A DNA stretch of 64,000 nucleotides from Lachnospiraceae bacterium (lineage in GTDB: Bacteria > Bacillota > Clostridia > Lachnospirales > Lachnospiraceae), in NCBI GenBank assembly GCA_017470985.1, contig JAFUXA010000012.1, positions 1 through 64,000 on the forward strand, given 5' to 3'. A program made the translations under genes and the position numbers. Positions 1 to 64,000 of the stretch are shown piece after piece (position 1 is the first letter of the stretch; each line of letters opens with the position of its first letter). The notes beneath the pieces were generated by a model. The model did not search any database. It saw only the letters and a program-made list of their open reading frames with translations, and was not told where the DNA came from.

Positions 1-40
1 GAAAATCCTCGTGTCTCTGGTTCGATTCCGGAACTGGGCA
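1..40 (+). tRNA. tRNA-Phe(GAA), 3' part only
   Basis: The window opens inside a tRNA. The first bases give anticodon GAA and the 3' anticodon stem, followed by a short GTGTC-type variable region, a T-arm (TCTGG, loop TTCGATT, CCGGA) and the acceptor 3' strand ACTGGGC with discriminator A. No CCA is encoded. The short variable loop excludes Leu or Ser. The 5' half lies outside the window. Confidence 0.85.
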
Positions 41-65
41 TTGTGCTTGATGCACAATACTTAAT

Positions 66-136
66 GCGGGTGTAGTTCAATGGTAGAACATCAGCCTTCC
101 AAGCTGAATACGTGGGTTCGATTCCCATCACCCGCT
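66..136 (+). tRNA. tRNA-Gly(UCC)
   Basis: This is a complete 71-nt cloverleaf. Acceptor arms GCGGGTG and CACCCGC pair, the D-arm contains AATGG, the anticodon loop CTTCCAA gives anticodon TCC, and the T-loop is TTCGATT. The discriminator is T and CCA is not encoded. It lies 25 bp after tRNA-Phe, so the two are probably one transcript; the spacer holds a small inverted repeat (TTGTGC/GCACAA). Confidence 0.95.
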
Positions 137-205
137 TTTGTTATACACAAAAACATATTTTCCATATTTATATAATATGTGGGAATTGAATAGAGATGAA
201 TTGAG

Positions 206-241
206 GAGGCGTAATAGATAGTTATACGTCTCATTTTTTTT
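206..241 (+). terminator. Intrinsic terminator of the tRNA transcript
   Basis: Eight-base-pair stem GAGGCGTA/TACGTCTC (one G-U pair) with an 11-nt loop, then eight T. It sits between the tRNA genes and the ribosome site of the first chromate transporter gene, so either the transporter is expressed by read-through or this acts as an attenuator. Confidence 0.7.
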
Positions 242-251
242 AGGAGGCAAT

Positions 252-818
252 ATGAATATATACTTAGATTTATTTCTGACTTTTGCCAGAATAGGTGGTT
301 TTACCTTTGGTGGTGGATACGCCATGCTCCCTATGATTGTAAAGGAGTGCGTAGACAAGAAAGGCTGGGCTACAGAAGATGAAATAATGGATTATTTTGC
401 AATTGGACAATGTACTCCGGGAGTTATTGCTGTCAATACAGCTACTTTTGTTGGAAGCAAAATGGCGGGACCTCTTGGTGGCGTTGCGGCAACAATAGGC
501 GTGATTTCACCCTGTTGGGTTATCATTACTATAATTGCTTTGTTTATAAGAAATTTCGCCCAGTATGAGGTGGTGCAACATGCCTTGGCTGGAATTACAG
601 TTGCAGTTTTAGCATTGGTGTTAAATGCTGTATTAAAGCTTGGCAAGAAATCAGTTCCATCTGTGGCTGCAGGAATTCTATGTGTTATAGTATTTCTTCT
701 ATCAATTACAGGCTTGGTACCTGCAGCATGGCTGATTGTTTTCTCTGGAATTGCTGGGGTAGTATATTCTAAGCTGGCTGGGAAAATGAAAAGAACAAGT
801 GAAAAGGAGGATGAGTAA
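252..818 (+). CDS. Chromate transporter, N-terminal-type half (ChrA family)
   Basis: A 188-residue integral membrane protein of the CHR family. The conserved glycine-rich signature FGGGYAMLP lies near residues 18-28, followed by FAIGQCTPGVIAVNTATFVG and several hydrophobic spans. Full-length ChrA proteins are about 400 residues with two homologous halves; here the halves are two short genes, the known short-chain CHR arrangement that works as a heteromeric pair. An AGGAGG site lies 4-5 nt before the ATG. The natural substrate in this organism is unknown; chromate efflux is the family name, not a demonstrated role. Confidence 0.88.
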   Translation: MNIYLDLFLTFARIGGFTFGGGYAMLPMIVKECVDKKGWATEDEIMDYFAIGQCTPGVIAVNTATFVGSKMAGPLGGVAATIGVISPCWVIITIIALFIRNFAQYEVVQHALAGITVAVLALVLNAVLKLGKKSVPSVAAGILCVIVFLLSITGLVPAAWLIVFSGIAGVVYSKLAGKMKRTSEKEDE

Positions 819-1385
819 ATGATTTATCTTAAACTCTTTTTTGAATATTTTAAAATAGGATTATTTAGCGTAGGTGGCGGGCTGGCAACTTTGCCATTTA
901 TATATGAACTGCAGAATAAGTATCCTACATGGTTTTCTTTAAATGATATTACCAATATGATTGCAGTATCTGAGTCTACACCTGGACCTATGGGTGTGAA
1001 TATGGCTACTTATGTGGGAAATCTCGTTGGAGGTTTGCCGGGAGGAATAATTGCGACTTTGGGACTGGTTGCCCCATCTATTATAGTGATTGAGATAGTG
1101 GCTCATTTCCTGAAGAAGTTCAAGGATTCGCCTATTGTGGAAGCTGCTATGACAGGATTGAGACCTGCATCGCTGGCCTTGGTGTGCGTGGCGACAGTAT
1201 CAGTTGCCAAGGCGGCTATATTTAGAACTGAATTGTATGAAAAAACCGGGGTGTTATTAGATTTCTTTGATTTTAGACATATAATATTAGCTGTTATATT
1301 GTTTGTGATGATGAGAAAGACCGATATACATCCAATATTTTATATAATAATTGCCGCAGCAATAGGTATTATACTGAAGTTTTAA
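819..1385 (+). CDS. Chromate transporter, C-terminal-type half (ChrA family)
   Basis: The second short CHR protein, also 188 residues, begins on the base after the stop of the first, with its ribosome site inside the upstream gene, so the pair is translationally coupled. The family motif appears as VGGGLATLPF near residues 18-27 and SESTPGPMGVNMATYVG near residues 50-66. Several hydrophobic spans follow. It probably forms an antiparallel heterodimer with its neighbour. Its 3' end overlaps the convergent zinc-ribbon gene by 4 bp. Confidence 0.88.
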   Translation: MIYLKLFFEYFKIGLFSVGGGLATLPFIYELQNKYPTWFSLNDITNMIAVSESTPGPMGVNMATYVGNLVGGLPGGIIATLGLVAPSIIVIEIVAHFLKKFKDSPIVEAAMTGLRPASLALVCVATVSVAKAAIFRTELYEKTGVLLDFFDFRHIILAVILFVMMRKTDIHPIFYIIIAAAIGIILKF

Positions 1386-1636
1386 TACCAATTGTTGCGG
1401 TAGTCAATGCGACCGTCCTTGATCCATGCGCGGACTTGCTTTAGAGGAATGCCAAAGGTTTCAGCAACCTCCATCTCTGTTACATTGTTATGGAGAATGT
1501 ATTCTTTGACTTCTGCATAAAGTTCCTCGTCAGAACATGCTTGGCAGATATCGCCTTTTACACTTCTTGACATAGGTCTGCCGCAGCTGCTGCATACTTT
1601 GGTTCTTGGACTTGATAAATCATCTGTATAAAACAT
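1382..1636 (-). CDS. Small zinc-ribbon protein, YvyF-like
   Basis: An 84-residue protein. An N-terminal zinc ribbon carries four cysteines as CSSCGRPM and CQAC. A C-terminal helix-turn-helix-like segment follows (VTEMEVAETFGIPLKQVRAW). The layout resembles the YvyF family found in some flagellar operons of Firmicutes, but no flagellar gene is adjacent here. The start at 1636 is chosen because AAGGAGA lies 5 nt upstream; a longer frame reaching 1750 has no ribosome site. Function unknown; a regulatory or RNA-associated role is only a guess. Confidence 0.75.
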   Translation of the reverse strand: MFYTDDLSSPRTKVCSSCGRPMSRSVKGDICQACSDEELYAEVKEYILHNNVTEMEVAETFGIPLKQVRAWIKDGRIDYRNNWY

Positions 1637-1856
1637 AGGAATCTCCTTGTAATAAATTCTATTATGATTATATAGGGATTTACAATTCGAGCATAAAGTG
1701 TGATTATGTATATAATCATGTATATGAAAAATATGCGAATAGTATAGCATAAATATTTGCTATTAAAAAGCATACTGTTGATAAACGGACAGTTGAATAG
1801 CAAACACCGTGGATTATACCACAAATCTAGAATAAAAAATAGTAGGAAGATAGATA

Positions 1857-2648
1857 ATGGAAGATCTTAAATTAATAAGGGAACAGAACGCGCCTATTGC
1901 TGTGTTTGATTCGGGGCTAGGGGGAGTTAGCGTCCTGAAAGAAATGGTTGAGATTATGCCAGAGGAGGATATGTACTACTTTGGAGATTCTGCCAATGCC
2001 CCATATGGAACTAAGAGTTTGGAAGAAGTCAGAAATATGACTATAGAACATGTGGATGATTTCATAGAAATGGGATGCAAGGGAGTGGTTATTGCCTGTA
2101 ATACAGCTACCAGTGCTGCTGTTAGAATTCTCAGGGAGATGCATCCGGATTTGCCAATCGTAGGAATCGAGCCTGCAGTTAAGCCTGCGGTGGAGAAATA
2201 TCCTCAGGGAAATGTTCTTGTAATGGCTACACCAATGACAATTCATCAGGAGAAGCTGAAGCATCTGATAGATGCCTATGGAGGAGATGCCAATGTGATT
2301 CCTTTGGCCTGTCCCGGACTTATGGATTTTGTGGAAGCAGGAAATGTTGACAGTCCGGAACTGAAGGGCTTCATGAGAGACCTGTTGTATCAGTATATTG
2401 GGAAACTTGACGCAGTGGTTTTGGGTTGCACCCATTATCCATTTGTGAAGAATGCTATCATCGAAGTATTAGGACCTGATGTTGAAATATTTGATGGAGG
2501 TTATGGTACAGCGAAAGAGATAAGAAGAAGGCTTCAAGCTCAGAATTTATTAAGGGAAAAAGGTACAAAAAAAGGTGAGATAACATTTGAAAATAGTGAA
2601 AAATCACCACAAAAAATTGATCTGTTTTGGAAACTCCTGAAAATGTGA
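1857..2648 (+). CDS. murI: Glutamate racemase MurI
   Basis: A 263-residue cytoplasmic enzyme converting L-glutamate to D-glutamate for peptidoglycan. It shows the family signatures: FDSGLGGVSV near residues 18-27, the first catalytic cysteine in ACNTATSAA near residue 82, and the second in LGCTHYPF near residue 189. Length is typical. The ribosome site (AGGAAG) is modest. The gene stands alone, with no dcw-type neighbours. Confidence 0.95.
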   Translation: MEDLKLIREQNAPIAVFDSGLGGVSVLKEMVEIMPEEDMYYFGDSANAPYGTKSLEEVRNMTIEHVDDFIEMGCKGVVIACNTATSAAVRILREMHPDLPIVGIEPAVKPAVEKYPQGNVLVMATPMTIHQEKLKHLIDAYGGDANVIPLACPGLMDFVEAGNVDSPELKGFMRDLLYQYIGKLDAVVLGCTHYPFVKNAIIEVLGPDVEIFDGGYGTAKEIRRRLQAQNLLREKGTKKGEITFENSEKSPQKIDLFWKLLKM

Positions 2649-2753
2649 CAAATCGTCATTTCAGCTATTGAATTGCAAGTGAGACAGGAGTAAGATGGGA
2701 TACGGTCAAAAAAGAATTTTATGACAAATATATAGAAAGAAGGGGACTAAAAC

Positions 2754-3947
2754 ATGAATTACGATTTTCTGTTATGGATTGCATTGATTTTGTTTGCGAC
2801 AAAACTTCTGGGAATAATATGTAAGAAATTCAATTTGCCTGAAGTCGTTGGTGCACTTTTGGCTGGCGTAGTATTAGGACCATCATTTTTAAATATTATT
2901 AATATGCAGGGAGACAACGGAACATTTATTGAGTTGTCAGCTGAGGTTGGCGTTATCTTCCTTATGTATTCCGCAGGTCTTGAGACAGACTTGAAGGAAA
3001 TGAAGGAGAATATGGTAGCGTCTCTTATTACAGCTGTAATCGGTGTTATTGTACCGCTGGTTGGTGGTGCTGTAGCATATGCTGTATTTTTCCATGAGAA
3101 TATTGCTGACTATGAGACTCTTATTCAGTGTATCTTCGTTGGAGTAGTGCTTACAGCAACATCTGTTAGTATTACAGTAGAGACTTTGAAAGAGATGGGT
3201 TGCCTCAAGGGTAGAGTTGGTACAACAATTCTTGGTGCGGCAATTATCGATGATATTTTGGGCATGATTGTACTTGCGGTGGTTTCCAGTCTGAAGGATA
3301 CTTCTGTAAAGCCTACAGTTGTTCTCGCCAAGATTGCTTTATATGCGGTAGTTATTATCGTGTTGGGATTGATTATTACCAGAATGGAAATTGTAATAGA
3401 GAAAGCTGACCATATGAGAAGAGCTGCAATTTTCGCATTTACCTTTGCATTCCTGTTGGCATATGTTTCTGAGGTTGTATTTGGAATCGCTGATATTACA
3501 GGCGCATTCTTTGCTGGTGTTATCTTCTGTAGATCCAAGATCAGAGACTATGTAGACTTGAAGGTACATGATTTGTCTACTGTATTCTTCTCATGTATTT
3601 TCTTTGCCAGCGTTGGATTGAAGATTCAGTTGGGCGGAATGTCTATTTCCCTTTGGGTATTTGCAGTAGTTCTTACTATTGTAGCTGTAGTAACCAAGCT
3701 TGTAGGTTGCGGACTTGGAGCTAAGCTTTGCAAGTTCACATGGAAGGAATCATTACAGACAGGTGTCGGAATGGTTTCAAGAGGTGAGGTTGCTCTTATT
3801 GTGGCAGAAAAAGGACGTCAGATGGGACTTGTCTCAGAGGAGTTATTTGCCCCAATTATCGTAATGGTTATTGTGACAACTCTTATTACTCCAATTCTGT
3901 TGAAGGTTGCATTCAAGAAGCAGGATGCTGAAGTTGCAGAAGCCTAA
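2754..3947 (+). CDS. Cation:proton antiporter, CPA2/KefB type
   Basis: A 397-residue membrane protein of the Na+/H+ exchanger superfamily. It has about 12 hydrophobic spans, an early NLPEVVGALLAGVVLGPS segment near residues 27-44, and the paired acidic residues of the ion site in AAIIDDILGMIVLA near residues 162-175. There is no cytoplasmic TrkA-N/RCK domain, which full KefB/KefC proteins carry, so it is a bare transporter domain. The exchanged cation (Na+ or K+) cannot be read from the sequence. The ribosome site AAGGGG precedes the ATG. Confidence 0.88.
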   Translation: MNYDFLLWIALILFATKLLGIICKKFNLPEVVGALLAGVVLGPSFLNIINMQGDNGTFIELSAEVGVIFLMYSAGLETDLKEMKENMVASLITAVIGVIVPLVGGAVAYAVFFHENIADYETLIQCIFVGVVLTATSVSITVETLKEMGCLKGRVGTTILGAAIIDDILGMIVLAVVSSLKDTSVKPTVVLAKIALYAVVIIVLGLIITRMEIVIEKADHMRRAAIFAFTFAFLLAYVSEVVFGIADITGAFFAGVIFCRSKIRDYVDLKVHDLSTVFFSCIFFASVGLKIQLGGMSISLWVFAVVLTIVAVVTKLVGCGLGAKLCKFTWKESLQTGVGMVSRGEVALIVAEKGRQMGLVSEELFAPIIVMVIVTTLITPILLKVAFKKQDAEVAEA

Positions 3948-4016
3948 TTTATTTATAGGTGCTTTGCGAGAATCGGTTTTTGATTCGGTATTATTATGAA
4001 TTAATAATTGAAATAA

Positions 4017-4064
4017 AAGGTCTTGGATTATGAGAATATCATTTTCCAAGACCTTGTTTTATTT
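4017..4064. terminator. Bidirectional intrinsic terminator
   Basis: An 11-bp perfect stem (AAGGTCTTGGA/TCCAAGACCTT) with a 17-nt loop. T-rich tracts flank it on both strands, so it can end the antiporter transcript on the plus strand and the glpP transcript on the minus strand. Confidence 0.85.
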
Positions 4065-4175
4065 GTTACATTATCAAAGCTTCAAGCATTTATATAACTC
4101 TCACGGCTGAAATATAGCCGGCCTTTAGCTGGTGATAGCTTTTCGCTTGTTAGATATTTTATGGCTGATAGAATT

Positions 4176-4742
4176 CTATAGGAACCACACATCCTGATTT
4201 GTAGTTGAGATGGACTGAGCACCAGCATCTAACAGAGCGTAGACTTCTTCTTTCTCAGCAATTAATCCACTGGCGATAATTGGAGATGAGAATTTCTTCT
4301 TTAGTCGAGCTACCACACTAGGCATAGGGCCTGGTAATATTTCCAAAACATCAGGTTTCACATTCTTAATCTGCTTCTCAATATTGGCAAATGCCATTGA
4401 GTCAATGAGAAAGAATCTCATAATTGTGCATATACCCAAATCCTTGGCACGGGATATAAGAGGTGCTTTGGTGGAGATGATGCCGTCGGCTTTGGTATAT
4501 TTTGCAATGTAGTCAACGGCAGCTTCCTTGGCGCTTAATCCCTGTATTAAATCCATATGAACGAAGGCCAGTTTGCCGGCGTTTTTTACTTTGTCTACAA
4601 TATCTGGAATGGAGATGATATCTCCGTATAATATAAATATTATCTCACTATCGCAGGTGAGACATTTCTTTAGGCTGTCATCATTGTTGATGGCGGCAAT
4701 AACAGGAGAATTCTCCAGAGCTTCCTTGTATATCTTTTTCAT
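4176..4742 (-). CDS. glpP: Glycerol-3-phosphate-responsive antiterminator GlpP
   Basis: A 188-residue TIM-barrel RNA-binding protein. Family signatures are VHMDLIQGLSAKE near residues 72-84, DGIISTKAPLISRAKDLG near residues 102-119, MRFFLIDSMA, VLEILPGPMP and STTNQDVWFL at the C terminus. In Bacillus subtilis GlpP binds glp leader RNA in the presence of glycerol-3-phosphate and suppresses a leader terminator. The start follows a strong AGAGGGGGA site. It is monocistronic; no glycerol kinase or facilitator is in the window, but a G3P-dehydrogenase-like operon with a leader terminator lies at 13480-16742. Confidence 0.92.
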   Translation of the reverse strand: MKKIYKEALENSPVIAAINNDDSLKKCLTCDSEIIFILYGDIISIPDIVDKVKNAGKLAFVHMDLIQGLSAKEAAVDYIAKYTKADGIISTKAPLISRAKDLGICTIMRFFLIDSMAFANIEKQIKNVKPDVLEILPGPMPSVVARLKKKFSSPIIASGLIAEKEEVYALLDAGAQSISTTNQDVWFL

Positions 4743-4872
4743 TTATTTAATCCCCCTCTTAGGATTTATTCATTGCTAATTCTAGCATAAGTAGGCCAGA
4801 CATGCTACAATGAGAATGGTTATTAATTTCAAATGACAGGCGGCTAAATCGCCTTAATATAGAGGGTAGTTG

Positions 4873-6093
4873 ATGAAAAAACGAACTATACATAGAGGGA
4901 ATCCGGGCTATCAGGTGGCGTTGACAATACTTCTGGTGTTGGCAATGGGATTTTCTCTATTTCAAATCCGCACTGTGGAGGCGCAGCAGGCGGCTGAAGC
5001 GAAAGAAATTGTAGAAACTCAACCTATAGATCCAGTAGTTGAAGAGCCGGAACCGGAAGTTTCGCTGATGATGGTGGGAGATATTTTGTTGCATGATGCA
5101 ATTGAGAATAAATTTGCAGCAGAGGATGGGACATATAATTTCGCTCCCCTTTTTGCCAATGTAAAGGATGAAATATCTCAGGCGGATGTGGCACTGGTTA
5201 ATCAGGAGGTGATAATCGGCGGAAGCGATTTGGGAATAACTGGTTATCCCAATTTTAATGCGCCGTATGAAGTTGCAGATTATCTGGTGGATACGGGATT
5301 TGATGTGGTATTACATGCCACCAATCATGCTTTGGATAGAGGCGCTAAGGGTATTAATAATTGCCTGGATAACTGGGCGCAGAAATATCCATCCGAGGTA
5401 ATTCTGGGAATACATGACTCCCAGGAAAGTCAGGATGATATATATGTCTATGAGAAGGATGGCATGAAGATTGCAATATTGAATTATACATATGGGACCA
5501 ATGGGATTTCGCTTCCATCATCCATGCCATATGCGGTGGATCTGCTGGAGGAAGACCGTGTGGTAAATGATATTGCAAGAGCGAAGGAGATGAGTGACTT
5601 CGTAGTTGTATGTCCTCATTGGGGTACAGAATATAATTTGGGAACCGACAGAATGCAGGAGAAATGGACTAATATTTTCCTGGAAAATGGAGTTGGTTTG
5701 GTAATTGGAACTCATCCTCACATTATAGAACCTATTGAGATGGTAGAAGATGAAGCGACAGGGCATAAGATGCTTGTATATTATTCCCTTGGAAATTTCT
5801 GCAGCTGGACAAGCAGTGACGGAGAGGGAGTGGCCAATCGTTCCATCGGAGGAATGGCAGAGGTTACTTTGCAGAGAGATGATTCCGGAAATGTATTTAT
5901 ATCGGACTATGGAATTCAGCCTATAATATGTCATCTAAGTCATGCGGAAAATGGTGTAGCTGTATATAATATTCAGGATTACACTGAGGAGATGGCAAAT
6001 GGAAGTATCATAAAAGAAAAGGATTCAAGTTTCTCACTTCAATATGCTACTGATTTGTGCGATGAAGTCTGGGGAGACTTGTGGCGCCGCTAG
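4873..6093 (+). CDS. CapA-family metallophosphoesterase-like protein (PGA_cap domain)
   Basis: A 406-residue protein with an N-terminal membrane anchor (about residues 14-34) and an extracellular PGA_cap domain. Conserved blocks are MMVGDILLHD, VALVNQEV, HATNHALDRG, VVVCPHWGTEYN and GTHPHIIEP, which match the metal-binding motifs of CapA/PgsA proteins. These relate to poly-gamma-glutamate capsule synthesis, but no capB/capC is nearby, so a general envelope or phosphoesterase role is as likely. ATG 4873 is preferred over the TTG at 4870 because AGAGGG then has proper spacing. Confidence 0.85.
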   Translation: MKKRTIHRGNPGYQVALTILLVLAMGFSLFQIRTVEAQQAAEAKEIVETQPIDPVVEEPEPEVSLMMVGDILLHDAIENKFAAEDGTYNFAPLFANVKDEISQADVALVNQEVIIGGSDLGITGYPNFNAPYEVADYLVDTGFDVVLHATNHALDRGAKGINNCLDNWAQKYPSEVILGIHDSQESQDDIYVYEKDGMKIAILNYTYGTNGISLPSSMPYAVDLLEEDRVVNDIARAKEMSDFVVVCPHWGTEYNLGTDRMQEKWTNIFLENGVGLVIGTHPHIIEPIEMVEDEATGHKMLVYYSLGNFCSWTSSDGEGVANRSIGGMAEVTLQRDDSGNVFISDYGIQPIICHLSHAENGVAVYNIQDYTEEMANGSIIKEKDSSFSLQYATDLCDEVWGDLWRR

Positions 6094-6145
6094 ATATTAT
6101 ACATTTGGGGGCTTCCAAACAAGGAAAAATAAAATATATACGAAG

Positions 6146-6184
6146 AAACGCCTTTCATGATTACCTAAATCATGAAAGGCGTTT
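6146..6184. terminator. Strong hairpin between convergent genes
   Basis: A 16-17-bp near-perfect palindrome (AAACGCCTTTCATGAT and its complement) with a 6-nt loop lies between the convergent capA-like and GH2 genes. The T residues are within the stem end rather than in a long tail. It probably terminates both transcripts. Confidence 0.6.
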
Positions 6185-6230
6185 GCCTTCAGCCCTTTCG
6201 TACATTTCGTTCAGAGAGAGATGCTGATGA

Positions 6231-8633
6231 TTATGGCTGAACATCCAGTTCGACAAACTGATTTTCCAGACCAGGAGCGCTTACTTTGACCTGGATTTTG
6301 CCGGAGGTTGTTCCAACGCGGATGACAGCCAATGCATTTCCATAATAAGTGGTATGCGTATCGGAAAAGAAGCATTCGCCCATATTTGGTTTCGCAGAAC
6401 CCAGCGCCTGCAGATGGCCTGCACCGGTAACTGTTACAGTGACTGGAACATCCTCAGTAGATTTTACTGCACCATTCTCTCCAACCAGATGAATGTTCAG
6501 ATAGCATAGATCCTGACCATTTGGATGAAGAATCTGTTTTTCCGGGACTAATAACAGCTTTGTTTTGCCTTCGGCAGTTGTTAAAGATGTTCGGGAAATT
6601 TCCCTGCCGTTACTGTCATAGCTGATGGCTGTGATTGTTCCCGGTGTGTAAACTACCTTTGGATAAATCGCTTTACATTCGTTTGTTTTTTTCTTTCCGT
6701 AGGATTTCCCGTTTACGATCAGTTCAGCCATTGCTCCGCCTGCATAAACAATCACTTTTGTCTTTTTGTTTTCGTACCCTTTCCAGGACCAGCTTGATAC
6801 TGCGTCGGTATCTCTCCACATGGATATGGAACCGGTTTCTCCCGCATGTGTCAGAGGTTCAACACCAATCCCGGGAGTATCTGTCAGGTTCCAGATCAGA
6901 CGGTTCCAGTGTGTTTCCGGACGCAGTTTGCCGCAAATGTCGATTACTCCGCAGCCACCGGAAATAATGGGTGCATCTTCGCCGGCTTTTCTGAAGCTTT
7001 TGTACCGGACGGTACCGATTCCGGCTTCTCCAAGATAATCCCATCCTGTCCACATAAAATCCCCGATAACATAAGGATATTTCAGAACCAGCTGCCAGTT
7101 GTTGTAAAGATTCTTCGGAAGCGTTTCAGAACCGACAATTACGCGATCCGGATGGAGTTCGCCGTCTATTCCGTAACGGGACGCAGCATAATTATAGCCG
7201 CCAATATCCAGATAAGAAATAGCCACTTCGGTTGCTTTGTCAGCGGCAGGCTTTGCAGCAGCTTTTTCAATGATGCCTCCCATTTTATTCATCAGAAGAT
7301 TGAAGAAAGCAGAAGTTGGCAGATTATCCATGGTTTGACTGCCGTTTGTGTTTTCCTTACCGTCTTTTTTGCTGCCATAGATTCCACCGCCCTTTGCAGC
7401 CATACTACAGAGCATCATATTGACTCCAAGTGTTACAGCTTTATCAGGATCCAGAGTTCTGGCCAGCATAGCCATTTTTCTGCAGATCTCCTGTCCTTCA
7501 GGAATGGCCAGTTCAGAAATTTCGTTGCCGATAGAGTTCATGATCACACTTGGATGGTTATGGTTTTTTATGACCATGGCAGTCAGATCCTGCTCCCACC
7601 ACTGCCGGAATTCCTGGTCTGCATAATCGTATGGATTCTTATGAACCAGCCAGTTATCGCAGAACTCATCCATCACATACATGCCCAGCCGGTCACAGGC
7701 ATTTAACAGAGCTTTAGATGCTGGATTGTGGGCACAGCGAATGGAATTGAAGCCGGCTTCCTTTAAAAGGCGGACTCGGCGTTCTTCGGCATCTTCAAAA
7801 GAACAGGCACCCAGTACACCGTTGTCATGATGGATACAGGCACCGCGAAGAAGAGTCTCCTTATTGTTTACATAGAGTCCCGTTCGGTCCCATTTCAGCG
7901 TTCGGAAACCGAACCAGTCTTCAGCTCTGTCGACTTCCATTCCATCTTTTAACAGAATAGCAGAACAACGGTAAAGTTCCGGATGTTCCGCATCCCAGAG
8001 ACGTGGCTGTGAAATATGAAGATGTACGACGGCTTCTCCATTTATAATTTTTTCGGTAGCCTCTGTCACTGCTGAATCTCCGTCATATAGAATGACTCTC
8101 AGCTGATCGCCACCGCTGACCGTCGCTTTGACTGTGACATCTTCATTTTTTGCAGTTGTGATTGCAAGCCCGTCAGGCTGGATGTGACAGATATCACCGG
8201 TATACAGATTTACGTTCCGGTAAATACCGCTTCCAGAATACCAACGGGAATTAGGCACTGCAGAATTATCTGCAAGTACTTTGATTTCGTTCACACTCCC
8301 AAACTGCAGATACTCATTCAGGGGAACAAAAAAATTGGTATAGCCGTAGGGACGCTCTGCTGCCAGCACATCGCCAACATAGATTTTTGCGTTTTTGTAT
8401 ACTCCTTCAAATTCAAGAATGTATGCTCTTTCCTGTTCCTCCTTTGGAATAAAGAATGATTTGGTATATTCGTATGCACCGCCGGGGAAATAACCGCAGG
8501 CTCCCGCAGTAGGTGCTTTTCGATCACGTTTTTCATACAGCATGGCATCATGGGGCAGATTGACAGTCTGTGGCTTTTCTGAGGATTCTGCCCGCTTAAA
8601 CTGCCAGTCTAGATTAAAATTGATTTTTTTCAT
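6231..8633 (-). CDS. Glycoside hydrolase family 2 protein (beta-galactosidase-like)
   Basis: An 800-residue retaining glycosidase without a signal peptide, so probably intracellular. Order: GH2 sugar-binding domain (about 1-150), Ig-like domain (about 155-250), TIM barrel (about 255-590) and C-terminal beta domains, probably DUF4982-type plus an Ig-like module. The acid/base is Glu371 in GNEISELA and the likely nucleophile is Glu503 in VGSETLP. GH2 covers beta-galactosidase, beta-glucuronidase and others; the exact sugar is not determined. An AAGGAGGT site precedes the ATG. It is the last gene of a minus-strand cluster with an SGNH esterase and a deacetylase, fitting breakdown of an acylated plant oligosaccharide. 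Confidence 0.88.
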   Translation of the reverse strand: MKKINFNLDWQFKRAESSEKPQTVNLPHDAMLYEKRDRKAPTAGACGYFPGGAYEYTKSFFIPKEEQERAYILEFEGVYKNAKIYVGDVLAAERPYGYTNFFVPLNEYLQFGSVNEIKVLADNSAVPNSRWYSGSGIYRNVNLYTGDICHIQPDGLAITTAKNEDVTVKATVSGGDQLRVILYDGDSAVTEATEKIINGEAVVHLHISQPRLWDAEHPELYRCSAILLKDGMEVDRAEDWFGFRTLKWDRTGLYVNNKETLLRGACIHHDNGVLGACSFEDAEERRVRLLKEAGFNSIRCAHNPASKALLNACDRLGMYVMDEFCDNWLVHKNPYDYADQEFRQWWEQDLTAMVIKNHNHPSVIMNSIGNEISELAIPEGQEICRKMAMLARTLDPDKAVTLGVNMMLCSMAAKGGGIYGSKKDGKENTNGSQTMDNLPTSAFFNLLMNKMGGIIEKAAAKPAADKATEVAISYLDIGGYNYAASRYGIDGELHPDRVIVGSETLPKNLYNNWQLVLKYPYVIGDFMWTGWDYLGEAGIGTVRYKSFRKAGEDAPIISGGCGVIDICGKLRPETHWNRLIWNLTDTPGIGVEPLTHAGETGSISMWRDTDAVSSWSWKGYENKKTKVIVYAGGAMAELIVNGKSYGKKKTNECKAIYPKVVYTPGTITAISYDSNGREISRTSLTTAEGKTKLLLVPEKQILHPNGQDLCYLNIHLVGENGAVKSTEDVPVTVTVTGAGHLQALGSAKPNMGECFFSDTHTTYYGNALAVIRVGTTSGKIQVKVSAPGLENQFVELDVQP

Positions 8634-8678
8634 AGGTTACCTCCTTAATAAGTTTTCCTCTTTTTCTTTTCTGTTTTA

Positions 8679-9419
8679 TCAGATATGTAAAAATGCTTCT
8701 CTGTTCGTGCAATACACAATATCGTCATGACCGGAAATAGTTGCAAACAGCCGTTCCAAGCTGTCCCAACTTGCGGCTCCTTTTCCGTAATCCATTTCAT
8801 ATGCATGTCCCCATAAAAACAAAAGCAAATCCCGGTCAGTCGGCTCTGCTGCAATAAAATCTTTTGCCAGCTTCATGCTATTTTTCATAATTACAGAGGA
8901 CGAAGGGCGGAAATTGAGAGGATTCTCCGGAAATTCAAAGTTTCCGGAAGGAAAAACTGCTCTGGCATACAGGTACCCCTGTTCCTTCAGATAATGTTCT
9001 GTTGCAGAGGATGTGGAGCCAGACGCGTACGCATGACCAACAATTGTAGTTCCGGCAATCTGTTCCAGATTTTCTTTATCTTTTCTTACAGAACTACGCA
9101 TTTCGGATTCACTGACCTTTCCCAAAGCTTCATGCATAAAACCATGGGTTGCAATTTCCATACCTGCGTACACTTCGCAAATTTCATCCTGGGGAATGCG
9201 ATTATGTGGAACATAGGAAAACGGCCAGCGATGCTGGACACCTGCTTCACAGTCCTGGAAGGAGAAGGTGCCAATGCCCTTCACTTCTCCCTGCAGCCCG
9301 AACATTCCGGAATTAAGATTAAAGGTTCCTTTTAAACCGTATTTTTTCATGAGTGCCAGTACTCTTTTGTCCTGTTCAAGACCATCATCAAAACTTAAGG
9401 TAAAATATTTTTTTCCCAT
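8679..9419 (-). CDS. Polysaccharide deacetylase-like protein (CE4 superfamily)
   Basis: A 246-residue protein of the NodB-homology fold. Metal-site motifs are visible: SFDDG at residues 9-13, and THGFMHE near residues 92-98 for the H-x(3-4)-H element. LLLFLWGHAYE near residue 200 is the late His-containing motif. No signal peptide, so cytoplasmic action on an imported oligosaccharide is likely. Its ATG overlaps the stop of the SGNH gene (TAATG), indicating translational coupling. Members of this subgroup are often only annotated as polysaccharide deacetylase; substrate unknown. Confidence 0.82.
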   Translation of the reverse strand: MGKKYFTLSFDDGLEQDKRVLALMKKYGLKGTFNLNSGMFGLQGEVKGIGTFSFQDCEAGVQHRWPFSYVPHNRIPQDEICEVYAGMEIATHGFMHEALGKVSESEMRSSVRKDKENLEQIAGTTIVGHAYASGSTSSATEHYLKEQGYLYARAVFPSGNFEFPENPLNFRPSSSVIMKNSMKLAKDFIAAEPTDRDLLLFLWGHAYEMDYGKGAASWDSLERLFATISGHDDIVYCTNREAFLHI

Positions 9420-10546
9420 TATATTTCCTCCCCTGTAAGAGCAGCAAGATCGTAAGCCTGAGCCATCCTTTCACCACCTTCTGCATTTGGATGCAGATGG
9501 TCACCCTGATGGAAGGATTCTTTCACATAAGACGGGTTATTTTCATCCCGAAGCAGTTTATCAGCATCAAATACAAAGTCAAAGAGTTCGCAGGTACGAA
9601 TCCATTCGTTGATTTGAACACGCAGAGCCTCCATTTCCTGAGTGTATCCTTTTTTTACATAGCCTGTTCGTGGCGTCAGTGTTTGGGCGACAATGCGGAC
9701 TCCTCGGCTGTGAAGCTGATTTGCGATAGTTGTTACAGCGGTTACATATTTATCAAAAGAGATCACTGATTCTGTTTTCTTCGTGTAATAGGAAATATCA
9801 TTTACACCCAATGCAAAGATCACTGTGTGGAGATTAGTAAAACTCAAAACGTCCCGCTCAAATCTGGCAGTACCCATTTCGCCATAAGAACTGCCCATGA
9901 ATCCTGGAACCTCATAAAGCAGACAGTTTCCGCCGATTCCTGCGTTCATCAGTGAATATTTTCCACCATAGGTTTTAAAAAGCCGTTCGCGCAGGGGTTT
10001 TACCCATCTGTTCATAGCAGTAATGCTGTCGCCAAAGGCAACGATCACCTTAGAGGATTCCTCTGACTGCACTTCAATTCGGTCAAGAGAAACCACAGCA
10101 TCGTAGAGGTTATATTGCACTTTATAAGATTCCTTCTGTATTTCTGGGAGCACTTTATCCATGGTATGATTGCCGGGATAGGCAACTGCCTCCTCCAATG
10201 TCATGTTACTGTCCTGAACTTTTGATATATAGTAAATCCGGATTTCCAGCTCCTCACCGGCGGAAATTGGAATCGAAACCGGGTCGGAATAGGTATATCC
10301 TCCTTTCTTTATGGAAAAGCTGGTCTTTCCTTCTGCCGTAATATCGTATTTTCTGTTCTTGCACCAGATAGTTACAGCACCGATATCATAGGAGCGTTTT
10401 CCGTAAATGTTGGAAAAACGCATTCTTATTGTCCCGCCTGATATCTGGGAAGTTACTTTGAAAATAACTGTTTTCTTTTTGCCCTGCAGCATGCCCTTTG
10501 CAAAAGAAGGTGCTGCGGACTGACTCCATATGGTTGTCCAATTCAT
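9419..10546 (-). CDS. SGNH/GDSL-family carbohydrate esterase
   Basis: A 375-residue protein. An N-terminal beta-sandwich (about 1-150) precedes an SGNH hydrolase domain: block I AFGDSIT with the nucleophile serine near residue 173, GGNCLL (block II Gly), LGVNDI (block III Asn) and DHLHPNAEG (block V Asp/His). This two-domain layout is seen in acetylxylan-type esterases. It lacks a signal peptide. First gene of the minus-strand cluster with the deacetylase and GH2, divergent from the AraC regulator, so removal of acyl groups from an imported oligosaccharide is the likely job. Confidence 0.85.
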   Translation of the reverse strand: MNWTTIWSQSAAPSFAKGMLQGKKKTVIFKVTSQISGGTIRMRFSNIYGKRSYDIGAVTIWCKNRKYDITAEGKTSFSIKKGGYTYSDPVSIPISAGEELEIRIYYISKVQDSNMTLEEAVAYPGNHTMDKVLPEIQKESYKVQYNLYDAVVSLDRIEVQSEESSKVIVAFGDSITAMNRWVKPLRERLFKTYGGKYSLMNAGIGGNCLLYEVPGFMGSSYGEMGTARFERDVLSFTNLHTVIFALGVNDISYYTKKTESVISFDKYVTAVTTIANQLHSRGVRIVAQTLTPRTGYVKKGYTQEMEALRVQINEWIRTCELFDFVFDADKLLRDENNPSYVKESFHQGDHLHPNAEGGERMAQAYDLAALTGEEI

Positions 10547-10655
10547 TTTTTTTACCTCTGCTTTCTTTTAGAATAATGTAAATTGCAGCAGCTCTATACT
10601 GCCTTTTTATAATTATTGCTTATGTGGTATACTATGATAAATGGGGGTGATTTAC

Positions 10656-11681
10656 GTGGAAAGTATTATTCATCTGTATTTTAATAATACAGAAGAAATC
10701 AGGCATAGAGACGGATCTTTTATCGTCAATTTTCTAAGTAATCGAACGGTAGACCGGGACTATTTTACCGAACTTTCGATAGCAGTCAGTGTCCATACTC
10801 GGGAGGAGTATCTTTTCTTCAATTACATGGATCAGAACTCTTTCTGCATTCACACCCCGGCAGAAAGTGCTGTTTTTACGGAAACGTATCTACATAAGCA
10901 TAATTTTTTTGAATTAATGTATATAATGCGCGGAAAAGCAACTGTAATGATTGAGGAGGAAGAAGTTACCTATTCCGCAGGAAATTTATGTTTGATGAAC
11001 CGCAATACCATGCACCGAGAAACGGAAATGGCAGATGCGGACATTATGTATATCAGTATTGATCCTTCCCTGATTGTCCAATGGCCGAAACAACTGGCAC
11101 AGCCTTTTCAATACAGAAGCATTCTTAACCGTTTCTTCACCGAGAATCTGTCTGAGAGGACTGGAAGTAAACGGGATTATGTGGATTTTCAGCTGCTTGG
11201 AGAAGATCAGATTCCGACCATTGCGGGGGAAATCATACAGGCTTATACCCAGAAGAGGATTGGTTATCAGTTTGATATCTACTCTTCGCTTCTTCGTCTC
11301 TTTGCTGTATTGGAAAATCCGGAACAATACAAAGCAACCTATGTATCAATGGGTTACGGCCGAGAACTGGTTACTCTGGAAAATGCCAAGCGGATCATTG
11401 AAGAAAACCACGGCGTTATCCGAAGAACAGAACTGGCTAAAAAACTGAATTACTCCTGTGAGTATATTTCACAGATCATCAGGAAACATACCGGTTACAC
11501 TTTCAAAAAATACTGTCAGAAAGTGCAGCTGCAGGAAGCTGCCAGGCTATTAAGAAGTACAGATTTATCCGTCAGTAAAATAGCAGCTTCCCTGGGATAT
11601 GAAAATCGAACGCAGTTTTACAAGATATTTCAGGAGGAATATCAGCTTACCCCGTCTGAATACCGGAAAATAAATCATTAG
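10656..11681 (+). CDS. AraC-family transcriptional regulator
   Basis: About 341 residues. An N-terminal cupin-like sugar-sensing domain (HKHNFFELMYIMRGKATV and a NRNTMHRE segment) is followed by a C-terminal pair of helix-turn-helix motifs ending in SKIAASLGYENRTQFYKIFQ and a TPSEYRK tail, the AraC signature. The start is set at GTG 10656 because GGGGGTGA lies 5 nt upstream; ATG 10641 overlaps that site and lacks its own. It is divergent from the esterase-deacetylase-GH2 genes and convergent with the transporter, so it is the likely local activator. Confidence 0.85.
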   Translation: MESIIHLYFNNTEEIRHRDGSFIVNFLSNRTVDRDYFTELSIAVSVHTREEYLFFNYMDQNSFCIHTPAESAVFTETYLHKHNFFELMYIMRGKATVMIEEEEVTYSAGNLCLMNRNTMHRETEMADADIMYISIDPSLIVQWPKQLAQPFQYRSILNRFFTENLSERTGSKRDYVDFQLLGEDQIPTIAGEIIQAYTQKRIGYQFDIYSSLLRLFAVLENPEQYKATYVSMGYGRELVTLENAKRIIEENHGVIRRTELAKKLNYSCEYISQIIRKHTGYTFKKYCQKVQLQEAARLLRSTDLSVSKIAASLGYENRTQFYKIFQEEYQLTPSEYRKINH

Positions 11682-11689
11682 AAAAGGAG

Positions 11690-13150
11690 TTATTTTCCGT
11701 TTCTTTCAAAAAAGGTTTTCATTTCCTGTCGGATCTGATTGGTTATAGGATACTTTCTGTAGATTAAGACCGATATTACACCCAGTATTGCAGGTATCAG
11801 ACCCATGATGACAATAAACCAGTTTAACATGGCTGGAATCCGGGAAACATCACCGGCGAAGCGGTTTCCTTCTTCTACTACATAACCGATGCTGGTGAGA
11901 ACGATTCCAACAATGGCTGTCGAGAAAGCGGCCTGCATTTTCGTAATGAATCCATCTGTAACGGTTGTAAGGGCGGAACGATCTTTGCCGGTTTTATAAA
12001 TTCCATAGTCGACAACCTCCATCTGCACAAACGTCTGTGGTACAAAGTCCGTACCGACACCGGTCGCCATGATAAACATTGTCAGGAAGAACATCCAGGG
12101 AGCACGCTGCAGCAACCCGGTAATCTGTGCGATAAACAGAATACAACCGCCGATTGACTGAATGGTCAGGAGAGTACAGGTCATTTTTACTGGATCCTTA
12201 AACAGCTTCATCAGAGGTCTGCCGAGAAGGGCACCAAGAACCATAGGCACGACTGTGATAACAGAGGAAATACCGCTGTACACTGCAAAGAGATCCATAT
12301 CTGCAATACCGGTAGTCAGATCTGCGCAGAAGCCCCACTTGATATAATAGGTAGGAGTTGCGAAAATCAGTGACCAGATAAAGCCGGCAAAGAGACCCTT
12401 TAATGCAAAAATTACCATCGCTTTGTTTTCACGGAACAGATCAAAGAAGTCTTTTATATTCAGTTTTTCGGCAGAATTCTGTTCCACATAGTGTTTTTCC
12501 TTAACCATAAACCATCCGATCAAAGATATGACGGAGGTACTTATAACAAGGAGAAAAATTACCCGGCCGGCAGCATCATGATAGCTCATACCGCCTGAAT
12601 TCAGCGCAATGACAGCTACGGTAAATACGATATTGGCAACTATGCCGGTGAAGAAAGACATCAGCCGGGGACCAATTGCCAGTTTCGTTCGCTGGTTTTC
12701 ATCGGTGGACATGGTTCTGTAAAGCAGGATATCCTTATAGAAAGAACTTCCAATGTCATAGATGAGATAAAAGAGGATCACCCATCCGACGAGGATTGCA
12801 GGTGTTCCGATAATCGCATTTGGAATGGCAAAAAGTGCGATTGCACCGATGGATTCCATGATAATACTGATGAGAAAAAAAGGTTTGTATTTGCCAACTT
12901 TTGTCCGCTTTGAACTGTCAATAATGAAGCCCTGAATAGGGTCGTCAACTGCATCGATAATTCGTGCTGCCATGAGAAGGACAGTCGCAAGAATAGATGC
13001 GTAACTGATACCTGAATACTCGGTCATGTACACCATAAGCATGGATGACATCATTACACCAGTAATGGCATTGGTGAATGAAAGCGCAGTTGTGGCGAAA
13101 CAGTCTTTAAAACCGATATACTCAGTTTTTTTTACTTTCTCATTCCTCAT
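11690..13150 (-). CDS. MFS sugar:cation symporter, GPH (glycoside-pentoside-hexuronide) family
   Basis: A 486-residue protein with 12 predicted membrane segments. AARIIDAVDDPIQGFIIDSS near residues 62-81 matches the conserved Asp-rich loop of the MelB/GPH family, and the segment around VVDYGIYKTGKDRSA near residue 380 matches the second GPH signature. It likely imports the oligosaccharide handled by the neighbouring GH2, esterase and deacetylase. A GGAGGG site lies 4 nt before the ATG and a TTGACA promoter lies upstream. Convergent with the AraC regulator, with only 8 bp between them. Confidence 0.88.
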   Translation of the reverse strand: MRNEKVKKTEYIGFKDCFATTALSFTNAITGVMMSSMLMVYMTEYSGISYASILATVLLMAARIIDAVDDPIQGFIIDSSKRTKVGKYKPFFLISIIMESIGAIALFAIPNAIIGTPAILVGWVILFYLIYDIGSSFYKDILLYRTMSTDENQRTKLAIGPRLMSFFTGIVANIVFTVAVIALNSGGMSYHDAAGRVIFLLVISTSVISLIGWFMVKEKHYVEQNSAEKLNIKDFFDLFRENKAMVIFALKGLFAGFIWSLIFATPTYYIKWGFCADLTTGIADMDLFAVYSGISSVITVVPMVLGALLGRPLMKLFKDPVKMTCTLLTIQSIGGCILFIAQITGLLQRAPWMFFLTMFIMATGVGTDFVPQTFVQMEVVDYGIYKTGKDRSALTTVTDGFITKMQAAFSTAIVGIVLTSIGYVVEEGNRFAGDVSRIPAMLNWFIVIMGLIPAILGVISVLIYRKYPITNQIRQEMKTFFERNGK

Positions 13151-13193
13151 ATTTCCCTCCGTTTTAATTTAAAAATTAAGTTGAATATATAAT

Positions 13194-13223
13194 AAAATAT
13201 GGAATAGCATCGAACAATGTCAA
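13194..13223 (-). promoter_or_regulatory. Sigma-A-type promoter of the GPH transporter
   Basis: On the minus strand TTGACA (13218-13223) is followed by an 18-nt spacer and TATTTT (13194-13199), about 45 bp before the transporter ATG. The consensus -35 makes it credible; the weak -10 fits a promoter needing an activator such as the adjacent AraC protein. Confidence 0.5.
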
Positions 13224-13336
13224 AAGAATCCCCGTTTTTATAAAACTGTATCAAAATTTACACGCTTTAAAACAAAAATAAAAAAGAAAAAATGATAGAA
13301 ATTGAAGAAATTAAGAAAATAGCTCGTAACGAAAAT

Positions 13337-13366
13337 GGAGCAATCAATATGATTGCTCCGTTTTTT
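13337..13366 (+). terminator. Intrinsic terminator with T-tract on the plus strand
   Basis: A 10-bp perfect stem GGAGCAATCA/TGATTGCTCC, 3-nt loop, then GTTTTTT. No plus-strand gene lies upstream within 1.6 kb (AraC ends at 11681), so the transcript it ends is unknown. On the minus strand only ATTTT follows, so it could weakly end the glp-like operon. Confidence 0.65.
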
Positions 13367-13479
13367 GCCCTCGAATAGTGAAAGGAGAACTATTCGGGGG
13401 CATCCCCCTTATTTTGCATGCATTTGTATTAAGTGAGTAAATGTGAAATGCATGCCTACTCCTAAAAACTCAAAAAAGT

Positions 13480-13845
13480 CTATTTTGCAGTTACATTTTT
13501 GGTAGCTATAACGTCAACTCCTGTGCCGCATACATTTGCTAAAACCACATCGCCGATGGCAACTGGTGCATCAACGCATACATTTTCCAGAGCTTTGGCA
13601 ACATCGAAAATCATTCCCTTTGGAATGTCTTCTCTTGTTTTGCAAGAAACCATGGCAATCTTGCCATTCTTTACACGAACAGAAGATGTGACGATTCTTG
13701 TAGGATTGGTTACTTCCTTGCGAGCGTAGATATCGCCACGCTTACAAGTATTACCTGTTACATCTGTTACTTCACCATTTTCAAGTGTTACTGTTAATTG
13801 GCATCCCATAGGACAGCCGATACATGTTAAATGTCTTGTTTCCAT
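13480..13845 (-). CDS. DUF1667 iron-sulfur/zinc-type protein of the glp-like operon
   Basis: A 121-residue protein with an N-terminal cysteine cluster (CIGCPMGC at residues 8-15, then Cys near residue 33 in NTCKRGD), resembling the four-Cys start of molybdopterin-type domains, then a small beta domain. DUF1667 proteins almost always follow GlpA-like and NAD(FAD) oxidoreductase genes, as here (2-bp gap). It probably takes the electron-carrier place that GlpC fills in enterobacteria; that role is inferred, not demonstrated by this sequence. Confidence 0.85.
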   Translation of the reverse strand: METRHLTCIGCPMGCQLTVTLENGEVTDVTGNTCKRGDIYARKEVTNPTRIVTSSVRVKNGKIAMVSCKTREDIPKGMIFDVAKALENVCVDAPVAIGDVVLANVCGTGVDVIATKNVTAK

Positions 13846-13847
13846 CC

Positions 13848-15107
13848 TTATGCCTCCTCAATCTTTATTGTGATATCTGTTAAATCAGGATACTCAGCAA
13901 GCTTGCTCTTTAAGAGAACTACCTGCTCCATTTCTCCAGGTGCCATAACCTGTTTCTTGCGCTTGTTAATAAGCTCATCTCCGAAGTATGTAGCAATAGC
14001 GCAGTTCTTAAATACCTGTCCAACACGGAATCTGACTGTTACATTCTCATCCATTTCTTCTGGACGAATTGTGCAAGGAACAGTGTAACGAACACCGTCT
14101 ACAGCGTTAATCTTTACTTCCTTAGCGTTTGCTGTCTTACCTTCCTTGATATATTTAGCAGCGTTCTTACCTGCATTTGTAGCTTCCTGAGATACGAAGT
14201 CAACCAGGTCATGTACATGAAGTACATTTCCACAAGCGAAGATTCCTTCGATGTTTGTCTCTAAACTATCATTTACAATAGGGCCAGAAGTAATTGGGCT
14301 TAAATCAACGCCAGCAGTCTTGGAAAGTTCATTTTCAGGAAGAAGACCACATGACAGAAGAAGAGTATCACAGTCATAATGGATTTCTGTTCCAGGAATT
14401 GGCTTACGATCAGGACCAACCTCTGCGATTGTGATTCCTTCTACTCTTTCCTTACCCTGAATATCTACTACAGTGTGTGACAGATATAATGGAATATCGA
14501 AATCATCCAGACACTGTACAATATTTCTCTTTAATCCACCTGAGTAAGGCATAAGCTCTGCAACTGCAAGAACCTCTGCTCCTTCAAGTGTCATACGACG
14601 AGCCATAATAAGACCGATATCACCAGATCCCAGGATTACAACCTTGCGTCCTGGCATATATCCTTCAATATTTACAAGTCTCTGAGCTGTACCTGCAGAG
14701 AAGATTCCAGCAGGTCTGTATCCAGGAATGTTGAGAGCACCACGGCTACGCTCGCGGCATCCCATAGCCAGGATTACAGCTTTAGCTTCTACAGTGAACA
14801 TACCATCAGTTTTGTTCATGGCTGTTACAACCTTGTCGTTGCTGATGTCCATTACCATGGTATTTAATTTGTACTCGATGTTTCTCTCTTCAACCTGTGC
14901 GATAAATCTGCTGGCGTACTCAGGACCTGTAAGTTCTTCCTTGAAAGTGTGAAGACCGAATCCGTTGTGAATACACTGGTTCAAGATACCACCAAGTTCA
15001 TTATCTCTTTCAATAATTAGAATTGAATCAATTCCGTTATCCTTTGCTGCAACGGCAGCTGCCAGACCAGCAGGACCACCACCAACAATTACTAAATCAT
15101 AATTCAT
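13848..15107 (-). CDS. NAD(P)/FAD-dependent oxidoreductase of the glp-like operon
   Basis: A 419-residue pyridine nucleotide-disulphide oxidoreductase-type flavoprotein. The FAD motif VGGGPAGLAAA lies at residues 8-18, a second Rossmann motif ILGSGDIGLIMARR near residue 156, and the late FAD motif GIFACGNVLHVHD near residue 288. There is no CxxxxC redox pair, in line with this subgroup. It probably passes electrons from the GlpA-like subunit to NAD or another acceptor. Middle gene of a three-gene operon. Confidence 0.87.
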   Translation of the reverse strand: MNYDLVIVGGGPAGLAAAVAAKDNGIDSILIIERDNELGGILNQCIHNGFGLHTFKEELTGPEYASRFIAQVEERNIEYKLNTMVMDISNDKVVTAMNKTDGMFTVEAKAVILAMGCRERSRGALNIPGYRPAGIFSAGTAQRLVNIEGYMPGRKVVILGSGDIGLIMARRMTLEGAEVLAVAELMPYSGGLKRNIVQCLDDFDIPLYLSHTVVDIQGKERVEGITIAEVGPDRKPIPGTEIHYDCDTLLLSCGLLPENELSKTAGVDLSPITSGPIVNDSLETNIEGIFACGNVLHVHDLVDFVSQEATNAGKNAAKYIKEGKTANAKEVKINAVDGVRYTVPCTIRPEEMDENVTVRFRVGQVFKNCAIATYFGDELINKRKKQVMAPGEMEQVVLLKSKLAEYPDLTDITIKIEEA

Positions 15108-15121
15108 TTTATGTGTCCTCC

Positions 15122-16555
15122 TTATATCTTCTTGTTGTATCCAAAGACAATCTTTGAATTCTTACCGTTTTTATCTACATCAAACATGCTCATTGGAACT
15201 TCGCGCTCTAAGATTTCCATAACCTTTGGTGAGCAGAAGCCTGCTTGGCAACGTCCCATTCCTGCACGAGTTCTTCTCTTGACACCGTCAAGTGAACGAG
15301 CACCCAAAGTTCTATGGATTGCATCCAGGATTTCTCCTTCTGATACAGATTCGCAGCGGCAGATTATCTGACCGTATGCTGGGTTCTCTTTAATAAGAGC
15401 ATTTCTCTCTTCGATTGACATGTTAGAAGGATTCAGGATTCCTTTTCTGATGCCATTGAAGTTTGGATTCTTCTCAAGGCCAAGTGACTCAGCAACCTGT
15501 GTTGCGATTAATTCACCAATAGCTGGAGCAGATGATAATCCAGGAGATTCAATGCCGGCTGCATTGAAGAATCCCTTTGCATCTTCAGCTTCGCCCAGAA
15601 TGAAGTCTCCGCCATCCTCATGAGCTCTAAGTCCTGCAAATGATGTAATTACCTGACGGTAAGGTACATTCTTGACTGAGAGTGAAGAAGTAGGAGCTAA
15701 TGAATCAAGACCTTCCATTGTAGTATTGAGTGCTTCCTTGTCCTCTACATCCTCAGCTGTAGGACCAACCAGGAGATTTCCATGAACTGTTGGTGTAACC
15801 AACACACCCTTACCCATCTTAGAAGGTAACTGGAATATTGTATGACTTACATGATCACCAGCTGCTTTGTCCAGAAGCATGTACTGTCCTCGTCTGGCTG
15901 TGATATGTAACTTCTTGTCACTTACCATATTGTTAAATGTATCTGCATATACACCAGCTGCATTTACAACAACCTTTGCTTCAATTGCCTCAGTATCAGT
16001 TGTAAGTTTGTATCCATCAGCTGTCTTTTCGATGTTCTTTACTTCTGTATTTAAGAAGAACTCAACACCGTTATCAGCAGCATTTTCTGCAAATGCCATT
16101 GTGAGATGGAATGGACATACAATTGCACCTGTTGGAGCGTAGAGAGCATCTACAACATCATCAGCGATGTTTGGCTCCATTTTAAGAAGCTCATCTCTAT
16201 CGATTATTTTCAAATCAGGGACACCATTTGCTTTACCTTTTTCAAGAAGCTCCTGAAGTCCGGCAGGATCCTGATCCTTGGTTCTAACAACCAGTGAACC
16301 ATTTCTTGTAAATGGGAAATCCAAATCCTTTGCCAACTGATCCATCATTTCATTTCCGCGCACATTCATCTGTGCCTTAAGGCTACCTGGTTTTGCATCG
16401 AAACCGGCATGTACAATTGCGCTGTTTGCTTTAGATGTTCCACAACATACATCTTCTTCTCTTTCGATAACGCATGCCTTTACATTGTACTTTGATAATT
16501 CTCTTGCGATGGCGCTGCCGATTACACCAGCACCAATGATTGCTACATCATACAT
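15122..16555 (-). CDS. GlpA-like FAD-dependent glycerol-3-phosphate dehydrogenase with BFD-type [2Fe-2S] domain
   Basis: A 477-residue protein. An N-terminal DAO domain has the FAD motif IIGAGVIGSAIARELS at residues 6-21 and a CCGTSKANSAIVHAG segment near residue 38. The C-terminal BFD-like domain carries four cysteines as CRCESVSEGE and GRCQAGFC. This layout is shared by anaerobic GlpA and by hydroxyacid/G3P dehydrogenases of Clostridia, so G3P to dihydroxyacetone phosphate is the favoured reaction. The leader terminator upstream and glpP elsewhere in the window support the G3P link. Confidence 0.87.
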   Translation of the reverse strand: MYDVAIIGAGVIGSAIARELSKYNVKACVIEREEDVCCGTSKANSAIVHAGFDAKPGSLKAQMNVRGNEMMDQLAKDLDFPFTRNGSLVVRTKDQDPAGLQELLEKGKANGVPDLKIIDRDELLKMEPNIADDVVDALYAPTGAIVCPFHLTMAFAENAADNGVEFFLNTEVKNIEKTADGYKLTTDTEAIEAKVVVNAAGVYADTFNNMVSDKKLHITARRGQYMLLDKAAGDHVSHTIFQLPSKMGKGVLVTPTVHGNLLVGPTAEDVEDKEALNTTMEGLDSLAPTSSLSVKNVPYRQVITSFAGLRAHEDGGDFILGEAEDAKGFFNAAGIESPGLSSAPAIGELIATQVAESLGLEKNPNFNGIRKGILNPSNMSIEERNALIKENPAYGQIICRCESVSEGEILDAIHRTLGARSLDGVKRRTRAGMGRCQAGFCSPKVMEILEREVPMSMFDVDKNGKNSKIVFGYNKKI

Positions 16556-16627
16556 ATGTAACGTCTCCTTCCTATAAATACACTTTAAACTACATTGATT
16601 AGTCTATATGCCAAAGGGTTGATGGCA

Positions 16628-16680
16628 CAAAAAAAGCAAGGAAAATAAGACGAGACCTGCTCGTCTGATTTACCTTGCTC
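16628..16680 (-). terminator. Leader terminator of the glp-like operon (probable GlpP target)
   Basis: On the minus strand a roughly 20-bp stem with two mismatches (arms AGCAAGGTAAATCAGACGAG and CTCGTCTTATTTTCCTTGCT, 5-nt loop) is followed by seven U. It lies between a strong promoter and the start codon 73 bp further on, so transcription must pass it to reach the coding region. This is the geometry of GlpP-type antitermination. Confidence 0.85.
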
Positions 16681-16713
16681 TAATCTCTGGTAATTTGTTA
16701 AGTTTGTAAACTA

Positions 16714-16742
16714 ATTATATATCCTAAGTTTCCATCTGGCAA
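16714..16742 (-). promoter_or_regulatory. Strong sigma-A promoter of the glp-like operon
   Basis: On the minus strand TTGCCA (16737-16742), a 17-nt spacer and TATAAT (16714-16719). The expected start near 16707 gives a leader of about 150 nt that contains the terminator at 16628-16680, leaving only about 27 nt upstream of the hairpin for protein binding. Confidence 0.8.
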
Positions 16743-16927
16743 TACTTATTTCGTTAATTTATTTTTTAACAATCTTTTGGCGGAAAATATGGTAGTATGT
16801 TTAGTATGAATATTACAAATAGTATTTATTATAGTTACAGATGTAAGCAGAAAATGGGATAAAATATTTTACAGAGATTTATGCTGTAAATGAAGTTGAG
16901 TTATATAGAAAGAACAGAGGGAGATAT

Positions 16928-17905
16928 ATGGCAAACAAAGCAAATCAGAAGTTAAAGTTATTATATATATTGGAAATGCTTCGACAGAAAACGGACGAAA
17001 ATCATCCCATAAGTACCAAGGATATAATTGCGGAACTTGCTCGTTATGATATAGAGGCGGAGCGTAAAAGTATATATAGAGATATAGAAATACTTCAGGA
17101 AGCGGGAGTGGATGTAATTAAAGCGGAGAGAAATGCGGGCTACTATATGGGTAGTCGTGAATTTGAATTGCCTGAGTTGAAGCTTCTGGTGGATGCGGTG
17201 CTGGCCTGCAAATTTATTACTGAGAAGAAATCCAAGGAGCTGGTGAACAAGATAGAGACTCTGGGCAGTGTATATCAGGGCAAAGAACTTCAGCGTCAGG
17301 TTGTGGTGTCTGACAGAGTAAAAGCCGGCAACGAGGGAATCTATTATACAATTGATGTTATATACAACTGTATCAACAATAATCACAGGCTGAATTTTAA
17401 ATATGTGAATTGGAATACTGAGAAGAAATTAGAATACCAACATGATGGTCAGGTATATGAGGTGAGCCCTGAATTTCTGTTGTGGGATAGTGAGTACTAT
17501 TATCTGGTTGCATATGATCACAGGGCGGATGATATAAGACATTATCGTGTGGATAAGATGCGATTTGCATCAGAGAGTGATGAAACCCGTGGAGGAAGTG
17601 GAGCTCGCAAGAAGTTGAAGAAATCGGATTATACCAAGAAGCATTTTGGAATGTTTTCCGGTGAATCCAGGGAAGTGACTATGAGAGCACCGAAATCTTT
17701 GACAGGTGTTTTGATTGACCGTTTTGGTACAGATATTAATATGCGTACGGAAAAAGATGATGTGATTGTACGCACAGAAGTTGAGGTCAGCGCACAATTC
17801 TATGGCTGGTTAGTAGGATTAGGGGGCAGCATAAAACCTGTCTATCCGGAGGATGTAGTAGCAGATTATAAGAAATATTTGCAGAATGTTCTAAAAAATA
17901 TTTAG
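16928..17905 (+). CDS. WYL-domain transcriptional regulator
   Basis: A 325-residue regulator. An N-terminal winged helix (about residues 8-65, including AERKSIYRDIEILQEAG) is followed by a WYL ligand-sensing domain around residues 140-225, with YVNWN, VSPEFLLWDSEYYYLVAYD and HYRVDKM. WYL proteins often sense nucleic acids or nucleotides and control many processes. It is divergent from the glp-like operon, but GlpP antitermination better explains that operon, so the target is unknown. AGAGGGAG precedes the ATG. Confidence 0.88.
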   Translation: MANKANQKLKLLYILEMLRQKTDENHPISTKDIIAELARYDIEAERKSIYRDIEILQEAGVDVIKAERNAGYYMGSREFELPELKLLVDAVLACKFITEKKSKELVNKIETLGSVYQGKELQRQVVVSDRVKAGNEGIYYTIDVIYNCINNNHRLNFKYVNWNTEKKLEYQHDGQVYEVSPEFLLWDSEYYYLVAYDHRADDIRHYRVDKMRFASESDETRGGSGARKKLKKSDYTKKHFGMFSGESREVTMRAPKSLTGVLIDRFGTDINMRTEKDDVIVRTEVEVSAQFYGWLVGLGGSIKPVYPEDVVADYKKYLQNVLKNI

Positions 17906-17911
17906 ATTCAA

Positions 17912-18268
17912 TTACTCTGCTGTAGAGTCAGTGCCGTGTGGATTGCTATATTTCCATGCGGCCTGTGCTACGTCCATAAGCATTTCACGACCTCTTGAAT
18001 CCAAGAGTCTATACATATCTATTAGCATGGCTTCCTCTGAAGTGAGCTTGCCATGTTTCGTGTCTACGTCAGCAATGGTTCCCAGAAGATAATCTGTAGA
18101 AATATCTAAATAAGCAGCAATTCGTTTTAAAGTTTCATAATCAGGTCTGCGTTTATTTACAATATACCCGGAAATGGTATTTGGAGCGACATTTACATTG
18201 CCTGCAACTTCATTTCTTGATACGCCGCGTAATTCAAGAGCATAAGCTAATCTATCACCAAGTTCCAT
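17912..18268 (-). CDS. XRE-family helix-turn-helix regulator
   Basis: A 118-residue protein. Residues 5-62 form a Cro/CI-type HTH (SRNEVAGNVNVAPNTISGYI then LKRIAAYLDISTDYLLG), followed by a helical tail with a MLIDMYRLLDSRGREML segment typical of dimerising SinR-like regulators. The start is supported by AAGGAGG upstream. It is convergent with the WYL gene (6 bp apart). Target unknown. Confidence 0.85.
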   Translation of the reverse strand: MELGDRLAYALELRGVSRNEVAGNVNVAPNTISGYIVNKRRPDYETLKRIAAYLDISTDYLLGTIADVDTKHGKLTSEEAMLIDMYRLLDSRGREMLMDVAQAAWKYSNPHGTDSTAE

Positions 18269-18432
18269 TTGTACCTCCTTATATATGGAAAATATCCACA
18301 GTTATTATGATAGATAAAATGAGAGGAAAATGGACAAAGTGTGCCGAAACGCGACGGCAAGTCGCAAAGTGCCACATTGTTGAAATGTATACACAATTAA
18401 CACGAAAGATATAAATTTTTCTGAATAAAGCC

Positions 18433-18460
18433 TTGCTCGAAAAAAGTAATATGGTATAAT
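18433..18460 (+). promoter_or_regulatory. Sigma-A-type promoter of hpf
   Basis: TTGCTC (18433-18438), 16-nt spacer, TATAAT (18455-18460), about 50 bp upstream of the hpf start. The region before it holds a small GCGAC/GTCGC hairpin. Confidence 0.6.
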
Positions 18461-18512
18461 AATTACATGATATTAAAACGGTATCAAATTTACGTGTAAA
18501 GGGGTGGTCATT

Positions 18513-19043
18513 ATGAAGATTACGATCACAGGCAAGAACATTGAATTAACAGAAGGACTGAAGGAGGCAGTTGAAGAGAGATTATCTAAATTAGAGAAAT
18601 ACTTCGCACCGGATACCGAAGCACATGTTACAATGAGTGTGGAGAAAGAAAGACAGAAGATTGAGGTTACAATTCCAGTAAAGGGAAGTGTAATCCGAGC
18701 AGAGCAGGTAAGCAATGATATGTATGTATCAATTGAAGTGGTAGAGGAAATCATCGAGAGACAGATGAAGAAATACCGCAACAAGATTATCAGCAAGCAG
18801 CAGAACGGGGAGAAGTTCTTCGCTCCTGAATATCTTGAGAAGGATATAGACGATGATGAGGAAATCAAGATCATTCGTTCTAAGAGATTTGGTATCAAGC
18901 CAATGTATCCAGAAGATGCATGCGTACAGATGGAATTATTAGGACATGATTTCTTTGTTTTCCTGAATGCTGAAACCGAAGAAGTGAATGTAGTATACAA
19001 GAGAAAGGGCAATACATACGGATTGATAGAGCCTGAATTCTAA
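18513..19043 (+). CDS. hpf: Long-form ribosome hibernation promoting factor
   Basis: A 176-residue protein. The N-terminal S30AE/RaiA domain (about 1-100: ITGKNIELTEGLKEAVEERL then SNDMYVSIEVVEEIIERQM) binds the decoding region of the ribosome. The C-terminal domain (about 118-176: IKIIRSKRFGIKPMYPEDAC then DFFVFLNAETEEVNVVYKRK) drives 100S dimer formation in Firmicutes. ATG 18513 is chosen because AAAGGGG is properly spaced; a GTG at 18504 is part of that site. Monocistronic with its own promoter and terminator. Confidence 0.94.
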   Translation: MKITITGKNIELTEGLKEAVEERLSKLEKYFAPDTEAHVTMSVEKERQKIEVTIPVKGSVIRAEQVSNDMYVSIEVVEEIIERQMKKYRNKIISKQQNGEKFFAPEYLEKDIDDDEEIKIIRSKRFGIKPMYPEDACVQMELLGHDFFVFLNAETEEVNVVYKRKGNTYGLIEPEF

Positions 19044-19065
19044 AGTAACTAAATAATGAATAAGG

Positions 19066-19095
19066 AAGGGCGTCGCAAACTGCGATGCCCTTTTT
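19066..19095 (+). terminator. Intrinsic terminator of hpf
   Basis: An 11-12-bp stem (AGGGCGTCGCA/TGCGATGCCCT, one G-U pair), 3-nt loop, then a T run, 23 bp after the hpf stop. Confidence 0.88.
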
Positions 19096-19160
19096 CAATG
19101 CGCCACTAGAGCCTCGGAATGTCAGGGATTATAATGGGACATAGGAGGAGGTGGAAAACT

Positions 19161-20105
19161 ATGCCAGAGAAATCTATTGGGGAAGTTATTCGTAAGAAGC
19201 GAGTGGAATTGAAGCTGACGCAGGAAGAGTTGGCAGATGAGATTTGTTCTGTAGGGTATTTATCCAAAATCGAGAACGGGATTAGAGAACCGTCCAGCCG
19301 TATTGTGCGTATGCTTTTGGAGAGATTGGGGGCTACACAGGACATAGGATTTAAGTCTGGTAATCAGGTAGCTGATTTCAGACACAATGTGATTCGCATG
19401 GAGATTATGCGAGCCATTGAGAATCAAAATGTATATGAGGTTGAGGAGAAGCTATGGATTATGAAGCAGCTTCTGAACTCGGAGGATGTGGATGATTTAC
19501 AATTCTATGAGATGTCTGATCTGATATTTCGAGTGATGTGCGGTCTCAAAATTGATGATTTTGAGATGCAGTGTTATAGAATCTGGCTTATGAGTCGCCG
19601 AGAAGAGGATTTTACCAATGGGGTCTGCGCATCTGGTTTAAATAGAACTGAGATGTGGATTCTATCTAATATTGCTACAGGATTTGCCTGGAAGAATCAT
19701 TTTGAGCTGGCATCTAAATTATATCTTCATATTTATTGCAGCATTCAAAATAATGAGGATTTGAACAGGACAATGAACAAGGCCAAAGCCATAATGTGCA
19801 ATAATATTGCAGTGTGCATGGTTCATATGAAGCATTATCAAAACGGGGTGAGTTTCTGTAATATGGGCATGCAAAATATCAGGTTCGATGGAGGCTTCAT
19901 GATTATGTTGCATCTTATGAGGGTGCAGATGGAGATTCATAAAAATGAGAGGGATGGCAATAAGTCTCAGGAGTTGAAATATATAATAAGAAGAGTCTAT
20001 GAAATATGTGAGAGGGAAACTGGTGGAACTATCAATTATGTAGATGGTCCGGGCAGGGCTATTGAGGATAGATTGTGGGAAGGCCAGCTGATAATGTCTC
20101 TTTAG
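19161..20105 (+). CDS. XRE-type regulator with long helical C-terminal domain (Rgg/TPR-like)
   Basis: A 314-residue protein. Residues 5-60 form an HTH (IGEVIRKKRVELKLTQEELADEI split over SVGYLSKIENG). The remaining 250 residues are helical, rich in Met, Tyr and Trp, and resemble the repeat domains of Rgg/PlcR-like regulators that bind peptides. The start is placed at ATG 19161 behind AGGAGGAGG; an upstream in-frame ATG at 19119 lacks a site. Peptide sensing is an inference from architecture only. A perfect hairpin lies just downstream at 20161-20198. Confidence 0.75.
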   Translation: MPEKSIGEVIRKKRVELKLTQEELADEICSVGYLSKIENGIREPSSRIVRMLLERLGATQDIGFKSGNQVADFRHNVIRMEIMRAIENQNVYEVEEKLWIMKQLLNSEDVDDLQFYEMSDLIFRVMCGLKIDDFEMQCYRIWLMSRREEDFTNGVCASGLNRTEMWILSNIATGFAWKNHFELASKLYLHIYCSIQNNEDLNRTMNKAKAIMCNNIAVCMVHMKHYQNGVSFCNMGMQNIRFDGGFMIMLHLMRVQMEIHKNERDGNKSQELKYIIRRVYEICERETGGTINYVDGPGRAIEDRLWEGQLIMSL

Positions 20106-20160
20106 GAAAATATAGTCGAAAAATAATACAATTAATTGTATAATATATGGAGTTAGTGAG

Positions 20161-20198
20161 GATATGGCAAATGTGTAATTTTATGCATTTGCCATATC
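20161..20198 (+). repeat. Perfect 13-bp inverted repeat upstream of RNase H
   Basis: Arms GATATGGCAAATG and CATTTGCCATATC with a 12-nt loop, 33 bp before the RNase H start codon. No T-tract follows, so it is not a standard terminator. It could be an operator of the upstream regulator or an mRNA leader hairpin. A TATAAT-like element (GTATAATA) lies about 15 bp before it. Confidence 0.6.
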
Positions 20199-20231
20199 AT
20201 TTACAGGGACATTTAAATTGTGGAGGACTGT

Positions 20232-20894
20232 ATGGCCAAGAAGAATTTCTATGCGGTAAAAGTGGGGAAAACCCCTGGAATATATACAACCTGGGAAGAA
20301 ACCAAAACTCAGGTATCAGGTTATCCCGGCGCAGTATACAAAGGTTTTATAACCATTGAAGAGGCCAAGGCTTATATGGGAGATGGGGAGGATGAAGGTC
20401 AGATCTCGATATTTGATTATATGGAACAAGGCACAGAAGAAGTTATAGGCCAGGGGCCAGACCTTGATGGAGATATGCCGGAAGCATATGCATTCACAGA
20501 TGGTTCTTATAATATAGCCACCAAAGTGTATGGCTATGGTGGATTTATTGTGGTAAATGGTCAGGAGAGAGTACTTCAGGGGAGCGGTGATGATCCTGAA
20601 CTTGCCAGCGGAAGAAATACTGCTGGAGAAGTTATGGGGGCCATGGCTGCCATACAGGAAGCCATTGACATGGGAGTGACAACCCTGACAATCTATTATG
20701 ATTATGAGGGTGTGGCTAAATGGGCAACGCATCAGTGGAAGACCAACAAACCTGTGTCTATTCAGTATGTAGCTTATGTGGATAGCGTCAGAGATAAAAT
20801 CAAAGTGGATTTCGTTCATGTGAAAGGTCACACGGGAATACCGGGAAATGAGCGAGCAGACAGATTGGCAAAGGAAGCAGTGGGGATTGAATGA
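20232..20894 (+). CDS. Ribonuclease HI with N-terminal viroplasmin domain
   Basis: A 220-residue protein. An N-terminal viroplasmin/RNase H1-N domain (residues 3-47: FYAVKVGKTPGIYTTWEET) is joined by a linker to an RNase HI domain from about residue 82. All four catalytic acids are visible: Asp in FTDGSYN, Glu in AGEVMGAM, Asp in IYYDYEG and Asp in GNERADRLA. It degrades the RNA strand of RNA-DNA hybrids, and the N-terminal domain binds hybrids. ATG 20232 follows GGAGG. Its stop overlaps the start of the next gene. Confidence 0.92.
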   Translation: MAKKNFYAVKVGKTPGIYTTWEETKTQVSGYPGAVYKGFITIEEAKAYMGDGEDEGQISIFDYMEQGTEEVIGQGPDLDGDMPEAYAFTDGSYNIATKVYGYGGFIVVNGQERVLQGSGDDPELASGRNTAGEVMGAMAAIQEAIDMGVTTLTIYYDYEGVAKWATHQWKTNKPVSIQYVAYVDSVRDKIKVDFVHVKGHTGIPGNERADRLAKEAVGIE

Positions 20895-21610
20895 AAATAA
20901 AGAGATTATGTGCCATATTATTAATATCTGTAGCTGTGTTGATTTGTTTGGGAATATATTATAAAATAGGATGTCCTAGCGAAGAGGTAGGAAAAAACGG
21001 AGCATTTAAAATGGCGGATAATTGGGAAGAACAATTTTATATATCAGAAATAGATGATGAATTATTTCACAAGATGCAAGGAGCTTCCTTTAAAGAAGAT
21101 TGTACAGTTTCAAGAGAGAGTCTTCGATATGTACATATCCTTCATTGTGATTTCAATAATGACACCAGTGAGGGAGAGCTGGTTTGTAATCAGGCTATAG
21201 CTCAGGATCTGCTGGAGATTTTTATGGAACTGTATAAATCCGGATATCAGATTGAGAAGGTTCGCCTTGTGGATGAATATGGTGCTGTAGATGAGGATTC
21301 TATGGCAGACAATAATTCTTCAGCATTCAATTACAGAACCATTTCATATAGTGATATAATATCAGCCCACGGAATGGGAGTGGCTGTGGATATTAACCCG
21401 CTATATAATCCTTATGTGAAGGAAGTGAATGGTAGAACCAGCGTGGAACCAGCAAATGGCGAAGCATATGTAGATAGAACACAGGACTTCTCTCACAAGA
21501 TTGACCATGATGATCTGTGCTACAAATTATTTGTACAATATGGTTTTCAGTGGGGCGGAGACTGGACAGACTCCAAGGATTATCAGCATTTCGAGAAAAC
21601 TATAGATTGA
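20891..21610 (+). CDS. M15-family D-alanyl-D-alanine carboxypeptidase-like protein, membrane anchored
   Basis: A 239-residue protein with an N-terminal hydrophobic anchor (about residues 6-24) followed by an extracellular zinc peptidase domain of the M15/VanY type. The zinc ligands are visible in SAHGMGVAVDINPLYNP (SxHxxGxAxD) and in the C-terminal DYQHFE. It likely trims peptidoglycan peptides. The ATGA overlap with RNase H suggests coupled translation, although the functions are unrelated. Confidence 0.87.
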   Translation: MKIKRLCAILLISVAVLICLGIYYKIGCPSEEVGKNGAFKMADNWEEQFYISEIDDELFHKMQGASFKEDCTVSRESLRYVHILHCDFNNDTSEGELVCNQAIAQDLLEIFMELYKSGYQIEKVRLVDEYGAVDEDSMADNNSSAFNYRTISYSDIISAHGMGVAVDINPLYNPYVKEVNGRTSVEPANGEAYVDRTQDFSHKIDHDDLCYKLFVQYGFQWGGDWTDSKDYQHFEKTID

Positions 21611-21685
21611 TATAAATTTTTGAATTGCTTATAAGATGTTTCTAAATATATAAGTGTGGAAGTAGATAGAAAGGGACTGATTGAA

Positions 21686-22753
21686 ATGAGAGCATTGATA
21701 GCTATGAGTGGCGGAGTAGATAGCAGTGTGGCAGCTAAGCTTATGGTGGACAGAGGCTATGATTGCGTGGGCTGCACTATGCGCCTGTATGAAAATGATA
21801 TAGTGGGAATGGATCTCATGGATGTATGCTGTTCTGTGGAAAATACCAAGGACGCCAGAAGCGTAGCTGACAAAATTGGAATTCCTTACAAGATATTTCA
21901 TTATGAGAATAAATTCATAGATAAGGTTATAGAGCCTTTTGTGGAATCCTATGAGGAGGGAAGAACGCCGAATCCTTGTATTGAATGTAACAGATTTATG
22001 AAGTTCGATTATCTCCTGGAAGAGATGAGAAAACTTGACTGTGATTATATTGTGACAGGTCACTATGTGAGAGTGGAATATAATGAAGCCACCGGTAGAT
22101 ATGTATTGAAGAAAGCGATAGATTCTACCAAGGACCAGAGTTATGTACTGTATATGCTCACACAGGATCAGCTTGCACATACTCAGTTTCCTCTGGGAGA
22201 ATTTACCAAGACTCATATTAGGGAATTAGCAGAGGCAGATGGATTTGTAAATGCCCAGAAGCATGACAGCCAGGATATATGCTTTGTTCCTGATGGAGAT
22301 TATGTGGGATTCATGGAAAGATTTACCGGCAAGACCTACCAGGAAGGCAATTTCATCGATAAGGATGGCAATGTGTTAGGTCAGCATAAGGGATATGTGC
22401 ATTATACAATAGGTCAGCGTCATGGCCTGGGGATATCTGCAGCTTATCCGCTGTATGTGGTGGATATTTTGCCGGCGACCAATGAGGTTGTAGTTGGAAG
22501 AAATGAGGATCTGTTCAAGAGAGAGCTTATTGCTACCAATGTAAATCTCATATCTGTTGATAAGATAGAAGGGGAAATGAGAGTGAAGGCTCGAATTCGT
22601 TATTCACAAAAAGAGCAGCCGGCAACGGTGACTGCTCTTGATGATAATACTATCAAAGTTGTATTTGATGAACCACAGCGCGCTATTACCAAAGGCCAGG
22701 CCGTAGTAATGTACGATGGTGATGATGTAGTAGGCGGCGGTATGATTATATAG
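21686..22753 (+). CDS. mnmA: tRNA-uridine 2-sulfurtransferase MnmA
   Basis: A 355-residue enzyme that thiolates U34 of Lys, Glu and Gln tRNAs. The PP-loop ATP motif AMSGGVDSSVAA lies near residues 5-16. Catalytic cysteines appear in NPCIECNRF and in DSQDICFVPDGDY, and TGHYVR and KDQSYVLY are standard family blocks. ATG 21686 follows AGAAAGGG; an upstream GTG frame extension is rejected. Typical length. Confidence 0.95.
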   Translation: MRALIAMSGGVDSSVAAKLMVDRGYDCVGCTMRLYENDIVGMDLMDVCCSVENTKDARSVADKIGIPYKIFHYENKFIDKVIEPFVESYEEGRTPNPCIECNRFMKFDYLLEEMRKLDCDYIVTGHYVRVEYNEATGRYVLKKAIDSTKDQSYVLYMLTQDQLAHTQFPLGEFTKTHIRELAEADGFVNAQKHDSQDICFVPDGDYVGFMERFTGKTYQEGNFIDKDGNVLGQHKGYVHYTIGQRHGLGISAAYPLYVVDILPATNEVVVGRNEDLFKRELIATNVNLISVDKIEGEMRVKARIRYSQKEQPATVTALDDNTIKVVFDEPQRAITKGQAVVMYDGDDVVGGGMII

Positions 22754-22761
22754 TTTTTGAG

Positions 22762-22787
22762 AGAGGACCTATTTTGTTAGGTCCTCT
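22762..22787. terminator. Shared hairpin at the convergent mnmA/murG ends
   Basis: A 10-bp perfect stem AGAGGACCTA/TAGGTCCTCT with a 6-nt loop lies 9 bp after the mnmA stop and covers the last codons and stop of murG. T-rich flanks are weak, but it is placed to end both transcripts. Confidence 0.55.
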
Positions 22788-23833
22788 ATTAATTTCATAA
22801 TAGTTGATATGGCATCCATCTGACCGCTGGCTTCCATTGCTGAGATGTAAGTCTGACGGTTTTGGTATACCTCATCAATGGTATTGAGAAGTAATTCCGG
22901 TGTTACTTCCTCCTCTTCTAATACAACGGAGAAGCCTTGCTTCTTAAATGAATTGGCATTGAGAATCTGATCTCCGCGGCTTGCATTTCTGGAAAGTGGA
23001 ATGAGGATATTAGGCTTATGAAGCGCCAATAATTCACAGATGGAGTTGGCTCCGGCTCTTGCAACTACAATGTCTGCTGCGGCAAATAAATCCGGTAAAT
23101 TCTCACTGATATATTCAAACTGAGCATATCCATCTACATTTTTTAAGTTTTCATCCAGGTTATTCTTTCCACACAGATGTATAATCTGATATTTCTTCAA
23201 GAGCTCATCTATATTCTGGCGAATAGCATTATTAATATATACAGAACCAATGCTGCCTCCCATGATCATGAGAACTGGTAAGTCTTTTGTGAAACCACAG
23301 AATTGATATGCGGCTTCTTTGCTGCCGTGCATAAGCTCCTGACGAATTGGAGAGCCTGTAAGAACTGCTTTGCCCTCAGGCAGATGCTTCAAAGTCTCAG
23401 GAAAGTTGCAGCATACCTTGCTTGCAGAAGGAATGGCAAGACGGTTCGCCAATCCCGGTGTCAAATCGGACTCATGAATAATGGAAGGTACTCGTCTGCG
23501 CTTTGCTGCAAGAATGACAGGGACGCTTACGAATCCACCTTTGGAGAAGATTACATCAGGCTTGATTTTCTTGATGATTTTCTTGGCTTGAAAATATCCC
23601 TGAAGTACTCGGAAAGGATCAGTGAAATTCTTCCATGAATGATATCTTCTGAATTTACCTGAATTGATGCCGTAGTAATCTATACCCTGATCTTCAATGA
23701 GACCTTTTTCGATGCCATTGTAGGAACCAATATATGATATTTCATATCCTGCTTCTTTTAATGCGGGAAACAGGGCAATATTTGGTGTTACATGTCCGGC
23801 TGTTCCGCCGCCGGTCATTATTATTTTCTTCAT
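22769..23833 (-). CDS. murG: UDP-GlcNAc:undecaprenyl-PP-MurNAc-pentapeptide GlcNAc transferase MurG
   Basis: A 354-residue GT-B glycosyltransferase that makes lipid II on the inner face of the membrane. The GGGTAGHVTPN donor/acceptor loop is at residues 8-18, and the second glycine-rich loop MGGSIGS is near residue 191. ARAGANSICELLALHKPNI is the conserved UDP-GlcNAc site. The gene is isolated from a dcw cluster but is divergent from a class A PBP, so lipid II synthesis and use are next to each other. Confidence 0.94.
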   Translation of the reverse strand: MKKIIMTGGGTAGHVTPNIALFPALKEAGYEISYIGSYNGIEKGLIEDQGIDYYGINSGKFRRYHSWKNFTDPFRVLQGYFQAKKIIKKIKPDVIFSKGGFVSVPVILAAKRRRVPSIIHESDLTPGLANRLAIPSASKVCCNFPETLKHLPEGKAVLTGSPIRQELMHGSKEAAYQFCGFTKDLPVLMIMGGSIGSVYINNAIRQNIDELLKKYQIIHLCGKNNLDENLKNVDGYAQFEYISENLPDLFAAADIVVARAGANSICELLALHKPNILIPLSRNASRGDQILNANSFKKQGFSVVLEEEEVTPELLLNTIDEVYQNRQTYISAMEASGQMDAISTIMKLIEDLTK

Positions 23834-23924
23834 AATCTATTCCTTTCATTTTACAAGTCAATTGTAAATTGTTTTTTTTTCTTATCTATTTTACAATAAT
23901 AATATTATTTTTGGAGATTATTTT

Positions 23925-26021
23925 ATGAAAAAGAAGCATAAGAAGACAAAAACCCAGAAAATCTGGGGATTTCTAAAATTTCAAATGGTTCTTATTGTGC
24001 TTGTGGTGGCTGCTATTGCCTACTATTACGCCGGCGGATATGCAGCTGAAATCAGCGATATGAAGAAGGAGGCGGTATCCCTTGTGGCCAAGTCCAATGA
24101 GGATACCTTTAGGCAGTCTCAGACAAGTATAGCCTATGATGTAAATGACAATATACTTGCAGTGCTTCACGGAGATAAGGATGTGTTCTACATTGAGGAT
24201 GAGGATATACCAATATATGTGAAGCAGGCTATTGTATCTACAGAAGATAAGAGATTCTACAAGCATGGTGGAATTGATTTTAGAGGAATCATGCGTGCGC
24301 TGGTGGCTATAATCAAGGAGGGAGAGATTACCCAGGGAGGTAGTACTATCACTCAGCAGTTGGCGCGAACAGTTTTTCTGTCAAATGAGAGAACCTGGCA
24401 GCGTAAGGTTGAAGAGATGTATATTGCTGTGGAGTTGGAGCAGAAGTATTCCAAGGACGACATTTTAGAATTCTATATTAATAATGTATATTTTGGAAAT
24501 GGTTATTATGGAATTGAGTCGGCGGCAGAGGGATATTTTGGAACAGACGTAAGCCATTTGTCTCTGTCTCAGATGATTTATCTCTGCGCTATTCCCAACA
24601 ATCCTACAACATATGACCCTAGGGTGAAGCCGGAAAATACTACCAAGCGTAGAGACAGAATTCTAAAGACTATGTTGGATTCTCAGATTATATCTGAGGA
24701 GAGTTACAATACTGCAGTTGCAGAAAATGTACAGGTCCTTCCGAAGGATTCGGAGCAGGTGGTAAATAATTATGCTGAGACCTACACATATTACTGCGCT
24801 ACCAGAGCTCTCATGGAGCTGGAGGGCTTTGAGTTCAAGTCTCAATTTGAAAATGAAGGCCAGAGGACCAAGTATCAAAGCGATTATGATGCCCTCTATA
24901 CAGAGTGTTATGAGCGACTTTTCTCTGGCGGATATCGCATATATACATCTATTGATCCTGTCAAGCAGGACGAATTGCAGAAGGCAGTGGATGAGAACCT
25001 GGCTACATTTACCGAAGTCAGCGAGGATGGGGTTTACGAGCTTCAGGGCGCTGCGGTTTGTATAGATAATAAAACAGGTATGGTGGCTGCTGTGGTTGGA
25101 GGTCGAAGCCAGGAACAGATAGGATTGACTTTGAATCGTGCATATCAGAGTTTCCGTCAGCCGGGAAGTTCCATCAAGCCACTTGTGGTATATACTCCTG
25201 CTCTGGAGAGGGGATATACACCTGATTCTGTGGTTGTGGATGAGCCTATAGAAGGTGGTCCGGTAAATGGTGATGGAACTTATTCGGGTTCTATGTCTCT
25301 GAGAAATGCAGTGGCTTATTCCAAGAATACAGTTGCCTGGAAATTATTTGATGAACTGACACCTCAGGTAGGTATTTCCTATCTGGAAAATATGGGATTT
25401 GTGAAACTTTCAAGCAGCGACAAGAGATTGCCTGCTTCAATTGGAGGATTTACCAATGGTGTGTCTCCGCTGGAGATGGCTAAAGCCTATGCTACTATTG
25501 TAAATAATGGTGGATATAGAAATCCGACATGTATAACCAAGATAACAAGTCCTTCCGGGGAGATAATATATCAGGCTGACCAGAAAGAATTGGTAATATA
25601 TCAGGAGAATGCCTGCAGACAGATGACAGATATGCTTCGAAGTGTAATAGATTATGGTACAGGTAGAGGTTATAAGCTGGCTAATATGCCTTGCGCAGGC
25701 AAGACTGGAACAACCAATGATAACAAGGATGGCTGGTTTGTAGGATATACACCTTACTATACCACCAGTGTGTGGGTAGGTTATGATATTCCCAAGACTG
25801 TGCCAGGCCTTGGCGGTGGAACCTATCCGGGTAAAATATGGTATCAGTATATGAGCAGTATCCATAAGGATCTGCCGTCTATAGATTTCGTTAAGCCAAT
25901 CAGTAATTATGAGCAGCCGGAAGATGCGAAGTATGCTAAGCCGGAGGAAGAGTTGGCGCCGGAGGGTGGAACTACACCTGACATGGCAGAGGGAAATATA
26001 GCTGCCACAGTACAGCCTTAG
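23925..26021 (+). CDS. Class A penicillin-binding protein (transglycosylase/transpeptidase)
   Basis: A 698-residue protein with a short Lys-rich cytoplasmic tail and one membrane anchor (about residues 17-38). The GT51 glycosyltransferase domain (about 75-260) carries the catalytic Glu in VSTEDKRFYKHGG and the QGGSTITQQLAR motif. The transpeptidase domain carries SxxK in PGSSIKPL, SxN in YSKNTVAW and KTG in GKTGTTND. The C-terminal tail is Pro/Glu-rich. It polymerises and crosslinks peptidoglycan. GGAG precedes the ATG. Confidence 0.94.
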   Translation: MKKKHKKTKTQKIWGFLKFQMVLIVLVVAAIAYYYAGGYAAEISDMKKEAVSLVAKSNEDTFRQSQTSIAYDVNDNILAVLHGDKDVFYIEDEDIPIYVKQAIVSTEDKRFYKHGGIDFRGIMRALVAIIKEGEITQGGSTITQQLARTVFLSNERTWQRKVEEMYIAVELEQKYSKDDILEFYINNVYFGNGYYGIESAAEGYFGTDVSHLSLSQMIYLCAIPNNPTTYDPRVKPENTTKRRDRILKTMLDSQIISEESYNTAVAENVQVLPKDSEQVVNNYAETYTYYCATRALMELEGFEFKSQFENEGQRTKYQSDYDALYTECYERLFSGGYRIYTSIDPVKQDELQKAVDENLATFTEVSEDGVYELQGAAVCIDNKTGMVAAVVGGRSQEQIGLTLNRAYQSFRQPGSSIKPLVVYTPALERGYTPDSVVVDEPIEGGPVNGDGTYSGSMSLRNAVAYSKNTVAWKLFDELTPQVGISYLENMGFVKLSSSDKRLPASIGGFTNGVSPLEMAKAYATIVNNGGYRNPTCITKITSPSGEIIYQADQKELVIYQENACRQMTDMLRSVIDYGTGRGYKLANMPCAGKTGTTNDNKDGWFVGYTPYYTTSVWVGYDIPKTVPGLGGGTYPGKIWYQYMSSIHKDLPSIDFVKPISNYEQPEDAKYAKPEEELAPEGGTTPDMAEGNIAATVQP

Positions 26022-26186
26022 TCCGAAACTGGAGCGAAATCGACTTTGGGAGAAAATGATTGAAAAAACAGTATAAATGTGGGAAAATAGCAGTTGTGTG
26101 TGAGAAACTTAAATGTTTTTGTGAGAGAGTGATAAGAAGTAAGGAAGGACTAAATATTATATAGGTATTTAGTGGAGGAGAATCCC

Positions 26187-27125
26187 ATGAAGGAATATGG
26201 ATTTGGAGCCGATATTGGCGGTACTACAGTTAAGATGGGCTTATTCAAAAAAGACGGAGAGCTTGTTGATAAGTGGGAGATCAAGACAGATACAGCTGAT
26301 AATGGCGAACATATTTTACAGGACATCGCAAATACTGTACATAGCAAAATGGTTGAGAGAAGCCTGACCAAGGATATGGTAGAAGGTATTGGCGTTGGTG
26401 TACCTGGAGCAGTAAATAATAAAGGTATTGTAAATAAGGCCGTAAACCTGGGCTGGGGCGTTAAGCCTATTGAGAAGGAGTTGTCAGATTTGGTAGGTTT
26501 GCCTGTTCGCGCAGGAAATGATGCCAATGTGGCTGCCCTTGGAGAGAACTGGATGGGTGTTGCCAGAGGATATGACAGCATACTCATGGTGACTCTTGGA
26601 ACAGGAATTGGTGGTGGAATTATCATCAATGGTCAGATTCTGGCTGGTGCCAACGGAGCTGGCGGAGAGATCGGTCATATTATTGTAAATGAAGATGAAA
26701 TAGAAGCTTGTGGCTGTGGTCACTACGGATGTATAGAGCAGTATGCTTCTGCTACAGGAATTGCAAGAATGGCTCGTAGAATGATGGCTAATTCTCTGGA
26801 GGATAGCACTTTGAGAGAATTTGGTGATGATGTAACAGCCAAGGATGTATTTGATGCAGCCAAAGAAGGCGATAAGCTGGCCAATGCAGTTGTTGATAAA
26901 ATATGCGATTTGCTTGGAAGTACAATTGCGAAAATCTGTGATGTTGTTGATCCGGACGCTGTAGTTATCGGCGGAGGAGTATCCAAGGCAGGACAGATTC
27001 TGATAGACAGATTGCAGGAGCCGTTTAGAACAAGAGTGTTCCACGCATGCAAGGATACACCTATTATGTTGGCTACATTGGGAAATGATGCAGGAATTTA
27101 CGGTGCAGTGAAGCAGATACTTTAA
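26187..27125 (+). CDS. glk: ROK-family glucokinase
   Basis: A 312-residue kinase. The phosphate-binding motif GADIGGTTVKMG lies at residues 6-17, the sugar-site region GNDANVAALGE near residue 112, GTGIGGGIIING near residue 139, and the ROK zinc signature CGCGHYGCIEQYAS near residue 175. It probably phosphorylates glucose from catabolised oligosaccharides. ATG 26187 follows GGAGGAG. tRNA-Pro begins 12 bp downstream and may be on the same transcript. Confidence 0.9.
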   Translation: MKEYGFGADIGGTTVKMGLFKKDGELVDKWEIKTDTADNGEHILQDIANTVHSKMVERSLTKDMVEGIGVGVPGAVNNKGIVNKAVNLGWGVKPIEKELSDLVGLPVRAGNDANVAALGENWMGVARGYDSILMVTLGTGIGGGIIINGQILAGANGAGGEIGHIIVNEDEIEACGCGHYGCIEQYASATGIARMARRMMANSLEDSTLREFGDDVTAKDVFDAAKEGDKLANAVVDKICDLLGSTIAKICDVVDPDAVVIGGGVSKAGQILIDRLQEPFRTRVFHACKDTPIMLATLGNDAGIYGAVKQIL

Positions 27126-27137
27126 GCTGCACCTTTA

Positions 27138-27211
27138 CGGGGTGTGGCTCAGCTTGGTAGAGCGCATCGTTCGGGACGATGAGGTCGCAGGTTCGAATCC
27201 TGTCACCCCGA
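27138..27211 (+). tRNA. tRNA-Pro(CGG)
   Basis: A complete 74-nt tRNA. Acceptor arms CGGGGTG and CACCCCG pair, the anticodon stem-loop is CATCG-TTCGGGA-CGATG (anticodon CGG), and the T-loop is TTCGAAT. The discriminator is A, and CCA is not encoded. Confidence 0.95.
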
Positions 27212-27260
27212 TTGATTATATTTATAAATATGGAAATTGAATTTAAATAGAAAATGAAAT

Positions 27261-27294
27261 AAGCCCCTGGTACGAAGAATCGTGCCAAGGGCTT
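27261..27294. terminator. Terminator between tRNA-Pro and the TetR gene
   Basis: A stem of about 14 bp (AAGCCC-TGGTACGA/TCGTGCCA-GGGCTT with one internal C/A mismatch), 4-nt loop, lies between the plus-strand tRNA-Pro and the convergent TetR-like gene. The plus-strand side is followed by TTTAATATTTT. Confidence 0.75.
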
Positions 27295-27301
27295 TAATAT
27301 T

Positions 27302-27859
27302 TTATTTCTGGATTATGCCTGCATAGCCGTGGGTAATAATCTGGCTAGCATAATCAATCAGTTCCTCGAGAGGCATTGATGAGCCGCTAAGAAGCCAGTT
27401 TCTATAAATATAAGTAATACATATTGAGTAAGAACGGACAACATCAGGGTGCTTAGTCTTGGTGAAGAAGTTTGAGAAAGCATTGCTCTTCAATACTGCA
27501 TCTGTTACTTCCTCGTAGAAGAAGTAGTAATGTGAATCACATAGAAGCTTCTTCTGTACATCATTACAGTTATCTAAGTAGTTGTAGAAAGTCTTTACAC
27601 ATCCTGCAACATCAAGGTTTTCTGCGCTTGTAGAAATTTCTGCCAAAATAGCTTCTACAATTTCTTCTTCTACTTCATGTACTAAATCTTCAAGACATGT
27701 ATAGTGTAAATAAAATGTTTTTCTGTTGATAGTAGCTCGTTCGGCTAGTTCTGTGATTGAAATGTCCTCATAGTTGTGTGTGAGAACCATTTCATAGAAA
27801 GCAAGCCTGATGGATTTGAGTGTTCTGCGCACTCTTAAATCGGTGCTAGTGTGTTTCAT
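27302..27859 (-). CDS. TetR-family transcriptional regulator
   Basis: A 185-residue regulator. Residues about 9-60 form the TetR HTH (RTLKSIRLAFYEMVL then ISITELAERATINRKTFYLHY). The C-terminal part resembles the Firmicute TetR subgroup with a CLEDLV start and an IYRNWLLSG element (DhaS-type). The start at 27859 follows GGGAGG; a TTG at 27880 in the same frame lacks a site. Regulated genes are not evident; the MarR-ABC operon is divergent 280 bp away. Confidence 0.85.
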   Translation of the reverse strand: MKHTSTDLRVRRTLKSIRLAFYEMVLTHNYEDISITELAERATINRKTFYLHYTCLEDLVHEVEEEIVEAILAEISTSAENLDVAGCVKTFYNYLDNCNDVQKKLLCDSHYYFFYEEVTDAVLKSNAFSNFFTKTKHPDVVRSYSICITYIYRNWLLSGSSMPLEELIDYASQIITHGYAGIIQK

Positions 27860-28031
27860 AGTGTACCTCCCTGCTGACAAAATGTACTACGAAAAGTTGA
27901 ATCTATTTTTACCACGCTAGTATACATTATTTCAAGAAACTATGCAATTAGCTGACTGTGGGAAAAATATGCCTATACAGAAATAATTTGTAAAAAAATA
28001 TTAAATATTTATTAAATCCATTAAAAAGGGG

Positions 28032-28076
28032 TTGAAGATTAAAATGAATAAGTTAAAATATAGTTCAACGGCGAAC
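28032..28076 (+). promoter_or_regulatory. Promoter and probable operator of the MarR-ABC operon
   Basis: TTGAAG (28032-28037), 16-nt spacer, TAAAAT (28054-28059). An imperfect palindrome GTTCAACGGCGAAC (28063-28076) covers the expected start point, the usual position for an autorepressing MarR operator. A second half-site GTTC follows at about 28078. Confidence 0.45.
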
Positions 28077-28136
28077 AGTTCAGCTTGGAACAAATTGCGC
28101 ACGATTTATTTTCTATAAGAAATGAAGGTGGATAAA

Positions 28137-28595
28137 ATGCATGATGACAAGCCAAGATTATTGGCAGACAATCATTTATTTGGAGTTGAGACAAGGAAAT
28201 ATTTTGAAAAACTACAGGAGAAACGTGGCCTTGATAAGTCTGTGATTACACATGGGTGGATAATAGCCTATCTATACCATACGACAATTGTTGAGAAACA
28301 AAGTGTATATCAGAAGGACGTGGAGAAGAAGATGCATCTTCCTAGATCTACAGCCACTACCATATTGCAGAAGTTTGAGCGAGAGGGAATGGTTCGCCGA
28401 GTATCAGTGGATGGCGATGCCAGACTGAAGCGAATCGAACTTACTCCGGGGGGCGTGGAGTTCTATAACAACACCATCACGGATTTCGAGGAAACTGAAG
28501 CAAGAGCCCGTCGTGGTATCACAGATGAGGAGTACGAACAGTTTTTGAAAATATTAGACAAAATGAGAAGTAATTTTGAGAAGGAGGAGTGCTAA
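28137..28595 (+). CDS. MarR-family transcriptional regulator
   Basis: A 152-residue regulator. A winged helix occupies about residues 40-115, with YQKDVEKKMHLPRSTATTIL as recognition region and VDGDARLKRIELT as the wing. A helical dimerisation tail follows. ATG 28137 follows AAGGTGG; ATG 28122 has no site. It is separated by 2 bp from the ABC exporter pair, an arrangement in which the MarR protein usually represses its own drug- or peptide-export operon. Confidence 0.88.
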   Translation: MHDDKPRLLADNHLFGVETRKYFEKLQEKRGLDKSVITHGWIIAYLYHTTIVEKQSVYQKDVEKKMHLPRSTATTILQKFEREGMVRRVSVDGDARLKRIELTPGGVEFYNNTITDFEETEARARRGITDEEYEQFLKILDKMRSNFEKEEC

Positions 28596-28597
28596 TA

Positions 28598-30358
28598 ATG
28601 GTAAAGAAATTAATGGCACACGTAAAAGAATATAAAACCAATGCCATATTGACACCGTTGTTTATGCTGCTTGAGGTGGCAATGGAGATGGTGATTCCAC
28701 TTATGATGGCATCTATTATTGATGACGGTGTTAATGCCGGCAATATGGGTCATATATATAAGATGGGAATCTATATGATACTGATTGCTTTGGTAGGATT
28801 ATTTGCCGGAGTAATGGGAGGTAGATGCGGCGCATTTGCCTCTGCAGGTTTGGCCAAGAATCTGCGCCAGGCTCAGTTTGAGAAGATACAGACTTATTCA
28901 TTTAAAAACATTGATAAGTTCTCTTCTAACAGTTTGATTACCAGATTGACTACAGATGTAACCAATGTACAGAATGCATTTCAGATGCTCCTTAGAATAG
29001 GAACAAGAGCGCCTGCATCACTTATTGTAGCTTTGATTTTAGCGATTCGTATTAGTCCAAAGCTTTCTATGGTATATGTGGTTGCACTTATTTTCCTTGT
29101 TAGTATTATGTTTATTCTGCTTCCAAAGACCAGAAAGGTATTTAAGGAAGTATTTGAGAAATATGATGAGTTAAATGAATCTGTTCAGGAAAATGTATCT
29201 GCAGTTCGCGTGGTAAAAGCTTATGTCCGTGAACAGTATGAAACAGAGAAGTTCCACAGAGCTTCAAATAATATTTACAACATGTTCATCAAAGCAGAGA
29301 AAATCATGGTGGTGGCTATGCCAATTATGATGGGAACTGTCTATGCATGTATTTTGCTCATTAGCTGGTTTGGAGCGAAAGAGATTGTGGCAGGCGGACT
29401 TACAACAGGTGCTCTTATGAGTTTGCTTACATATTGTATGAATATTCTTATGAGCCTTATGATGCTTGCCATGATATTTATTATGATTACAATGTCAATT
29501 GCTTCTGCGGAGCGTATTGTGGAAGTTTTGGATGAGGTTCCAGATATTCATAATTCAGAGAATCCTGTTTATGAAGTGACTGATGGAAGCATTGAATTTG
29601 AAAATGTTAATTTCGGATACCATAAGAACGCAGAGGATTATGTTCTATCTAATATAAATCTGTCTATCAAGTCTGGTGAGACAGTGGGTATTATTGGTGG
29701 AACAGGTTCTGCTAAGACTTCATTGGTAAATCTTATTTCTAGATTATATGATGTCAATGAGGGTAGCGTGAAGGTTGGCGGAAGAGATGTAAGAGAATAT
29801 GATATTGAGACTCTTCGCGATGAAGTGGCAGTTGTTCTTCAGAAGAATGTATTATTTACAGGAACAATCTATGAGAACCTCCGTTGGGGTGACAAGAATG
29901 CTACTGATGAGGAATGTAAGAGAGCGTGTCAGCTGGCATGCGCTGATGAGTTCATTGACAAATTGCCTGATGGATATAATACATTTATCGAGCAGGGTGG
30001 TACCAATGTATCCGGTGGACAGCGCCAGAGATTGTGTATTGCAAGAGCCTTGCTTAAGAAGCCAAAGGTTTTGATTCTTGATGATTCTACATCAGCAGTT
30101 GATACAGCTACAGATGCCAAGATTCGCAAGGCATTTAGAGAAGAGATTCCGGGAACAACCAAGTTGATTATTGCTCAGCGTATTTCATCTGTTCAGGATG
30201 CGGATCATATTGTTGTAATGGATGATGGTAAAATCAATGGATATGGAACTCATCAGGAACTTCTTGCCAATAATGAGATTTATAGAGATGTATATGAGTC
30301 TCAAAATGGAGCAGGCAACGGAGATTTTGATTCCACAGAAGGAAAGGAGGAAGCATAA
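28598..30358 (+). CDS. ABC exporter subunit with degenerate catalytic site
   Basis: A 586-residue half-transporter: six-helix membrane domain (about 1-310) and a nucleotide-binding domain. Walker A is GGTGSAKTS, with Ala in place of the usual second Gly, the signature is NVSGGQRQR, and Walker B ends ILDDSTSAVD, with Asp in place of the catalytic Glu. This matches the non-catalytic partner of heterodimeric exporters of the BmrC/BmrD and TM287/288 type. AAGGAGG lies inside the end of the MarR gene. Its stop overlaps the next start (TAATG). Confidence 0.92.
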   Translation: MVKKLMAHVKEYKTNAILTPLFMLLEVAMEMVIPLMMASIIDDGVNAGNMGHIYKMGIYMILIALVGLFAGVMGGRCGAFASAGLAKNLRQAQFEKIQTYSFKNIDKFSSNSLITRLTTDVTNVQNAFQMLLRIGTRAPASLIVALILAIRISPKLSMVYVVALIFLVSIMFILLPKTRKVFKEVFEKYDELNESVQENVSAVRVVKAYVREQYETEKFHRASNNIYNMFIKAEKIMVVAMPIMMGTVYACILLISWFGAKEIVAGGLTTGALMSLLTYCMNILMSLMMLAMIFIMITMSIASAERIVEVLDEVPDIHNSENPVYEVTDGSIEFENVNFGYHKNAEDYVLSNINLSIKSGETVGIIGGTGSAKTSLVNLISRLYDVNEGSVKVGGRDVREYDIETLRDEVAVVLQKNVLFTGTIYENLRWGDKNATDEECKRACQLACADEFIDKLPDGYNTFIEQGGTNVSGGQRQRLCIARALLKKPKVLILDDSTSAVDTATDAKIRKAFREEIPGTTKLIIAQRISSVQDADHIVVMDDGKINGYGTHQELLANNEIYRDVYESQNGAGNGDFDSTEGKEEA

Positions 30359-32256
30359 TGGCACGTACACCGAGAAAGAAACTGACCAAAGATGATTTTA
30401 AGCAGAATGCAGGCGCATTAAAAAGAGTATTTCAGTTTTTATTTAAATATTACAAGTTTCATTTTCTTGCAATTTTTGTTGGTATTGTAATCAGCGTTCT
30501 TGCCAATGTTCAGGGAACATTATTTATGCAGACTCTGATTGATGATTATATCACTCCTATGTTGCAGACTGGCAGCCATGATTTTGGCCCTCTTGCACAG
30601 GCTATCCGCAAGGTTGTAGTATTTTACGCAGTTGGTATTATAGCTACTTATATATACAATTACATAATGATATATGTAAGCCAGGGCGCTCAGAGGAAAC
30701 TTAGAAATGAGTTGTTTGAACATATGGAGAAACTTCCTATAAAATATTTCGACACTCATGCACATGGAGATATCATGTCAACTTATACCAATGATATTGA
30801 TACATTGAGACAGCTTATCTCCCAGAGTATTCCACAGATTTTTAATTCCACATTGACTATTGTGGCAGTGCTTATATCCATGATTAGATTGAGTTTGCCC
30901 CTTACAGGTGTCACACTTTTGATGGTATTTGTTATGTTCTTCGTAACCGGTAAGGTTGCAGGTCAGTCTGGAAAATATTTTACACAGCAGCAGAAGGATA
31001 TTGCTATTGTAAATGGAAATATTGAGGAGATGATGAATGGTCAGAAGGTGGTTAAGGTATTTAACCATGAGGATGAGGCCATTGAGAAGTTCACTGAACT
31101 TAATGAGCAGTTATTTGATTCGGCATCAAAGGCCAATGCTTATGCTAACATCCTGATGCCAGCCAATGCTCAGATAGGAAATGTATCCTATGTGTTGGTG
31201 GCAGTTATTGGTGGAGCTTTGGCGTTGACAGGTGCTACAGGTCTTACACTTGGTAAGCTTGCAAGTTTTTTGACATTTAACAAGAGTTTCAATATGCCAA
31301 TTAACCAGGTGTCACAGCAGTTGAACTTTATTGTAATGGCTATGGCTGGTGCTAAGAGAATCTTTGATTTGTTGGATGAAGAGCCAGAGGTTGATAATGG
31401 TTATGTAATGCTTGTAAATGCCAGAGAAGAAAATGGCGAGATTGTGGAGTGCGAAGAGAGAACTGGAAGATGGGCCTGGAAGCATTATCACAAGGATACT
31501 GATACTACTGATTATAAGTGGCTTGCTGGAGATGTGGTATTTGACGGAGTTGATTTCGCATATGTACCTGAGAAGACTGTATTGCATGATATCAAAATGT
31601 TTGCTGAGCCTGGACAGAAGATTGCCTTTGTTGGAGCAACAGGTGCAGGTAAGACTACTATTACCAATTTGATAAATCGTTTCTACGATATTGCTGATGG
31701 TAAGATCCGTTACGATGGTATCAATATTAACAAGATCAAGAAGGCTGACTTGCGTCGCTCACTTGGAATTGTATTGCAGGATACACAGTTGTTTACAGGA
31801 ACAATTGCAGATAATATCCGATATGGTAAGCTTGATGCTACAGATGAGGAAGTTCGCGCAGCTGCAAAACTTGCCAATGCAGACGGTTTTATTCGAAGAC
31901 TTGAGGATGGTTATGATACAGTAATTACTGGAAATGGTGGAAGTCTGTCCCAGGGACAGCGTCAGCTTCTTGCAATTGCCAGAGCTGCTATAGCTGACCC
32001 ACCTGTTCTTATCTTGGATGAGGCTACAAGTTCTATTGATACCAGAACTGAGAAGATTGTACAGGATGGTATGGACAAACTTATGCATGGTAGAACTACA
32101 TTTGTTATAGCTCATAGATTGTCTACTATCAGAAATAGTGATTGTATCATGGTATTAGATCAGGGACGAATTATTGAGCGCGGAAGTCATGAAGAACTTA
32201 TGGCAGAAGGCGGCAAATATTACCAGTTATATACAGGAAAAATCGTAAATGCTTAA
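30358..32256 (+). CDS. ABC exporter subunit, catalytic partner
   Basis: A 632-residue half-transporter: membrane domain (about 20-325), then an NBD with Walker A GATGAGKTT, signature GGSLSQGQRQ and Walker B ILDEATSSID with the catalytic Glu. An extra acidic/aromatic insert (about residues 355-390, NAREENGEIVECEERTGRW region) lies between membrane domain and NBD. It forms a heterodimer with the preceding gene product. Substrate unknown; drugs or peptides are typical. Confidence 0.92.
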   Translation: MARTPRKKLTKDDFKQNAGALKRVFQFLFKYYKFHFLAIFVGIVISVLANVQGTLFMQTLIDDYITPMLQTGSHDFGPLAQAIRKVVVFYAVGIIATYIYNYIMIYVSQGAQRKLRNELFEHMEKLPIKYFDTHAHGDIMSTYTNDIDTLRQLISQSIPQIFNSTLTIVAVLISMIRLSLPLTGVTLLMVFVMFFVTGKVAGQSGKYFTQQQKDIAIVNGNIEEMMNGQKVVKVFNHEDEAIEKFTELNEQLFDSASKANAYANILMPANAQIGNVSYVLVAVIGGALALTGATGLTLGKLASFLTFNKSFNMPINQVSQQLNFIVMAMAGAKRIFDLLDEEPEVDNGYVMLVNAREENGEIVECEERTGRWAWKHYHKDTDTTDYKWLAGDVVFDGVDFAYVPEKTVLHDIKMFAEPGQKIAFVGATGAGKTTITNLINRFYDIADGKIRYDGININKIKKADLRRSLGIVLQDTQLFTGTIADNIRYGKLDATDEEVRAAAKLANADGFIRRLEDGYDTVITGNGGSLSQGQRQLLAIARAAIADPPVLILDEATSSIDTRTEKIVQDGMDKLMHGRTTFVIAHRLSTIRNSDCIMVLDQGRIIERGSHEELMAEGGKYYQLYTGKIVNA

Positions 32257-32339
32257 TAGCACTACATATTGTGGAGAAAATATAGTATAATGATAGAAAT
32301 TATTGATATGTAGATATGAAGCGTAAGGGATTTGGATAA

Positions 32340-33428
32340 ATGATCAAAAAAAGAGATGTTTTGCGAATAGGGAAAATTGGTGTGGCTATTTGCATGGTGA
32401 CAATCACCGCTTTTTTACAATCTCATACTGTGCAGGCTGTAAAGAGCGTTAATCAGATTCAGTCAGAGAAGAATGCTTTGCAGGAGGAATTAAGCGCGCT
32501 TGATTCTGATTTGGTAGCAATTGTCAGTGAGATGGCAGGACTTCAATCAGAGATTGATGAGATACAGCAAGAGATTGCCAACACAGAGATCGAGTTGGAA
32601 AATGCACAGGCGGCAGCAGATAATCAGTATGCTGCTATGAAGATTCGTATACAGTTTATGTATGAGAATAGTGGTGAAAATGTATTCTCGATTTTGCTTG
32701 AGTCAGGAAGTATTACAGATTTCTTGAATCGTATGGAATATGTAAATTCTGTATATACATATGATAAGGAAATGCTGGATAATTACGAGGCTACAGTTCA
32801 AGAGATAACATATATGAAGGAAGAGTTGGATGCTCAGGCAGCAGAGCTTGCCAGTGCCAAGGCTTCTATGCAGGCTGAGGAGGCGAATCTACAATCCATG
32901 ATTGCCAGCAAGAAGGGCAAGATCAAGGATTTAGATTCTCAGTTGAAGCAGGCTCAGGAGTTGGCAGCAAGACAGGCAGCAGCTCAGGCTCAGGCGGCTC
33001 AGAGCGCTCAGGCGACCACAGCTCGTACATCTTCTCAATCAAGTGAGAATGTCAATGGTAATTTAAATCCGGGTTCCAGTGGTAATGGTTCAGCTATTGT
33101 AGCATTTGCTAATCAATTTGTGGGCTGCCCTTATACCTGGGGTGGAACTGATCCGACTAATGGCGGAGCTGATTGTAGTGGATTTGTAAGTTATGTATTC
33201 AGACATTTTGGATTGCTGGGTGGCAGATATACTTCTTATGGTCTCAGAAGCGTGGGCTCAGAGGTTAGTTATCAGAATCTACAGGCTGGAGATATTGTAT
33301 GTTATCCGGGCCATGTAGGTATATATACTGGTAGTGGAACAATAGTTGAGGCACAGGATACTGCCCATGGTATTACAAATTACCGCTCTGTAAATTGCGG
33401 CAAGATTATTACAATTCGTAGATTGTAG
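32340..33428 (+). CDS. Secreted NlpC/P60 endopeptidase with N-terminal coiled coil (CwlO/PcsB-like)
   Basis: A 362-residue exported protein. A signal peptide (about residues 1-32) precedes a long coiled coil (about 35-225, rich in Gln, Glu and Ala) and a low-complexity Ser/Thr/Gln linker. The C-terminal NlpC/P60 domain (about 250-362) has the catalytic Cys in GGADCSGFV, His in PGHVGIY and the following polar residue region. PcsB/CwlO-type proteins cut peptidoglycan peptides during growth and are commonly controlled by FtsEX through the coiled coil. Confidence 0.9.
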   Translation: MIKKRDVLRIGKIGVAICMVTITAFLQSHTVQAVKSVNQIQSEKNALQEELSALDSDLVAIVSEMAGLQSEIDEIQQEIANTEIELENAQAAADNQYAAMKIRIQFMYENSGENVFSILLESGSITDFLNRMEYVNSVYTYDKEMLDNYEATVQEITYMKEELDAQAAELASAKASMQAEEANLQSMIASKKGKIKDLDSQLKQAQELAARQAAAQAQAAQSAQATTARTSSQSSENVNGNLNPGSSGNGSAIVAFANQFVGCPYTWGGTDPTNGGADCSGFVSYVFRHFGLLGGRYTSYGLRSVGSEVSYQNLQAGDIVCYPGHVGIYTGSGTIVEAQDTAHGITNYRSVNCGKIITIRRL

Positions 33429-33443
33429 AGGATTTACATTTAT

Positions 33444-34145
33444 ATGAAACGTATATTGAAAGTTATAATTGTCATCGCACTTATTGGTGTGATGGCAATT
33501 GCTGCATATTATCAATGGAATAGTCGGCAGAAGATTGACTTTGAAGATCATGTGTTAGATACAGCTTTTGTTTTGAATGGCGAAGAAGTCACATTTGGCG
33601 AAATGACCTTGTACATAGTATATGAAGAAAGGGTTGTAGAGGAAGAAGCTGAGATTTATAATCCGGATAATACTAGAGATTATTGGAATGCTCATGCCAA
33701 TGGACAATTTATAAGAGTGGCAGCCAAGAAAGCTGTAATGGGTATGGCGATTCATACCAGGCTTTTGTGTCAAATGGCAGAAGCGGAAGGAATTACTCTG
33801 AATGCTGAGGATGAGAAGCTGTATCGATCTGCAGTATCGGATTTTTGGATGGATATGTTGGATCAACAGCGAGATAATCTACCTGTCAGTGAGGAATATA
33901 TCTATCAGGAACTCAGAAATGTAGCTCTTGCTGATAAGTATCAGCAGAAGTTGGTTGAGGAAAATAGAGCCACCACGGCTTCTTATAATTGGGATGGATT
34001 ATATTATGAGAGATTATTGGAAGAACAGGATTTGAAGATCAATGATAAGATGTGGGATAGAATGTCCATCGGTGATATAACCTTGACACATACCAAAACA
34101 AATTATATAAATGGTTTGGAAGATAAGAAGGATAATGAGAAATAG
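33444..34145 (+). CDS. Membrane-anchored protein, possibly SurA/PrsA N-domain-like
   Basis: A 233-residue protein with one N-terminal membrane segment (about residues 5-24) and an extracellular helical domain containing AFVLNGEEVTFGEM, the start pattern of SurA/PrsA-type chaperone domains. No rotamase (parvulin) domain is present. It lies 15 bp after the NlpC/P60 gene and shortly before map, so cotranscription with the cell-wall hydrolase is likely. A folding-factor role for exported proteins is an inference from the weak similarity. Confidence 0.6.
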   Translation: MKRILKVIIVIALIGVMAIAAYYQWNSRQKIDFEDHVLDTAFVLNGEEVTFGEMTLYIVYEERVVEEEAEIYNPDNTRDYWNAHANGQFIRVAAKKAVMGMAIHTRLLCQMAEAEGITLNAEDEKLYRSAVSDFWMDMLDQQRDNLPVSEEYIYQELRNVALADKYQQKLVEENRATTASYNWDGLYYERLLEEQDLKINDKMWDRMSIGDITLTHTKTNYINGLEDKKDNEK

Positions 34146-34167
34146 ACGCAGAAAGAGAGAGATAACA

Positions 34168-35037
34168 ATGAAAATAGGCAGAAACGACCCATGCTGGTGT
34201 GAAAGCGGAAGAAAATATAAGCAGTGTCATGAGCAGATGGATAGAAAAATCGAAGGTTATAGATTGGAAGGCCATATTGTACCTACTCATGATATAATCA
34301 AGAATCCTGAGCAGATTCAGGGAATTAGAGATAGTGCCAAGATAAATATTGCTTGTCTTGACGAAGTGGGCAAAAATATCAAGGTGGGCATGTGCTTAAA
34401 AGAAATCGATGATATTGTAAATAGAGTTACTAAGGAAATGGGTGGAATACCTGCTCCATTGAATTATGAGGGATTCCCATATAGTGTATGTACTTCGGTA
34501 AATGATCAGGTATGTCATGGTTATCCTCATGAGGATGTATTCCTTGAGGATGGAGATATTGTAAATGTTGATTGCTCTACCATTTTAAATGGTTATTATT
34601 CAGATTCATCCCGTATGTTTATGGTGGGCAATGTAAGTAAGGAAGATCAGGACTTGGTTAGAGTGACCAAGGAGTGTTGTGATTTGGCATTGGCCGAGGT
34701 TAAGCCATGGGCATTTATGGGAAATCTAGGAGATGTTGTAATGAAGCATGCAACAGCCAACGGATATACTGTAGTGCGCGAAATCGGTGGTCATGGATGT
34801 GGACTTGAGTTCCATGAGGAACCATGGATTGGATATCATACAGCTAGAGATACAGAGATGCTTCTGGTTCCAGGAATGACATTTACTATAGAGCCTATGG
34901 TAAATGCTGGAAGTGAAAGAATACATACCGATCAGGAAAATGGCTGGGAAGTATATACTCTCGATGGTGCTAAGTCAGCACAGTGGGAGTACCAGGTTTT
35001 GGTTACAGAAGATGGATATGAGATTCTGTCATATTAA
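34168..35037 (+). CDS. map: Type I methionine aminopeptidase with N-terminal SEC-C motif
   Basis: A 289-residue enzyme that removes initiator Met. The N-terminal SEC-C zinc motif (NDPCWCESGRKYKQCH, residues 5-20) is a feature of many clostridial MetAPs and may help ribosome association. The catalytic domain shows metal ligands in NVDCSTILNGYYSDSSR (two Asp), GGHGCGLEFHE (His) and FTIEPMV (Glu), with a last Glu in QWEYQVLV. ATG 34168 is chosen since family members start MKxGRNDPC. Confidence 0.93.
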   Translation: MKIGRNDPCWCESGRKYKQCHEQMDRKIEGYRLEGHIVPTHDIIKNPEQIQGIRDSAKINIACLDEVGKNIKVGMCLKEIDDIVNRVTKEMGGIPAPLNYEGFPYSVCTSVNDQVCHGYPHEDVFLEDGDIVNVDCSTILNGYYSDSSRMFMVGNVSKEDQDLVRVTKECCDLALAEVKPWAFMGNLGDVVMKHATANGYTVVREIGGHGCGLEFHEEPWIGYHTARDTEMLLVPGMTFTIEPMVNAGSERIHTDQENGWEVYTLDGAKSAQWEYQVLVTEDGYEILSY

Positions 35038-35055
35038 GATATGTATGTAAAATGG

Positions 35056-35096
35056 GCAATGCGTGAGATTTTATTTTGGCGCATTGCTTTTTGTTT
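35056..35096 (+). terminator. Intrinsic terminator of map
   Basis: An 8-bp stem GCAATGCG/CGCATTGC with a 16-nt loop, then TTTTTG and further T, 18 bp after the map stop. It separates map from the flagellar-glycosylation genes. Confidence 0.8.
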
Positions 35097-35170
35097 TATG
35101 GATAAGGAATAATTACATTAACTGTCGTTGGAGGCTGTTAGATTAAATAGATACAAGAGGGGATAGGCTA

Positions 35171-36463
35171 TTGACTAGAGATAAGATATTGCTGGTTAAT
35201 TCCAGAGAACTGTGTTATTACTCAGGAAGCTTCTTTTTGCAGCAGATGTGTGAGGCGCTGAGAAATGTGGGGGAGGATGCGGAGTATGTGACATTGTCGG
35301 ATGAAGATGATTTCATTGCATTCATGGATAGAGTGGGGAAATCCTACAAGGCTATTATAGATATAAATTCCAAGATGCCTTATATGATTTTGGAGGATGA
35401 ATCCAGATTGCTGAATCGTATAGATGCACCTTTTTATAATTATATTGTGGATCATCCGCTGTATCATCATCCGGGACTGGTATTTCCTATAGACAATTAT
35501 CACGCCATCGGTATTGATAAGCGTCATGTGAAATATATGAAGGATTATTATCCTCACTTAAAGTCAGTTGGATTTCTGCCTATGGGAGCTACAGAACCAT
35601 CCAAAAGAGTGGGCTATAAGAACCGACGAATACCACTTCTCCTCACTGCCACTTATGAAAATGAGCAGGGGATTCTGCAGGATTTCAGAAAACTGGCAGC
35701 AGGTCTGGAAGAGGGCAGATTTGATATTAATTATGAGGGCAATTACATGCCGGATGCTAAAGCAGAAAAAATTGGCTACAAAACGGCTTATAATAATTGC
35801 TATGATTTCAATCTCTTAGGTCGCGGTAAGCTCTTTTACGATTTGGGTATGAATCTTGCAGAAGTCATGTTGTCAGGACCTGTGGAGCGTACCATGGAAG
35901 AATGTCTGGCAGATATTATTTCACAGGAAGATTTAATGGAAGGAAAATATTTTACAAGAGAATTTCCTGTGCTTATGAATTATCTCTTTCTGGTTGATAA
36001 ATATGTGAGAAATGTACATCGCCGCAGGGTGGCTGAAGAGATTGTAAAATCCGGACAGGAAATAACTGTAGCTGGAGCAGGATGGGAAATGACTGCATTG
36101 GGAGACTATGGCAAGGCTAATTTGATAGGACAGGTTCAGATGATGAATGTGTTTGAGTTGATGGGTGACGCCAAGACGGTTCTTGATATTAATCCGTTAT
36201 TTGTGGAGGGAGTTCATGATAGAGTTACATCTGCCATGGCGGCAGGAGCTTATGTTATAAGTGATATGAATGTAGATGCCTTGGAGACAGATGAGTCAAT
36301 CCTTGGACAATATAATATATGGAATTTGAGCAAGCTGCATGACGCATTAGAACTGTCGGAATCTGACAGAAAAGACAGGGCTCAGGCGGGATATGAATTG
36401 TATAAGAAGTCATATTCATGGGATTGTCATGCTAATAGTTTATTAAAACTCTTGAAAGATTAG
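35171..36463 (+). CDS. CgeB-like glycosyltransferase, probable flagellar glycosylation
   Basis: A 430-residue protein. The C-terminal half resembles the Glyco_trans_1-type domain of CgeB/YkvP spore glycosyltransferases: VAGAGWEM near residue 298, KTVLDINPLFVEGVHDRV near residues 336-353 and SAMAAGAYVISD. The N-terminal half is Rossmann-like with no clear family motif. The start is a TTG behind GAGGGGA. It lies directly upstream of flaG-fliD, as related genes do in other flagellated Firmicutes. The transferred sugar is unknown. Confidence 0.72.
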   Translation: MTRDKILLVNSRELCYYSGSFFLQQMCEALRNVGEDAEYVTLSDEDDFIAFMDRVGKSYKAIIDINSKMPYMILEDESRLLNRIDAPFYNYIVDHPLYHHPGLVFPIDNYHAIGIDKRHVKYMKDYYPHLKSVGFLPMGATEPSKRVGYKNRRIPLLLTATYENEQGILQDFRKLAAGLEEGRFDINYEGNYMPDAKAEKIGYKTAYNNCYDFNLLGRGKLFYDLGMNLAEVMLSGPVERTMEECLADIISQEDLMEGKYFTREFPVLMNYLFLVDKYVRNVHRRRVAEEIVKSGQEITVAGAGWEMTALGDYGKANLIGQVQMMNVFELMGDAKTVLDINPLFVEGVHDRVTSAMAAGAYVISDMNVDALETDESILGQYNIWNLSKLHDALELSESDRKDRAQAGYELYKKSYSWDCHANSLLKLLKD

Positions 36464-36549
36464 CGCTCAGGATGTATAAAGGAATTACACATATTTACTA
36501 ATGTGGCTAATTATATGGTGATGCATATAATATTTTTGAATATTTGGGG

Positions 36550-36576
36550 TTAATTCTAAAGTTGCGCATCCGATAT
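36550..36576 (+). promoter_or_regulatory. Sigma-D (sigma-28) promoter of flaG-fliD-fliS operon
   Basis: TTAA (36550-36553), 16-nt spacer, CCGATAT (36570-36576). It matches the flagellar consensus TAAA-N15/16-GCCGATAT and the two flagellin promoters in this window. It lies about 120 bp before flaG. Confidence 0.75.
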
Positions 36577-36694
36577 ATTATTTAGAAATATCTCAAATTG
36601 TAACTTACAATGACTATTTTACATAGGGTTTTTGCGAAGGAGAAAAGGAAAATGGTTATTGATTGTAAAGCAACACATGGAGGTGTATAGAGAA

Positions 36695-37132
36695 ATGAAA
36701 GTAGAAGGAATGAGTAGTGTATCAACAAATTACCAGGGACAAGGAAGTTCAAGTGTAAGCTCAAATAAGGTTGTTAGCGCACCGGCTTCATCAGGAAGTG
36801 TCGTACCGAATCCGGTAGAAGTTGCCAGATCGGCTCCTCCGGCAGATGCGCCAGCTCAGAAAGGTTTTGAAATTTCTGAGAATACCAAAGTTCGTGAAGA
36901 AGGACAGGCTAGTAATGAGCAGATTCGTGAGGCAGTTGAGAAGATCAACAAGAATGCACAGAGCAATGGGGAAGCTGTCTTCGGAATTCACGAAGCAACT
37001 AATCGTGTAACTATCAAGATTATTGATAAGGAAACACGAGAGGTAATCAAGGAATTTCCACCTGAGAAGACTCTCGACATGATTGCGAAGGTCTGGGAAA
37101 TGGCCGGCATCATGGTAGACGAGAAGAGATAG
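36695..37132 (+). CDS. flaG: FlaG-family flagellar protein
   Basis: A 145-residue protein. The N-terminal half is Ser/Pro/Ala-rich and disordered; the C-terminal half is the FlaG domain (FGIHEATNRVTIKIIDKETR then IKEFPPEKTLDMIAKVWEMAG). FlaG influences filament length in several bacteria, and the gene is regularly adjacent to fliD as here (9-bp gap). The start at 36695 uses GGAGGT with a longish spacing. Confidence 0.88.
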   Translation: MKVEGMSSVSTNYQGQGSSSVSSNKVVSAPASSGSVVPNPVEVARSAPPADAPAQKGFEISENTKVREEGQASNEQIREAVEKINKNAQSNGEAVFGIHEATNRVTIKIIDKETREVIKEFPPEKTLDMIAKVWEMAGIMVDEKR

Positions 37133-37141
37133 GAGGCGCGT

Positions 37142-39589
37142 ATGGCATCACCAATTAGAATGAGTGGTATGGTATCAGGCATGGATACAGAAGCTTTGGT
37201 TTCTGCCATGGTTATGAACTATACCGAGAAGAAAAATAAATATTCCAAAGCACAGACCAAATTGCAGTGGAAGCAGGAAGCATATAGTACTGTAAACAGC
37301 AAGGTCTACAGCTTGTATAACAAGGTAAGTGCATTTAGATTTACCTCAGCATACAATATGAAGACAACCAAGGTGTCTGATACAACCAAGGCTACTATTA
37401 CAGCAGGAGCCAAGGCAGTAAATGGTACACAGACGCTGCAAATTAATAAGACTGCTAAGTCTGGTTATGCAACAGGTGCTGAGTTGAAGAAGGGAACTAC
37501 TGAGGATACTAAGTTATCAGAACTTGGATTTACAGGTAGCTCTACAATTACTGTTCGTGTAGGTAATACCAACAAGGATATTGCTGTCAGTGGAGATATG
37601 AAAATCTCTGAGTTGGTAGAGTCATTGAACAAGTCAGGAGTGAAGGCGTCTTATGATGCTAAGAACTTGCGAATGTTTGTAAGTGCAGCTGAGACTGGTG
37701 TGGAAAATGATTTCTCACTTACATCCAGTGATGCAAATGGTTTAATGGCATTGAAGGCAGTTGGACTTTCATTGAAGTCAGATGCCAATGATGCTACTTA
37801 TCTCAAGACTGCATCTTATGCCAAGGGACTTACGGCTCTTGATGGAACTGGCAATATCGTGTCATATTACCAGTTGGATGCAAATGGAAATCTCCAGAAG
37901 GACAATGAGGGTAATTACATTGTAAATCCGGCAGTTGCTTCAGGAATTACAGATGCTGATATTCGTCAGGCTACCAAGACATCTATTACTGAATTGCTTA
38001 CTACATTAAAGGATGCACATCAGGCAGTAGATGATGCTGAAGAGCAGAAGAAGACAATAAATGGCAATATTGCATATAGCAAAGCTTATGACGCTGTATA
38101 TACAGATGTTCTTGATAAATTGAATGCATCAGAACTTGGTATGACCGAGGATGAACTGACAGCAAAGAAAGATGAACTGATAAGCCTTATAAAGTATAGT
38201 GACCATAATGCGGCTGCTGCACAATATTCATATTATGGACCAAACGGTGCTTATACTGATGAAAATGGTGTGGAGCATGCTGAAGGACCATATATCAATT
38301 ATGAGAAATATTATAATAATGCAGCAGATGGAGCGGTAACTTTATCTGATAAGATTACAAGCCTGGGTAAAGAGTTGGGACTTGTAACTGAGTCAACAGG
38401 TGAAGAGCCTGAAGTGACAGAAGGTGAGGAAACTTCAACTGAAAGCGCATTAGATAAACTGAAAAGTGCTTATAGTGCATTGGCGGCTTATGGCGATGGA
38501 AGTAATTATACATATCTGACAGCATCTGATATCGAGGCTAAAAATGCAGAGATTGAGACTCTTGATGCTACAATTGCTGCCAACCAGAATACTATTGACA
38601 ATACAGATGCTTCTTACTGGAATATAGAAGACTTTTCAAATGTGGATGTATCTGAAATGGCCAATACTATTGCTGATAAGATCATGACAGCCAAGAGTGT
38701 AGTTGAAGGCGGAATAAATCTGTCTGATTACTATAATGAAGGTGCCACACGTGTAGATGCTGAGGATGCAGAGATTGTATTGAATGGTGCAACATTTAAA
38801 TCTGCAACTAATACATTTAACATCAACGGCCTTACAATCAAAGCTCAGGCTGTAACAGCTCCTGGAGAGACTATTCAGATTACAACAGATGCTGACAGTC
38901 AGGGGTTGTACGATAAAGTCAAAGATTTCTTGAATACATATAATGAAGTTATCAATGAATTGATGAAGCTTTATAATGCAGATTCTGCCAAGGGTTATGA
39001 GCCGTTAACAGATGATGAGAAAGACGCCATGAGCGACTCTGAAGTTGAGAAATGGGAGAAGAAAATCAAGGATTCATTGCTTAGAAAAGATTCGACAATA
39101 AGTGGCGTGATAAATGCAATGACATCATCTATGATGGCAACGTACAGCGTGAATGGCAAGACATATTCATTAGGTAATTTCGGAATTCACACATTGGGAT
39201 TTTTGAACGCAGCCAAGAATGAGAATTATGCATATCATATAGATGGCGATTCAGAAGATAGTATAACATCTGGAAATCAGGACAAGTTGCTTGAAGCTAT
39301 AACCAATGATCCTGAGGGTGTACAGGAGTTTATGACGCAATTGGCAAGTGGATTATATAAGGAGCTTGGCAATAAGATGCAGTCTACAAATTTAAGTAGT
39401 GCATATACAATTTATAATGATAAGCAGATGGCTTCTGAATATAGTAGATATACCAAAACAATTAAGACTTGGGAAGATAAGATAGCTGATATGGAAGACA
39501 GATATTACAAGCAGTTTTCAAATATGGAGAAACAGCTTGCTAGTATTCAGAGCTCAAGCTCATCAATATCTTCACTACTTGGAATGTAA
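37142..39589 (+). CDS. fliD: Flagellar filament capping protein FliD
   Basis: An 815-residue protein, longer than the usual 450-700. FliD_N (about residues 5-105: GMVSGMDTEALVSAMV) and the C-terminal FliD_C domain (ending in helical SEYSRYTKTIKTWEDKIADM and a Ser-rich tail) are recognisable. The long middle part is variable, Thr/Ala/Asp-rich and probably exposed on the cap. FliD folds at the filament tip and helps flagellin polymerise. Second gene of the sigma-D operon; AGGAGG precedes the ATG. Confidence 0.92.
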   Translation: MASPIRMSGMVSGMDTEALVSAMVMNYTEKKNKYSKAQTKLQWKQEAYSTVNSKVYSLYNKVSAFRFTSAYNMKTTKVSDTTKATITAGAKAVNGTQTLQINKTAKSGYATGAELKKGTTEDTKLSELGFTGSSTITVRVGNTNKDIAVSGDMKISELVESLNKSGVKASYDAKNLRMFVSAAETGVENDFSLTSSDANGLMALKAVGLSLKSDANDATYLKTASYAKGLTALDGTGNIVSYYQLDANGNLQKDNEGNYIVNPAVASGITDADIRQATKTSITELLTTLKDAHQAVDDAEEQKKTINGNIAYSKAYDAVYTDVLDKLNASELGMTEDELTAKKDELISLIKYSDHNAAAAQYSYYGPNGAYTDENGVEHAEGPYINYEKYYNNAADGAVTLSDKITSLGKELGLVTESTGEEPEVTEGEETSTESALDKLKSAYSALAAYGDGSNYTYLTASDIEAKNAEIETLDATIAANQNTIDNTDASYWNIEDFSNVDVSEMANTIADKIMTAKSVVEGGINLSDYYNEGATRVDAEDAEIVLNGATFKSATNTFNINGLTIKAQAVTAPGETIQITTDADSQGLYDKVKDFLNTYNEVINELMKLYNADSAKGYEPLTDDEKDAMSDSEVEKWEKKIKDSLLRKDSTISGVINAMTSSMMATYSVNGKTYSLGNFGIHTLGFLNAAKNENYAYHIDGDSEDSITSGNQDKLLEAITNDPEGVQEFMTQLASGLYKELGNKMQSTNLSSAYTIYNDKQMASEYSRYTKTIKTWEDKIADMEDRYYKQFSNMEKQLASIQSSSSSISSLLGM

Positions 39590-39610
39590 TAAACTAGGAG
39601 GAATAATCAT

Positions 39611-39997
39611 ATGGCTATGAATGGCGGATATGATGCATATGCTAAAAACAAAATATTGACAGCTTCACCGGCAGAGCTTACATTAATGTTATACGAGGGA
39701 GCTATTAAATTTACTAATATTGGTATTGTGGCTATTGAGAAAAATGATATGATGAAGGCCAATACTAATATACAGAAAGCAGAGAGAATAATAGCGGAAC
39801 TTCGTGGAACTCTTGATATGAAATATGAAGTTGCCAAGGATTTTGATAATGTATATGAATATATCGGTTGGTGCTTACTTCAGGGAAATGTGAAGAAGGA
39901 TATACCGAAGTTAGAGGAAGCCTTGAAACATATGCGAACTATGAGAGATACATGGAAAGAAGTTATGGAACTGAATAAACAGGGAAATGTATCTTAG
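39611..39997 (+). CDS. fliS: Flagellin export chaperone FliS
   Basis: A 128-residue helical chaperone. The hallmark start (GGYDAYAKNKILTASPAELTLMLYEGAIKF) spans residues 5-34 and contains the flagellin-binding surface. FliS keeps flagellin unfolded before export, and in CsrA-FliW systems it helps connect export to flagellin translation. It lies between fliD and the FlgN-like gene, with AGGAGG upstream. Confidence 0.94.
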   Translation: MAMNGGYDAYAKNKILTASPAELTLMLYEGAIKFTNIGIVAIEKNDMMKANTNIQKAERIIAELRGTLDMKYEVAKDFDNVYEYIGWCLLQGNVKKDIPKLEEALKHMRTMRDTWKEVMELNKQGNVS

Positions 39998-40007
39998 GAG
40001 TAGCGGT

Positions 40008-40487
40008 ATGATAGAACAGAATTATATTCAGATGCTCGAGGATAGTCTTGAGAAGAAAGTGGATATATTGAAACAGCTCCAGATTCTATGCAGAGAGCAG
40101 GCGATAATTTTGCAGGACGAAGATGCCGGACCGGAGATGCTTGATGAAAATATGGACAAGAAGCAGGCACTTATTGATCATATAGAGAAATTAGATGCTG
40201 GTTTTGAGGATGTATTTGCCAAGGTTCGGGTGGAGTTGGAATCCAATCGTCAGGTTTATGCTCAAAATATTTCACATATGCAGGAGCTTATTAGAGATAT
40301 TACAGATCGAAGCGTCAATATACAGGCGCTGGAACAAAGAAACAAGGATTTGGCCAGAGATAGATTTCAAAGTGTGAAATCTCATGTGAAGGAAATTAGA
40401 CAGAGTAACCAAGCGGCTACTACTTATTATAGAAATATGATGAATCTGGCTCATGTGGATCCGCAATTTTTTGATAGTACAAAATAA
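40008..40487 (+). CDS. FlgN/FliT-like flagellar chaperone, putative
   Basis: A 159-residue all-helical protein with strong coiled-coil character (YIQMLEDSLEKKVDILKQL; ALEQRNKDLARDRFQSVK), Gln/Glu/Lys-rich, no signal peptide. Size, helix content and position after fliS match FlgN or FliT chaperones, which hold hook-associated or cap proteins before export. Primary sequence similarity is too loose to choose. ATG 40008 follows AGGAG just after the fliS stop. Confidence 0.65.
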   Translation: MIEQNYIQMLEDSLEKKVDILKQLQILCREQAIILQDEDAGPEMLDENMDKKQALIDHIEKLDAGFEDVFAKVRVELESNRQVYAQNISHMQELIRDITDRSVNIQALEQRNKDLARDRFQSVKSHVKEIRQSNQAATTYYRNMMNLAHVDPQFFDSTK

Positions 40488-40512
40488 ATTTAAAAAAATT
40501 TATTTTTTGCTA

Positions 40513-40539
40513 TAAAGTATCGGAGAATGCGTCCGATAT
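40513..40539 (+). promoter_or_regulatory. Sigma-D promoter of flagellin gene 1
   Basis: TAAA (40513-40516), 16-nt spacer, CCGATAT (40533-40539), an excellent match to the flagellar sigma consensus. The expected start near 40546 gives a 5' leader of about 138 nt. Confidence 0.88.
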
Positions 40540-40596
40540 ATAAATTACAAAGGCAAGATGACTTGCCCAAAGGTTTAGAGTCTGGGGTGTACGGCC

Positions 40597-40676
40597 AGGA
40601 CAATAAACCTTCAACAAATCATTTTTATTAATTTATAACCGCTGTCAAGGATGACAGATGTGATTTTCAAGGAGGA
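40597..40676 (+). promoter_or_regulatory. Flagellin-1 leader with probable CsrA sites
   Basis: The leader contains a hairpin CTGTCA-AGGA-TGACAG (40642-40657) that places GGA in a four-base loop, the classic CsrA binding form, and a second AGGAGG in the ribosome site about 15 nt downstream. Another CAGGAC lies near 40603. In B. subtilis CsrA blocks hag translation through two such sites, one overlapping the SD. csrA and fliW themselves are not in the window. Confidence 0.55.
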
Positions 40677-40683
40677 AAAAATT

Positions 40684-41490
40684 ATGGTAGTACAACACAA
40701 CATGCAGGCAGCAAATGCTAGCCGCGTACTTAATGTAACAGCAAATCAGCAGTCAAAGAGCACAGAGAAGTTATCTTCAGGATACAGAATCAACCGTGCA
40801 GCAGATGATGCAGCAGGTCTTTCTATTTCTGAAAAGATGAGAAAGCAGATCAGAGGTCTTGACAGAGCTTCTACAAACGCTCAGGACGGTATCTCAGCAG
40901 TACAGACAGCTGAAGGTGCTTTAGCAGAAGTTCATTCAATGCTTCAGAGAGCAAATGAGCTTTCAGTTCAGGCAGCTAACGGAACAAATGCAACAAAGGA
41001 CATCAAGGCTATCAGTGATGAGATTGTAGCACTTAAGACAGAAATGACACGTATCGGTGCAACAACTGACTTCAATGGTAAGAAGTTACTTGCTGGTGCT
41101 AGCACAACAATTTTCGTTGGATATCAGAAGGATTCAAACAACGATATTGCAATCACAGGTGTTACACTTTCAACAAAGGTTGCTTCACTTGGAGCAATCA
41201 CAACACAGTCAGCAGCAAAGGATATGATTGGAAAGATTTCTGTAGCTCTTCAGTCAATCTCAGATGCTCGTTCAGCATTTGGTGCTGTTCAGAACAGATT
41301 AGAGCACACAATTGACAACTTGGATAACGTTGTTGAGAACGTAACAGCAGCTGAGTCACGTATCCGTGATACAGATATGGCTGATGAGATGGTTAAGTAC
41401 AGCAAGAATAATATTCTTACTCAGGCTGGCCAGTCAATGCTTGCTCAGGCAAATCAGTCAACACAGGGAGTATTATCACTTCTTCAGTAA
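40684..41490 (+). CDS. Flagellin 1
   Basis: A 268-residue flagellin with only the conserved D0/D1 domains and a short middle: N-terminal QHNMQAANASRVLN and SGYRINRAADDAAGLSISEK, C-terminal RDTDMADEMVKYSKNNIL and the QSTQGVLSLLQ end. It polymerises into the filament after export with FliS. About 95% identical to flagellin 2 downstream. Codon use is strongly optimised (mostly ACA, GCA, CTT repeats), as expected for very high expression. The Ser/Thr-rich central segment would be the glycosylation surface. Confidence 0.96.
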   Translation: MVVQHNMQAANASRVLNVTANQQSKSTEKLSSGYRINRAADDAAGLSISEKMRKQIRGLDRASTNAQDGISAVQTAEGALAEVHSMLQRANELSVQAANGTNATKDIKAISDEIVALKTEMTRIGATTDFNGKKLLAGASTTIFVGYQKDSNNDIAITGVTLSTKVASLGAITTQSAAKDMIGKISVALQSISDARSAFGAVQNRLEHTIDNLDNVVENVTAAESRIRDTDMADEMVKYSKNNILTQAGQSMLAQANQSTQGVLSLLQ

Positions 41491-41536
41491 TCAATAAGAT
41501 TACTAGATTAAAAGTATTCGTACACAATGCTTTATT

Positions 41537-41567
41537 AAGGACCATGATTTTCATGGTCCTTATTTTT
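41537..41567 (+). terminator. Intrinsic terminator of flagellin 1
   Basis: An 11-bp perfect stem AAGGACCATGA/TCATGGTCCTT, 3-nt loop, then ATTTTT, 46 bp after the stop. Confidence 0.9.
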
Positions 41568-41652
41568 GTCTGAAAAAATTAGAGAATAAATGCCTGGAAT
41601 AGAAGAATATTCAACATTTTTGAAAAAATATAAAAAATTTTTAAAAAAGGGG

Positions 41653-41679
41653 TTAAGGGATTTGAAATCAGTCCGATAT
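41653..41679 (+). promoter_or_regulatory. Sigma-D promoter of flagellin gene 2
   Basis: TTAA (41653-41656), 16-nt spacer, CCGATAT (41673-41679). It has the weaker -35 seen for flaG rather than the TAAA of flagellin 1, which predicts lower expression of copy 2. Confidence 0.82.
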
Positions 41680-41824
41680 ATTTTGTGTAAAGCAAAGGAT
41701 ATGCTTACAGAAGTATCACATAATGATAACCGGTGTCAGATACTTCTTAAATTATAAGGATTTAATAATAATATTTTGAGAAAAGAAATAAAAACAATTC
41801 TTTATTTCATGGAGGAACAATAAT

Positions 41825-42631
41825 ATGGTAGTACAACACAATATGCAGGCAGCAAACGCTAGCCGAGTTTTAAACATTACAGCAAATCAGCAGTCAAAGA
41901 GCACAGAGAAGTTATCTTCCGGTTATAGAATTAACCGTGCAGCAGATGATGCGGCAGGTCTTTCTATTTCTGAAAAGATGAGAAAGCAGATCAGAGGTTT
42001 AGATCGAGCTTCAACAAATGCCCAGGATGGTATTTCGGCAGTACAGACAGCTGAAGGTGCTTTGGCAGAAGTTCACTCAATGCTTCAGAGAGCTAATGAA
42101 CTTTCAGTTCAGGCAGCTAATGGTACAAATGCTACAAAAGATATCGAAGCTATTAGCAACGAGATAGTAGCTCTTAAAGAGGAAATGACACGTATTGGTG
42201 CAACAACAGACTTCAATGGTAAGAAGTTGCTTGCAGGTGAAGATACAACAATATTCGTTGGATATCAGAAGGATTCAAATAATGATATTACAATTGCAGG
42301 TGTAACACTTTCAAATAAGGTTTCTTCACTTGGAGCAATCACAACACAGTCAGCAGCTAAGGATATGCTTGGTAAGATTTCTGTGGCACTTCAGGCTGTA
42401 TCAGATGCACGTTCTGCATTCGGTGCTGTTCAGAACAGATTAGAGCATACAATTGACAACTTAGATAACGTTGTTGAGAATGTAACAGCAGCTGAGTCAC
42501 GTATCCGTGATACAGATATGGCTGATGAAATGGTTAAGTATAGTAAGAATAATATTCTTACACAGGCTGGTCAGTCAATGCTTTCACAGGCAAATCAGTC
42601 TACTCAGGGTGTGTTGTCATTACTTCAGTAG
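41825..42631 (+). CDS. Flagellin 2
   Basis: A 268-residue flagellin of the same D0/D1-only build. It differs from flagellin 1 at about 14 positions, nearly all in the central part (for example IEAISNEI versus IKAISDEI, GEDTT versus GASTT, SNKVSS versus STKVAS) plus single changes near each end. Codon use is less uniform than in flagellin 1. Tandem duplication with retained differences suggests both are filament components. GGAGG lies before the ATG. Confidence 0.96.
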   Translation: MVVQHNMQAANASRVLNITANQQSKSTEKLSSGYRINRAADDAAGLSISEKMRKQIRGLDRASTNAQDGISAVQTAEGALAEVHSMLQRANELSVQAANGTNATKDIEAISNEIVALKEEMTRIGATTDFNGKKLLAGEDTTIFVGYQKDSNNDITIAGVTLSNKVSSLGAITTQSAAKDMLGKISVALQAVSDARSAFGAVQNRLEHTIDNLDNVVENVTAAESRIRDTDMADEMVKYSKNNILTQAGQSMLSQANQSTQGVLSLLQ

Positions 42632-42652
42632 AATAACAGATGATATGATTAT

Positions 42653-42690
42653 TAGACCACGCTATATTCATATAGCGTGGTCTATTTTTT
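42653..42690 (+). terminator. Intrinsic terminator of flagellin 2
   Basis: A 14-bp stem TAGACCACGCTATA/TATAGCGTGGTCTA with a 4-nt loop, then six T. Only 25 bp separate it from the next gene, leaving no room for a full promoter in between. Confidence 0.92.
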
Positions 42691-42715
42691 AAAAAGCTAT
42701 CAGGGATATAGGAAT

Positions 42716-43015
42716 ATGAATATGGATAAATATATTGATTTGATTGATGAAAACTGTAAATTGTTATGGCAAGCCAAAGCGGTTGATGAAGTTGAACTGA
42801 TAAATATGATAAATGGCAGTACGGAAGAAATGATGGAAGGTGTGAAAAAAATGCTGTCGTTAGGCATTCAATTTCCGGTTCAATATGTTACTGATGGGTT
42901 GAGACATTTTGAGGAAGCAATTCAGTCGCAGGATAACTATAAGCTTGCTGATTTTTTGTGCTTTGAGTGGAAAGAGATACTCACAGTATATGATGAGATA
43001 ATCGCTGAGATGTAG
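42716..43015 (+). CDS. Small helical protein of unknown function in the Maf operon
   Basis: A 99-residue acidic, helical, cytoplasmic protein with no recognised domain (IDLIDENCKLLWQAKAVDE; GLRHFEEAIQSQDNYKLADF). It is 10 bp upstream of the first Maf glycosyltransferase gene, so a partner or regulator of flagellin glycosylation is plausible. ATG 42716 and ATG 42722 are both possible starts; AGGGA and AGGA are nearby. No function is claimed. Confidence 0.7.
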   Translation: MNMDKYIDLIDENCKLLWQAKAVDEVELINMINGSTEEMMEGVKKMLSLGIQFPVQYVTDGLRHFEEAIQSQDNYKLADFLCFEWKEILTVYDEIIAEM

Positions 43016-43025
43016 AGGTGGATTC

Positions 43026-44855
43026 ATGAAGGAAATGCTGAAGAAAAACTATGAAAAATTGATTGAGACCCAGAAAAAGTTTGATTTAAAAATTGAAGCA
43101 TATAAGGATTATCAAGACTTCGATGAGTATAAGTATGTCAGTGATGGTAAAGAATGGAATTTGTTCAGTGAAGTAGATATGGACAGAGCAGTTGATGCTT
43201 GGATGGAGCAATTCGATAAAGTACAGTATGATACCATTCTTTTATTATTTGGAATTGGTCATTATAAGTATTTAAACAGCTTGCGTTCTAGATTCCCTGA
43301 TAATGCAATAATTGTATATGAACCATCAGAAGAGATGATGATAAAGTTTTTGGCTCATAAGGAGGCTGAATATTTTTTGGAGGATAACCAAAATTTTCAT
43401 TTTATTCTTGGGGGAAAAAGAAAAGCGGATTTTAGCGAATTGATGAGCGCACTGGTGGCAACTAATACAAAGGATAAAATATGTATTGCTAACATTCCTA
43501 ATTATTCTAAGATTTTTTCAGATGATTTTATGTTTTTTTATAAAATTATTAACGAAAGATATGAAATGGTTCAGGTTAATGAAAAGACATTGATTGAGCA
43601 GGGCGCAGAGCGTGTAGGAAATATCATATATAATATGCGCCATATGGTGGATGAATCCGGTTTGGATGAATTAAAAGTTGCGATGGAAAATCTTGAAACA
43701 GAGGATTGTACAGTTGTTTTAATAGCTGCCGGACCATCTCTTGACAAGAATATCCGTGAACTGAAAGAGTACAAAAATAAAGTCTTTATTGTGTGCGTTG
43801 ATGCTGCGTTAAATACTGCGGTGAAAAACGATATTATACCGGATCTGATAGTGTCAGTAGATCCATACGTATATACTAAGGCTATTGAATCAGATAGTAT
43901 AATAGGCGTTCCGCTTGTCGCAGATTTAGTGTCAAATCCTAAATTGCTTGAAGTTCATAAAGGACGAGTGTTTTATCAATGTTCAAACGCAGATTATCCG
44001 AGACGTGTAATGAGGGATTACGGTGCGGAATTGCTTAACATGCCGCATGGTGGCTCGGTTGCAAATGTTGCATTTTCTTTGTTGCTCTTCATGGGATTTA
44101 AAAGAATTGTTTTTATTGGACAGGATTTAGCATATCCCGGAAATCAATTTCATGCAAAAGATGCTTTTGAAAATGAAGGTGAGTTAGATTTAAATGATAA
44201 TAAGTATTTCTATGTCGAAAGTATTGATGGAGGAAAAGTTCTTACGGAAACCAATATGAATGTATATAGAAAATTCTTTGAGAATCACATTAAAAGGCAT
44301 CCGGACTGTACTTTTATTGATGCAACTGAAGGTGGCGCATTTATTGAAGGAACTGAGATAATGACGCTTAGGGAAGCTCTTGATGGATGTGACAATTTAG
44401 ATGGTATAGGTTTCACTGAATTGATAAATAATGCGAATTATTGGCTTGATGACGAGCAAAAAGAATCCGTATTAGATGAAATGAGAAGTAGTTATGAGAA
44501 TATCAATGCCCAAACTAACAAAATGAGAAATATGATTTCTGTATATAAAAAGCTTGGTAAACTTCTGAAGGAAGAAAAATATTGTTCTAAGGAATTTGCT
44601 AAAAATTATAAAAAAGTTACAGCATTTAATGAATATGTAGAGAATAACAGAGATGTTATGCTTTTGGAACTCTTTACAAACGGAGCTTTGGTAGAGTGCT
44701 TCAATTCCCTTTCTGAGTATGGGGAGACACATAAAGAAGAAATTGATATAATCATAAACAGTGGATTAAATATGATAAAAGGGTATATTGATGCTGGAGA
44801 AGAATTAAAAGAAGTATGGAAAGAGACTTGCGATAAGTACAAATTGCAGTTTTAA
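43026..44855 (+). CDS. Maf flagellin glycosyltransferase 1 (DUF115)
   Basis: A 609-residue motility-associated factor. The DUF115 core near residues 235-460 carries VLIAAGPSLDKNIREL, a DALNTAVKNDIIPDLIVSVDP segment and FIGQDLAYPGNQFHA, the MptE-like nucleotide-sugar site. Maf proteins transfer nonulosonic acids such as pseudaminic acid from CMP to Ser/Thr of flagellin in the cytoplasm. It lies between the flagellin and the pse biosynthesis genes. AGAGGTGG precedes the start. Confidence 0.88.
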   Translation: MKEMLKKNYEKLIETQKKFDLKIEAYKDYQDFDEYKYVSDGKEWNLFSEVDMDRAVDAWMEQFDKVQYDTILLLFGIGHYKYLNSLRSRFPDNAIIVYEPSEEMMIKFLAHKEAEYFLEDNQNFHFILGGKRKADFSELMSALVATNTKDKICIANIPNYSKIFSDDFMFFYKIINERYEMVQVNEKTLIEQGAERVGNIIYNMRHMVDESGLDELKVAMENLETEDCTVVLIAAGPSLDKNIRELKEYKNKVFIVCVDAALNTAVKNDIIPDLIVSVDPYVYTKAIESDSIIGVPLVADLVSNPKLLEVHKGRVFYQCSNADYPRRVMRDYGAELLNMPHGGSVANVAFSLLLFMGFKRIVFIGQDLAYPGNQFHAKDAFENEGELDLNDNKYFYVESIDGGKVLTETNMNVYRKFFENHIKRHPDCTFIDATEGGAFIEGTEIMTLREALDGCDNLDGIGFTELINNANYWLDDEQKESVLDEMRSSYENINAQTNKMRNMISVYKKLGKLLKEEKYCSKEFAKNYKKVTAFNEYVENNRDVMLLELFTNGALVECFNSLSEYGETHKEEIDIIINSGLNMIKGYIDAGEELKEVWKETCDKYKLQF

Positions 44856-44895
44856 AAAAGTAAAGCATAAATGCTTCTGAGTTTGGAGTGCATAG

Positions 44896-46509
44896 ATGGT
44901 CGGAAAATTGATTGAAATAAATGAATATGCATATGATACTGTGTATAATTTTCGCAGGCAATACTATTATACGGGGTGGAATGCCTGTACAAAAATAACA
45001 GAAAAGTTGAATGATGTAATAGATGATTGCGTGTTGACAGCGGGTGGAGATATTGTTCAGAGATTGGGATTGCCTGTTTTTTTTGATGCGATGGAGTCCG
45101 GCGATGAAATATTGATAGCTGATGTGTTAGAAGTACAATTTATTCCGACCATGGAAAGTATAATACAATTGCTTGAAATTGATATGTCGGATGTGAGCAT
45201 TGATTATTTGACAAAGAATATCAGTGAGCTTAATAAATATGGGTATGAAAAGCTGGCTGAGATTATTATTGCAGCTAAGCCAAGGAACGACTGTCAATAT
45301 ATTGCTGAATATACAGCTGCAGGATATCCTACAATCAAGATAGTGGAAAATGGTAGTGAATACTACATGAGCGGAAATAATAACCCGGTTGCGGATGCAT
45401 ATACATATGCTGACGGTAATGTGAACGAAAGTATATATAAGTATAGTTTACTGGGAGTGGGATTGTTTTTTGAAGCTAAGGCCATGCTGAAATTGAGACC
45501 GGATATTGAACTTCGGATTGTGGAGGAAGATCCTTATCTTATGAAACTTGCGATGACTTATGTTGATGTGAGTGGAATAATTGAAGATGATAGGGTGAAA
45601 CTTATAGTTGAGAAATATGCTGATTACATTTCGAGAATAGATGATGCTGATGGGCAGGTTCTTGTTAGAAAACCATCTATTAGACATATGTCTGATGATG
45701 CAGAGGCGGATGTAATTGCCAGATTCTTTATGAATAGTATGTCATTAGCTGAACAGCGACATTGGTTGGATCGAAATTATAGAAGAAATATTTTACTTAA
45801 AAATATAAAATCTGTTGATGAATGTGTTAATGATTTTAAAGGTAAGAAGGTGTATCTTGTGGCTGGCGGTCCTTCTCTGGACTTGGCTATGGAAATGCTG
45901 GCAAAAAGGGAGCAGGATAGTGTGGTGCTTTGTGTCGGAACATCTTTAAAGAAGCTTATGTCAGAGGGGATAACTCCAGAATATGCCATTATAACAGATG
46001 CAAAAGACAGCATGTATAGTCAACTACATGGTGTGATAGACAAGAAAAAGACTAAGTTGTTGTATTTGAGTACGGCAAATAATAAGGCTGTTGTGGATTT
46101 TGATGGAGACAGATATATGATATGCCAGAATGGTATGCCTGAAGCAGAAAAATATGCTAAAAGTCATGGTTATAAGTGCTTTAATACCGGCGGATCTGTA
46201 TCTACAACTGCCATAGATATTTGTATTGGACTAGGTTGCAAAGAAGTGGTATGTATGGGATTGGATCTTGCTTTTACAGATAATAAAACTCACGCCGGCG
46301 GAACATTGGATGAAAAAGAAATTAGTATAAATTCTAATATAACCAAGAAGGTTCGAAGCGTGAAGGGCGAAGATATATATACTTCAGAAAATCTTCATTC
46401 ATATCATGTATGGATAGAACATAGAATTGAAAATGTGAAAAACGTAAAATTTGTAAATATATCAAATGGGGCTTTTATTAAGGGGATGATGAACCTGCCT
46501 GTAAGTTGA
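44896..46509 (+). CDS. Maf flagellin glycosyltransferase 2 (DUF115)
   Basis: A 537-residue second Maf protein. Core motifs are YLVAGGPSLDLAMEML near residue 322, TPEYAIITDAKDSMYSQL, and CMGLDLAFTDNKTHAGG near residue 453. It is clearly diverged from Maf 1 and could target the other flagellin, other sites or a second sugar. Two Maf paralogues next to two flagellins is suggestive but does not prove pairing. Confidence 0.87.
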   Translation: MVGKLIEINEYAYDTVYNFRRQYYYTGWNACTKITEKLNDVIDDCVLTAGGDIVQRLGLPVFFDAMESGDEILIADVLEVQFIPTMESIIQLLEIDMSDVSIDYLTKNISELNKYGYEKLAEIIIAAKPRNDCQYIAEYTAAGYPTIKIVENGSEYYMSGNNNPVADAYTYADGNVNESIYKYSLLGVGLFFEAKAMLKLRPDIELRIVEEDPYLMKLAMTYVDVSGIIEDDRVKLIVEKYADYISRIDDADGQVLVRKPSIRHMSDDAEADVIARFFMNSMSLAEQRHWLDRNYRRNILLKNIKSVDECVNDFKGKKVYLVAGGPSLDLAMEMLAKREQDSVVLCVGTSLKKLMSEGITPEYAIITDAKDSMYSQLHGVIDKKKTKLLYLSTANNKAVVDFDGDRYMICQNGMPEAEKYAKSHGYKCFNTGGSVSTTAIDICIGLGCKEVVCMGLDLAFTDNKTHAGGTLDEKEISINSNITKKVRSVKGEDIYTSENLHSYHVWIEHRIENVKNVKFVNISNGAFIKGMMNLPVS

Positions 46510-46514
46510 TTATT

Positions 46515-46543
46515 TTGCAAAAAAAAGGCGTAAAAGCTATACT
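46515..46543 (+). promoter_or_regulatory. Sigma-A-type promoter of the pse operon
   Basis: TTGCAA (46515-46520), 17-nt spacer, TATACT (46538-46543), 50 bp before pseB. It would allow sugar synthesis independently of the flagellin transcript. Confidence 0.6.
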
Positions 46544-46592
46544 GATAAATAGATAATTAAAAAGTTGCGGATACTGTTAGGAGGAGCGAAAA

Positions 46593-47588
46593 ATGTTGAA
46601 TGATAAGACAATTTTGATTACCGGAGGCACCGGATCATTCGGACATCATTTTGTAGATTATGTATTACAGAATTATAAGCCTAAGAAAGTTATTATTTAT
46701 TCTCGCGATGAGTTTAAACAATTTCTGATGGACAATGATTATGCTCAGCATAGAGATGTTATGAGATATTTCATTGGCGATGTGAGAGATGAGGATAGAC
46801 TTAAGATGGCCATGAATGGAGTGGATTACGTGATTCATGCAGCTGCTTTGAAACAGGTTCCTGCATGTGAATATAATCCAAACGAAGCCATCAAGACTAA
46901 TGTAAACGGAGCTATGAATGTAATCAACGCGGCTCTTGCGACAGGAGTGAAGAAGGTGGTTGCACTGTCTACTGATAAAGCAGTTAACCCAATCAACTTA
47001 TATGGTGGAACTAAGCTTGTATCTGATAAATTGTTTTGTGCTGCTAATGCATATAGCGGAGATGACGGTACACGTTTTGCAGTGGTCAGATACGGTAATG
47101 TAGCAGGAAGCCGAGGTTCGGTTATTCCATTTTTCCAAAATAAAATTGATAATGGTGAGACAGCCCTGCCAATTACAGATTATCGTATGACCAGATTTTG
47201 GATTAGTTTGGATGAGGGTGTCAAACTTGTTATAAAAGCTCTTGAGGAGGCTCAGGGTGGTGAAACCTTCATTTCCAAGATTCCTTCTTTCAAGATTACA
47301 GATTTGGCGCAGGCTATGCTTCCGGGATGTGAAATGCCTGAGGTTGGAATTAGAGAAGGCGAGAAACTTCATGAGATAATGGTGACTCGTGAGGATTCTA
47401 TGCATACATATGAGTATGATAAGCATTTTATTGTATATCCTAATTACAATTGGTGGAGTGATAGCAAATTGATTCCGGGAGGAAAACTGGTGGCACCGGA
47501 ATTTGAGTATTCTTCGGGTACCAATACTGAGTGGTTGTCAGTTGAAGACATCCGGAGATTGCTAAAAACGGATATAGATAATCATTAA
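46593..47588 (+). CDS. pseB: UDP-GlcNAc 4,6-dehydratase (inverting) PseB
   Basis: A 331-residue short-chain dehydrogenase/reductase. The NAD(P) motif ITGGTGSFGHHF lies at residues 8-19; STDKAVNPINLYGGTKLVSD near residues 128-147 carries the Tyr-x3-Lys catalytic pair and is the PseB/FlaA1 signature. It converts UDP-GlcNAc into the 4-keto-6-deoxy-L-arabino sugar, step one of pseudaminic acid synthesis. No transmembrane region, so the soluble PseB type. GGAGGAG precedes the ATG. Confidence 0.93.
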   Translation: MLNDKTILITGGTGSFGHHFVDYVLQNYKPKKVIIYSRDEFKQFLMDNDYAQHRDVMRYFIGDVRDEDRLKMAMNGVDYVIHAAALKQVPACEYNPNEAIKTNVNGAMNVINAALATGVKKVVALSTDKAVNPINLYGGTKLVSDKLFCAANAYSGDDGTRFAVVRYGNVAGSRGSVIPFFQNKIDNGETALPITDYRMTRFWISLDEGVKLVIKALEEAQGGETFISKIPSFKITDLAQAMLPGCEMPEVGIREGEKLHEIMVTREDSMHTYEYDKHFIVYPNYNWWSDSKLIPGGKLVAPEFEYSSGTNTEWLSVEDIRRLLKTDIDNH

Positions 47589-47593
47589 TTATA

Positions 47594-47626
47594 ATAGCCT
47601 TCTTTATTGAATATAAAGGAGGCTAT
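47594..47626 (+). repeat. Intercistronic hairpin between pseB and pseC
   Basis: A 14-bp stem (ATAGCCTTCTTTAT pairing with ATAAAGGAGGCTAT, one G-U) with a 5-nt loop and no T-tract. It could stabilise the pseB message or modulate downstream expression; it is not a standard terminator. Confidence 0.55.
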
Positions 47627-47653
47627 AAGTGATAAAAGAATGGGGGTTCGTTC

Positions 47654-48883
47654 ATGGAAGAACTTGCAATAAATGGAGGAAAACCTGTAAGGGAGACTCC
47701 TATTTATTATGGACACCAATATATTGATGAAGATGATATACAGGCCGTGGTAGATGTGCTGAAAAGTGACTATCTAACTTGCGGACCTGCTATTGTGGCG
47801 CTTGAAAATAAATTATGTCAAATCACGGGCGCTAAGTATGCTGTGGCTATTTCAAATGGAACTGCGGCTCTTCACGCGGCATGTTACGCGGCCGGAATAA
47901 AAGAAGGCGATGAGGTTATTACTACACCACTTACTTTTGCGGCATCTGCTAATTGCGCTCTTTACTTGGGGGCGAAACCTGTTTTTGCAGACGTGAATCC
48001 GAAAACATATCATATTGATCCGGATTCTATAGAGGCACATATTACTGAGCGGACAAAAGCGGTAGTTGCAGTGGATTTTACAGGACAGGCTGTAGAACTT
48101 GATAGAATCAGAGATATTTGCATCAGGCATAACTTAATTCTTATAGAGGATGGTGCACATTCAATTGGTACTTTGTATAATGGTAAACCTGTTGGAAGCA
48201 TAGCGGATTTGACTACATTTTCCTTTCATCCCGTGAAAACTGTTACAGGTGGAGAAGGCGGAGCGATTTTGACAAATGATGATGAACTGTATAAGCGACT
48301 CCTTCTGTTTAGATCCCATGGAATTACACGAGATGAAAGTTTGATGGATAAATCAGAAGAATATATGGCAGATGCAGATGCGACTGAAGAAGGCCCGGGA
48401 CCGTGGTACTATCAGCAGGTTGATCTGGGATTGAATTATAGGATGACAGATATCCAGGCAACTTTGATATCGAGTCAATTGAACAAATTAGGGCAATTTA
48501 AAAACAGAAGAAGAGATATTGTAAATGCTTATAATGAGGCTTTTGATGGATTTGAAGGCGTGATTATACAGAAGGAGATTCCCGAGTCAGATACGGCAAG
48601 ACATTTGTATATTATAAGATTGGATTTAGATAAATTGACAGCCGGAAGAAGACAGGTTTTTGATGCCTTAAAAGCTGAGAATGTATGTTGTAATGTGCAT
48701 TATATTCCTGTTTATTATTTCCCGTATTATCAGAAACTTGGATATAAGAGAGGATTGTGCCCGAATGCTGAATGTATTTATGATGGGATAATAAGTATAC
48801 CGCTATATCCTGCCATGACTGATGAAGATATAGAATCGGTTATAGGGGCAGTAAAGAAAGTTGTTACATACTATAGAAAATAA
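47654..48883 (+). CDS. pseC: UDP-4-keto-6-deoxy-AltNAc aminotransferase PseC
   Basis: A 409-residue DegT/DnrJ/EryC1-type PLP enzyme. The PLP lysine lies in FSFHPVKTVTGGEGG near residue 197, with DGAHSIG and SNGTAALHAACYAAG as cofactor-contact blocks. It makes UDP-4-amino-4,6-dideoxy-beta-L-AltNAc, the free amine that PseH normally acetylates. In this operon that amine would be the substrate of the lipoyl-linked acyltransferase at 51556. Confidence 0.93.
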   Translation: MEELAINGGKPVRETPIYYGHQYIDEDDIQAVVDVLKSDYLTCGPAIVALENKLCQITGAKYAVAISNGTAALHAACYAAGIKEGDEVITTPLTFAASANCALYLGAKPVFADVNPKTYHIDPDSIEAHITERTKAVVAVDFTGQAVELDRIRDICIRHNLILIEDGAHSIGTLYNGKPVGSIADLTTFSFHPVKTVTGGEGGAILTNDDELYKRLLLFRSHGITRDESLMDKSEEYMADADATEEGPGPWYYQQVDLGLNYRMTDIQATLISSQLNKLGQFKNRRRDIVNAYNEAFDGFEGVIIQKEIPESDTARHLYIIRLDLDKLTAGRRQVFDALKAENVCCNVHYIPVYYFPYYQKLGYKRGLCPNAECIYDGIISIPLYPAMTDEDIESVIGAVKKVVTYYRK

Positions 48884-48913
48884 TAAGTGCTAGATGATTC
48901 GGAGGTTAAATGT

Positions 48914-49636
48914 ATGTCTTCCATTGCAATAATAACTGCCAGAGGGGGCAGTAAAAGAATTCCTAAAAAGAATATAAAGGACTTCTGCGGTAAGCCTATA
49001 ATTGCATATTCTATCGAAGCTGCATTAAAGAGCGGGATTTTTGATGAGGTTATGGTTTCCACAGATTCAGAGGAGATTGCACAAATCGCAAGAAAGTATG
49101 GCGCGTCAGTTCCATTTATGAGAAGTGAGACAACATCAAATGACTATGCGACGACAGCGGATGTTATTTTAGAGGTCATTGATGAGTACAAAAAACTCGG
49201 AAAAGAATTTGACGATTTTACCTGTATATATCCAACTGCTCCTTTTGTGACAGAAGCAAAACTTATAGATGCGTACTCGTTGCTTCAAAATGATAATGCA
49301 GATTCTGTGGTATCTGTAGTTAAATATGATTTCCCACCACAGAGAGCATTTGTTATAAGAAATAATATGTTACAGTTTCAGTATCCGGAATGTCGTGATT
49401 CAAGGAGTCAGGATTTAGAGCCAATCTATCATGATTGTGGTCAGTTTTACATCTGTAAAACATCAGCTTTTATGAAAGCGAAGAGTCTTCTTACAGATAG
49501 AAGTGCTCCGTATTTCTTGAATCCGGAAGAGGTTCAGGATATTGATAATCAATCAGATTGGAATCTTGCAGAAATAAAGTATAGTACTTTTGCAAAGATA
49601 GAAGAACAGAAAGGGTTAGATGATGGGACTTTGTGA
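48914..49636 (+). CDS. pseF: Pseudaminic acid cytidylyltransferase PseF
   Basis: A 240-residue CMP-sugar synthetase. The N-terminal IITARGGSKRIPKKNIKDFC motif (residues 6-25) is the nucleotide site; STDSEEIAQIA and YPTAPFVT are family blocks. It activates pseudaminic acid with CTP so Maf can transfer it. ATG 48914 follows GGAGG. It sits before pseI and pseG although it acts last; its stop overlaps the E1 start, linking the dehydrogenase module by translational coupling. Confidence 0.92.
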   Translation: MSSIAIITARGGSKRIPKKNIKDFCGKPIIAYSIEAALKSGIFDEVMVSTDSEEIAQIARKYGASVPFMRSETTSNDYATTADVILEVIDEYKKLGKEFDDFTCIYPTAPFVTEAKLIDAYSLLQNDNADSVVSVVKYDFPPQRAFVIRNNMLQFQYPECRDSRSQDLEPIYHDCGQFYICKTSAFMKAKSLLTDRSAPYFLNPEEVQDIDNQSDWNLAEIKYSTFAKIEEQKGLDDGTL

Positions 49637-51569
49637 TTATAAATCTGTAATTAAAATACGTGTTTTTGAAGAACTGATACTTGAACTATTTGGTCAAAAC
49701 AAATTGTCAGGAACAACACATACATATATTGGTGAGGAGGCAACTGCGGTTGCCATAATGAAGCACGTTACAGATAATGATAAGGTTTTTTCAAATCACA
49801 GATGTCATGGGCATTATCTGGCATACGGTGGTCCGGAAGAAAAACTCCTTGCCGAGATAATGTCAAAGGAAACTGGATTATGTCAAGGTAGAGGTGGAAG
49901 CCAGCATATACATTACCGGAATTTTTATACTAATGGAATCCAGGGAGGTATAGTCCCTAACGCTGTAGGTATGGCTTTTGCTGATAAATATCTCGGGAAA
50001 AAGGCGAATACATTGGTGTTTTTGGGTGATGGTACTTTAGGACAAGGTGTGGTATATGAATCGCTAAATATTGCATCTGTTTATAGTATACCTGTAGTTT
50101 TTGTGATAGAAGATAATCAATATGCAATGAGTACAAAAAGAACAGATGTTATTGCGGGTGATATAAAGTCCAGAATAAGCGGATTTGATATAGAAACATT
50201 TGAAATCGAAAGTACAGATGTGGATGAATTAGATGCTTTTTTCTTAAATGTGTTTTCATATATTAACAAGGAACGCAAACCGGTTTGTGCCATAGTTCAT
50301 AATTATAGATTGGCAGCTCATAGCAAGGGCGATGATACAAGAAATCCTGATGAAATTGCTGCCTATAAGGAGAATGACCCGCTGAAAATAATTGCTCAAA
50401 AAATAGGCGCGGACGAGGTTCAGTCAATAAAGAATGAGTATAGAAATAAGTTTGTTGATATAGTTGATAGACTTGAAAATGAAAAGACTATAAATCTGGT
50501 TTGCCCTAAATATAATCATAATAAGAGTGCAGAAACATTTGTATCAACAAGCGGAGAACGATATGTGGAGAGCATACGTGAAGCTTTTGCAGAGAGATTG
50601 AAATCGGATGAGCATATTTTGTTTTTGGGAGAAGATATTCGGGAACCATATGGAGGTGCGTTTAAAGCAACAAAAGGGTTGTCTATAGATTATGACCGGC
50701 AGATTATAAATATGCCAATCAGTGAGGCTTGTATGGCAGGATTGGCTGTTGGCATGGGGATGAACGGATTATTACCTGTTGTTGAGATGATGTTTGGTGA
50801 TTTTGTTACCTTGGCATTTGATCAATTATTGAATCATGCTGCTAAATATTCATGGGTATATGGTGATGGCATAAAGGTTCCTATGATAATAAGAACTCCA
50901 ATGGGAGCAAAGCGTGGATATGGCCCTACACATAGTCAATCGCTTGAAAAGTATATGATGGGAATACCTGGAATAAAAATAATAGCGTTGAATCTTGCAA
51001 CTAATCCTAAAATGATTTATAAGCATCTATTTGAATCTATTGTTGAACCTACAATCGTAGTTGAAAACAAAAAGATGTATGGCCAAAAGAGCTGGGTGAT
51101 TCAAAATGGGATGTATAAAGATTATGTTGTGAAAGAAATAAACAACTATGGATTTCCATCATTGCTATTTTCTATCGATCTAGATGCGAAGGCTGATTGC
51201 GTTGTAATTACATATGGAGGAATGGATGAAGAGACGGTAGAGGCGTCATATGAATTAATGTTAACAGAGGAGATTCAAGTGGATGTTCTCATGTTGACAC
51301 AATTATCGCCTGTACCTATTGAGGATATAAAGGAAGCAAATCCGTTTGGTGTGCCAATTGTAACTGTGGAGGAAGGAACGAAAACATCAGGAGTTGGCGC
51401 TGAAATAATTTCGCAATGTGTAGAGCAGAATGTTGCAAAAAAATATGGTCGAGTTGCAACATATGATATGCCAATTCCGAATGGAATAGCATTAGAAAGT
51501 CAGATTGTGCCGAATAAAAAGTCGATTATTGAAAAGATTAAGGAGGTAATCGGAAGTGTCAAAGATTAA
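49623..51569 (+). CDS. Fused 2-oxoacid dehydrogenase E1 alpha-beta (TPP-dependent) in the pse operon
   Basis: A 648-residue fusion. The alpha-type part (about residues 5-300) carries LSGTTHTYIGEEATAV, QGRGGSQHIHY and the TPP motif FLGDGTLGQG ending in EDNQYAMST (about 133-171). The beta-type part (about 325-645) carries FLGEDIREPYGG, ISEACMAGLAVGMGMNG and PVVEMMFGDF. In PDH-type complexes these are separate subunits that decarboxylate a 2-oxoacid and acylate lipoyl groups. The true 2-oxoacid cannot be read from sequence. The overlap with pseF places it firmly within the operon. ATG 49620 is also possible. Confidence 0.92.
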   Translation: MGLCDYKSVIKIRVFEELILELFGQNKLSGTTHTYIGEEATAVAIMKHVTDNDKVFSNHRCHGHYLAYGGPEEKLLAEIMSKETGLCQGRGGSQHIHYRNFYTNGIQGGIVPNAVGMAFADKYLGKKANTLVFLGDGTLGQGVVYESLNIASVYSIPVVFVIEDNQYAMSTKRTDVIAGDIKSRISGFDIETFEIESTDVDELDAFFLNVFSYINKERKPVCAIVHNYRLAAHSKGDDTRNPDEIAAYKENDPLKIIAQKIGADEVQSIKNEYRNKFVDIVDRLENEKTINLVCPKYNHNKSAETFVSTSGERYVESIREAFAERLKSDEHILFLGEDIREPYGGAFKATKGLSIDYDRQIINMPISEACMAGLAVGMGMNGLLPVVEMMFGDFVTLAFDQLLNHAAKYSWVYGDGIKVPMIIRTPMGAKRGYGPTHSQSLEKYMMGIPGIKIIALNLATNPKMIYKHLFESIVEPTIVVENKKMYGQKSWVIQNGMYKDYVVKEINNYGFPSLLFSIDLDAKADCVVITYGGMDEETVEASYELMLTEEIQVDVLMLTQLSPVPIEDIKEANPFGVPIVTVEEGTKTSGVGAEIISQCVEQNVAKKYGRVATYDMPIPNGIALESQIVPNKKSIIEKIKEVIGSVKD

Positions 51570-52572
51570 GATGCCGCGTCTGGGCGTAAACGATGATTAT
51601 GTTACATTGGTCGCATGGCTTGTTGAAGATGGTAGTTGGGTGAAAAAAGGGCAAGTTATAGCAGAAGTAGAAACCTCAAAAGAGGCATCTGAAGTAAAAT
51701 CGGATGCAGAAGGGAGCATTACATTTACTGCTAAAGAAGGCGAAGATATAAATGTAGATAGTGTTATCGCTTTAATTGGTGAGGGTGAGAAGCCGGAAGA
51801 AAAAGAAGGAATCAAAGATAATGTACGAATGACAGATAAAGCACGTAAATTGGTTGAGGATAATAAAATAGATATTACACTTCTGCCTAAGGATACATTA
51901 ATAAGAGAGAAAGATATTTTGCCTTTTATAAAAAAAGCATATACTATTGCACCGACAAAGCAAAATGAGTTGTTATTGTATGGGGCGGGCGGATTTTCGA
52001 AAATTGCTATTGATATTTTGAAAGTATCACATGCATATAATACATATGGAATTATTGATATGGCTTACCCTGACTTGGATGATGTTATGGGAGTGTCAGT
52101 TGTTGGCGGTGATGTTCAACTACAAGATTATTATGATAAAGGATATCGTAAGGTCTTTAATTGTGTGGGTATAAACAGGAAAAAAGCTTATGATAAATTG
52201 AAGGAATATAATTTTGATTTTCCTAATATTGTACACGCGCGTGCTATTTTAGAACCGTCCGTATCTATAGGTGAAGGAAATTTGATATGCGCGGGAGCTA
52301 TTATTGGCGCAGAGGCACAAATCGGAAATGATTGTGTAATTAATGCAGGTGCGATTATTTCTCATGATTGTATAATTAGTGATCATTGTCATATAGCATC
52401 TGGTGCTACATTGGCAGGCTTGATTACAGTGGGTGAAAATACGTTGATTGGACAAAATGTAACGATTTATTCAAGGGTAAAAATTGGAAATAATGTCGTA
52501 ATTGAGAATGGATGTTCTGTATTTAAGAATGTGCCGGATAATACAGTTGTTAGGTATAATAGAGGTAATTAG
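51556..52572 (+). CDS. Chimeric E2-like protein: lipoyl domain + E3-binding domain + NeuD/PglD-type acyltransferase
   Basis: A 338-residue hybrid. Residues 2-77 are a lipoyl domain with the modifiable Lys42 in EVETSKEASEV. Residues about 90-125 (MTDKARKLVEDNKIDITLLP) resemble the peripheral subunit-binding domain that docks E1/E3. Residues 137-338 are a NeuD/PglD-type transferase: Rossmann start LLLYGAGGFSKI, then a left-handed beta-helix with the likely catalytic His270 in AGAIISHDC. The normal E2 catalytic domain is absent. GTG start behind AAGGAGGT, overlapping E1. Predicted to transfer a lipoyl-bound acyl group to a nucleotide-amino sugar. Confidence 0.9.
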   Translation: MSKIKMPRLGVNDDYVTLVAWLVEDGSWVKKGQVIAEVETSKEASEVKSDAEGSITFTAKEGEDINVDSVIALIGEGEKPEEKEGIKDNVRMTDKARKLVEDNKIDITLLPKDTLIREKDILPFIKKAYTIAPTKQNELLLYGAGGFSKIAIDILKVSHAYNTYGIIDMAYPDLDDVMGVSVVGGDVQLQDYYDKGYRKVFNCVGINRKKAYDKLKEYNFDFPNIVHARAILEPSVSIGEGNLICAGAIIGAEAQIGNDCVINAGAIISHDCIISDHCHIASGATLAGLITVGENTLIGQNVTIYSRVKIGNNVVIENGCSVFKNVPDNTVVRYNRGN

Positions 52573-52578
52573 TGTAGT

Positions 52579-53592
52579 ATGACAGAAGGTTATGTAATAA
52601 ATTCTACATCAGTTAATCCATATGATAATCTTGCTCTTGAAGAATATTTGCTTGATTTTTGCAAAGTAAATAAAAAGCCGATTTTGTACTTGTGGCAAAA
52701 TGCAGATACGGTTGTTGTGGGAAAAAACCAAAATGTTTATGCAGAATGTAATATGGGATATATGAAGGAAAAAGGAATTATTCCTTCAAGAAGAATGACT
52801 GGGGGCGGTGCGGTATATCACGACCTTGGAAATGTTAATTATACCATTATTACGACGCGAGATAGTTTTGATATTGGTAAGAATACAGAAATAATTGTAT
52901 TGGCACTTGAGAAATGTGGTGTCAAAGCATTTAAGAATGGTCGAAACGATATTTGTACAAGCAAAGGGAAGATATCCGGAAACGCATATTATTCTGATGA
53001 TTCGGTTGGATTGCAACATGGAACGATTTTGTGGAACGTTGATACAGAAACTATGGGACATACATTAATTGTTTCACAGAACAAGCTTTCAAGCAAGGGT
53101 GTAAAATCAGTTCAAGCAAGGGTTTCAGATGTAGTGTCGGAAAATGATAATGTACAGATATCTGATATAAAGAATGCTATAACAGAGAGCTTTTTGGAGA
53201 ATTTTAATATCGGGCAATATGATGATCATATCGATGTTGATGCTTCCTTTTTGAAGGAATTGCGCGACAAATATTCATCCGAAGAGTGGATAGGGGGTAA
53301 AAATAGAGATTATTCATATTCTCGAAAAAATAGATTTGCATGGGGAGAGGCTGAAATTATTCTTTTGCTTTCTGGAAGGATAATCACAGAAATGGATATT
53401 TATACGGACTGTATAGATTTGAAATTCGTGGAATTAGTGAAGAGCAGAATGAGATTTATGGTAGATTCTCCAGCACAAGCAGGAAGTGGATGCGAGCTTA
53501 ATGAAAAGGATGACTACTATGAGTGGATGGTTGAATTTGAAAATTTTTTGAAACAGATATTTCTTGAACTTGATGTGGATTTTGTTGAATGA
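52579..53592 (+). CDS. Lipoate-protein ligase LplA-like
   Basis: A 337-residue enzyme that attaches free lipoate to lipoyl domains with ATP. The signature SRRMTGGGAVYHDLGNVNY lies near residues 71-89, and the catalytic Lys in GKISGNAYY near residue 134. The C-terminal accessory domain (about 240-337) is present, so full-length LplA type. Only 6 bp separate it from the lipoyl-domain protein, which is its obvious substrate. Confidence 0.92.
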   Translation: MTEGYVINSTSVNPYDNLALEEYLLDFCKVNKKPILYLWQNADTVVVGKNQNVYAECNMGYMKEKGIIPSRRMTGGGAVYHDLGNVNYTIITTRDSFDIGKNTEIIVLALEKCGVKAFKNGRNDICTSKGKISGNAYYSDDSVGLQHGTILWNVDTETMGHTLIVSQNKLSSKGVKSVQARVSDVVSENDNVQISDIKNAITESFLENFNIGQYDDHIDVDASFLKELRDKYSSEEWIGGKNRDYSYSRKNRFAWGEAEIILLLSGRIITEMDIYTDCIDLKFVELVKSRMRFMVDSPAQAGSGCELNEKDDYYEWMVEFENFLKQIFLELDVDFVE

Positions 53593-53608
53593 TGAATGAG
53601 AGGTATAT

Positions 53609-54970
53609 ATGTTTGATGTAATTGTTATAGGTGGTGGCCCCGGAGGTTATAAGACTGCAAATCTTCTCGGGCTGCGAGGGTATAATGTCGCTATGGTTGA
53701 AAAGGATTATGTGGGCGGAATTTGTCTTAATAGGGGATGTATACCATTTAAAACGTATCTTCATACATCAGAGATTATTTCAGAGGCTAATAAATATATA
53801 AAAGCGAAAATTTTGAATGGACAGGACATAAGTATCAATCAAAAGAACCTATTGGATCAAAAAAATATAATTGTTGATGGATTGAGACGGGGGATTACCA
53901 ATGGTTTAAATGCCTGTGGTGTTAAACTTTATGAAGGCGAAGCTCTATATTCTGGAAGAGCTGGAGATAATTATTTAATTAGTGTTAATGGAGAGCTAAT
54001 TGAAGGGAAAAAGATTGTTATTGCCACCGGTGCAAAAGATGTTGAAATGGCAAGTATAAAAATCAATGGCAATATGAAGATTATTACGAGTAGTGAGATG
54101 CTCGAATTGTCTGAGGTGCCGAAACGAATTACGATTGTTGGAGCCGGAGCAATAGGTTTGGAAGCCGCTGCATATTTCAATGAGGTTGGAAGCGAAGTGT
54201 CTCTTGTTGAATACCGGGAGCATATTGGTGGAGGAATTGATTCTGATATTGCAGATGCTTTAGCTAGAATTATAAATAAAAAAGGTATAGATTTATATGT
54301 TAGTTCGACTGTTGAAGAGGTTGATGATAATAATGTATATGTAAAATGTGCAGATGGTTCGAGAATTAACATAGATTCGGAATGTGTTTTGCTGGCTGTT
54401 GGAAGAAAGCCGAATATCGACGAGAAGATGTTGGCGGATTTGAATATTTCATATGACGATAATGGAATAAAAATTAATGACAAATGTCAAACATGCGATG
54501 AAAATGTGTTTGCATGTGGAGATGTTACAGGACAATTAATGCTAGCGCATACGGCATATCGTCAGGCAAAAGTTATTGCAGATACAATAGATGGGAAAGG
54601 GTGCTCTATCGATTATCGTTATATTCCAAAAGTTATTTATATGCATCCTGAGAGTTTGAGTGTGGGACTTACAGAACAGGAGTGCATTGAAAATGGAATG
54701 AAATACGATACTCGTTCATTACCGATGACATATAGCGGAAAATATTTTGCTGATCATGGTAAAGATGGGGCAAAGGTAAAAATGATAATAGATGAACATC
54801 GCAGGATAATAGGCTTTCATATGCTGGCTAATGATTCATCTGAGATATCATTGGCAGCAGAATTGATGATTGCAAATGGGATGAGTATAGATGATATATG
54901 CAATTTGGTATATGCTCATCCATCTTACTCGGAAATAATAGGAGACGTGGCAGAATTATTTAACAGATAA
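53609..54970 (+). CDS. Dihydrolipoamide dehydrogenase (E3) of the pse-linked complex
   Basis: A 453-residue flavoprotein disulphide reductase. The FAD motif IGGGPGGYKTA lies at residues 7-17 and the redox pair in GICLNRGCIPFK at residues 37-48, with Phe where Ser or Thr is usual. The NAD motif is IVGAGAIGLEAAAYF, and the C-terminal AHPSYSEIIGD carries the catalytic His. It reoxidises dihydrolipoyl groups with NAD+. Presence of E3 shows the lipoyl cycle is meant to turn over oxidatively. Confidence 0.93.
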   Translation: MFDVIVIGGGPGGYKTANLLGLRGYNVAMVEKDYVGGICLNRGCIPFKTYLHTSEIISEANKYIKAKILNGQDISINQKNLLDQKNIIVDGLRRGITNGLNACGVKLYEGEALYSGRAGDNYLISVNGELIEGKKIVIATGAKDVEMASIKINGNMKIITSSEMLELSEVPKRITIVGAGAIGLEAAAYFNEVGSEVSLVEYREHIGGGIDSDIADALARIINKKGIDLYVSSTVEEVDDNNVYVKCADGSRINIDSECVLLAVGRKPNIDEKMLADLNISYDDNGIKINDKCQTCDENVFACGDVTGQLMLAHTAYRQAKVIADTIDGKGCSIDYRYIPKVIYMHPESLSVGLTEQECIENGMKYDTRSLPMTYSGKYFADHGKDGAKVKMIIDEHRRIIGFHMLANDSSEISLAAELMIANGMSIDDICNLVYAHPSYSEIIGDVAELFNR

Positions 54971-54983
54971 AAGAGGTGATGAG

Positions 54984-56045
54984 ATGTTGGATAGAAGCAT
55001 CAAAATAGGGGATAGAGAAATAAATGAAGATTCTCCGACATATGTTATTGCGGAGATGTCGGGAAATCATAACATGGATTACGATAGAGCTTTACGGATT
55101 CTCTATGCTGCAAAAGAAAGTGGAGCAGATGCTATCAAGCTTCAGACATATACTGCAGATACAATCACATTGAATTGTGATGATCCATGCTTTCAGATTA
55201 CTCAAGGGACTTTGTGGGATGGACGTACTTTGTATAACTTATACAAGGAGGCATATACTCCATGGGAATGGCAACCCAAATTGCAAGAGGTTGCGAAAGA
55301 AATAGGATTGGATTTTTTTTCAACTCCTTTTGATTTTACCAGTGTTGACTTCTTGGAACAGATGTCTATTCCGGTATATAAAATAGCATCGTTTGAGATG
55401 ACAGATATTCCTCTTATAAGGAAAGTGGCAAAATTGGGAAAGCCGATTATTATGTCAACGGGAATAGCTACTTTACAAGACATAGAATTAGCGATTAATA
55501 CATGTAAAGAGGTGGGAAACAATGATGTGATTCTGTTGAAGTGTTGTTCTGCTTATCCTACCCCATATGAAGATATTAACTTGAGGACTATGGTAAATAT
55601 GGCAGATACTTTTGATTGCTTAGTAGGATTGTCAGACCATACAATGGGTCATGATGTTGCCGTTGCAAGTGTTGCAATGGGTGCAAAAGTTATAGAAAAG
55701 CATCTGACTTTAAGCCGGGCAGATGGTGGCGTGGACTCAGCATTTTCTATGGAACCACAAGAGTTTAAAGATATGGTTAATGGAATAAGAAACGTTGAAA
55801 AGGCGTTAGGAAAGGTTACTTATGAATTGACCGATAAACAAAAGGGCGAGCGAGAGCATGGAAGATCTTTGTTTATAGCAAAAGATATGAAAGCGGGAGA
55901 GATTTTAACGCCAGAAAACATGCGCTCTGTAAGACCTGCACATGGTTTACATACAAAGTATTACGATATGTTACTGGGTAAAAAAGTGAATAAAGATGTA
56001 AAACTTGGAACTCCGATGAGCTGGGACATTATAGATTTTGATTAG
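54984..56045 (+). CDS. pseI: Pseudaminic acid synthase PseI
   Basis: A 353-residue NeuB-family enzyme condensing the 2,4-diacylamido-trideoxyaltrose with PEP. The barrel domain shows IAEMSGNHNMDYDRAL near residue 22, DAIKLQTYTADT, SCTP-type STPFDF and LKCCSAYPTPYEDINLR. A C-terminal SAF domain (about 290-350: GRSLFIAKDMKAGEILT) completes it. Typical length; GAGGTGATGAG precedes the ATG. Confidence 0.93.
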   Translation: MLDRSIKIGDREINEDSPTYVIAEMSGNHNMDYDRALRILYAAKESGADAIKLQTYTADTITLNCDDPCFQITQGTLWDGRTLYNLYKEAYTPWEWQPKLQEVAKEIGLDFFSTPFDFTSVDFLEQMSIPVYKIASFEMTDIPLIRKVAKLGKPIIMSTGIATLQDIELAINTCKEVGNNDVILLKCCSAYPTPYEDINLRTMVNMADTFDCLVGLSDHTMGHDVAVASVAMGAKVIEKHLTLSRADGGVDSAFSMEPQEFKDMVNGIRNVEKALGKVTYELTDKQKGEREHGRSLFIAKDMKAGEILTPENMRSVRPAHGLHTKYYDMLLGKKVNKDVKLGTPMSWDIIDFD

Positions 56046-56056
56046 GGTGTTGATTT

Positions 56057-57085
56057 ATGATTGTTTTTAGGGCTGATGGAAACTCTATAATTGGCATGGG
56101 TCATATTATGAGATGTATATCTATAGCAAATCAGGCGAAGAAAATGGGACATGACTGTTTATTTATTGTTGCTTCTGGAGATTGTGAAAGAATAATAAGT
56201 GCTGCAGGTCATTCTGTTAAAGTGATAGACTCTGATTATTTAAATTGGAGAGACGGCGAGCTGGATTTTGTTTTTGATTATTGTATTCCTAATATGATGA
56301 TTGTGGATTCTTATTATATAAAAAAAGAGTTCATGGTTGGCTTACATGATAAATGTAAGAAGAATGAGACTAAGCTTGTGTATATTGATGATAGATGCGT
56401 AGAGGCATATGAATGTGATGTGTTAATTAATTATAATGTTTTTGCATCAAATATGGATTATGGCTCTATTTATGGCAATAATGACATCCCTAGAATGTTG
56501 ATGGGAACAAAGTATGTGCCTCTTAGGGATGAGTTCTTTGAAAAAAAGAGAATGGAACTATCTGAGTTTGGAAAGAATATATTGATTTCAACGGGTGGAG
56601 CTGATTCTGAACATCTAACAAGTGCTCTGCTTCAGGTTGCGTCAGAATATAAGGATTTTGATTTTCATGTTGTTGTAGGTATGATGAATGAAGATAGGGA
56701 TATTTTGAAAGCTGAGGCATTGAACAACAGGAACATTTTTATTTATGAAAATGTAAACAATATGTCTGAGTTGATGCTATCTTGCGATTTGGCAATTTCA
56801 GCTGCAGGATCTACATTATATGAATTATGTGCTATGCAGACACCGACAATAACATATGTTTTAGCGGATAATCAGGTGCCTGCCGCGGAAATGTTTGGTT
56901 CTGAAGGTGTAATTATAAATTGTGGAGACATCAGAAAACTTGGCAAGGATAAACTTGCAAAAAAATTGATTAAAGAGGCTGCTGCTTTGGCAAGAGATTA
57001 TTCTAAACGTCAAGATGTTTATGAGAAAATGATTAAATATGTAGATGGTGGTGGGGCGAGAAGAATACTAGAAGAAGCATTATAA
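56057..57085 (+). CDS. pseG: UDP-2,4-diacylamido-trideoxyaltrose hydrolase PseG
   Basis: A 342-residue MurG-like GT-B hydrolase that removes UDP before PseI. It shows the N-terminal RADGNSIIGMGHIMRC with the catalytic His region, VDSYYI, and ISTGGADSEHLTSALLQ and AISAAGSTLYELCAMQTPTI in the C-terminal half. Some PseG proteins carry a fused GNAT PseH; this one ends at the hydrolase domain, so PseH is not supplied here either. Last gene of the operon. Confidence 0.92.
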   Translation: MIVFRADGNSIIGMGHIMRCISIANQAKKMGHDCLFIVASGDCERIISAAGHSVKVIDSDYLNWRDGELDFVFDYCIPNMMIVDSYYIKKEFMVGLHDKCKKNETKLVYIDDRCVEAYECDVLINYNVFASNMDYGSIYGNNDIPRMLMGTKYVPLRDEFFEKKRMELSEFGKNILISTGGADSEHLTSALLQVASEYKDFDFHVVVGMMNEDRDILKAEALNNRNIFIYENVNNMSELMLSCDLAISAAGSTLYELCAMQTPTITYVLADNQVPAAEMFGSEGVIINCGDIRKLGKDKLAKKLIKEAAALARDYSKRQDVYEKMIKYVDGGGARRILEEAL

Positions 57086-57176
57086 ACATAGGATTGCAAA
57101 ATAGTAGTTGGAGTAACTGGAGGAACCATATTATTATTTACCATGCTAGTAAAGAAATATGGAGGGCAGCATGAAA

Positions 57177-57277
57177 CAAAAAAGAACCGCCACTCTGCAA
57201 AGTAGCGATTCTTTGAGCATATGCTCATATAAAAAATCAACACTTGAGCTGACCGCTTGTCGCGACATCTCTTTTAT
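57177..57277 (-). ncRNA. Putative antisense small RNA (type I antitoxin-like)
   Basis: A minus-strand promoter (TTGAAA at 57307-57312, 17-nt spacer, TATTAT at 57284-57289) is followed after about 100 nt by an intrinsic terminator. The terminator stem AAAGAATCGC/GCGGTTCTTT (one mismatch) is followed by TTTTTT on the minus strand, ending near 57177. A GAGCATATGCTC palindrome lies inside the RNA. On the opposite strand a short hydrophobic frame ending KKNRHSAK resembles the tail of holin-like type I toxins but has no usable start, so the locus may be a remnant. Confidence 0.4.
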
Positions 57278-57327
57278 ATTTGTATAATAACATGGTGGTT
57301 TGATTATTTCAAGAGGGTAAGTGTCTT

Positions 57328-57651
57328 ATGTCTATTTCAGACAATATTTTTAGAATAATGCGTGAGCGACATATTACGCAAAAAGAATTTGCGAAACTGA
57401 TAAGTGTCCCAGAGAGCACAATAAGTGATTGGAAACGTAAAGGCAAAACACCAGGCGCTGATAAAATAATGGATATTTGTAAAGTGCTGGATACTAATCC
57501 ATATGATATCCTTCTAGAGCAATCTGAACAGACAGATTATATTGTGGTTGATTCAAAGTCTGATTTGGGACATTTGGTTTTGGATTATAATTCGTTGTCA
57601 ACTAGAAGGAAGGATAGGCTCAAGGGCTATATAGAAGGGTTAAAAGGATAG
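57328..57651 (+). CDS. XRE-family helix-turn-helix regulator
   Basis: A 107-residue protein. Residues about 5-62 are a Cro/CI-type HTH (ITQKEFAKLISVPESTISDW then IMDICKVLDTNPYDIL), followed by a short helical tail (STRRKDRLKGYIEGLKG). AAGAGGGTAAG lies before the ATG. A plus-strand TATAAT at 57283-57288 overlaps the -10 of the minus-strand small RNA. Targets unknown; it is not an obvious part of the pse operon. Confidence 0.82.
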   Translation: MSISDNIFRIMRERHITQKEFAKLISVPESTISDWKRKGKTPGADKIMDICKVLDTNPYDILLEQSEQTDYIVVDSKSDLGHLVLDYNSLSTRRKDRLKGYIEGLKG

Positions 57652-57795
57652 TATACAGCAATGATTTCAGATTTTAATTCAGATTTATATTATCAGAATC
57701 CAAGTTATTTAGAACAATCATATCTTGCGGGAAGCTGTTAGCGTGATTTATTCTTCTAGCGTAATAATATTTGAAGATAATTAGGGGTGACATAA

Positions 57796-59712
57796 ATGGG
57801 AGTAATAAAAATAGGAATAATTGGGACAGGTAGAATTGCAACTGAATTTATGAAAGAGTGTGACGAGGCTAATAACGCACGAGTAGTTGCAGTTTATAAT
57901 CCACACATTGAGAGTGTGAGATATTTTGTGGAGAAGAATGAATTCTCAGATGAATTGCTGCAGACAGATGATCTGACAGAGTTGTTTGGTGCGGTTGATG
58001 CAGTTTATATTGCGGCGCCTCATGAATATCATTTTACATATTCGAAGCAGGCCCTCGAGGCTGGCAAGCATGTGCTTTGCGAGAGCCCGCTTGCGTTAAA
58101 GGGCGAGGAAGCTTTGGAATTATTTGAAATGGCAAGAGATGGACAGCTTATATGCATGGAGGCTATTCCAACGGCCTATTGTCCGGGATTTGCTGGTGTT
58201 TTGCGACTTGTTGAAGAGGGTGCAATTGGCAAGCCATATGATGTTGAAGCTACATTTACCAAAGTGGGAAATGCATCTGGCAGAGAAATGTGGGGACAGT
58301 ATGCAGGAAGTTTTTATGAATTGGGAAGTTATGTGCTACTTCCGGTTGCGAAAATATTTGGCATAGAAAGCGAGCAGAGCTATGTGTGGTCAGTTGACTC
58401 GGTTACAGGCTGTGACTCTTATTCCAAAGTTACTATTACATACGAAGGCGTGAGTGCCACTGTGAAGACCGGCCTTGGTGTTAAGTCTGAGGGTGAGCTG
58501 ATCGTGGCTGGCGATAGCGGCTATATCAAAGTGCCATCTCCTTGGTGGCAGACCAACAAGATAGAAGTTCATCATGAGAATCCTGACAAAGTTGAAGTTT
58601 ATGAATCTGAATTTGCGGGAAGCGGTCTCAGATATGAAATGCGTGAATTTGCCAACAGATGTGATAGCATGGAGAAGAAGAAATCGGGAGTGGCTCCCGT
58701 TACAGTTACAGATGGAGAGGCTTGGAGCGAGTTGATGTCCAGTGCTAGTCTAACTGCTCAAGAGAGTATATGGATGGCTTACCAGATGGAAGTGTTTGCT
58801 GCTAGCCGCGCTGACAAAACAGTGGCAGATGATGACAATTATGCTGAAATTGCTGAGGCTCAGGGAATTAATATGCGCCCACTTAGATATTGGGGACATA
58901 GAGGTTGCTGCTATAGATATCCGGAAAATACTATTATGGCCTTTGAGGCTGCGGCAAATGTGCCTGGAATTACAGGCATTGAGTTCGATGTGCAATATAC
59001 CAAGGACAGACAGCTGGTAGTAATTCACGATGAGAAGGTTGATAGAACAACTAACGGTACAGGCTTTGTTAGAGATTACACTTTGGATGAACTTCAGTCT
59101 CTTGAAATTACTCCATCTGGTCGAGATGAAGTATATGAGGTGCCGGTGGATAAGTTGGATGATATACATAGGGATGCACCTTCTCTTGCGTCAATACAGC
59201 CTGGAGATAGATTACATATTCCGACATTGAGAGAGATGTTTGATGTCATTGCACCATATTGCAAGAGAGATGGATTGCTTCTCAATATTGAGTTGAAAAA
59301 CAGCATATACAGATACGAAGGTATGGAACAGATGGTTATGGATATGGTGAAGGAATATGGTATTGAGGACAATATTGTATACTCATCCTTTAACCACAAG
59401 TCAGTAGGTCTGGTTATGGAAGTGAATCCGGATGCTTCTACTGGAACTCTTGATGATGACGAATTAAACTGTATTGAGGGTATGAAAAAATATAATGCGG
59501 GTGGTCTCCATCCAGGATGCGCTGGAATGGCAGTGAATCCATCCACTGTTAAATGGATTATAGAAAATGATATTCCGGTTAGAATGTGGACTGGGATTGA
59601 GCCATTATTTGGACAGAGCCGCAGAATGCCTGATGTGGATCTGCGAAGATATGCCCTTATGGGAACAACGGATATTATTACTAATGCACCTGAGAGATAC
59701 TTGAACAGTTAG
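57796..59712 (+). CDS. Fusion: Gfo/Idh/MocA oxidoreductase-like domain + glycerophosphodiester phosphodiesterase
   Basis: A 638-residue fusion. Residues 1-345 form a Gfo/Idh/MocA dehydrogenase fold with GIIGTGRIATEF at residues 6-17. Its usual EKP motif reads ESP (CESPLAL near residue 97), so the conserved Lys is missing. Residues about 370-638 form a complete GDPD domain: GHRGCCYRYPENT, EFDVQYTKDRQLVVIHDEK (second catalytic His) and LLNIELKN. The GDPD half should hydrolyse glycerophosphodiesters or related phosphodiesters to an alcohol and G3P. The role of the N-terminal half is unknown. AGGGGTGA precedes the ATG. Confidence 0.88.
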   Translation: MGVIKIGIIGTGRIATEFMKECDEANNARVVAVYNPHIESVRYFVEKNEFSDELLQTDDLTELFGAVDAVYIAAPHEYHFTYSKQALEAGKHVLCESPLALKGEEALELFEMARDGQLICMEAIPTAYCPGFAGVLRLVEEGAIGKPYDVEATFTKVGNASGREMWGQYAGSFYELGSYVLLPVAKIFGIESEQSYVWSVDSVTGCDSYSKVTITYEGVSATVKTGLGVKSEGELIVAGDSGYIKVPSPWWQTNKIEVHHENPDKVEVYESEFAGSGLRYEMREFANRCDSMEKKKSGVAPVTVTDGEAWSELMSSASLTAQESIWMAYQMEVFAASRADKTVADDDNYAEIAEAQGINMRPLRYWGHRGCCYRYPENTIMAFEAAANVPGITGIEFDVQYTKDRQLVVIHDEKVDRTTNGTGFVRDYTLDELQSLEITPSGRDEVYEVPVDKLDDIHRDAPSLASIQPGDRLHIPTLREMFDVIAPYCKRDGLLLNIELKNSIYRYEGMEQMVMDMVKEYGIEDNIVYSSFNHKSVGLVMEVNPDASTGTLDDDELNCIEGMKKYNAGGLHPGCAGMAVNPSTVKWIIENDIPVRMWTGIEPLFGQSRRMPDVDLRRYALMGTTDIITNAPERYLNS

Positions 59713-59952
59713 GTCAATAAAACTCAAAACAATATTTGGAAAAGATTAGTAGATATTTTCATTTATTTTGCACAATGGACATATGAGATAGCGGGTGCTA
59801 GAATGGCGATACATGATGTAAGGCTTGTAATGTTCATTTACCACATTTCAAGTGTATTTAGTTGTTTTTAGAGTAGGTTATTAGGAGTAGTGTTGTGATA
59901 TTCTGATATTTCTGCCTTACATATAAAATTATGTAATGAAGGAGGTGGAAGT

Positions 59953-60873
59953 ATGAGCGAATTGACTAAAGAGTTTTTTATCCAGGTTCTCGATGACAGA
60001 TTTGGCAGGTTTGAAAATGAGATGTCTGGAATGAGATCTGACATAGCTGAATTGAAAGAGGATGTGTCAGCCTTGAAAGAAGATGTATCCGGTTTAAAGG
60101 AAGATGTGTCAGTCTTGAAGGAAGATGTATCTGGCTTAAAGGAAGATGTATCGAGCTTGAAGGAGGATGTTGCAGGTCTGAAAGATGATGTTGCAGTTCT
60201 GAAAGAGGATGTTGCAGGTCTGAAAGAAGATGTGTCAGTCTTAAAAGAAGAAGTGTCAGTCTTAAAGGAAGATGTGTCCGGCTTAAAGGAAGATGTGTCC
60301 GGCTTAACGGAAGATGTATCCGGCTTAAAGGAAGATGTATCCGGCTTAAAGGAAGATGTGTCCGGCTTAACGGAAGATGTATCCGGCTTAAAGGAAGATG
60401 TGTCAGTCTTGAAGGAAGATGTATCCGGCTTGAAGGAAGATGTATCCGGCTTGAAGGAAGATGTATCCGGCTTGAAGGAAGATGTGTCCGGCTTGAAGGA
60501 AGATGTATCCGGCTTGAAGGAAGATGTGTCCGGCTTAAAGGAGGATGTATCTGGCTTAAAGGGAGAAGTATCCGGCTTAAAGGAAGATATGTCGAGTCTT
60601 ACAGGAAGAGTATCTCGTTTGGAAACAGGAATGACCAGGTTGGAGGACAAAGTATCTGATCTTAGTGCGGATGTTCAGATTATCAAGATTAATCAAGAAC
60701 ATTATGTTGAACGATTGATAAATGAACTCCATGCTGTTTACAAAACAGAGTTTAATAAGTATGAAACCCACAACAATAATGTTAATGATCTTATGGAACA
60801 TTCCAAGGTTGTTGATGACGTCATAGAAGATCATTCTGAGAGAATAGAGACTTTAGAAATTAAGGTTGGATAG
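59953..60873 (+). CDS. Long coiled-coil protein of about 26 near-identical heptads
   Basis: A 306-residue cytoplasmic protein. After a 33-residue N-terminal segment come about 26 copies of the heptad LKEDVSG (variants LTEDVSG, LKDDVAV, LKEEVSV), then diverged heptads and an ordinary C-terminal coiled coil. The 21-bp DNA unit is repeated almost exactly from 60050 to 60590, strongest at 60400-60560. Leu and Val alternate in a/d positions, giving a very regular coiled coil. The N-terminal part (LTKEFFIQVLDDRFGRFENEM) resembles proteins with tandem coiled-coil tails often found near phage or toxin genes. Function unknown. AGGAGGTGG precedes the ATG. Confidence 0.85.
   Translation: MSELTKEFFIQVLDDRFGRFENEMSGMRSDIAELKEDVSALKEDVSGLKEDVSVLKEDVSGLKEDVSSLKEDVAGLKDDVAVLKEDVAGLKEDVSVLKEEVSVLKEDVSGLKEDVSGLTEDVSGLKEDVSGLKEDVSGLTEDVSGLKEDVSVLKEDVSGLKEDVSGLKEDVSGLKEDVSGLKEDVSGLKEDVSGLKEDVSGLKGEVSGLKEDMSSLTGRVSRLETGMTRLEDKVSDLSADVQIIKINQEHYVERLINELHAVYKTEFNKYETHNNNVNDLMEHSKVVDDVIEDHSERIETLEIKVG
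60050..60595 (+). repeat. 21-bp coding minisatellite (heptad-encoding)
   Basis: About 26 tandem 21-bp units encode the heptads. Adjacent units at 60400-60560 are identical or differ at one or two third-codon positions, a sign of recent unit duplication. Copy number is therefore likely to vary between strains without frameshift. Confidence 0.88.
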
Positions 60874-60911
60874 ATTTTTTGATAAATAATTTGCGGGAAA
60901 AGAACAAGATA

Positions 60912-61739
60912 ATGAAGGCTATTATAATTGTATTGGTGATTTTAATAGTGCTAATTGCACTATATTTTTTGGCTATTATGCCTAGGATGATTCACCGTCC
61001 TGATTTTTCAGAATTTAAGCAGTGGGATTATGCTCATCGCGGCTTGTATGATAATGAGACTGATGCCCCGGAGAATTCTATGAAAGCATTTTCCAAAGCT
61101 GTGGAAAATGATTATGGAATAGAGCTGGATGTACAGCTGACCAGGGATAATGTGATGGTGGTATTCCATGACTTCTCTCTTGAGAGAGTATGCGGAGTGG
61201 ATAAGCTTGTGAGAGAGCTGACTTATGAGGAACTGCAGCAGCTGACAATCCTCGACTCGGATCAGAGAATTCCTAAGTTTGAGGATGTTCTTGAGTTGGT
61301 AAATGGCAGAGTGCCACTTATTATTGAATACAAAATTCCAGGTACAGATCCATTGGTTTGCAAGATGGCCAATGATTTGCTCGTGGATTACAAGGGCATG
61401 TATTGTATAGAGTCATTTAACCCTATGGGTGTACTGTGGTACAGGCAGAACCGTCCTGATGTTGTCAGAGGAATTCTTTCGGACAATTATGTGAAGGAAG
61501 GATACAGAGAATATCCTGTCATTGCTTACGAAGTTTTGAGAAATATGCTTTTTAACTTTATTATTAAGCCAGACTTTATTGCCTATGATGTGAAATATAC
61601 TTCCGATTTATCCAGAACAATATGTCAGAAGGTTTACAAGGCTCCTTCAGTAGCATGGACTGCGAAGTCCCAGGAAGATATTGATGCCAATGTAGATGAC
61701 TATGATATTTTCATTTTTGAAGGATTTCTTCCACAATAA
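60912..61739 (+). CDS. Membrane-anchored glycerophosphodiester phosphodiesterase
   Basis: A 275-residue protein with one N-terminal membrane segment (about residues 2-22) and a GDPD domain: YAHRGLYDNETDAPENS, ELDVQLTRDNVMVVFHDFS (catalytic His), VPLIIEYK. It likely releases G3P from glycerophosphodiesters near the membrane. The ATG at 60912 fits the membrane start; a TTG at 60879 would add 11 residues and follows the coiled-coil stop by 5 bp, so coupling is possible. It is the second GDPD within 5 kb. Confidence 0.87.
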   Translation: MKAIIIVLVILIVLIALYFLAIMPRMIHRPDFSEFKQWDYAHRGLYDNETDAPENSMKAFSKAVENDYGIELDVQLTRDNVMVVFHDFSLERVCGVDKLVRELTYEELQQLTILDSDQRIPKFEDVLELVNGRVPLIIEYKIPGTDPLVCKMANDLLVDYKGMYCIESFNPMGVLWYRQNRPDVVRGILSDNYVKEGYREYPVIAYEVLRNMLFNFIIKPDFIAYDVKYTSDLSRTICQKVYKAPSVAWTAKSQEDIDANVDDYDIFIFEGFLPQ

Positions 61740-61790
61740 TTGAACTTACTGGCGAATAAATGTACAAATAAATAGTGAATATGCGATTAA

Positions 61791-61828
61791 ATAGTCTTAC
61801 AGAGAAGCATATGTAGGACTATTTTTTA
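61791..61828 (+). terminator. Intrinsic terminator after the GDPD gene
   Basis: A 10-bp stem ATAGTCTTAC/GTAGGACTAT (one G-U) with a 12-nt loop, then six T. Confidence 0.85.
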
Positions 61829-61883
61829 TGTCTATATATTTGTGGAAATATTATTAATTTGAGTTTGTGAGAGGAGATTTGTT

Positions 61884-64000
61884 ATGAAAGCTGTGAATTT
61901 AAAGTGCGAGCATATGCGAGAACCTATGGGCATTGACTTTGCTAATCCAACCCTGAGCTGGAACTGTCAGGGGGGAGTGACACAGAAAGCATATGAGGTG
62001 ATTGTAAAATGTGCGGATGATGTAGTATATGATTCAGGGAAAATACAGTCGTCTGCTATGCAAATGAAATATCCTAATCAACTTCAAAGCCGTCAGAAGC
62101 TTACATGGCAGGTTAAGCTGTGGGATGAAAATGATATGGAGGAAACATCCGAAGAAGCAACTTTTGAAATGGGACTTTTGGATGTAAATGACTGGCAGGC
62201 TAAGTGGATTAATCCGGAGGAGAAGACAGAACCTGAGACAATTGCTCCTGTCAGCTATTTGCGCAAGAGCGTACATATTGATCAGGCTTCAAATGCGAGA
62301 CTCTATGTTACTGCACATGGAATCTATGAAGTGAGTATAAATGGCAAGAGAGTTGGAGATTTTGTATTAGCTCCAGGAACTGCCAATTATGATAAATATA
62401 TGCCATATCAGACTTATGATGTGACAGGGCTCTTGCAGTCGGGAGACAATGAAATTGAGGTTGCTATTGCAGATGGTTGGTATAGAAGTTATTCCGGTGT
62501 AGACGGAGATAGAAATTTATTTGGAACAGAGTTGGCGCTTCTCTTACAGTTGGAAAATGATGACCAGGTTGTATGTGTGTCAGATGAATCTTGGGAAGCT
62601 ACACAGGAAGGACCTCTCAGAGAAGCTGATATGCAAAAGGGTGAAATCTATGATGCATCCAAGGAGGAACTGACAGGATGGCATGGAGTGAAGGTGGCTG
62701 ATATTTCTATGGCAGAACTTGGTGCATCCAACACTGTGCCAATTGTGGAGCAAGAACATTTCACAGGAAAACTTATTAAGACTCCAAACGGTCAGCAGGT
62801 AATTGATTACGGTCAGAATCTGGCAGGATATATTGAATTTACAGTAACAGCACATGCTGGCGACAAAATCGTATTGACTCATGGTGAGGCTTTGGATGAA
62901 AATGGTAATTTCACTCAGGAAAATTTCCAGGATAGAAAGCGCCATAAAGGTGGCGGAACAGATCAGCGCGTGACATATATTTGTAAGGAAGGGGAGAACC
63001 ACTACAAGACTAAGTTCTCTATCTGGGGATTCCAGTATGCCCTTGTGGAGACAGATGTTGACTTGTCAGATGCCACATTTACATCAATTGCAGTATACTC
63101 ACAGATGGATGATATTGGCGAGTTTACCTGCGGCAATGAGGATGTGAACAAGCTGGTTCACAATTCAATCTGGAGTCAGAAGTCTAACTTCTGTGATGTT
63201 CCTACGGATTGCCCTACTCGTGAGCGAGCTGGTTGGACAGGAGACGCAGGAGTCTATGTTGATACAGGAATATATTTAGAGGATGCTTATCCAGTATATA
63301 GAAAGTGGTTGAAGGAATGTAGATTGCTTCAGGACAAGGAAGGCAAGGTGGCAAATATTGCTCCGTTGAACAGTAAACCAAGCTTCTTCACGGGGCTGCT
63401 TATGGGTTCAACTGGTTGGGGTGATGCCTGCATTATTGTGCCATATGCTCTGTACAAGCGATACAATGACATCTCAATTCTGGAAGAGAATTATGATATG
63501 ATGCAGAAATGGTATTCATATCTGGAGAGCCGTGCGAAGAAGAGCGACATCAAGAAAATCTTCAAGAAGAAGAGCCCATATAGAAAATATATTATTGAGA
63601 CAGGAATAGACTATGGAGAGTGGTGTGAGCCGGGAGTGGATTCCGCTGCAATGATGGGCAAGACTCCGGTGGAATCAGCCACAGCATATTTCGCAAAATC
63701 TGGTCAGCTGTTATCAGAAATCGCAGAGATTTTAGGACATGAAGAGGATGCAAATCACTATAGAGAAGTGGCGGACAATGCTCGCAAGGGATATATTGAC
63801 GCATGCACAGAGGATGGCAAAATCTCTGGTGAGAGAATGGCTCCATATGTTCGCGCAATAGAATTTGGGTTGTTGGATGATAACCAGACACAGGCTGCTG
63901 TTGAGGATTTGAATAAATTGGTTGAGGCCAACAACTATCATCTGAATACAGGATTCCTTAGCACTCCATTTCTCTGTAAGGTTCTTGCGGAAAATGGTCA
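61884..64000 (+). CDS. Alpha-L-rhamnosidase (GH78), 3' end beyond the window
   Basis: An open frame of at least 705 codons starting at ATG 61884 behind GAGAGGAG and running off the end. The N-terminal Ig-like and rhamnosidase-N domains (about 1-330) show WINPEE and LRKSVHI. The concanavalin-like domain is followed by the (alpha/alpha)6 barrel with the GH78 hallmark PTDCPTRERAGWTGDAGVY near residues 439-457, containing the catalytic acid. No signal peptide, so intracellular. It removes rhamnose from plant glycosides or pectin side chains. Confidence 0.9.
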   Translation, partial: MKAVNLKCEHMREPMGIDFANPTLSWNCQGGVTQKAYEVIVKCADDVVYDSGKIQSSAMQMKYPNQLQSRQKLTWQVKLWDENDMEETSEEATFEMGLLDVNDWQAKWINPEEKTEPETIAPVSYLRKSVHIDQASNARLYVTAHGIYEVSINGKRVGDFVLAPGTANYDKYMPYQTYDVTGLLQSGDNEIEVAIADGWYRSYSGVDGDRNLFGTELALLLQLENDDQVVCVSDESWEATQEGPLREADMQKGEIYDASKEELTGWHGVKVADISMAELGASNTVPIVEQEHFTGKLIKTPNGQQVIDYGQNLAGYIEFTVTAHAGDKIVLTHGEALDENGNFTQENFQDRKRHKGGGTDQRVTYICKEGENHYKTKFSIWGFQYALVETDVDLSDATFTSIAVYSQMDDIGEFTCGNEDVNKLVHNSIWSQKSNFCDVPTDCPTRERAGWTGDAGVYVDTGIYLEDAYPVYRKWLKECRLLQDKEGKVANIAPLNSKPSFFTGLLMGSTGWGDACIIVPYALYKRYNDISILEENYDMMQKWYSYLESRAKKSDIKKIFKKKSPYRKYIIETGIDYGEWCEPGVDSAAMMGKTPVESATAYFAKSGQLLSEIAEILGHEEDANHYREVADNARKGYIDACTEDGKISGERMAPYVRAIEFGLLDDNQTQAAVEDLNKLVEANNYHLNTGFLSTPFLCKVLAENG

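Follow-up and report, generated by a model that had tools for sequence, protein, structure and literature searches.

The window (the whole stretch of DNA analysed, 64,000 nucleotides) carries a pseudaminic acid (Pse) operon in which four genes of the 2-oxoacid dehydrogenase type lie between pseF and pseI. We consider, with moderate confidence, that these genes encode a complex of the 2-oxoacid dehydrogenase type, with a sugar N-acyltransferase where the CoA-dependent E2 catalytic domain would normally be, and that this complex replaces PseH. With the same guarded confidence, we regard it as representing a new class of 2-oxoacid dehydrogenase, in which the lipoyl arm delivers its acyl group to an LbH acyltransferase on the same chain, yielding a nucleotide-sugar amide without acyl-CoA; the E1/E2-LbH pair would be a portable cassette with a host-dependent acceptor and, in this bacterium, might account for the sole use of lipoate.

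The run pseB-pseC-pseF-E1-E2-LbH-lplA-E3-pseI-pseG occupies positions 46593-57085 in the ORF list, all on the + strand. It follows a flagellin ORF, which is 77-78% identical to two ORFs adjoining the pse locus of a congener, and two MptE-like proteins (PF01973), which belong to the Maf type of protein. The features are as follows.

41825..42631, + strand: flagellin (fliC-like), likely glycan acceptor (ORF named by eye)
43026..44855, + strand: Maf-type protein 1, candidate nonulosonate transferase (MptE-like PF01973, 136.1 bits)
44896..46509, + strand: Maf-type protein 2 (MptE-like PF01973, 117.5 bits)
46593..47588, + strand: pseB, UDP-GlcNAc 4,6-dehydratase (inverting) (TIGR03589, 536.1 bits, cut-off 407.75)
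47654..48883, + strand: pseC, 4-aminotransferase producing the amine (TIGR03588, 467.1 bits, cut-off 423.5)
48887..49636, + strand: pseF, CMP-Pse synthetase (TIGR03584, 300.8 bits, cut-off 205.7)
49620..51569, + strand: E1, alpha and beta fused, thiamine diphosphate (ThDP) dependent, 649 aa (PF00676, PF02779 and PF02780)
51556..52572, + strand: E2-LbH (E2-like), 338 aa (lipoyl, subunit-binding-like and NeuD/PglD LbH parts)
52579..53592, + strand: lplA, lipoate-protein ligase (TIGR00545, 287.9 bits, cut-off 280)
53609..54970, + strand: E3, dihydrolipoyl dehydrogenase (TIGR01350, 393.5 bits, cut-off 408.8)
54984..56045, + strand: pseI, pseudaminic acid synthase (TIGR03586, 503.9 bits, cut-off 340.25)
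56057..57085, + strand: pseG, UDP-sugar hydrolase (TIGR03590, 208.9 bits, cut-off 153.55)

The ORFs and domain matches confirmed the tight, single-strand arrangement of the four-gene set described in the first-pass annotation: pseF and E1 overlap by 17 nt and E1 and E2-LbH by 14 nt, and the successive gaps are 6 nt (E2-LbH/lplA), 16 nt (lplA/E3), 13 nt (E3/pseI) and 11 nt (pseI/pseG).

The lipoyl domain of E2-LbH (Biotin_lipoyl PF00364, aa 3-74, 45.9 bits, cut-off 22.1) has its predicted lipoyl site at Lys42, in ETSK42E. A lipoyl-type Lys motif and a biotin-type MKM motif are the signatures of the two kinds of carrier; a biotin carrier was considered and dropped, because there is no MKM motif and lplA adjoins the gene. 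The acyltransferase part matches PglD_N (aa 139-209) and the NeuD model TIGR03570 (aa 139-332, 177 bits, cut-off 160.8). The E2 acyltransferase domain PF00198 was absent from both fusion copies, this one and a second from genome G338 (Pfam scan, E up to 10), whereas the same library detected it in 5/5 ordinary E2 proteins (5 of the 11 available). A NeuD/PglD-type LbH stands in place of the E2 catalytic domain, as previously claimed. The subunit-binding domain claimed alongside it is less firmly established: no Pfam match was obtained in E2-LbH at E up to 10, against a match in 4/5 ordinary E2 proteins. Nevertheless, a profile of the two E2-like copies, compared with 12 segments chosen by eye (8/11 ordinary E2, one of which, L124, likewise has no Pfam match), matched at approximately aa 88-127, with a probability of 90.7 and a score of 29.75, whereas none of 100 column shuffles scored above 13.3. 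The domain is, thus, probably present, but about three residues shorter.

This lipoyl domain was the only one detected in the assembly. The other Biotin_lipoyl match is closest to the biotin domains of oxaloacetate/methylmalonyl-CoA decarboxylases and adjoins an oadA-type gene (755.8 bits, cut-off 718) and a decarboxylase beta gene (476.5 bits, cut-off 190.6), and no GcvH scored over the cut-off in the assembly. Likewise, the LplA of the operon is the sole PF21948 match in its own assembly. The fused E1 contains E1_dh (aa 11-273), Transket_pyr (317-488) and Transketolase_C (524-636) domains, all over Pfam cut-offs, and a GDG(136)...EDN motif. The best model for E3 was TIGR01350, at 15 bits below its cut-off, and the 29 top-ranking proteins of solved structure related to it are all annotated as dihydrolipoyl dehydrogenase or as an E3 component; the redox Cys pair lies in CLNRGC at aa 39, and HPSYSE is found close to the C-terminus of the translation.

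We infer that these proteins assemble into a complex operating as follows. LplA would attach lipoate to Lys42 of E2-LbH, and the fused E1 would decarboxylate a 2-oxoacid on ThDP and reductively acylate the lipoyl arm, which would then enter the LbH groove at the position otherwise taken by the CoA pantetheine. With His270 acting as the base, the PseC product, UDP-4-amino-4,6-dideoxy-L-AltNAc, would attack the thioester through its 4-amino group, the backbone amide of Gly288 providing the oxyanion hole. The dihydrolipoyl arm would be reoxidised by E3 with NAD+, and the product would be converted, via PseG, PseI and PseF, to CMP-Pse for flagellin. The net reaction would be 2-oxoacid + NAD+ + sugar-NH2 -> sugar-NH-CO-R + CO2 + NADH. 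The suggestion in the first-pass annotation that a dedicated complex implies a non-acetyl group received no support. Among relatives of solved structure, human pyruvate E1 (112 bits for alpha, 123 for beta) is closer to this E1 than the human branched-chain enzyme is (63-64 for alpha, 78 for beta), but the Geobacillus pyruvate E1 alpha scored just 38 bits. On these scores, acetyl would be no less likely than any other short acyl group.

PseB, PseC, PseF, PseI and PseG of the operon all scored over their equivalog cut-offs. Family searches bore out the absence of a GNAT PseH from the operon and of a GNAT fused to PseG, which had no GNAT match, and a check for a separate PseH elsewhere gave none over the cut-off in the assembly; as this assembly is 88.8% complete, a separate PseH may exist. 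The Pse run is complete except for PseH, which places the module in the position of that enzyme. PglD, an LbH enzyme, is described as catalysing a similar 4-N-acetylation on the way to a different nonulosonate (PMC4363471). The alternative that survives best, although unlikely, is that the lipoyl arm directly serves an acylation at a different position or of a downstream intermediate, such as the addition of an O- or N-acyl group to Pse or CMP-Pse in the manner of NeuD with sialic acid, with PseH activity coming from a separate GNAT. The NeuD/PglB/VioB family mixes O- and N-acyl enzymes, and the TIGR03570 model spans NeuD, PglB and VioB sugar acetyltransferases. Sugar-side residues also differ from those of PglD-type relatives: position 147 is His in 64/66 relatives, but Phe in the window copy and Ile in G338, and position 306 is Gln in 50/66, but Ser and Met, respectively, in the two copies, such that the UDP-4-amino sugar remains a proposed acceptor. 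For the GNAT at C8:42085, PseH was the best NCBIfam match, but at half the cut-off (45.4 bits versus 93.1), and this gene is flanked on one side by a polysaccharide flippase-type gene and on the other by FdtA and a DegT aminotransferase belonging to another sugar cluster; in genome G013, a GNAT likewise adjoins FdtA. The remaining six weak GNAT matches in the assembly fit other families better.

The catalytic His and the oxyanion Gly of the LbH are retained in both fusion copies. In the perosamine acetyltransferase structures, the position aligned with His270 is occupied by His in 4ea7, Asn in 4eaa and Ala in 4eab, and the equivalent of His270 is H in 58/58 deduplicated NeuD-only relatives; Gly288 (His+18) is G in 66/66 relatives before deduplication. 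The same spacing is reported for His142 and the oxyanion-hole Gly160 of Pcryo_0637 (PMC8040287). Ser269, which precedes the catalytic His, was considered as a sequence marker for the new donor and dropped, because VioB also has Ser there. Both fusion copies have lost G317, A318 and the tail G334, at positions that are G, A and G in 51, 44 and 50 of the 58 relatives, none of which lacks all three. A recognisable tail proline motif (G-x-P) is also lost in both fusions; it is present in 44/58 ordinary relatives and absent from 14/58. Its proline was equated with Pro213 of Pcryo_0637 by motif rather than by residue alignment; the tail Asn-Pro of that enzyme is described as cis with CoA and as trans without CoA, like apo-PglD (PMC8040287). 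The lost last-coil and tail residues appear, from these comparisons, to be linked to the binding of CoA, the losses resting on two sequences, as there are just two fusion copies.

These losses argue against a further alternative, somewhat less probable than the preceding one, in which the LbH uses acyl-CoA and the lipoyl, E1 and E3 part supplies acetyl-CoA locally or has a regulatory role. Characterised NeuD, PglD, PerB and VioB relatives use acetyl-CoA. The LbH relative Pcryo_0637 is also described as doing so (PMC8040287). Nevertheless, the module has no E2 catalytic domain for lipoyl-to-CoA acyl transfer, and an anaerobe of this family would be expected to obtain its acetyl-CoA from other enzymes.

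In 1,581 genome searches on four overlapping samples, the fusion was found in just one other genome, G338, which has an E1/E2-LbH pair. Its fused E1 is 45% identical to that of the window, the motifs of the two copies being kept at 44-45% identity, and its E2-LbH scored 154.0 bits with TIGR03570, below the cut-off of 160.8. No PseI match was obtained in this genome at E 1e-20 and there are no Pse genes near the module, which has radical SAM/SPASM and FkbM genes as neighbours. The search for this architecture proposed in the first-pass annotation thus yielded a second fusion, but not the expected co-occurrence with Pse genes, and the module is thus not restricted to Pse operons. Nor is it standard Pse equipment: the pse locus of a congener (G139; pseB 97%, pseC 85%, pseF 68% and pseI 50% identical) lacks the module and has ATP-grasp, LicD and phosphonate-type genes instead. 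A first pattern scan of genome contigs detected no fusion, and a second (two short patterns, a weak census) only the G338 contig. Two scans of viral contigs gave nothing of use, the 45 plasmid records returned by tblastn each matched less than 80% of the query, and PADLOC gave no informative result.

The G338 pair is the principal evidence for a third, improbable alternative, in which the substrate is not a Pse intermediate and the module, present in the operon for other reasons, modifies another glycan or a protein. However, the module lies inside a Pse run missing exactly one step, overlapping pseF and ending shortly before pseI, and the differences between the two copies at positions 147 (F/I) and 306 (S/M) would be expected if each copy had its own acceptor. 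Replacement of PseH is supported by the position of the module at the missing step and by the loss of CoA-tail residues, and weakened by the lack of PseI in G338. A decayed or non-functional acquisition is very improbable, despite a rare and patchy distribution and a GC3 (0.245-0.284) slightly below that of the pse genes (0.271-0.340), because the four ORFs are open over their full length with intact ThDP, lipoyl-Lys, His and Cys-pair motifs, and both copies keep their motifs despite their divergence. The possibility that the module is compositionally foreign DNA was dropped, as its GC content (0.347-0.366) overlaps that of the pse genes (0.343-0.395), even though its GC3 is slightly lower.

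Literature searches combining lipoyl with pseudaminic, nonulosonic, PglD, nucleotide-sugar N-acylation, hexapeptide or flagellin glycosylation found no relevant description among the papers listed from the library searched, consistent with the earlier statement that no system of this form was known; in PMC4875605, "lipoylation" denotes fatty-acid genes. If acyl transfer from the lipoyl arm to the sugar is correct, a 2-oxoacid dehydrogenase complex need not have CoA as its acceptor, and flagellar sugars could receive N-acyl groups determined by the specificity of E1 instead of by the acyl-CoA pool. Swinging lipoyl arms, known to feed CoA, one-carbon units or sulfur metabolism, would also feed glycan assembly, and this compact four-protein set could be rebuilt in vitro to probe direct amide synthesis from a 2-oxoacid.

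The module resembles the pyruvate/acetoin dehydrogenase complex in its ThDP-dependent E1, its E3 and lipoate ligase, its lipoyl domain bearing the Lys and its probable subunit-binding-like segment, but has a sugar acyltransferase instead of PF00198 and a fused E1. The 12 E1 loci compared, found in 11 of the 14 other genomes inspected, each encode alpha and beta by separate ORFs (one alpha partly masked), with an E2-like ORF adjoining in 11/12, the twelfth locus ending at a contig edge; all five E2 proteins scanned contained PF00198. PseH catalyses the pathway step proposed for E2-LbH, but the two differ in fold and presumably in acyl donor, PseH being described as an acetyl-CoA-dependent GNAT (PMC4363471). 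E2-LbH shares the base His and oxyanion Gly with NeuD, PglD, PerB and VioB, and the window copy scored over the TIGR03570 cut-off, but it differs from these enzymes in having its own lipoyl domain, its tail and last-coil losses and its altered sugar-side residues. LpxA and LpxD, which were weaker matches, are LbH transferases that take their acyl group from a carrier arm, as acyl-ACP, which likewise serves routes to N-acylated amino sugars; the arm of the module would be a lipoyl group charged by E1 from a 2-oxoacid, rather than a phosphopantetheine charged by fatty-acid synthesis.

The genes pseB to pseG formed a single run of nine ORFs, and PseB, PseC, PseF, PseI and PseG all scored above their NCBIfam equivalog cut-offs in a family-model scan of the operon. 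The interval between pseF and pseI comprised four genes, encoding an E1 with its alpha and beta parts joined in that order in one chain, an E2-like protein combining a lipoyl domain with a left-handed beta-helix acyltransferase (hereafter referred to as E2-LbH), a lipoate-protein ligase and an E3. The architecture of this module is certain, the domain and family matches agreeing with the first-pass annotation.

46593-57085, + strand: nine genes in one run, pseB to pseG (ORF calls)
E2-LbH, residues 3-74: lipoyl domain (Pfam)
E2-LbH, residues 139-332: NeuD/PglD-type domain

The PF00198 acyltransferase domain was absent from E2-LbH in a Pfam scan, with a library that detected it in 5/5 ordinary E2 proteins. 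Residues 88-127 (approximately) had no Pfam match for a subunit-binding domain; they scored 29.75 (90.7% probability) against a subunit-binding profile built from 12 segments picked by eye from eight of 11 ordinary E2 proteins, with 100 column shuffles giving 13.3 at most. A flagellin gene and two MptE-like genes, which we take to be Maf-type, lay directly upstream of the run. The window also contained a heptad-repeat gene, built of 21-nt units that stay strictly in register for about 23 steps and open on both strands, the product of which is predicted to be a long coiled coil.

59953-60873, + strand: heptad-repeat protein (LKEDVSG-like)
59868-60650, - strand: opposite open frame of 260 aa

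The best explanation, to which we give slightly better than even chances, is that the module functions as a lipoyl-armed N-acyltransferase, which would take the place of PseH, the GNAT acylating the PseC product. The support comes from sequence and gene context; lipoylation, donor and product are predicted. The assembly (2,383,235 bases, 35 contigs, 88.76% complete) yielded two Biotin_lipoyl matches: E2-LbH and a 118-aa carrier on contig C31, which was most similar to biotin domains from decarboxylases of oxaloacetate and methylmalonyl-CoA and adjoined genes for oxaloacetate decarboxylase alpha (755.8 bits, cut-off 718) and decarboxylase beta (476.5 bits, cut-off 190.6). No GcvH exceeded its cut-off in this genome, the best of four weaker matches being E2-LbH itself, and the single lipoate ligase match lay inside the pse operon. 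The lone lipoyl domain and lone lipoate ligase found in the assembled part are therefore both in this operon.

A separate pseH elsewhere in the genome, which the first-pass annotation had named as contrary evidence, did not emerge from the 88.76%-complete assembly: all seven GNAT matches in the assembly were below the PseH cut-off (best 44.8 bits, cut-off 93.1), and the PseH step thus has no above-cut-off candidate in the assembled part. For six of the seven, a model other than PseH (RimJ, RimI, ArsN, generic GNAT or another) gave the better fit. PseH was the best NCBIfam match of the highest-scoring one, albeit below cut-off, and this gene was flanked by a polysaccharide flippase-type gene and by FdtA and a DegT aminotransferase. 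A small GNAT adjoined FdtA both in this genome (L041 4080-4989) and in G013, from the genus of G338, the second genome with the fusion (L092 481-1438); this repeated pairing suggests that the GNAT serves a 3-amino sugar rather than Pse.

The LbH domain was compared with 66 NeuD-only relatives, one per locus, from 66 of 73 loci (seven without a matching ORF of 180-260 aa were dropped); 58 remained after the removal of near-copies at 90%. His270 and Gly288 were invariant across the 66. His270 aligned with the position of perosamine N-acetyltransferase occupied by His in 4ea7, by Asn in 4eaa and by Ala in 4eab, and by this alignment is the predicted counterpart of the mutated base. The spacing of His270 and Gly288 is that of the base His142 and oxyanion-hole Gly160 of Pcryo_0637 (PMC8040287). 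Three family residues were lost in both fusions: G317 (kept in 51/58), A318 (44/58) and the leading G of the G-x-P tail motif (50/58); none of the 58 relatives lacked all three. The Pcryo_0637 study describes Asn212-Pro213, in the last turn, as cis with CoA and trans without it, the following coil folding back upon CoA binding (PMC8040287). Judging from motif and place, the tail motif would correspond to this site, and the location of positions 317/318 in the last coil would put them on the CoA side. Their loss, seen in two fusion sequences, fits a donor that lacks CoA's adenosine end, although a recognisable tail proline was also missing from 14/58 ordinary relatives.

The acceptor indicated by the place of the module in the operon is the PseC product. 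Position 147 was Phe or Ile in the fusions versus His in 64/66 relatives, and position 306 Ser or Met versus Gln in 50/66. Motif and spacing would equate them with PglD His15 and Gln178, respectively, two positions near the sugar in Pcryo_0637/PglD. The difference between the two fusions at both positions fits different acceptors. The PseC product is an L-altro sugar, whereas the PglD substrate is D-gluco. As for the acyl group, E1 scored 112 (alpha) and 123 bits (beta) against human pyruvate E1, versus 63-64 and 78 bits against human branched-chain E1 (solved relatives), but 38 bits against Geobacillus pyruvate E1 alpha, and 222.2 bits against TIGR03182 (cut-off 393.85). The group could be acetyl or propionyl, or some other short acyl chain; the argument from a dedicated complex to a non-acetyl group is reasonable but conjectural.

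Searches with E2-LbH or a two-sequence alignment covered 397 genomes of the family, 391 of the class, 398 of the phylum and 395 relatives of G338 (1,581 genome searches; the samples overlapped, and no more than a few candidates were scored in each genome). Only the window's genome and G338 yielded the full-length fusion; at the thresholds used, all other matches began at query position 73 or later, and hence lacked the lipoyl domain. Two other genomes of the window organism's genus and three of that of G338 held no further copy.

L040 (G338), 6624-14900: fused E1 and E2-LbH, directly after a resolvase-like gene

The two E2-LbH proteins were 44% identical and the fused E1 proteins 45%. In G338, E1 and E2-LbH were followed by radical SAM/SPASM and FkbM methyltransferase proteins, with no ligase or E3 found in the 16.4 kb examined, to the contig end. 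The expected co-occurrence of the fusion with pse genes held in the window's genome and failed in G338, which had no PseI match at E 1e-20; the G338 copy likely has a different acceptor.

The acyl step seems to vary among related bacteria. The pse locus of a congener (G139, contig C14:157000-176000, locus L091) carried pseB, pseC, pseF and pseI beside flagellin and Maf-like genes, with no pseG match in the 19-kb stretch. In place of the module were ATP-grasp, LicD, an Fe-alcohol dehydrogenase, a ThDP enzyme and a PEP mutase fused to nucleotidyltransferases, perhaps for a phosphonate-decorated flagellin glycan. In G013, a formyltransferase-domain protein between pseI and pseF (L092 10537-11124) is another possible PseH stand-in; this stretch also encoded AMP-binding, AAC(3)-like and HMGL-like enzymes. 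Of the 73 NeuD-only loci, 70 had an ORF similar to one of the window's pse, maf or flagellin genes (E 1e-8), most commonly of NeuB/PseI type (31-41% identity). LbH transferases are thus ordinary in nonulosonate pathways, and the new feature here is the lipoyl arm with its charging enzymes, not the LbH transferase itself.

Among 383 genomes of the order, 15, including the window's own, had an E1 match at E 1e-40 or better. We examined 12 loci from 11 of the 14 others (G1254, G1289 and G1370 were left out); an E2-like ORF adjoined E1 in 11/12, and an E3-like ORF was present in 10/12. The E3-like proteins at L121 9451-11160 and L122 3008-4783 seem to have their own N-terminal lipoyl domain, within ordinary complexes from related bacteria. 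G1370 had a 707-aa frame matching only the beta part of E1, which may represent a second kind of E1 fusion. Alpha and beta were separate ORFs in all 12 loci (one alpha partly masked); these complexes differ from the window module, in which alpha and beta form one chain.
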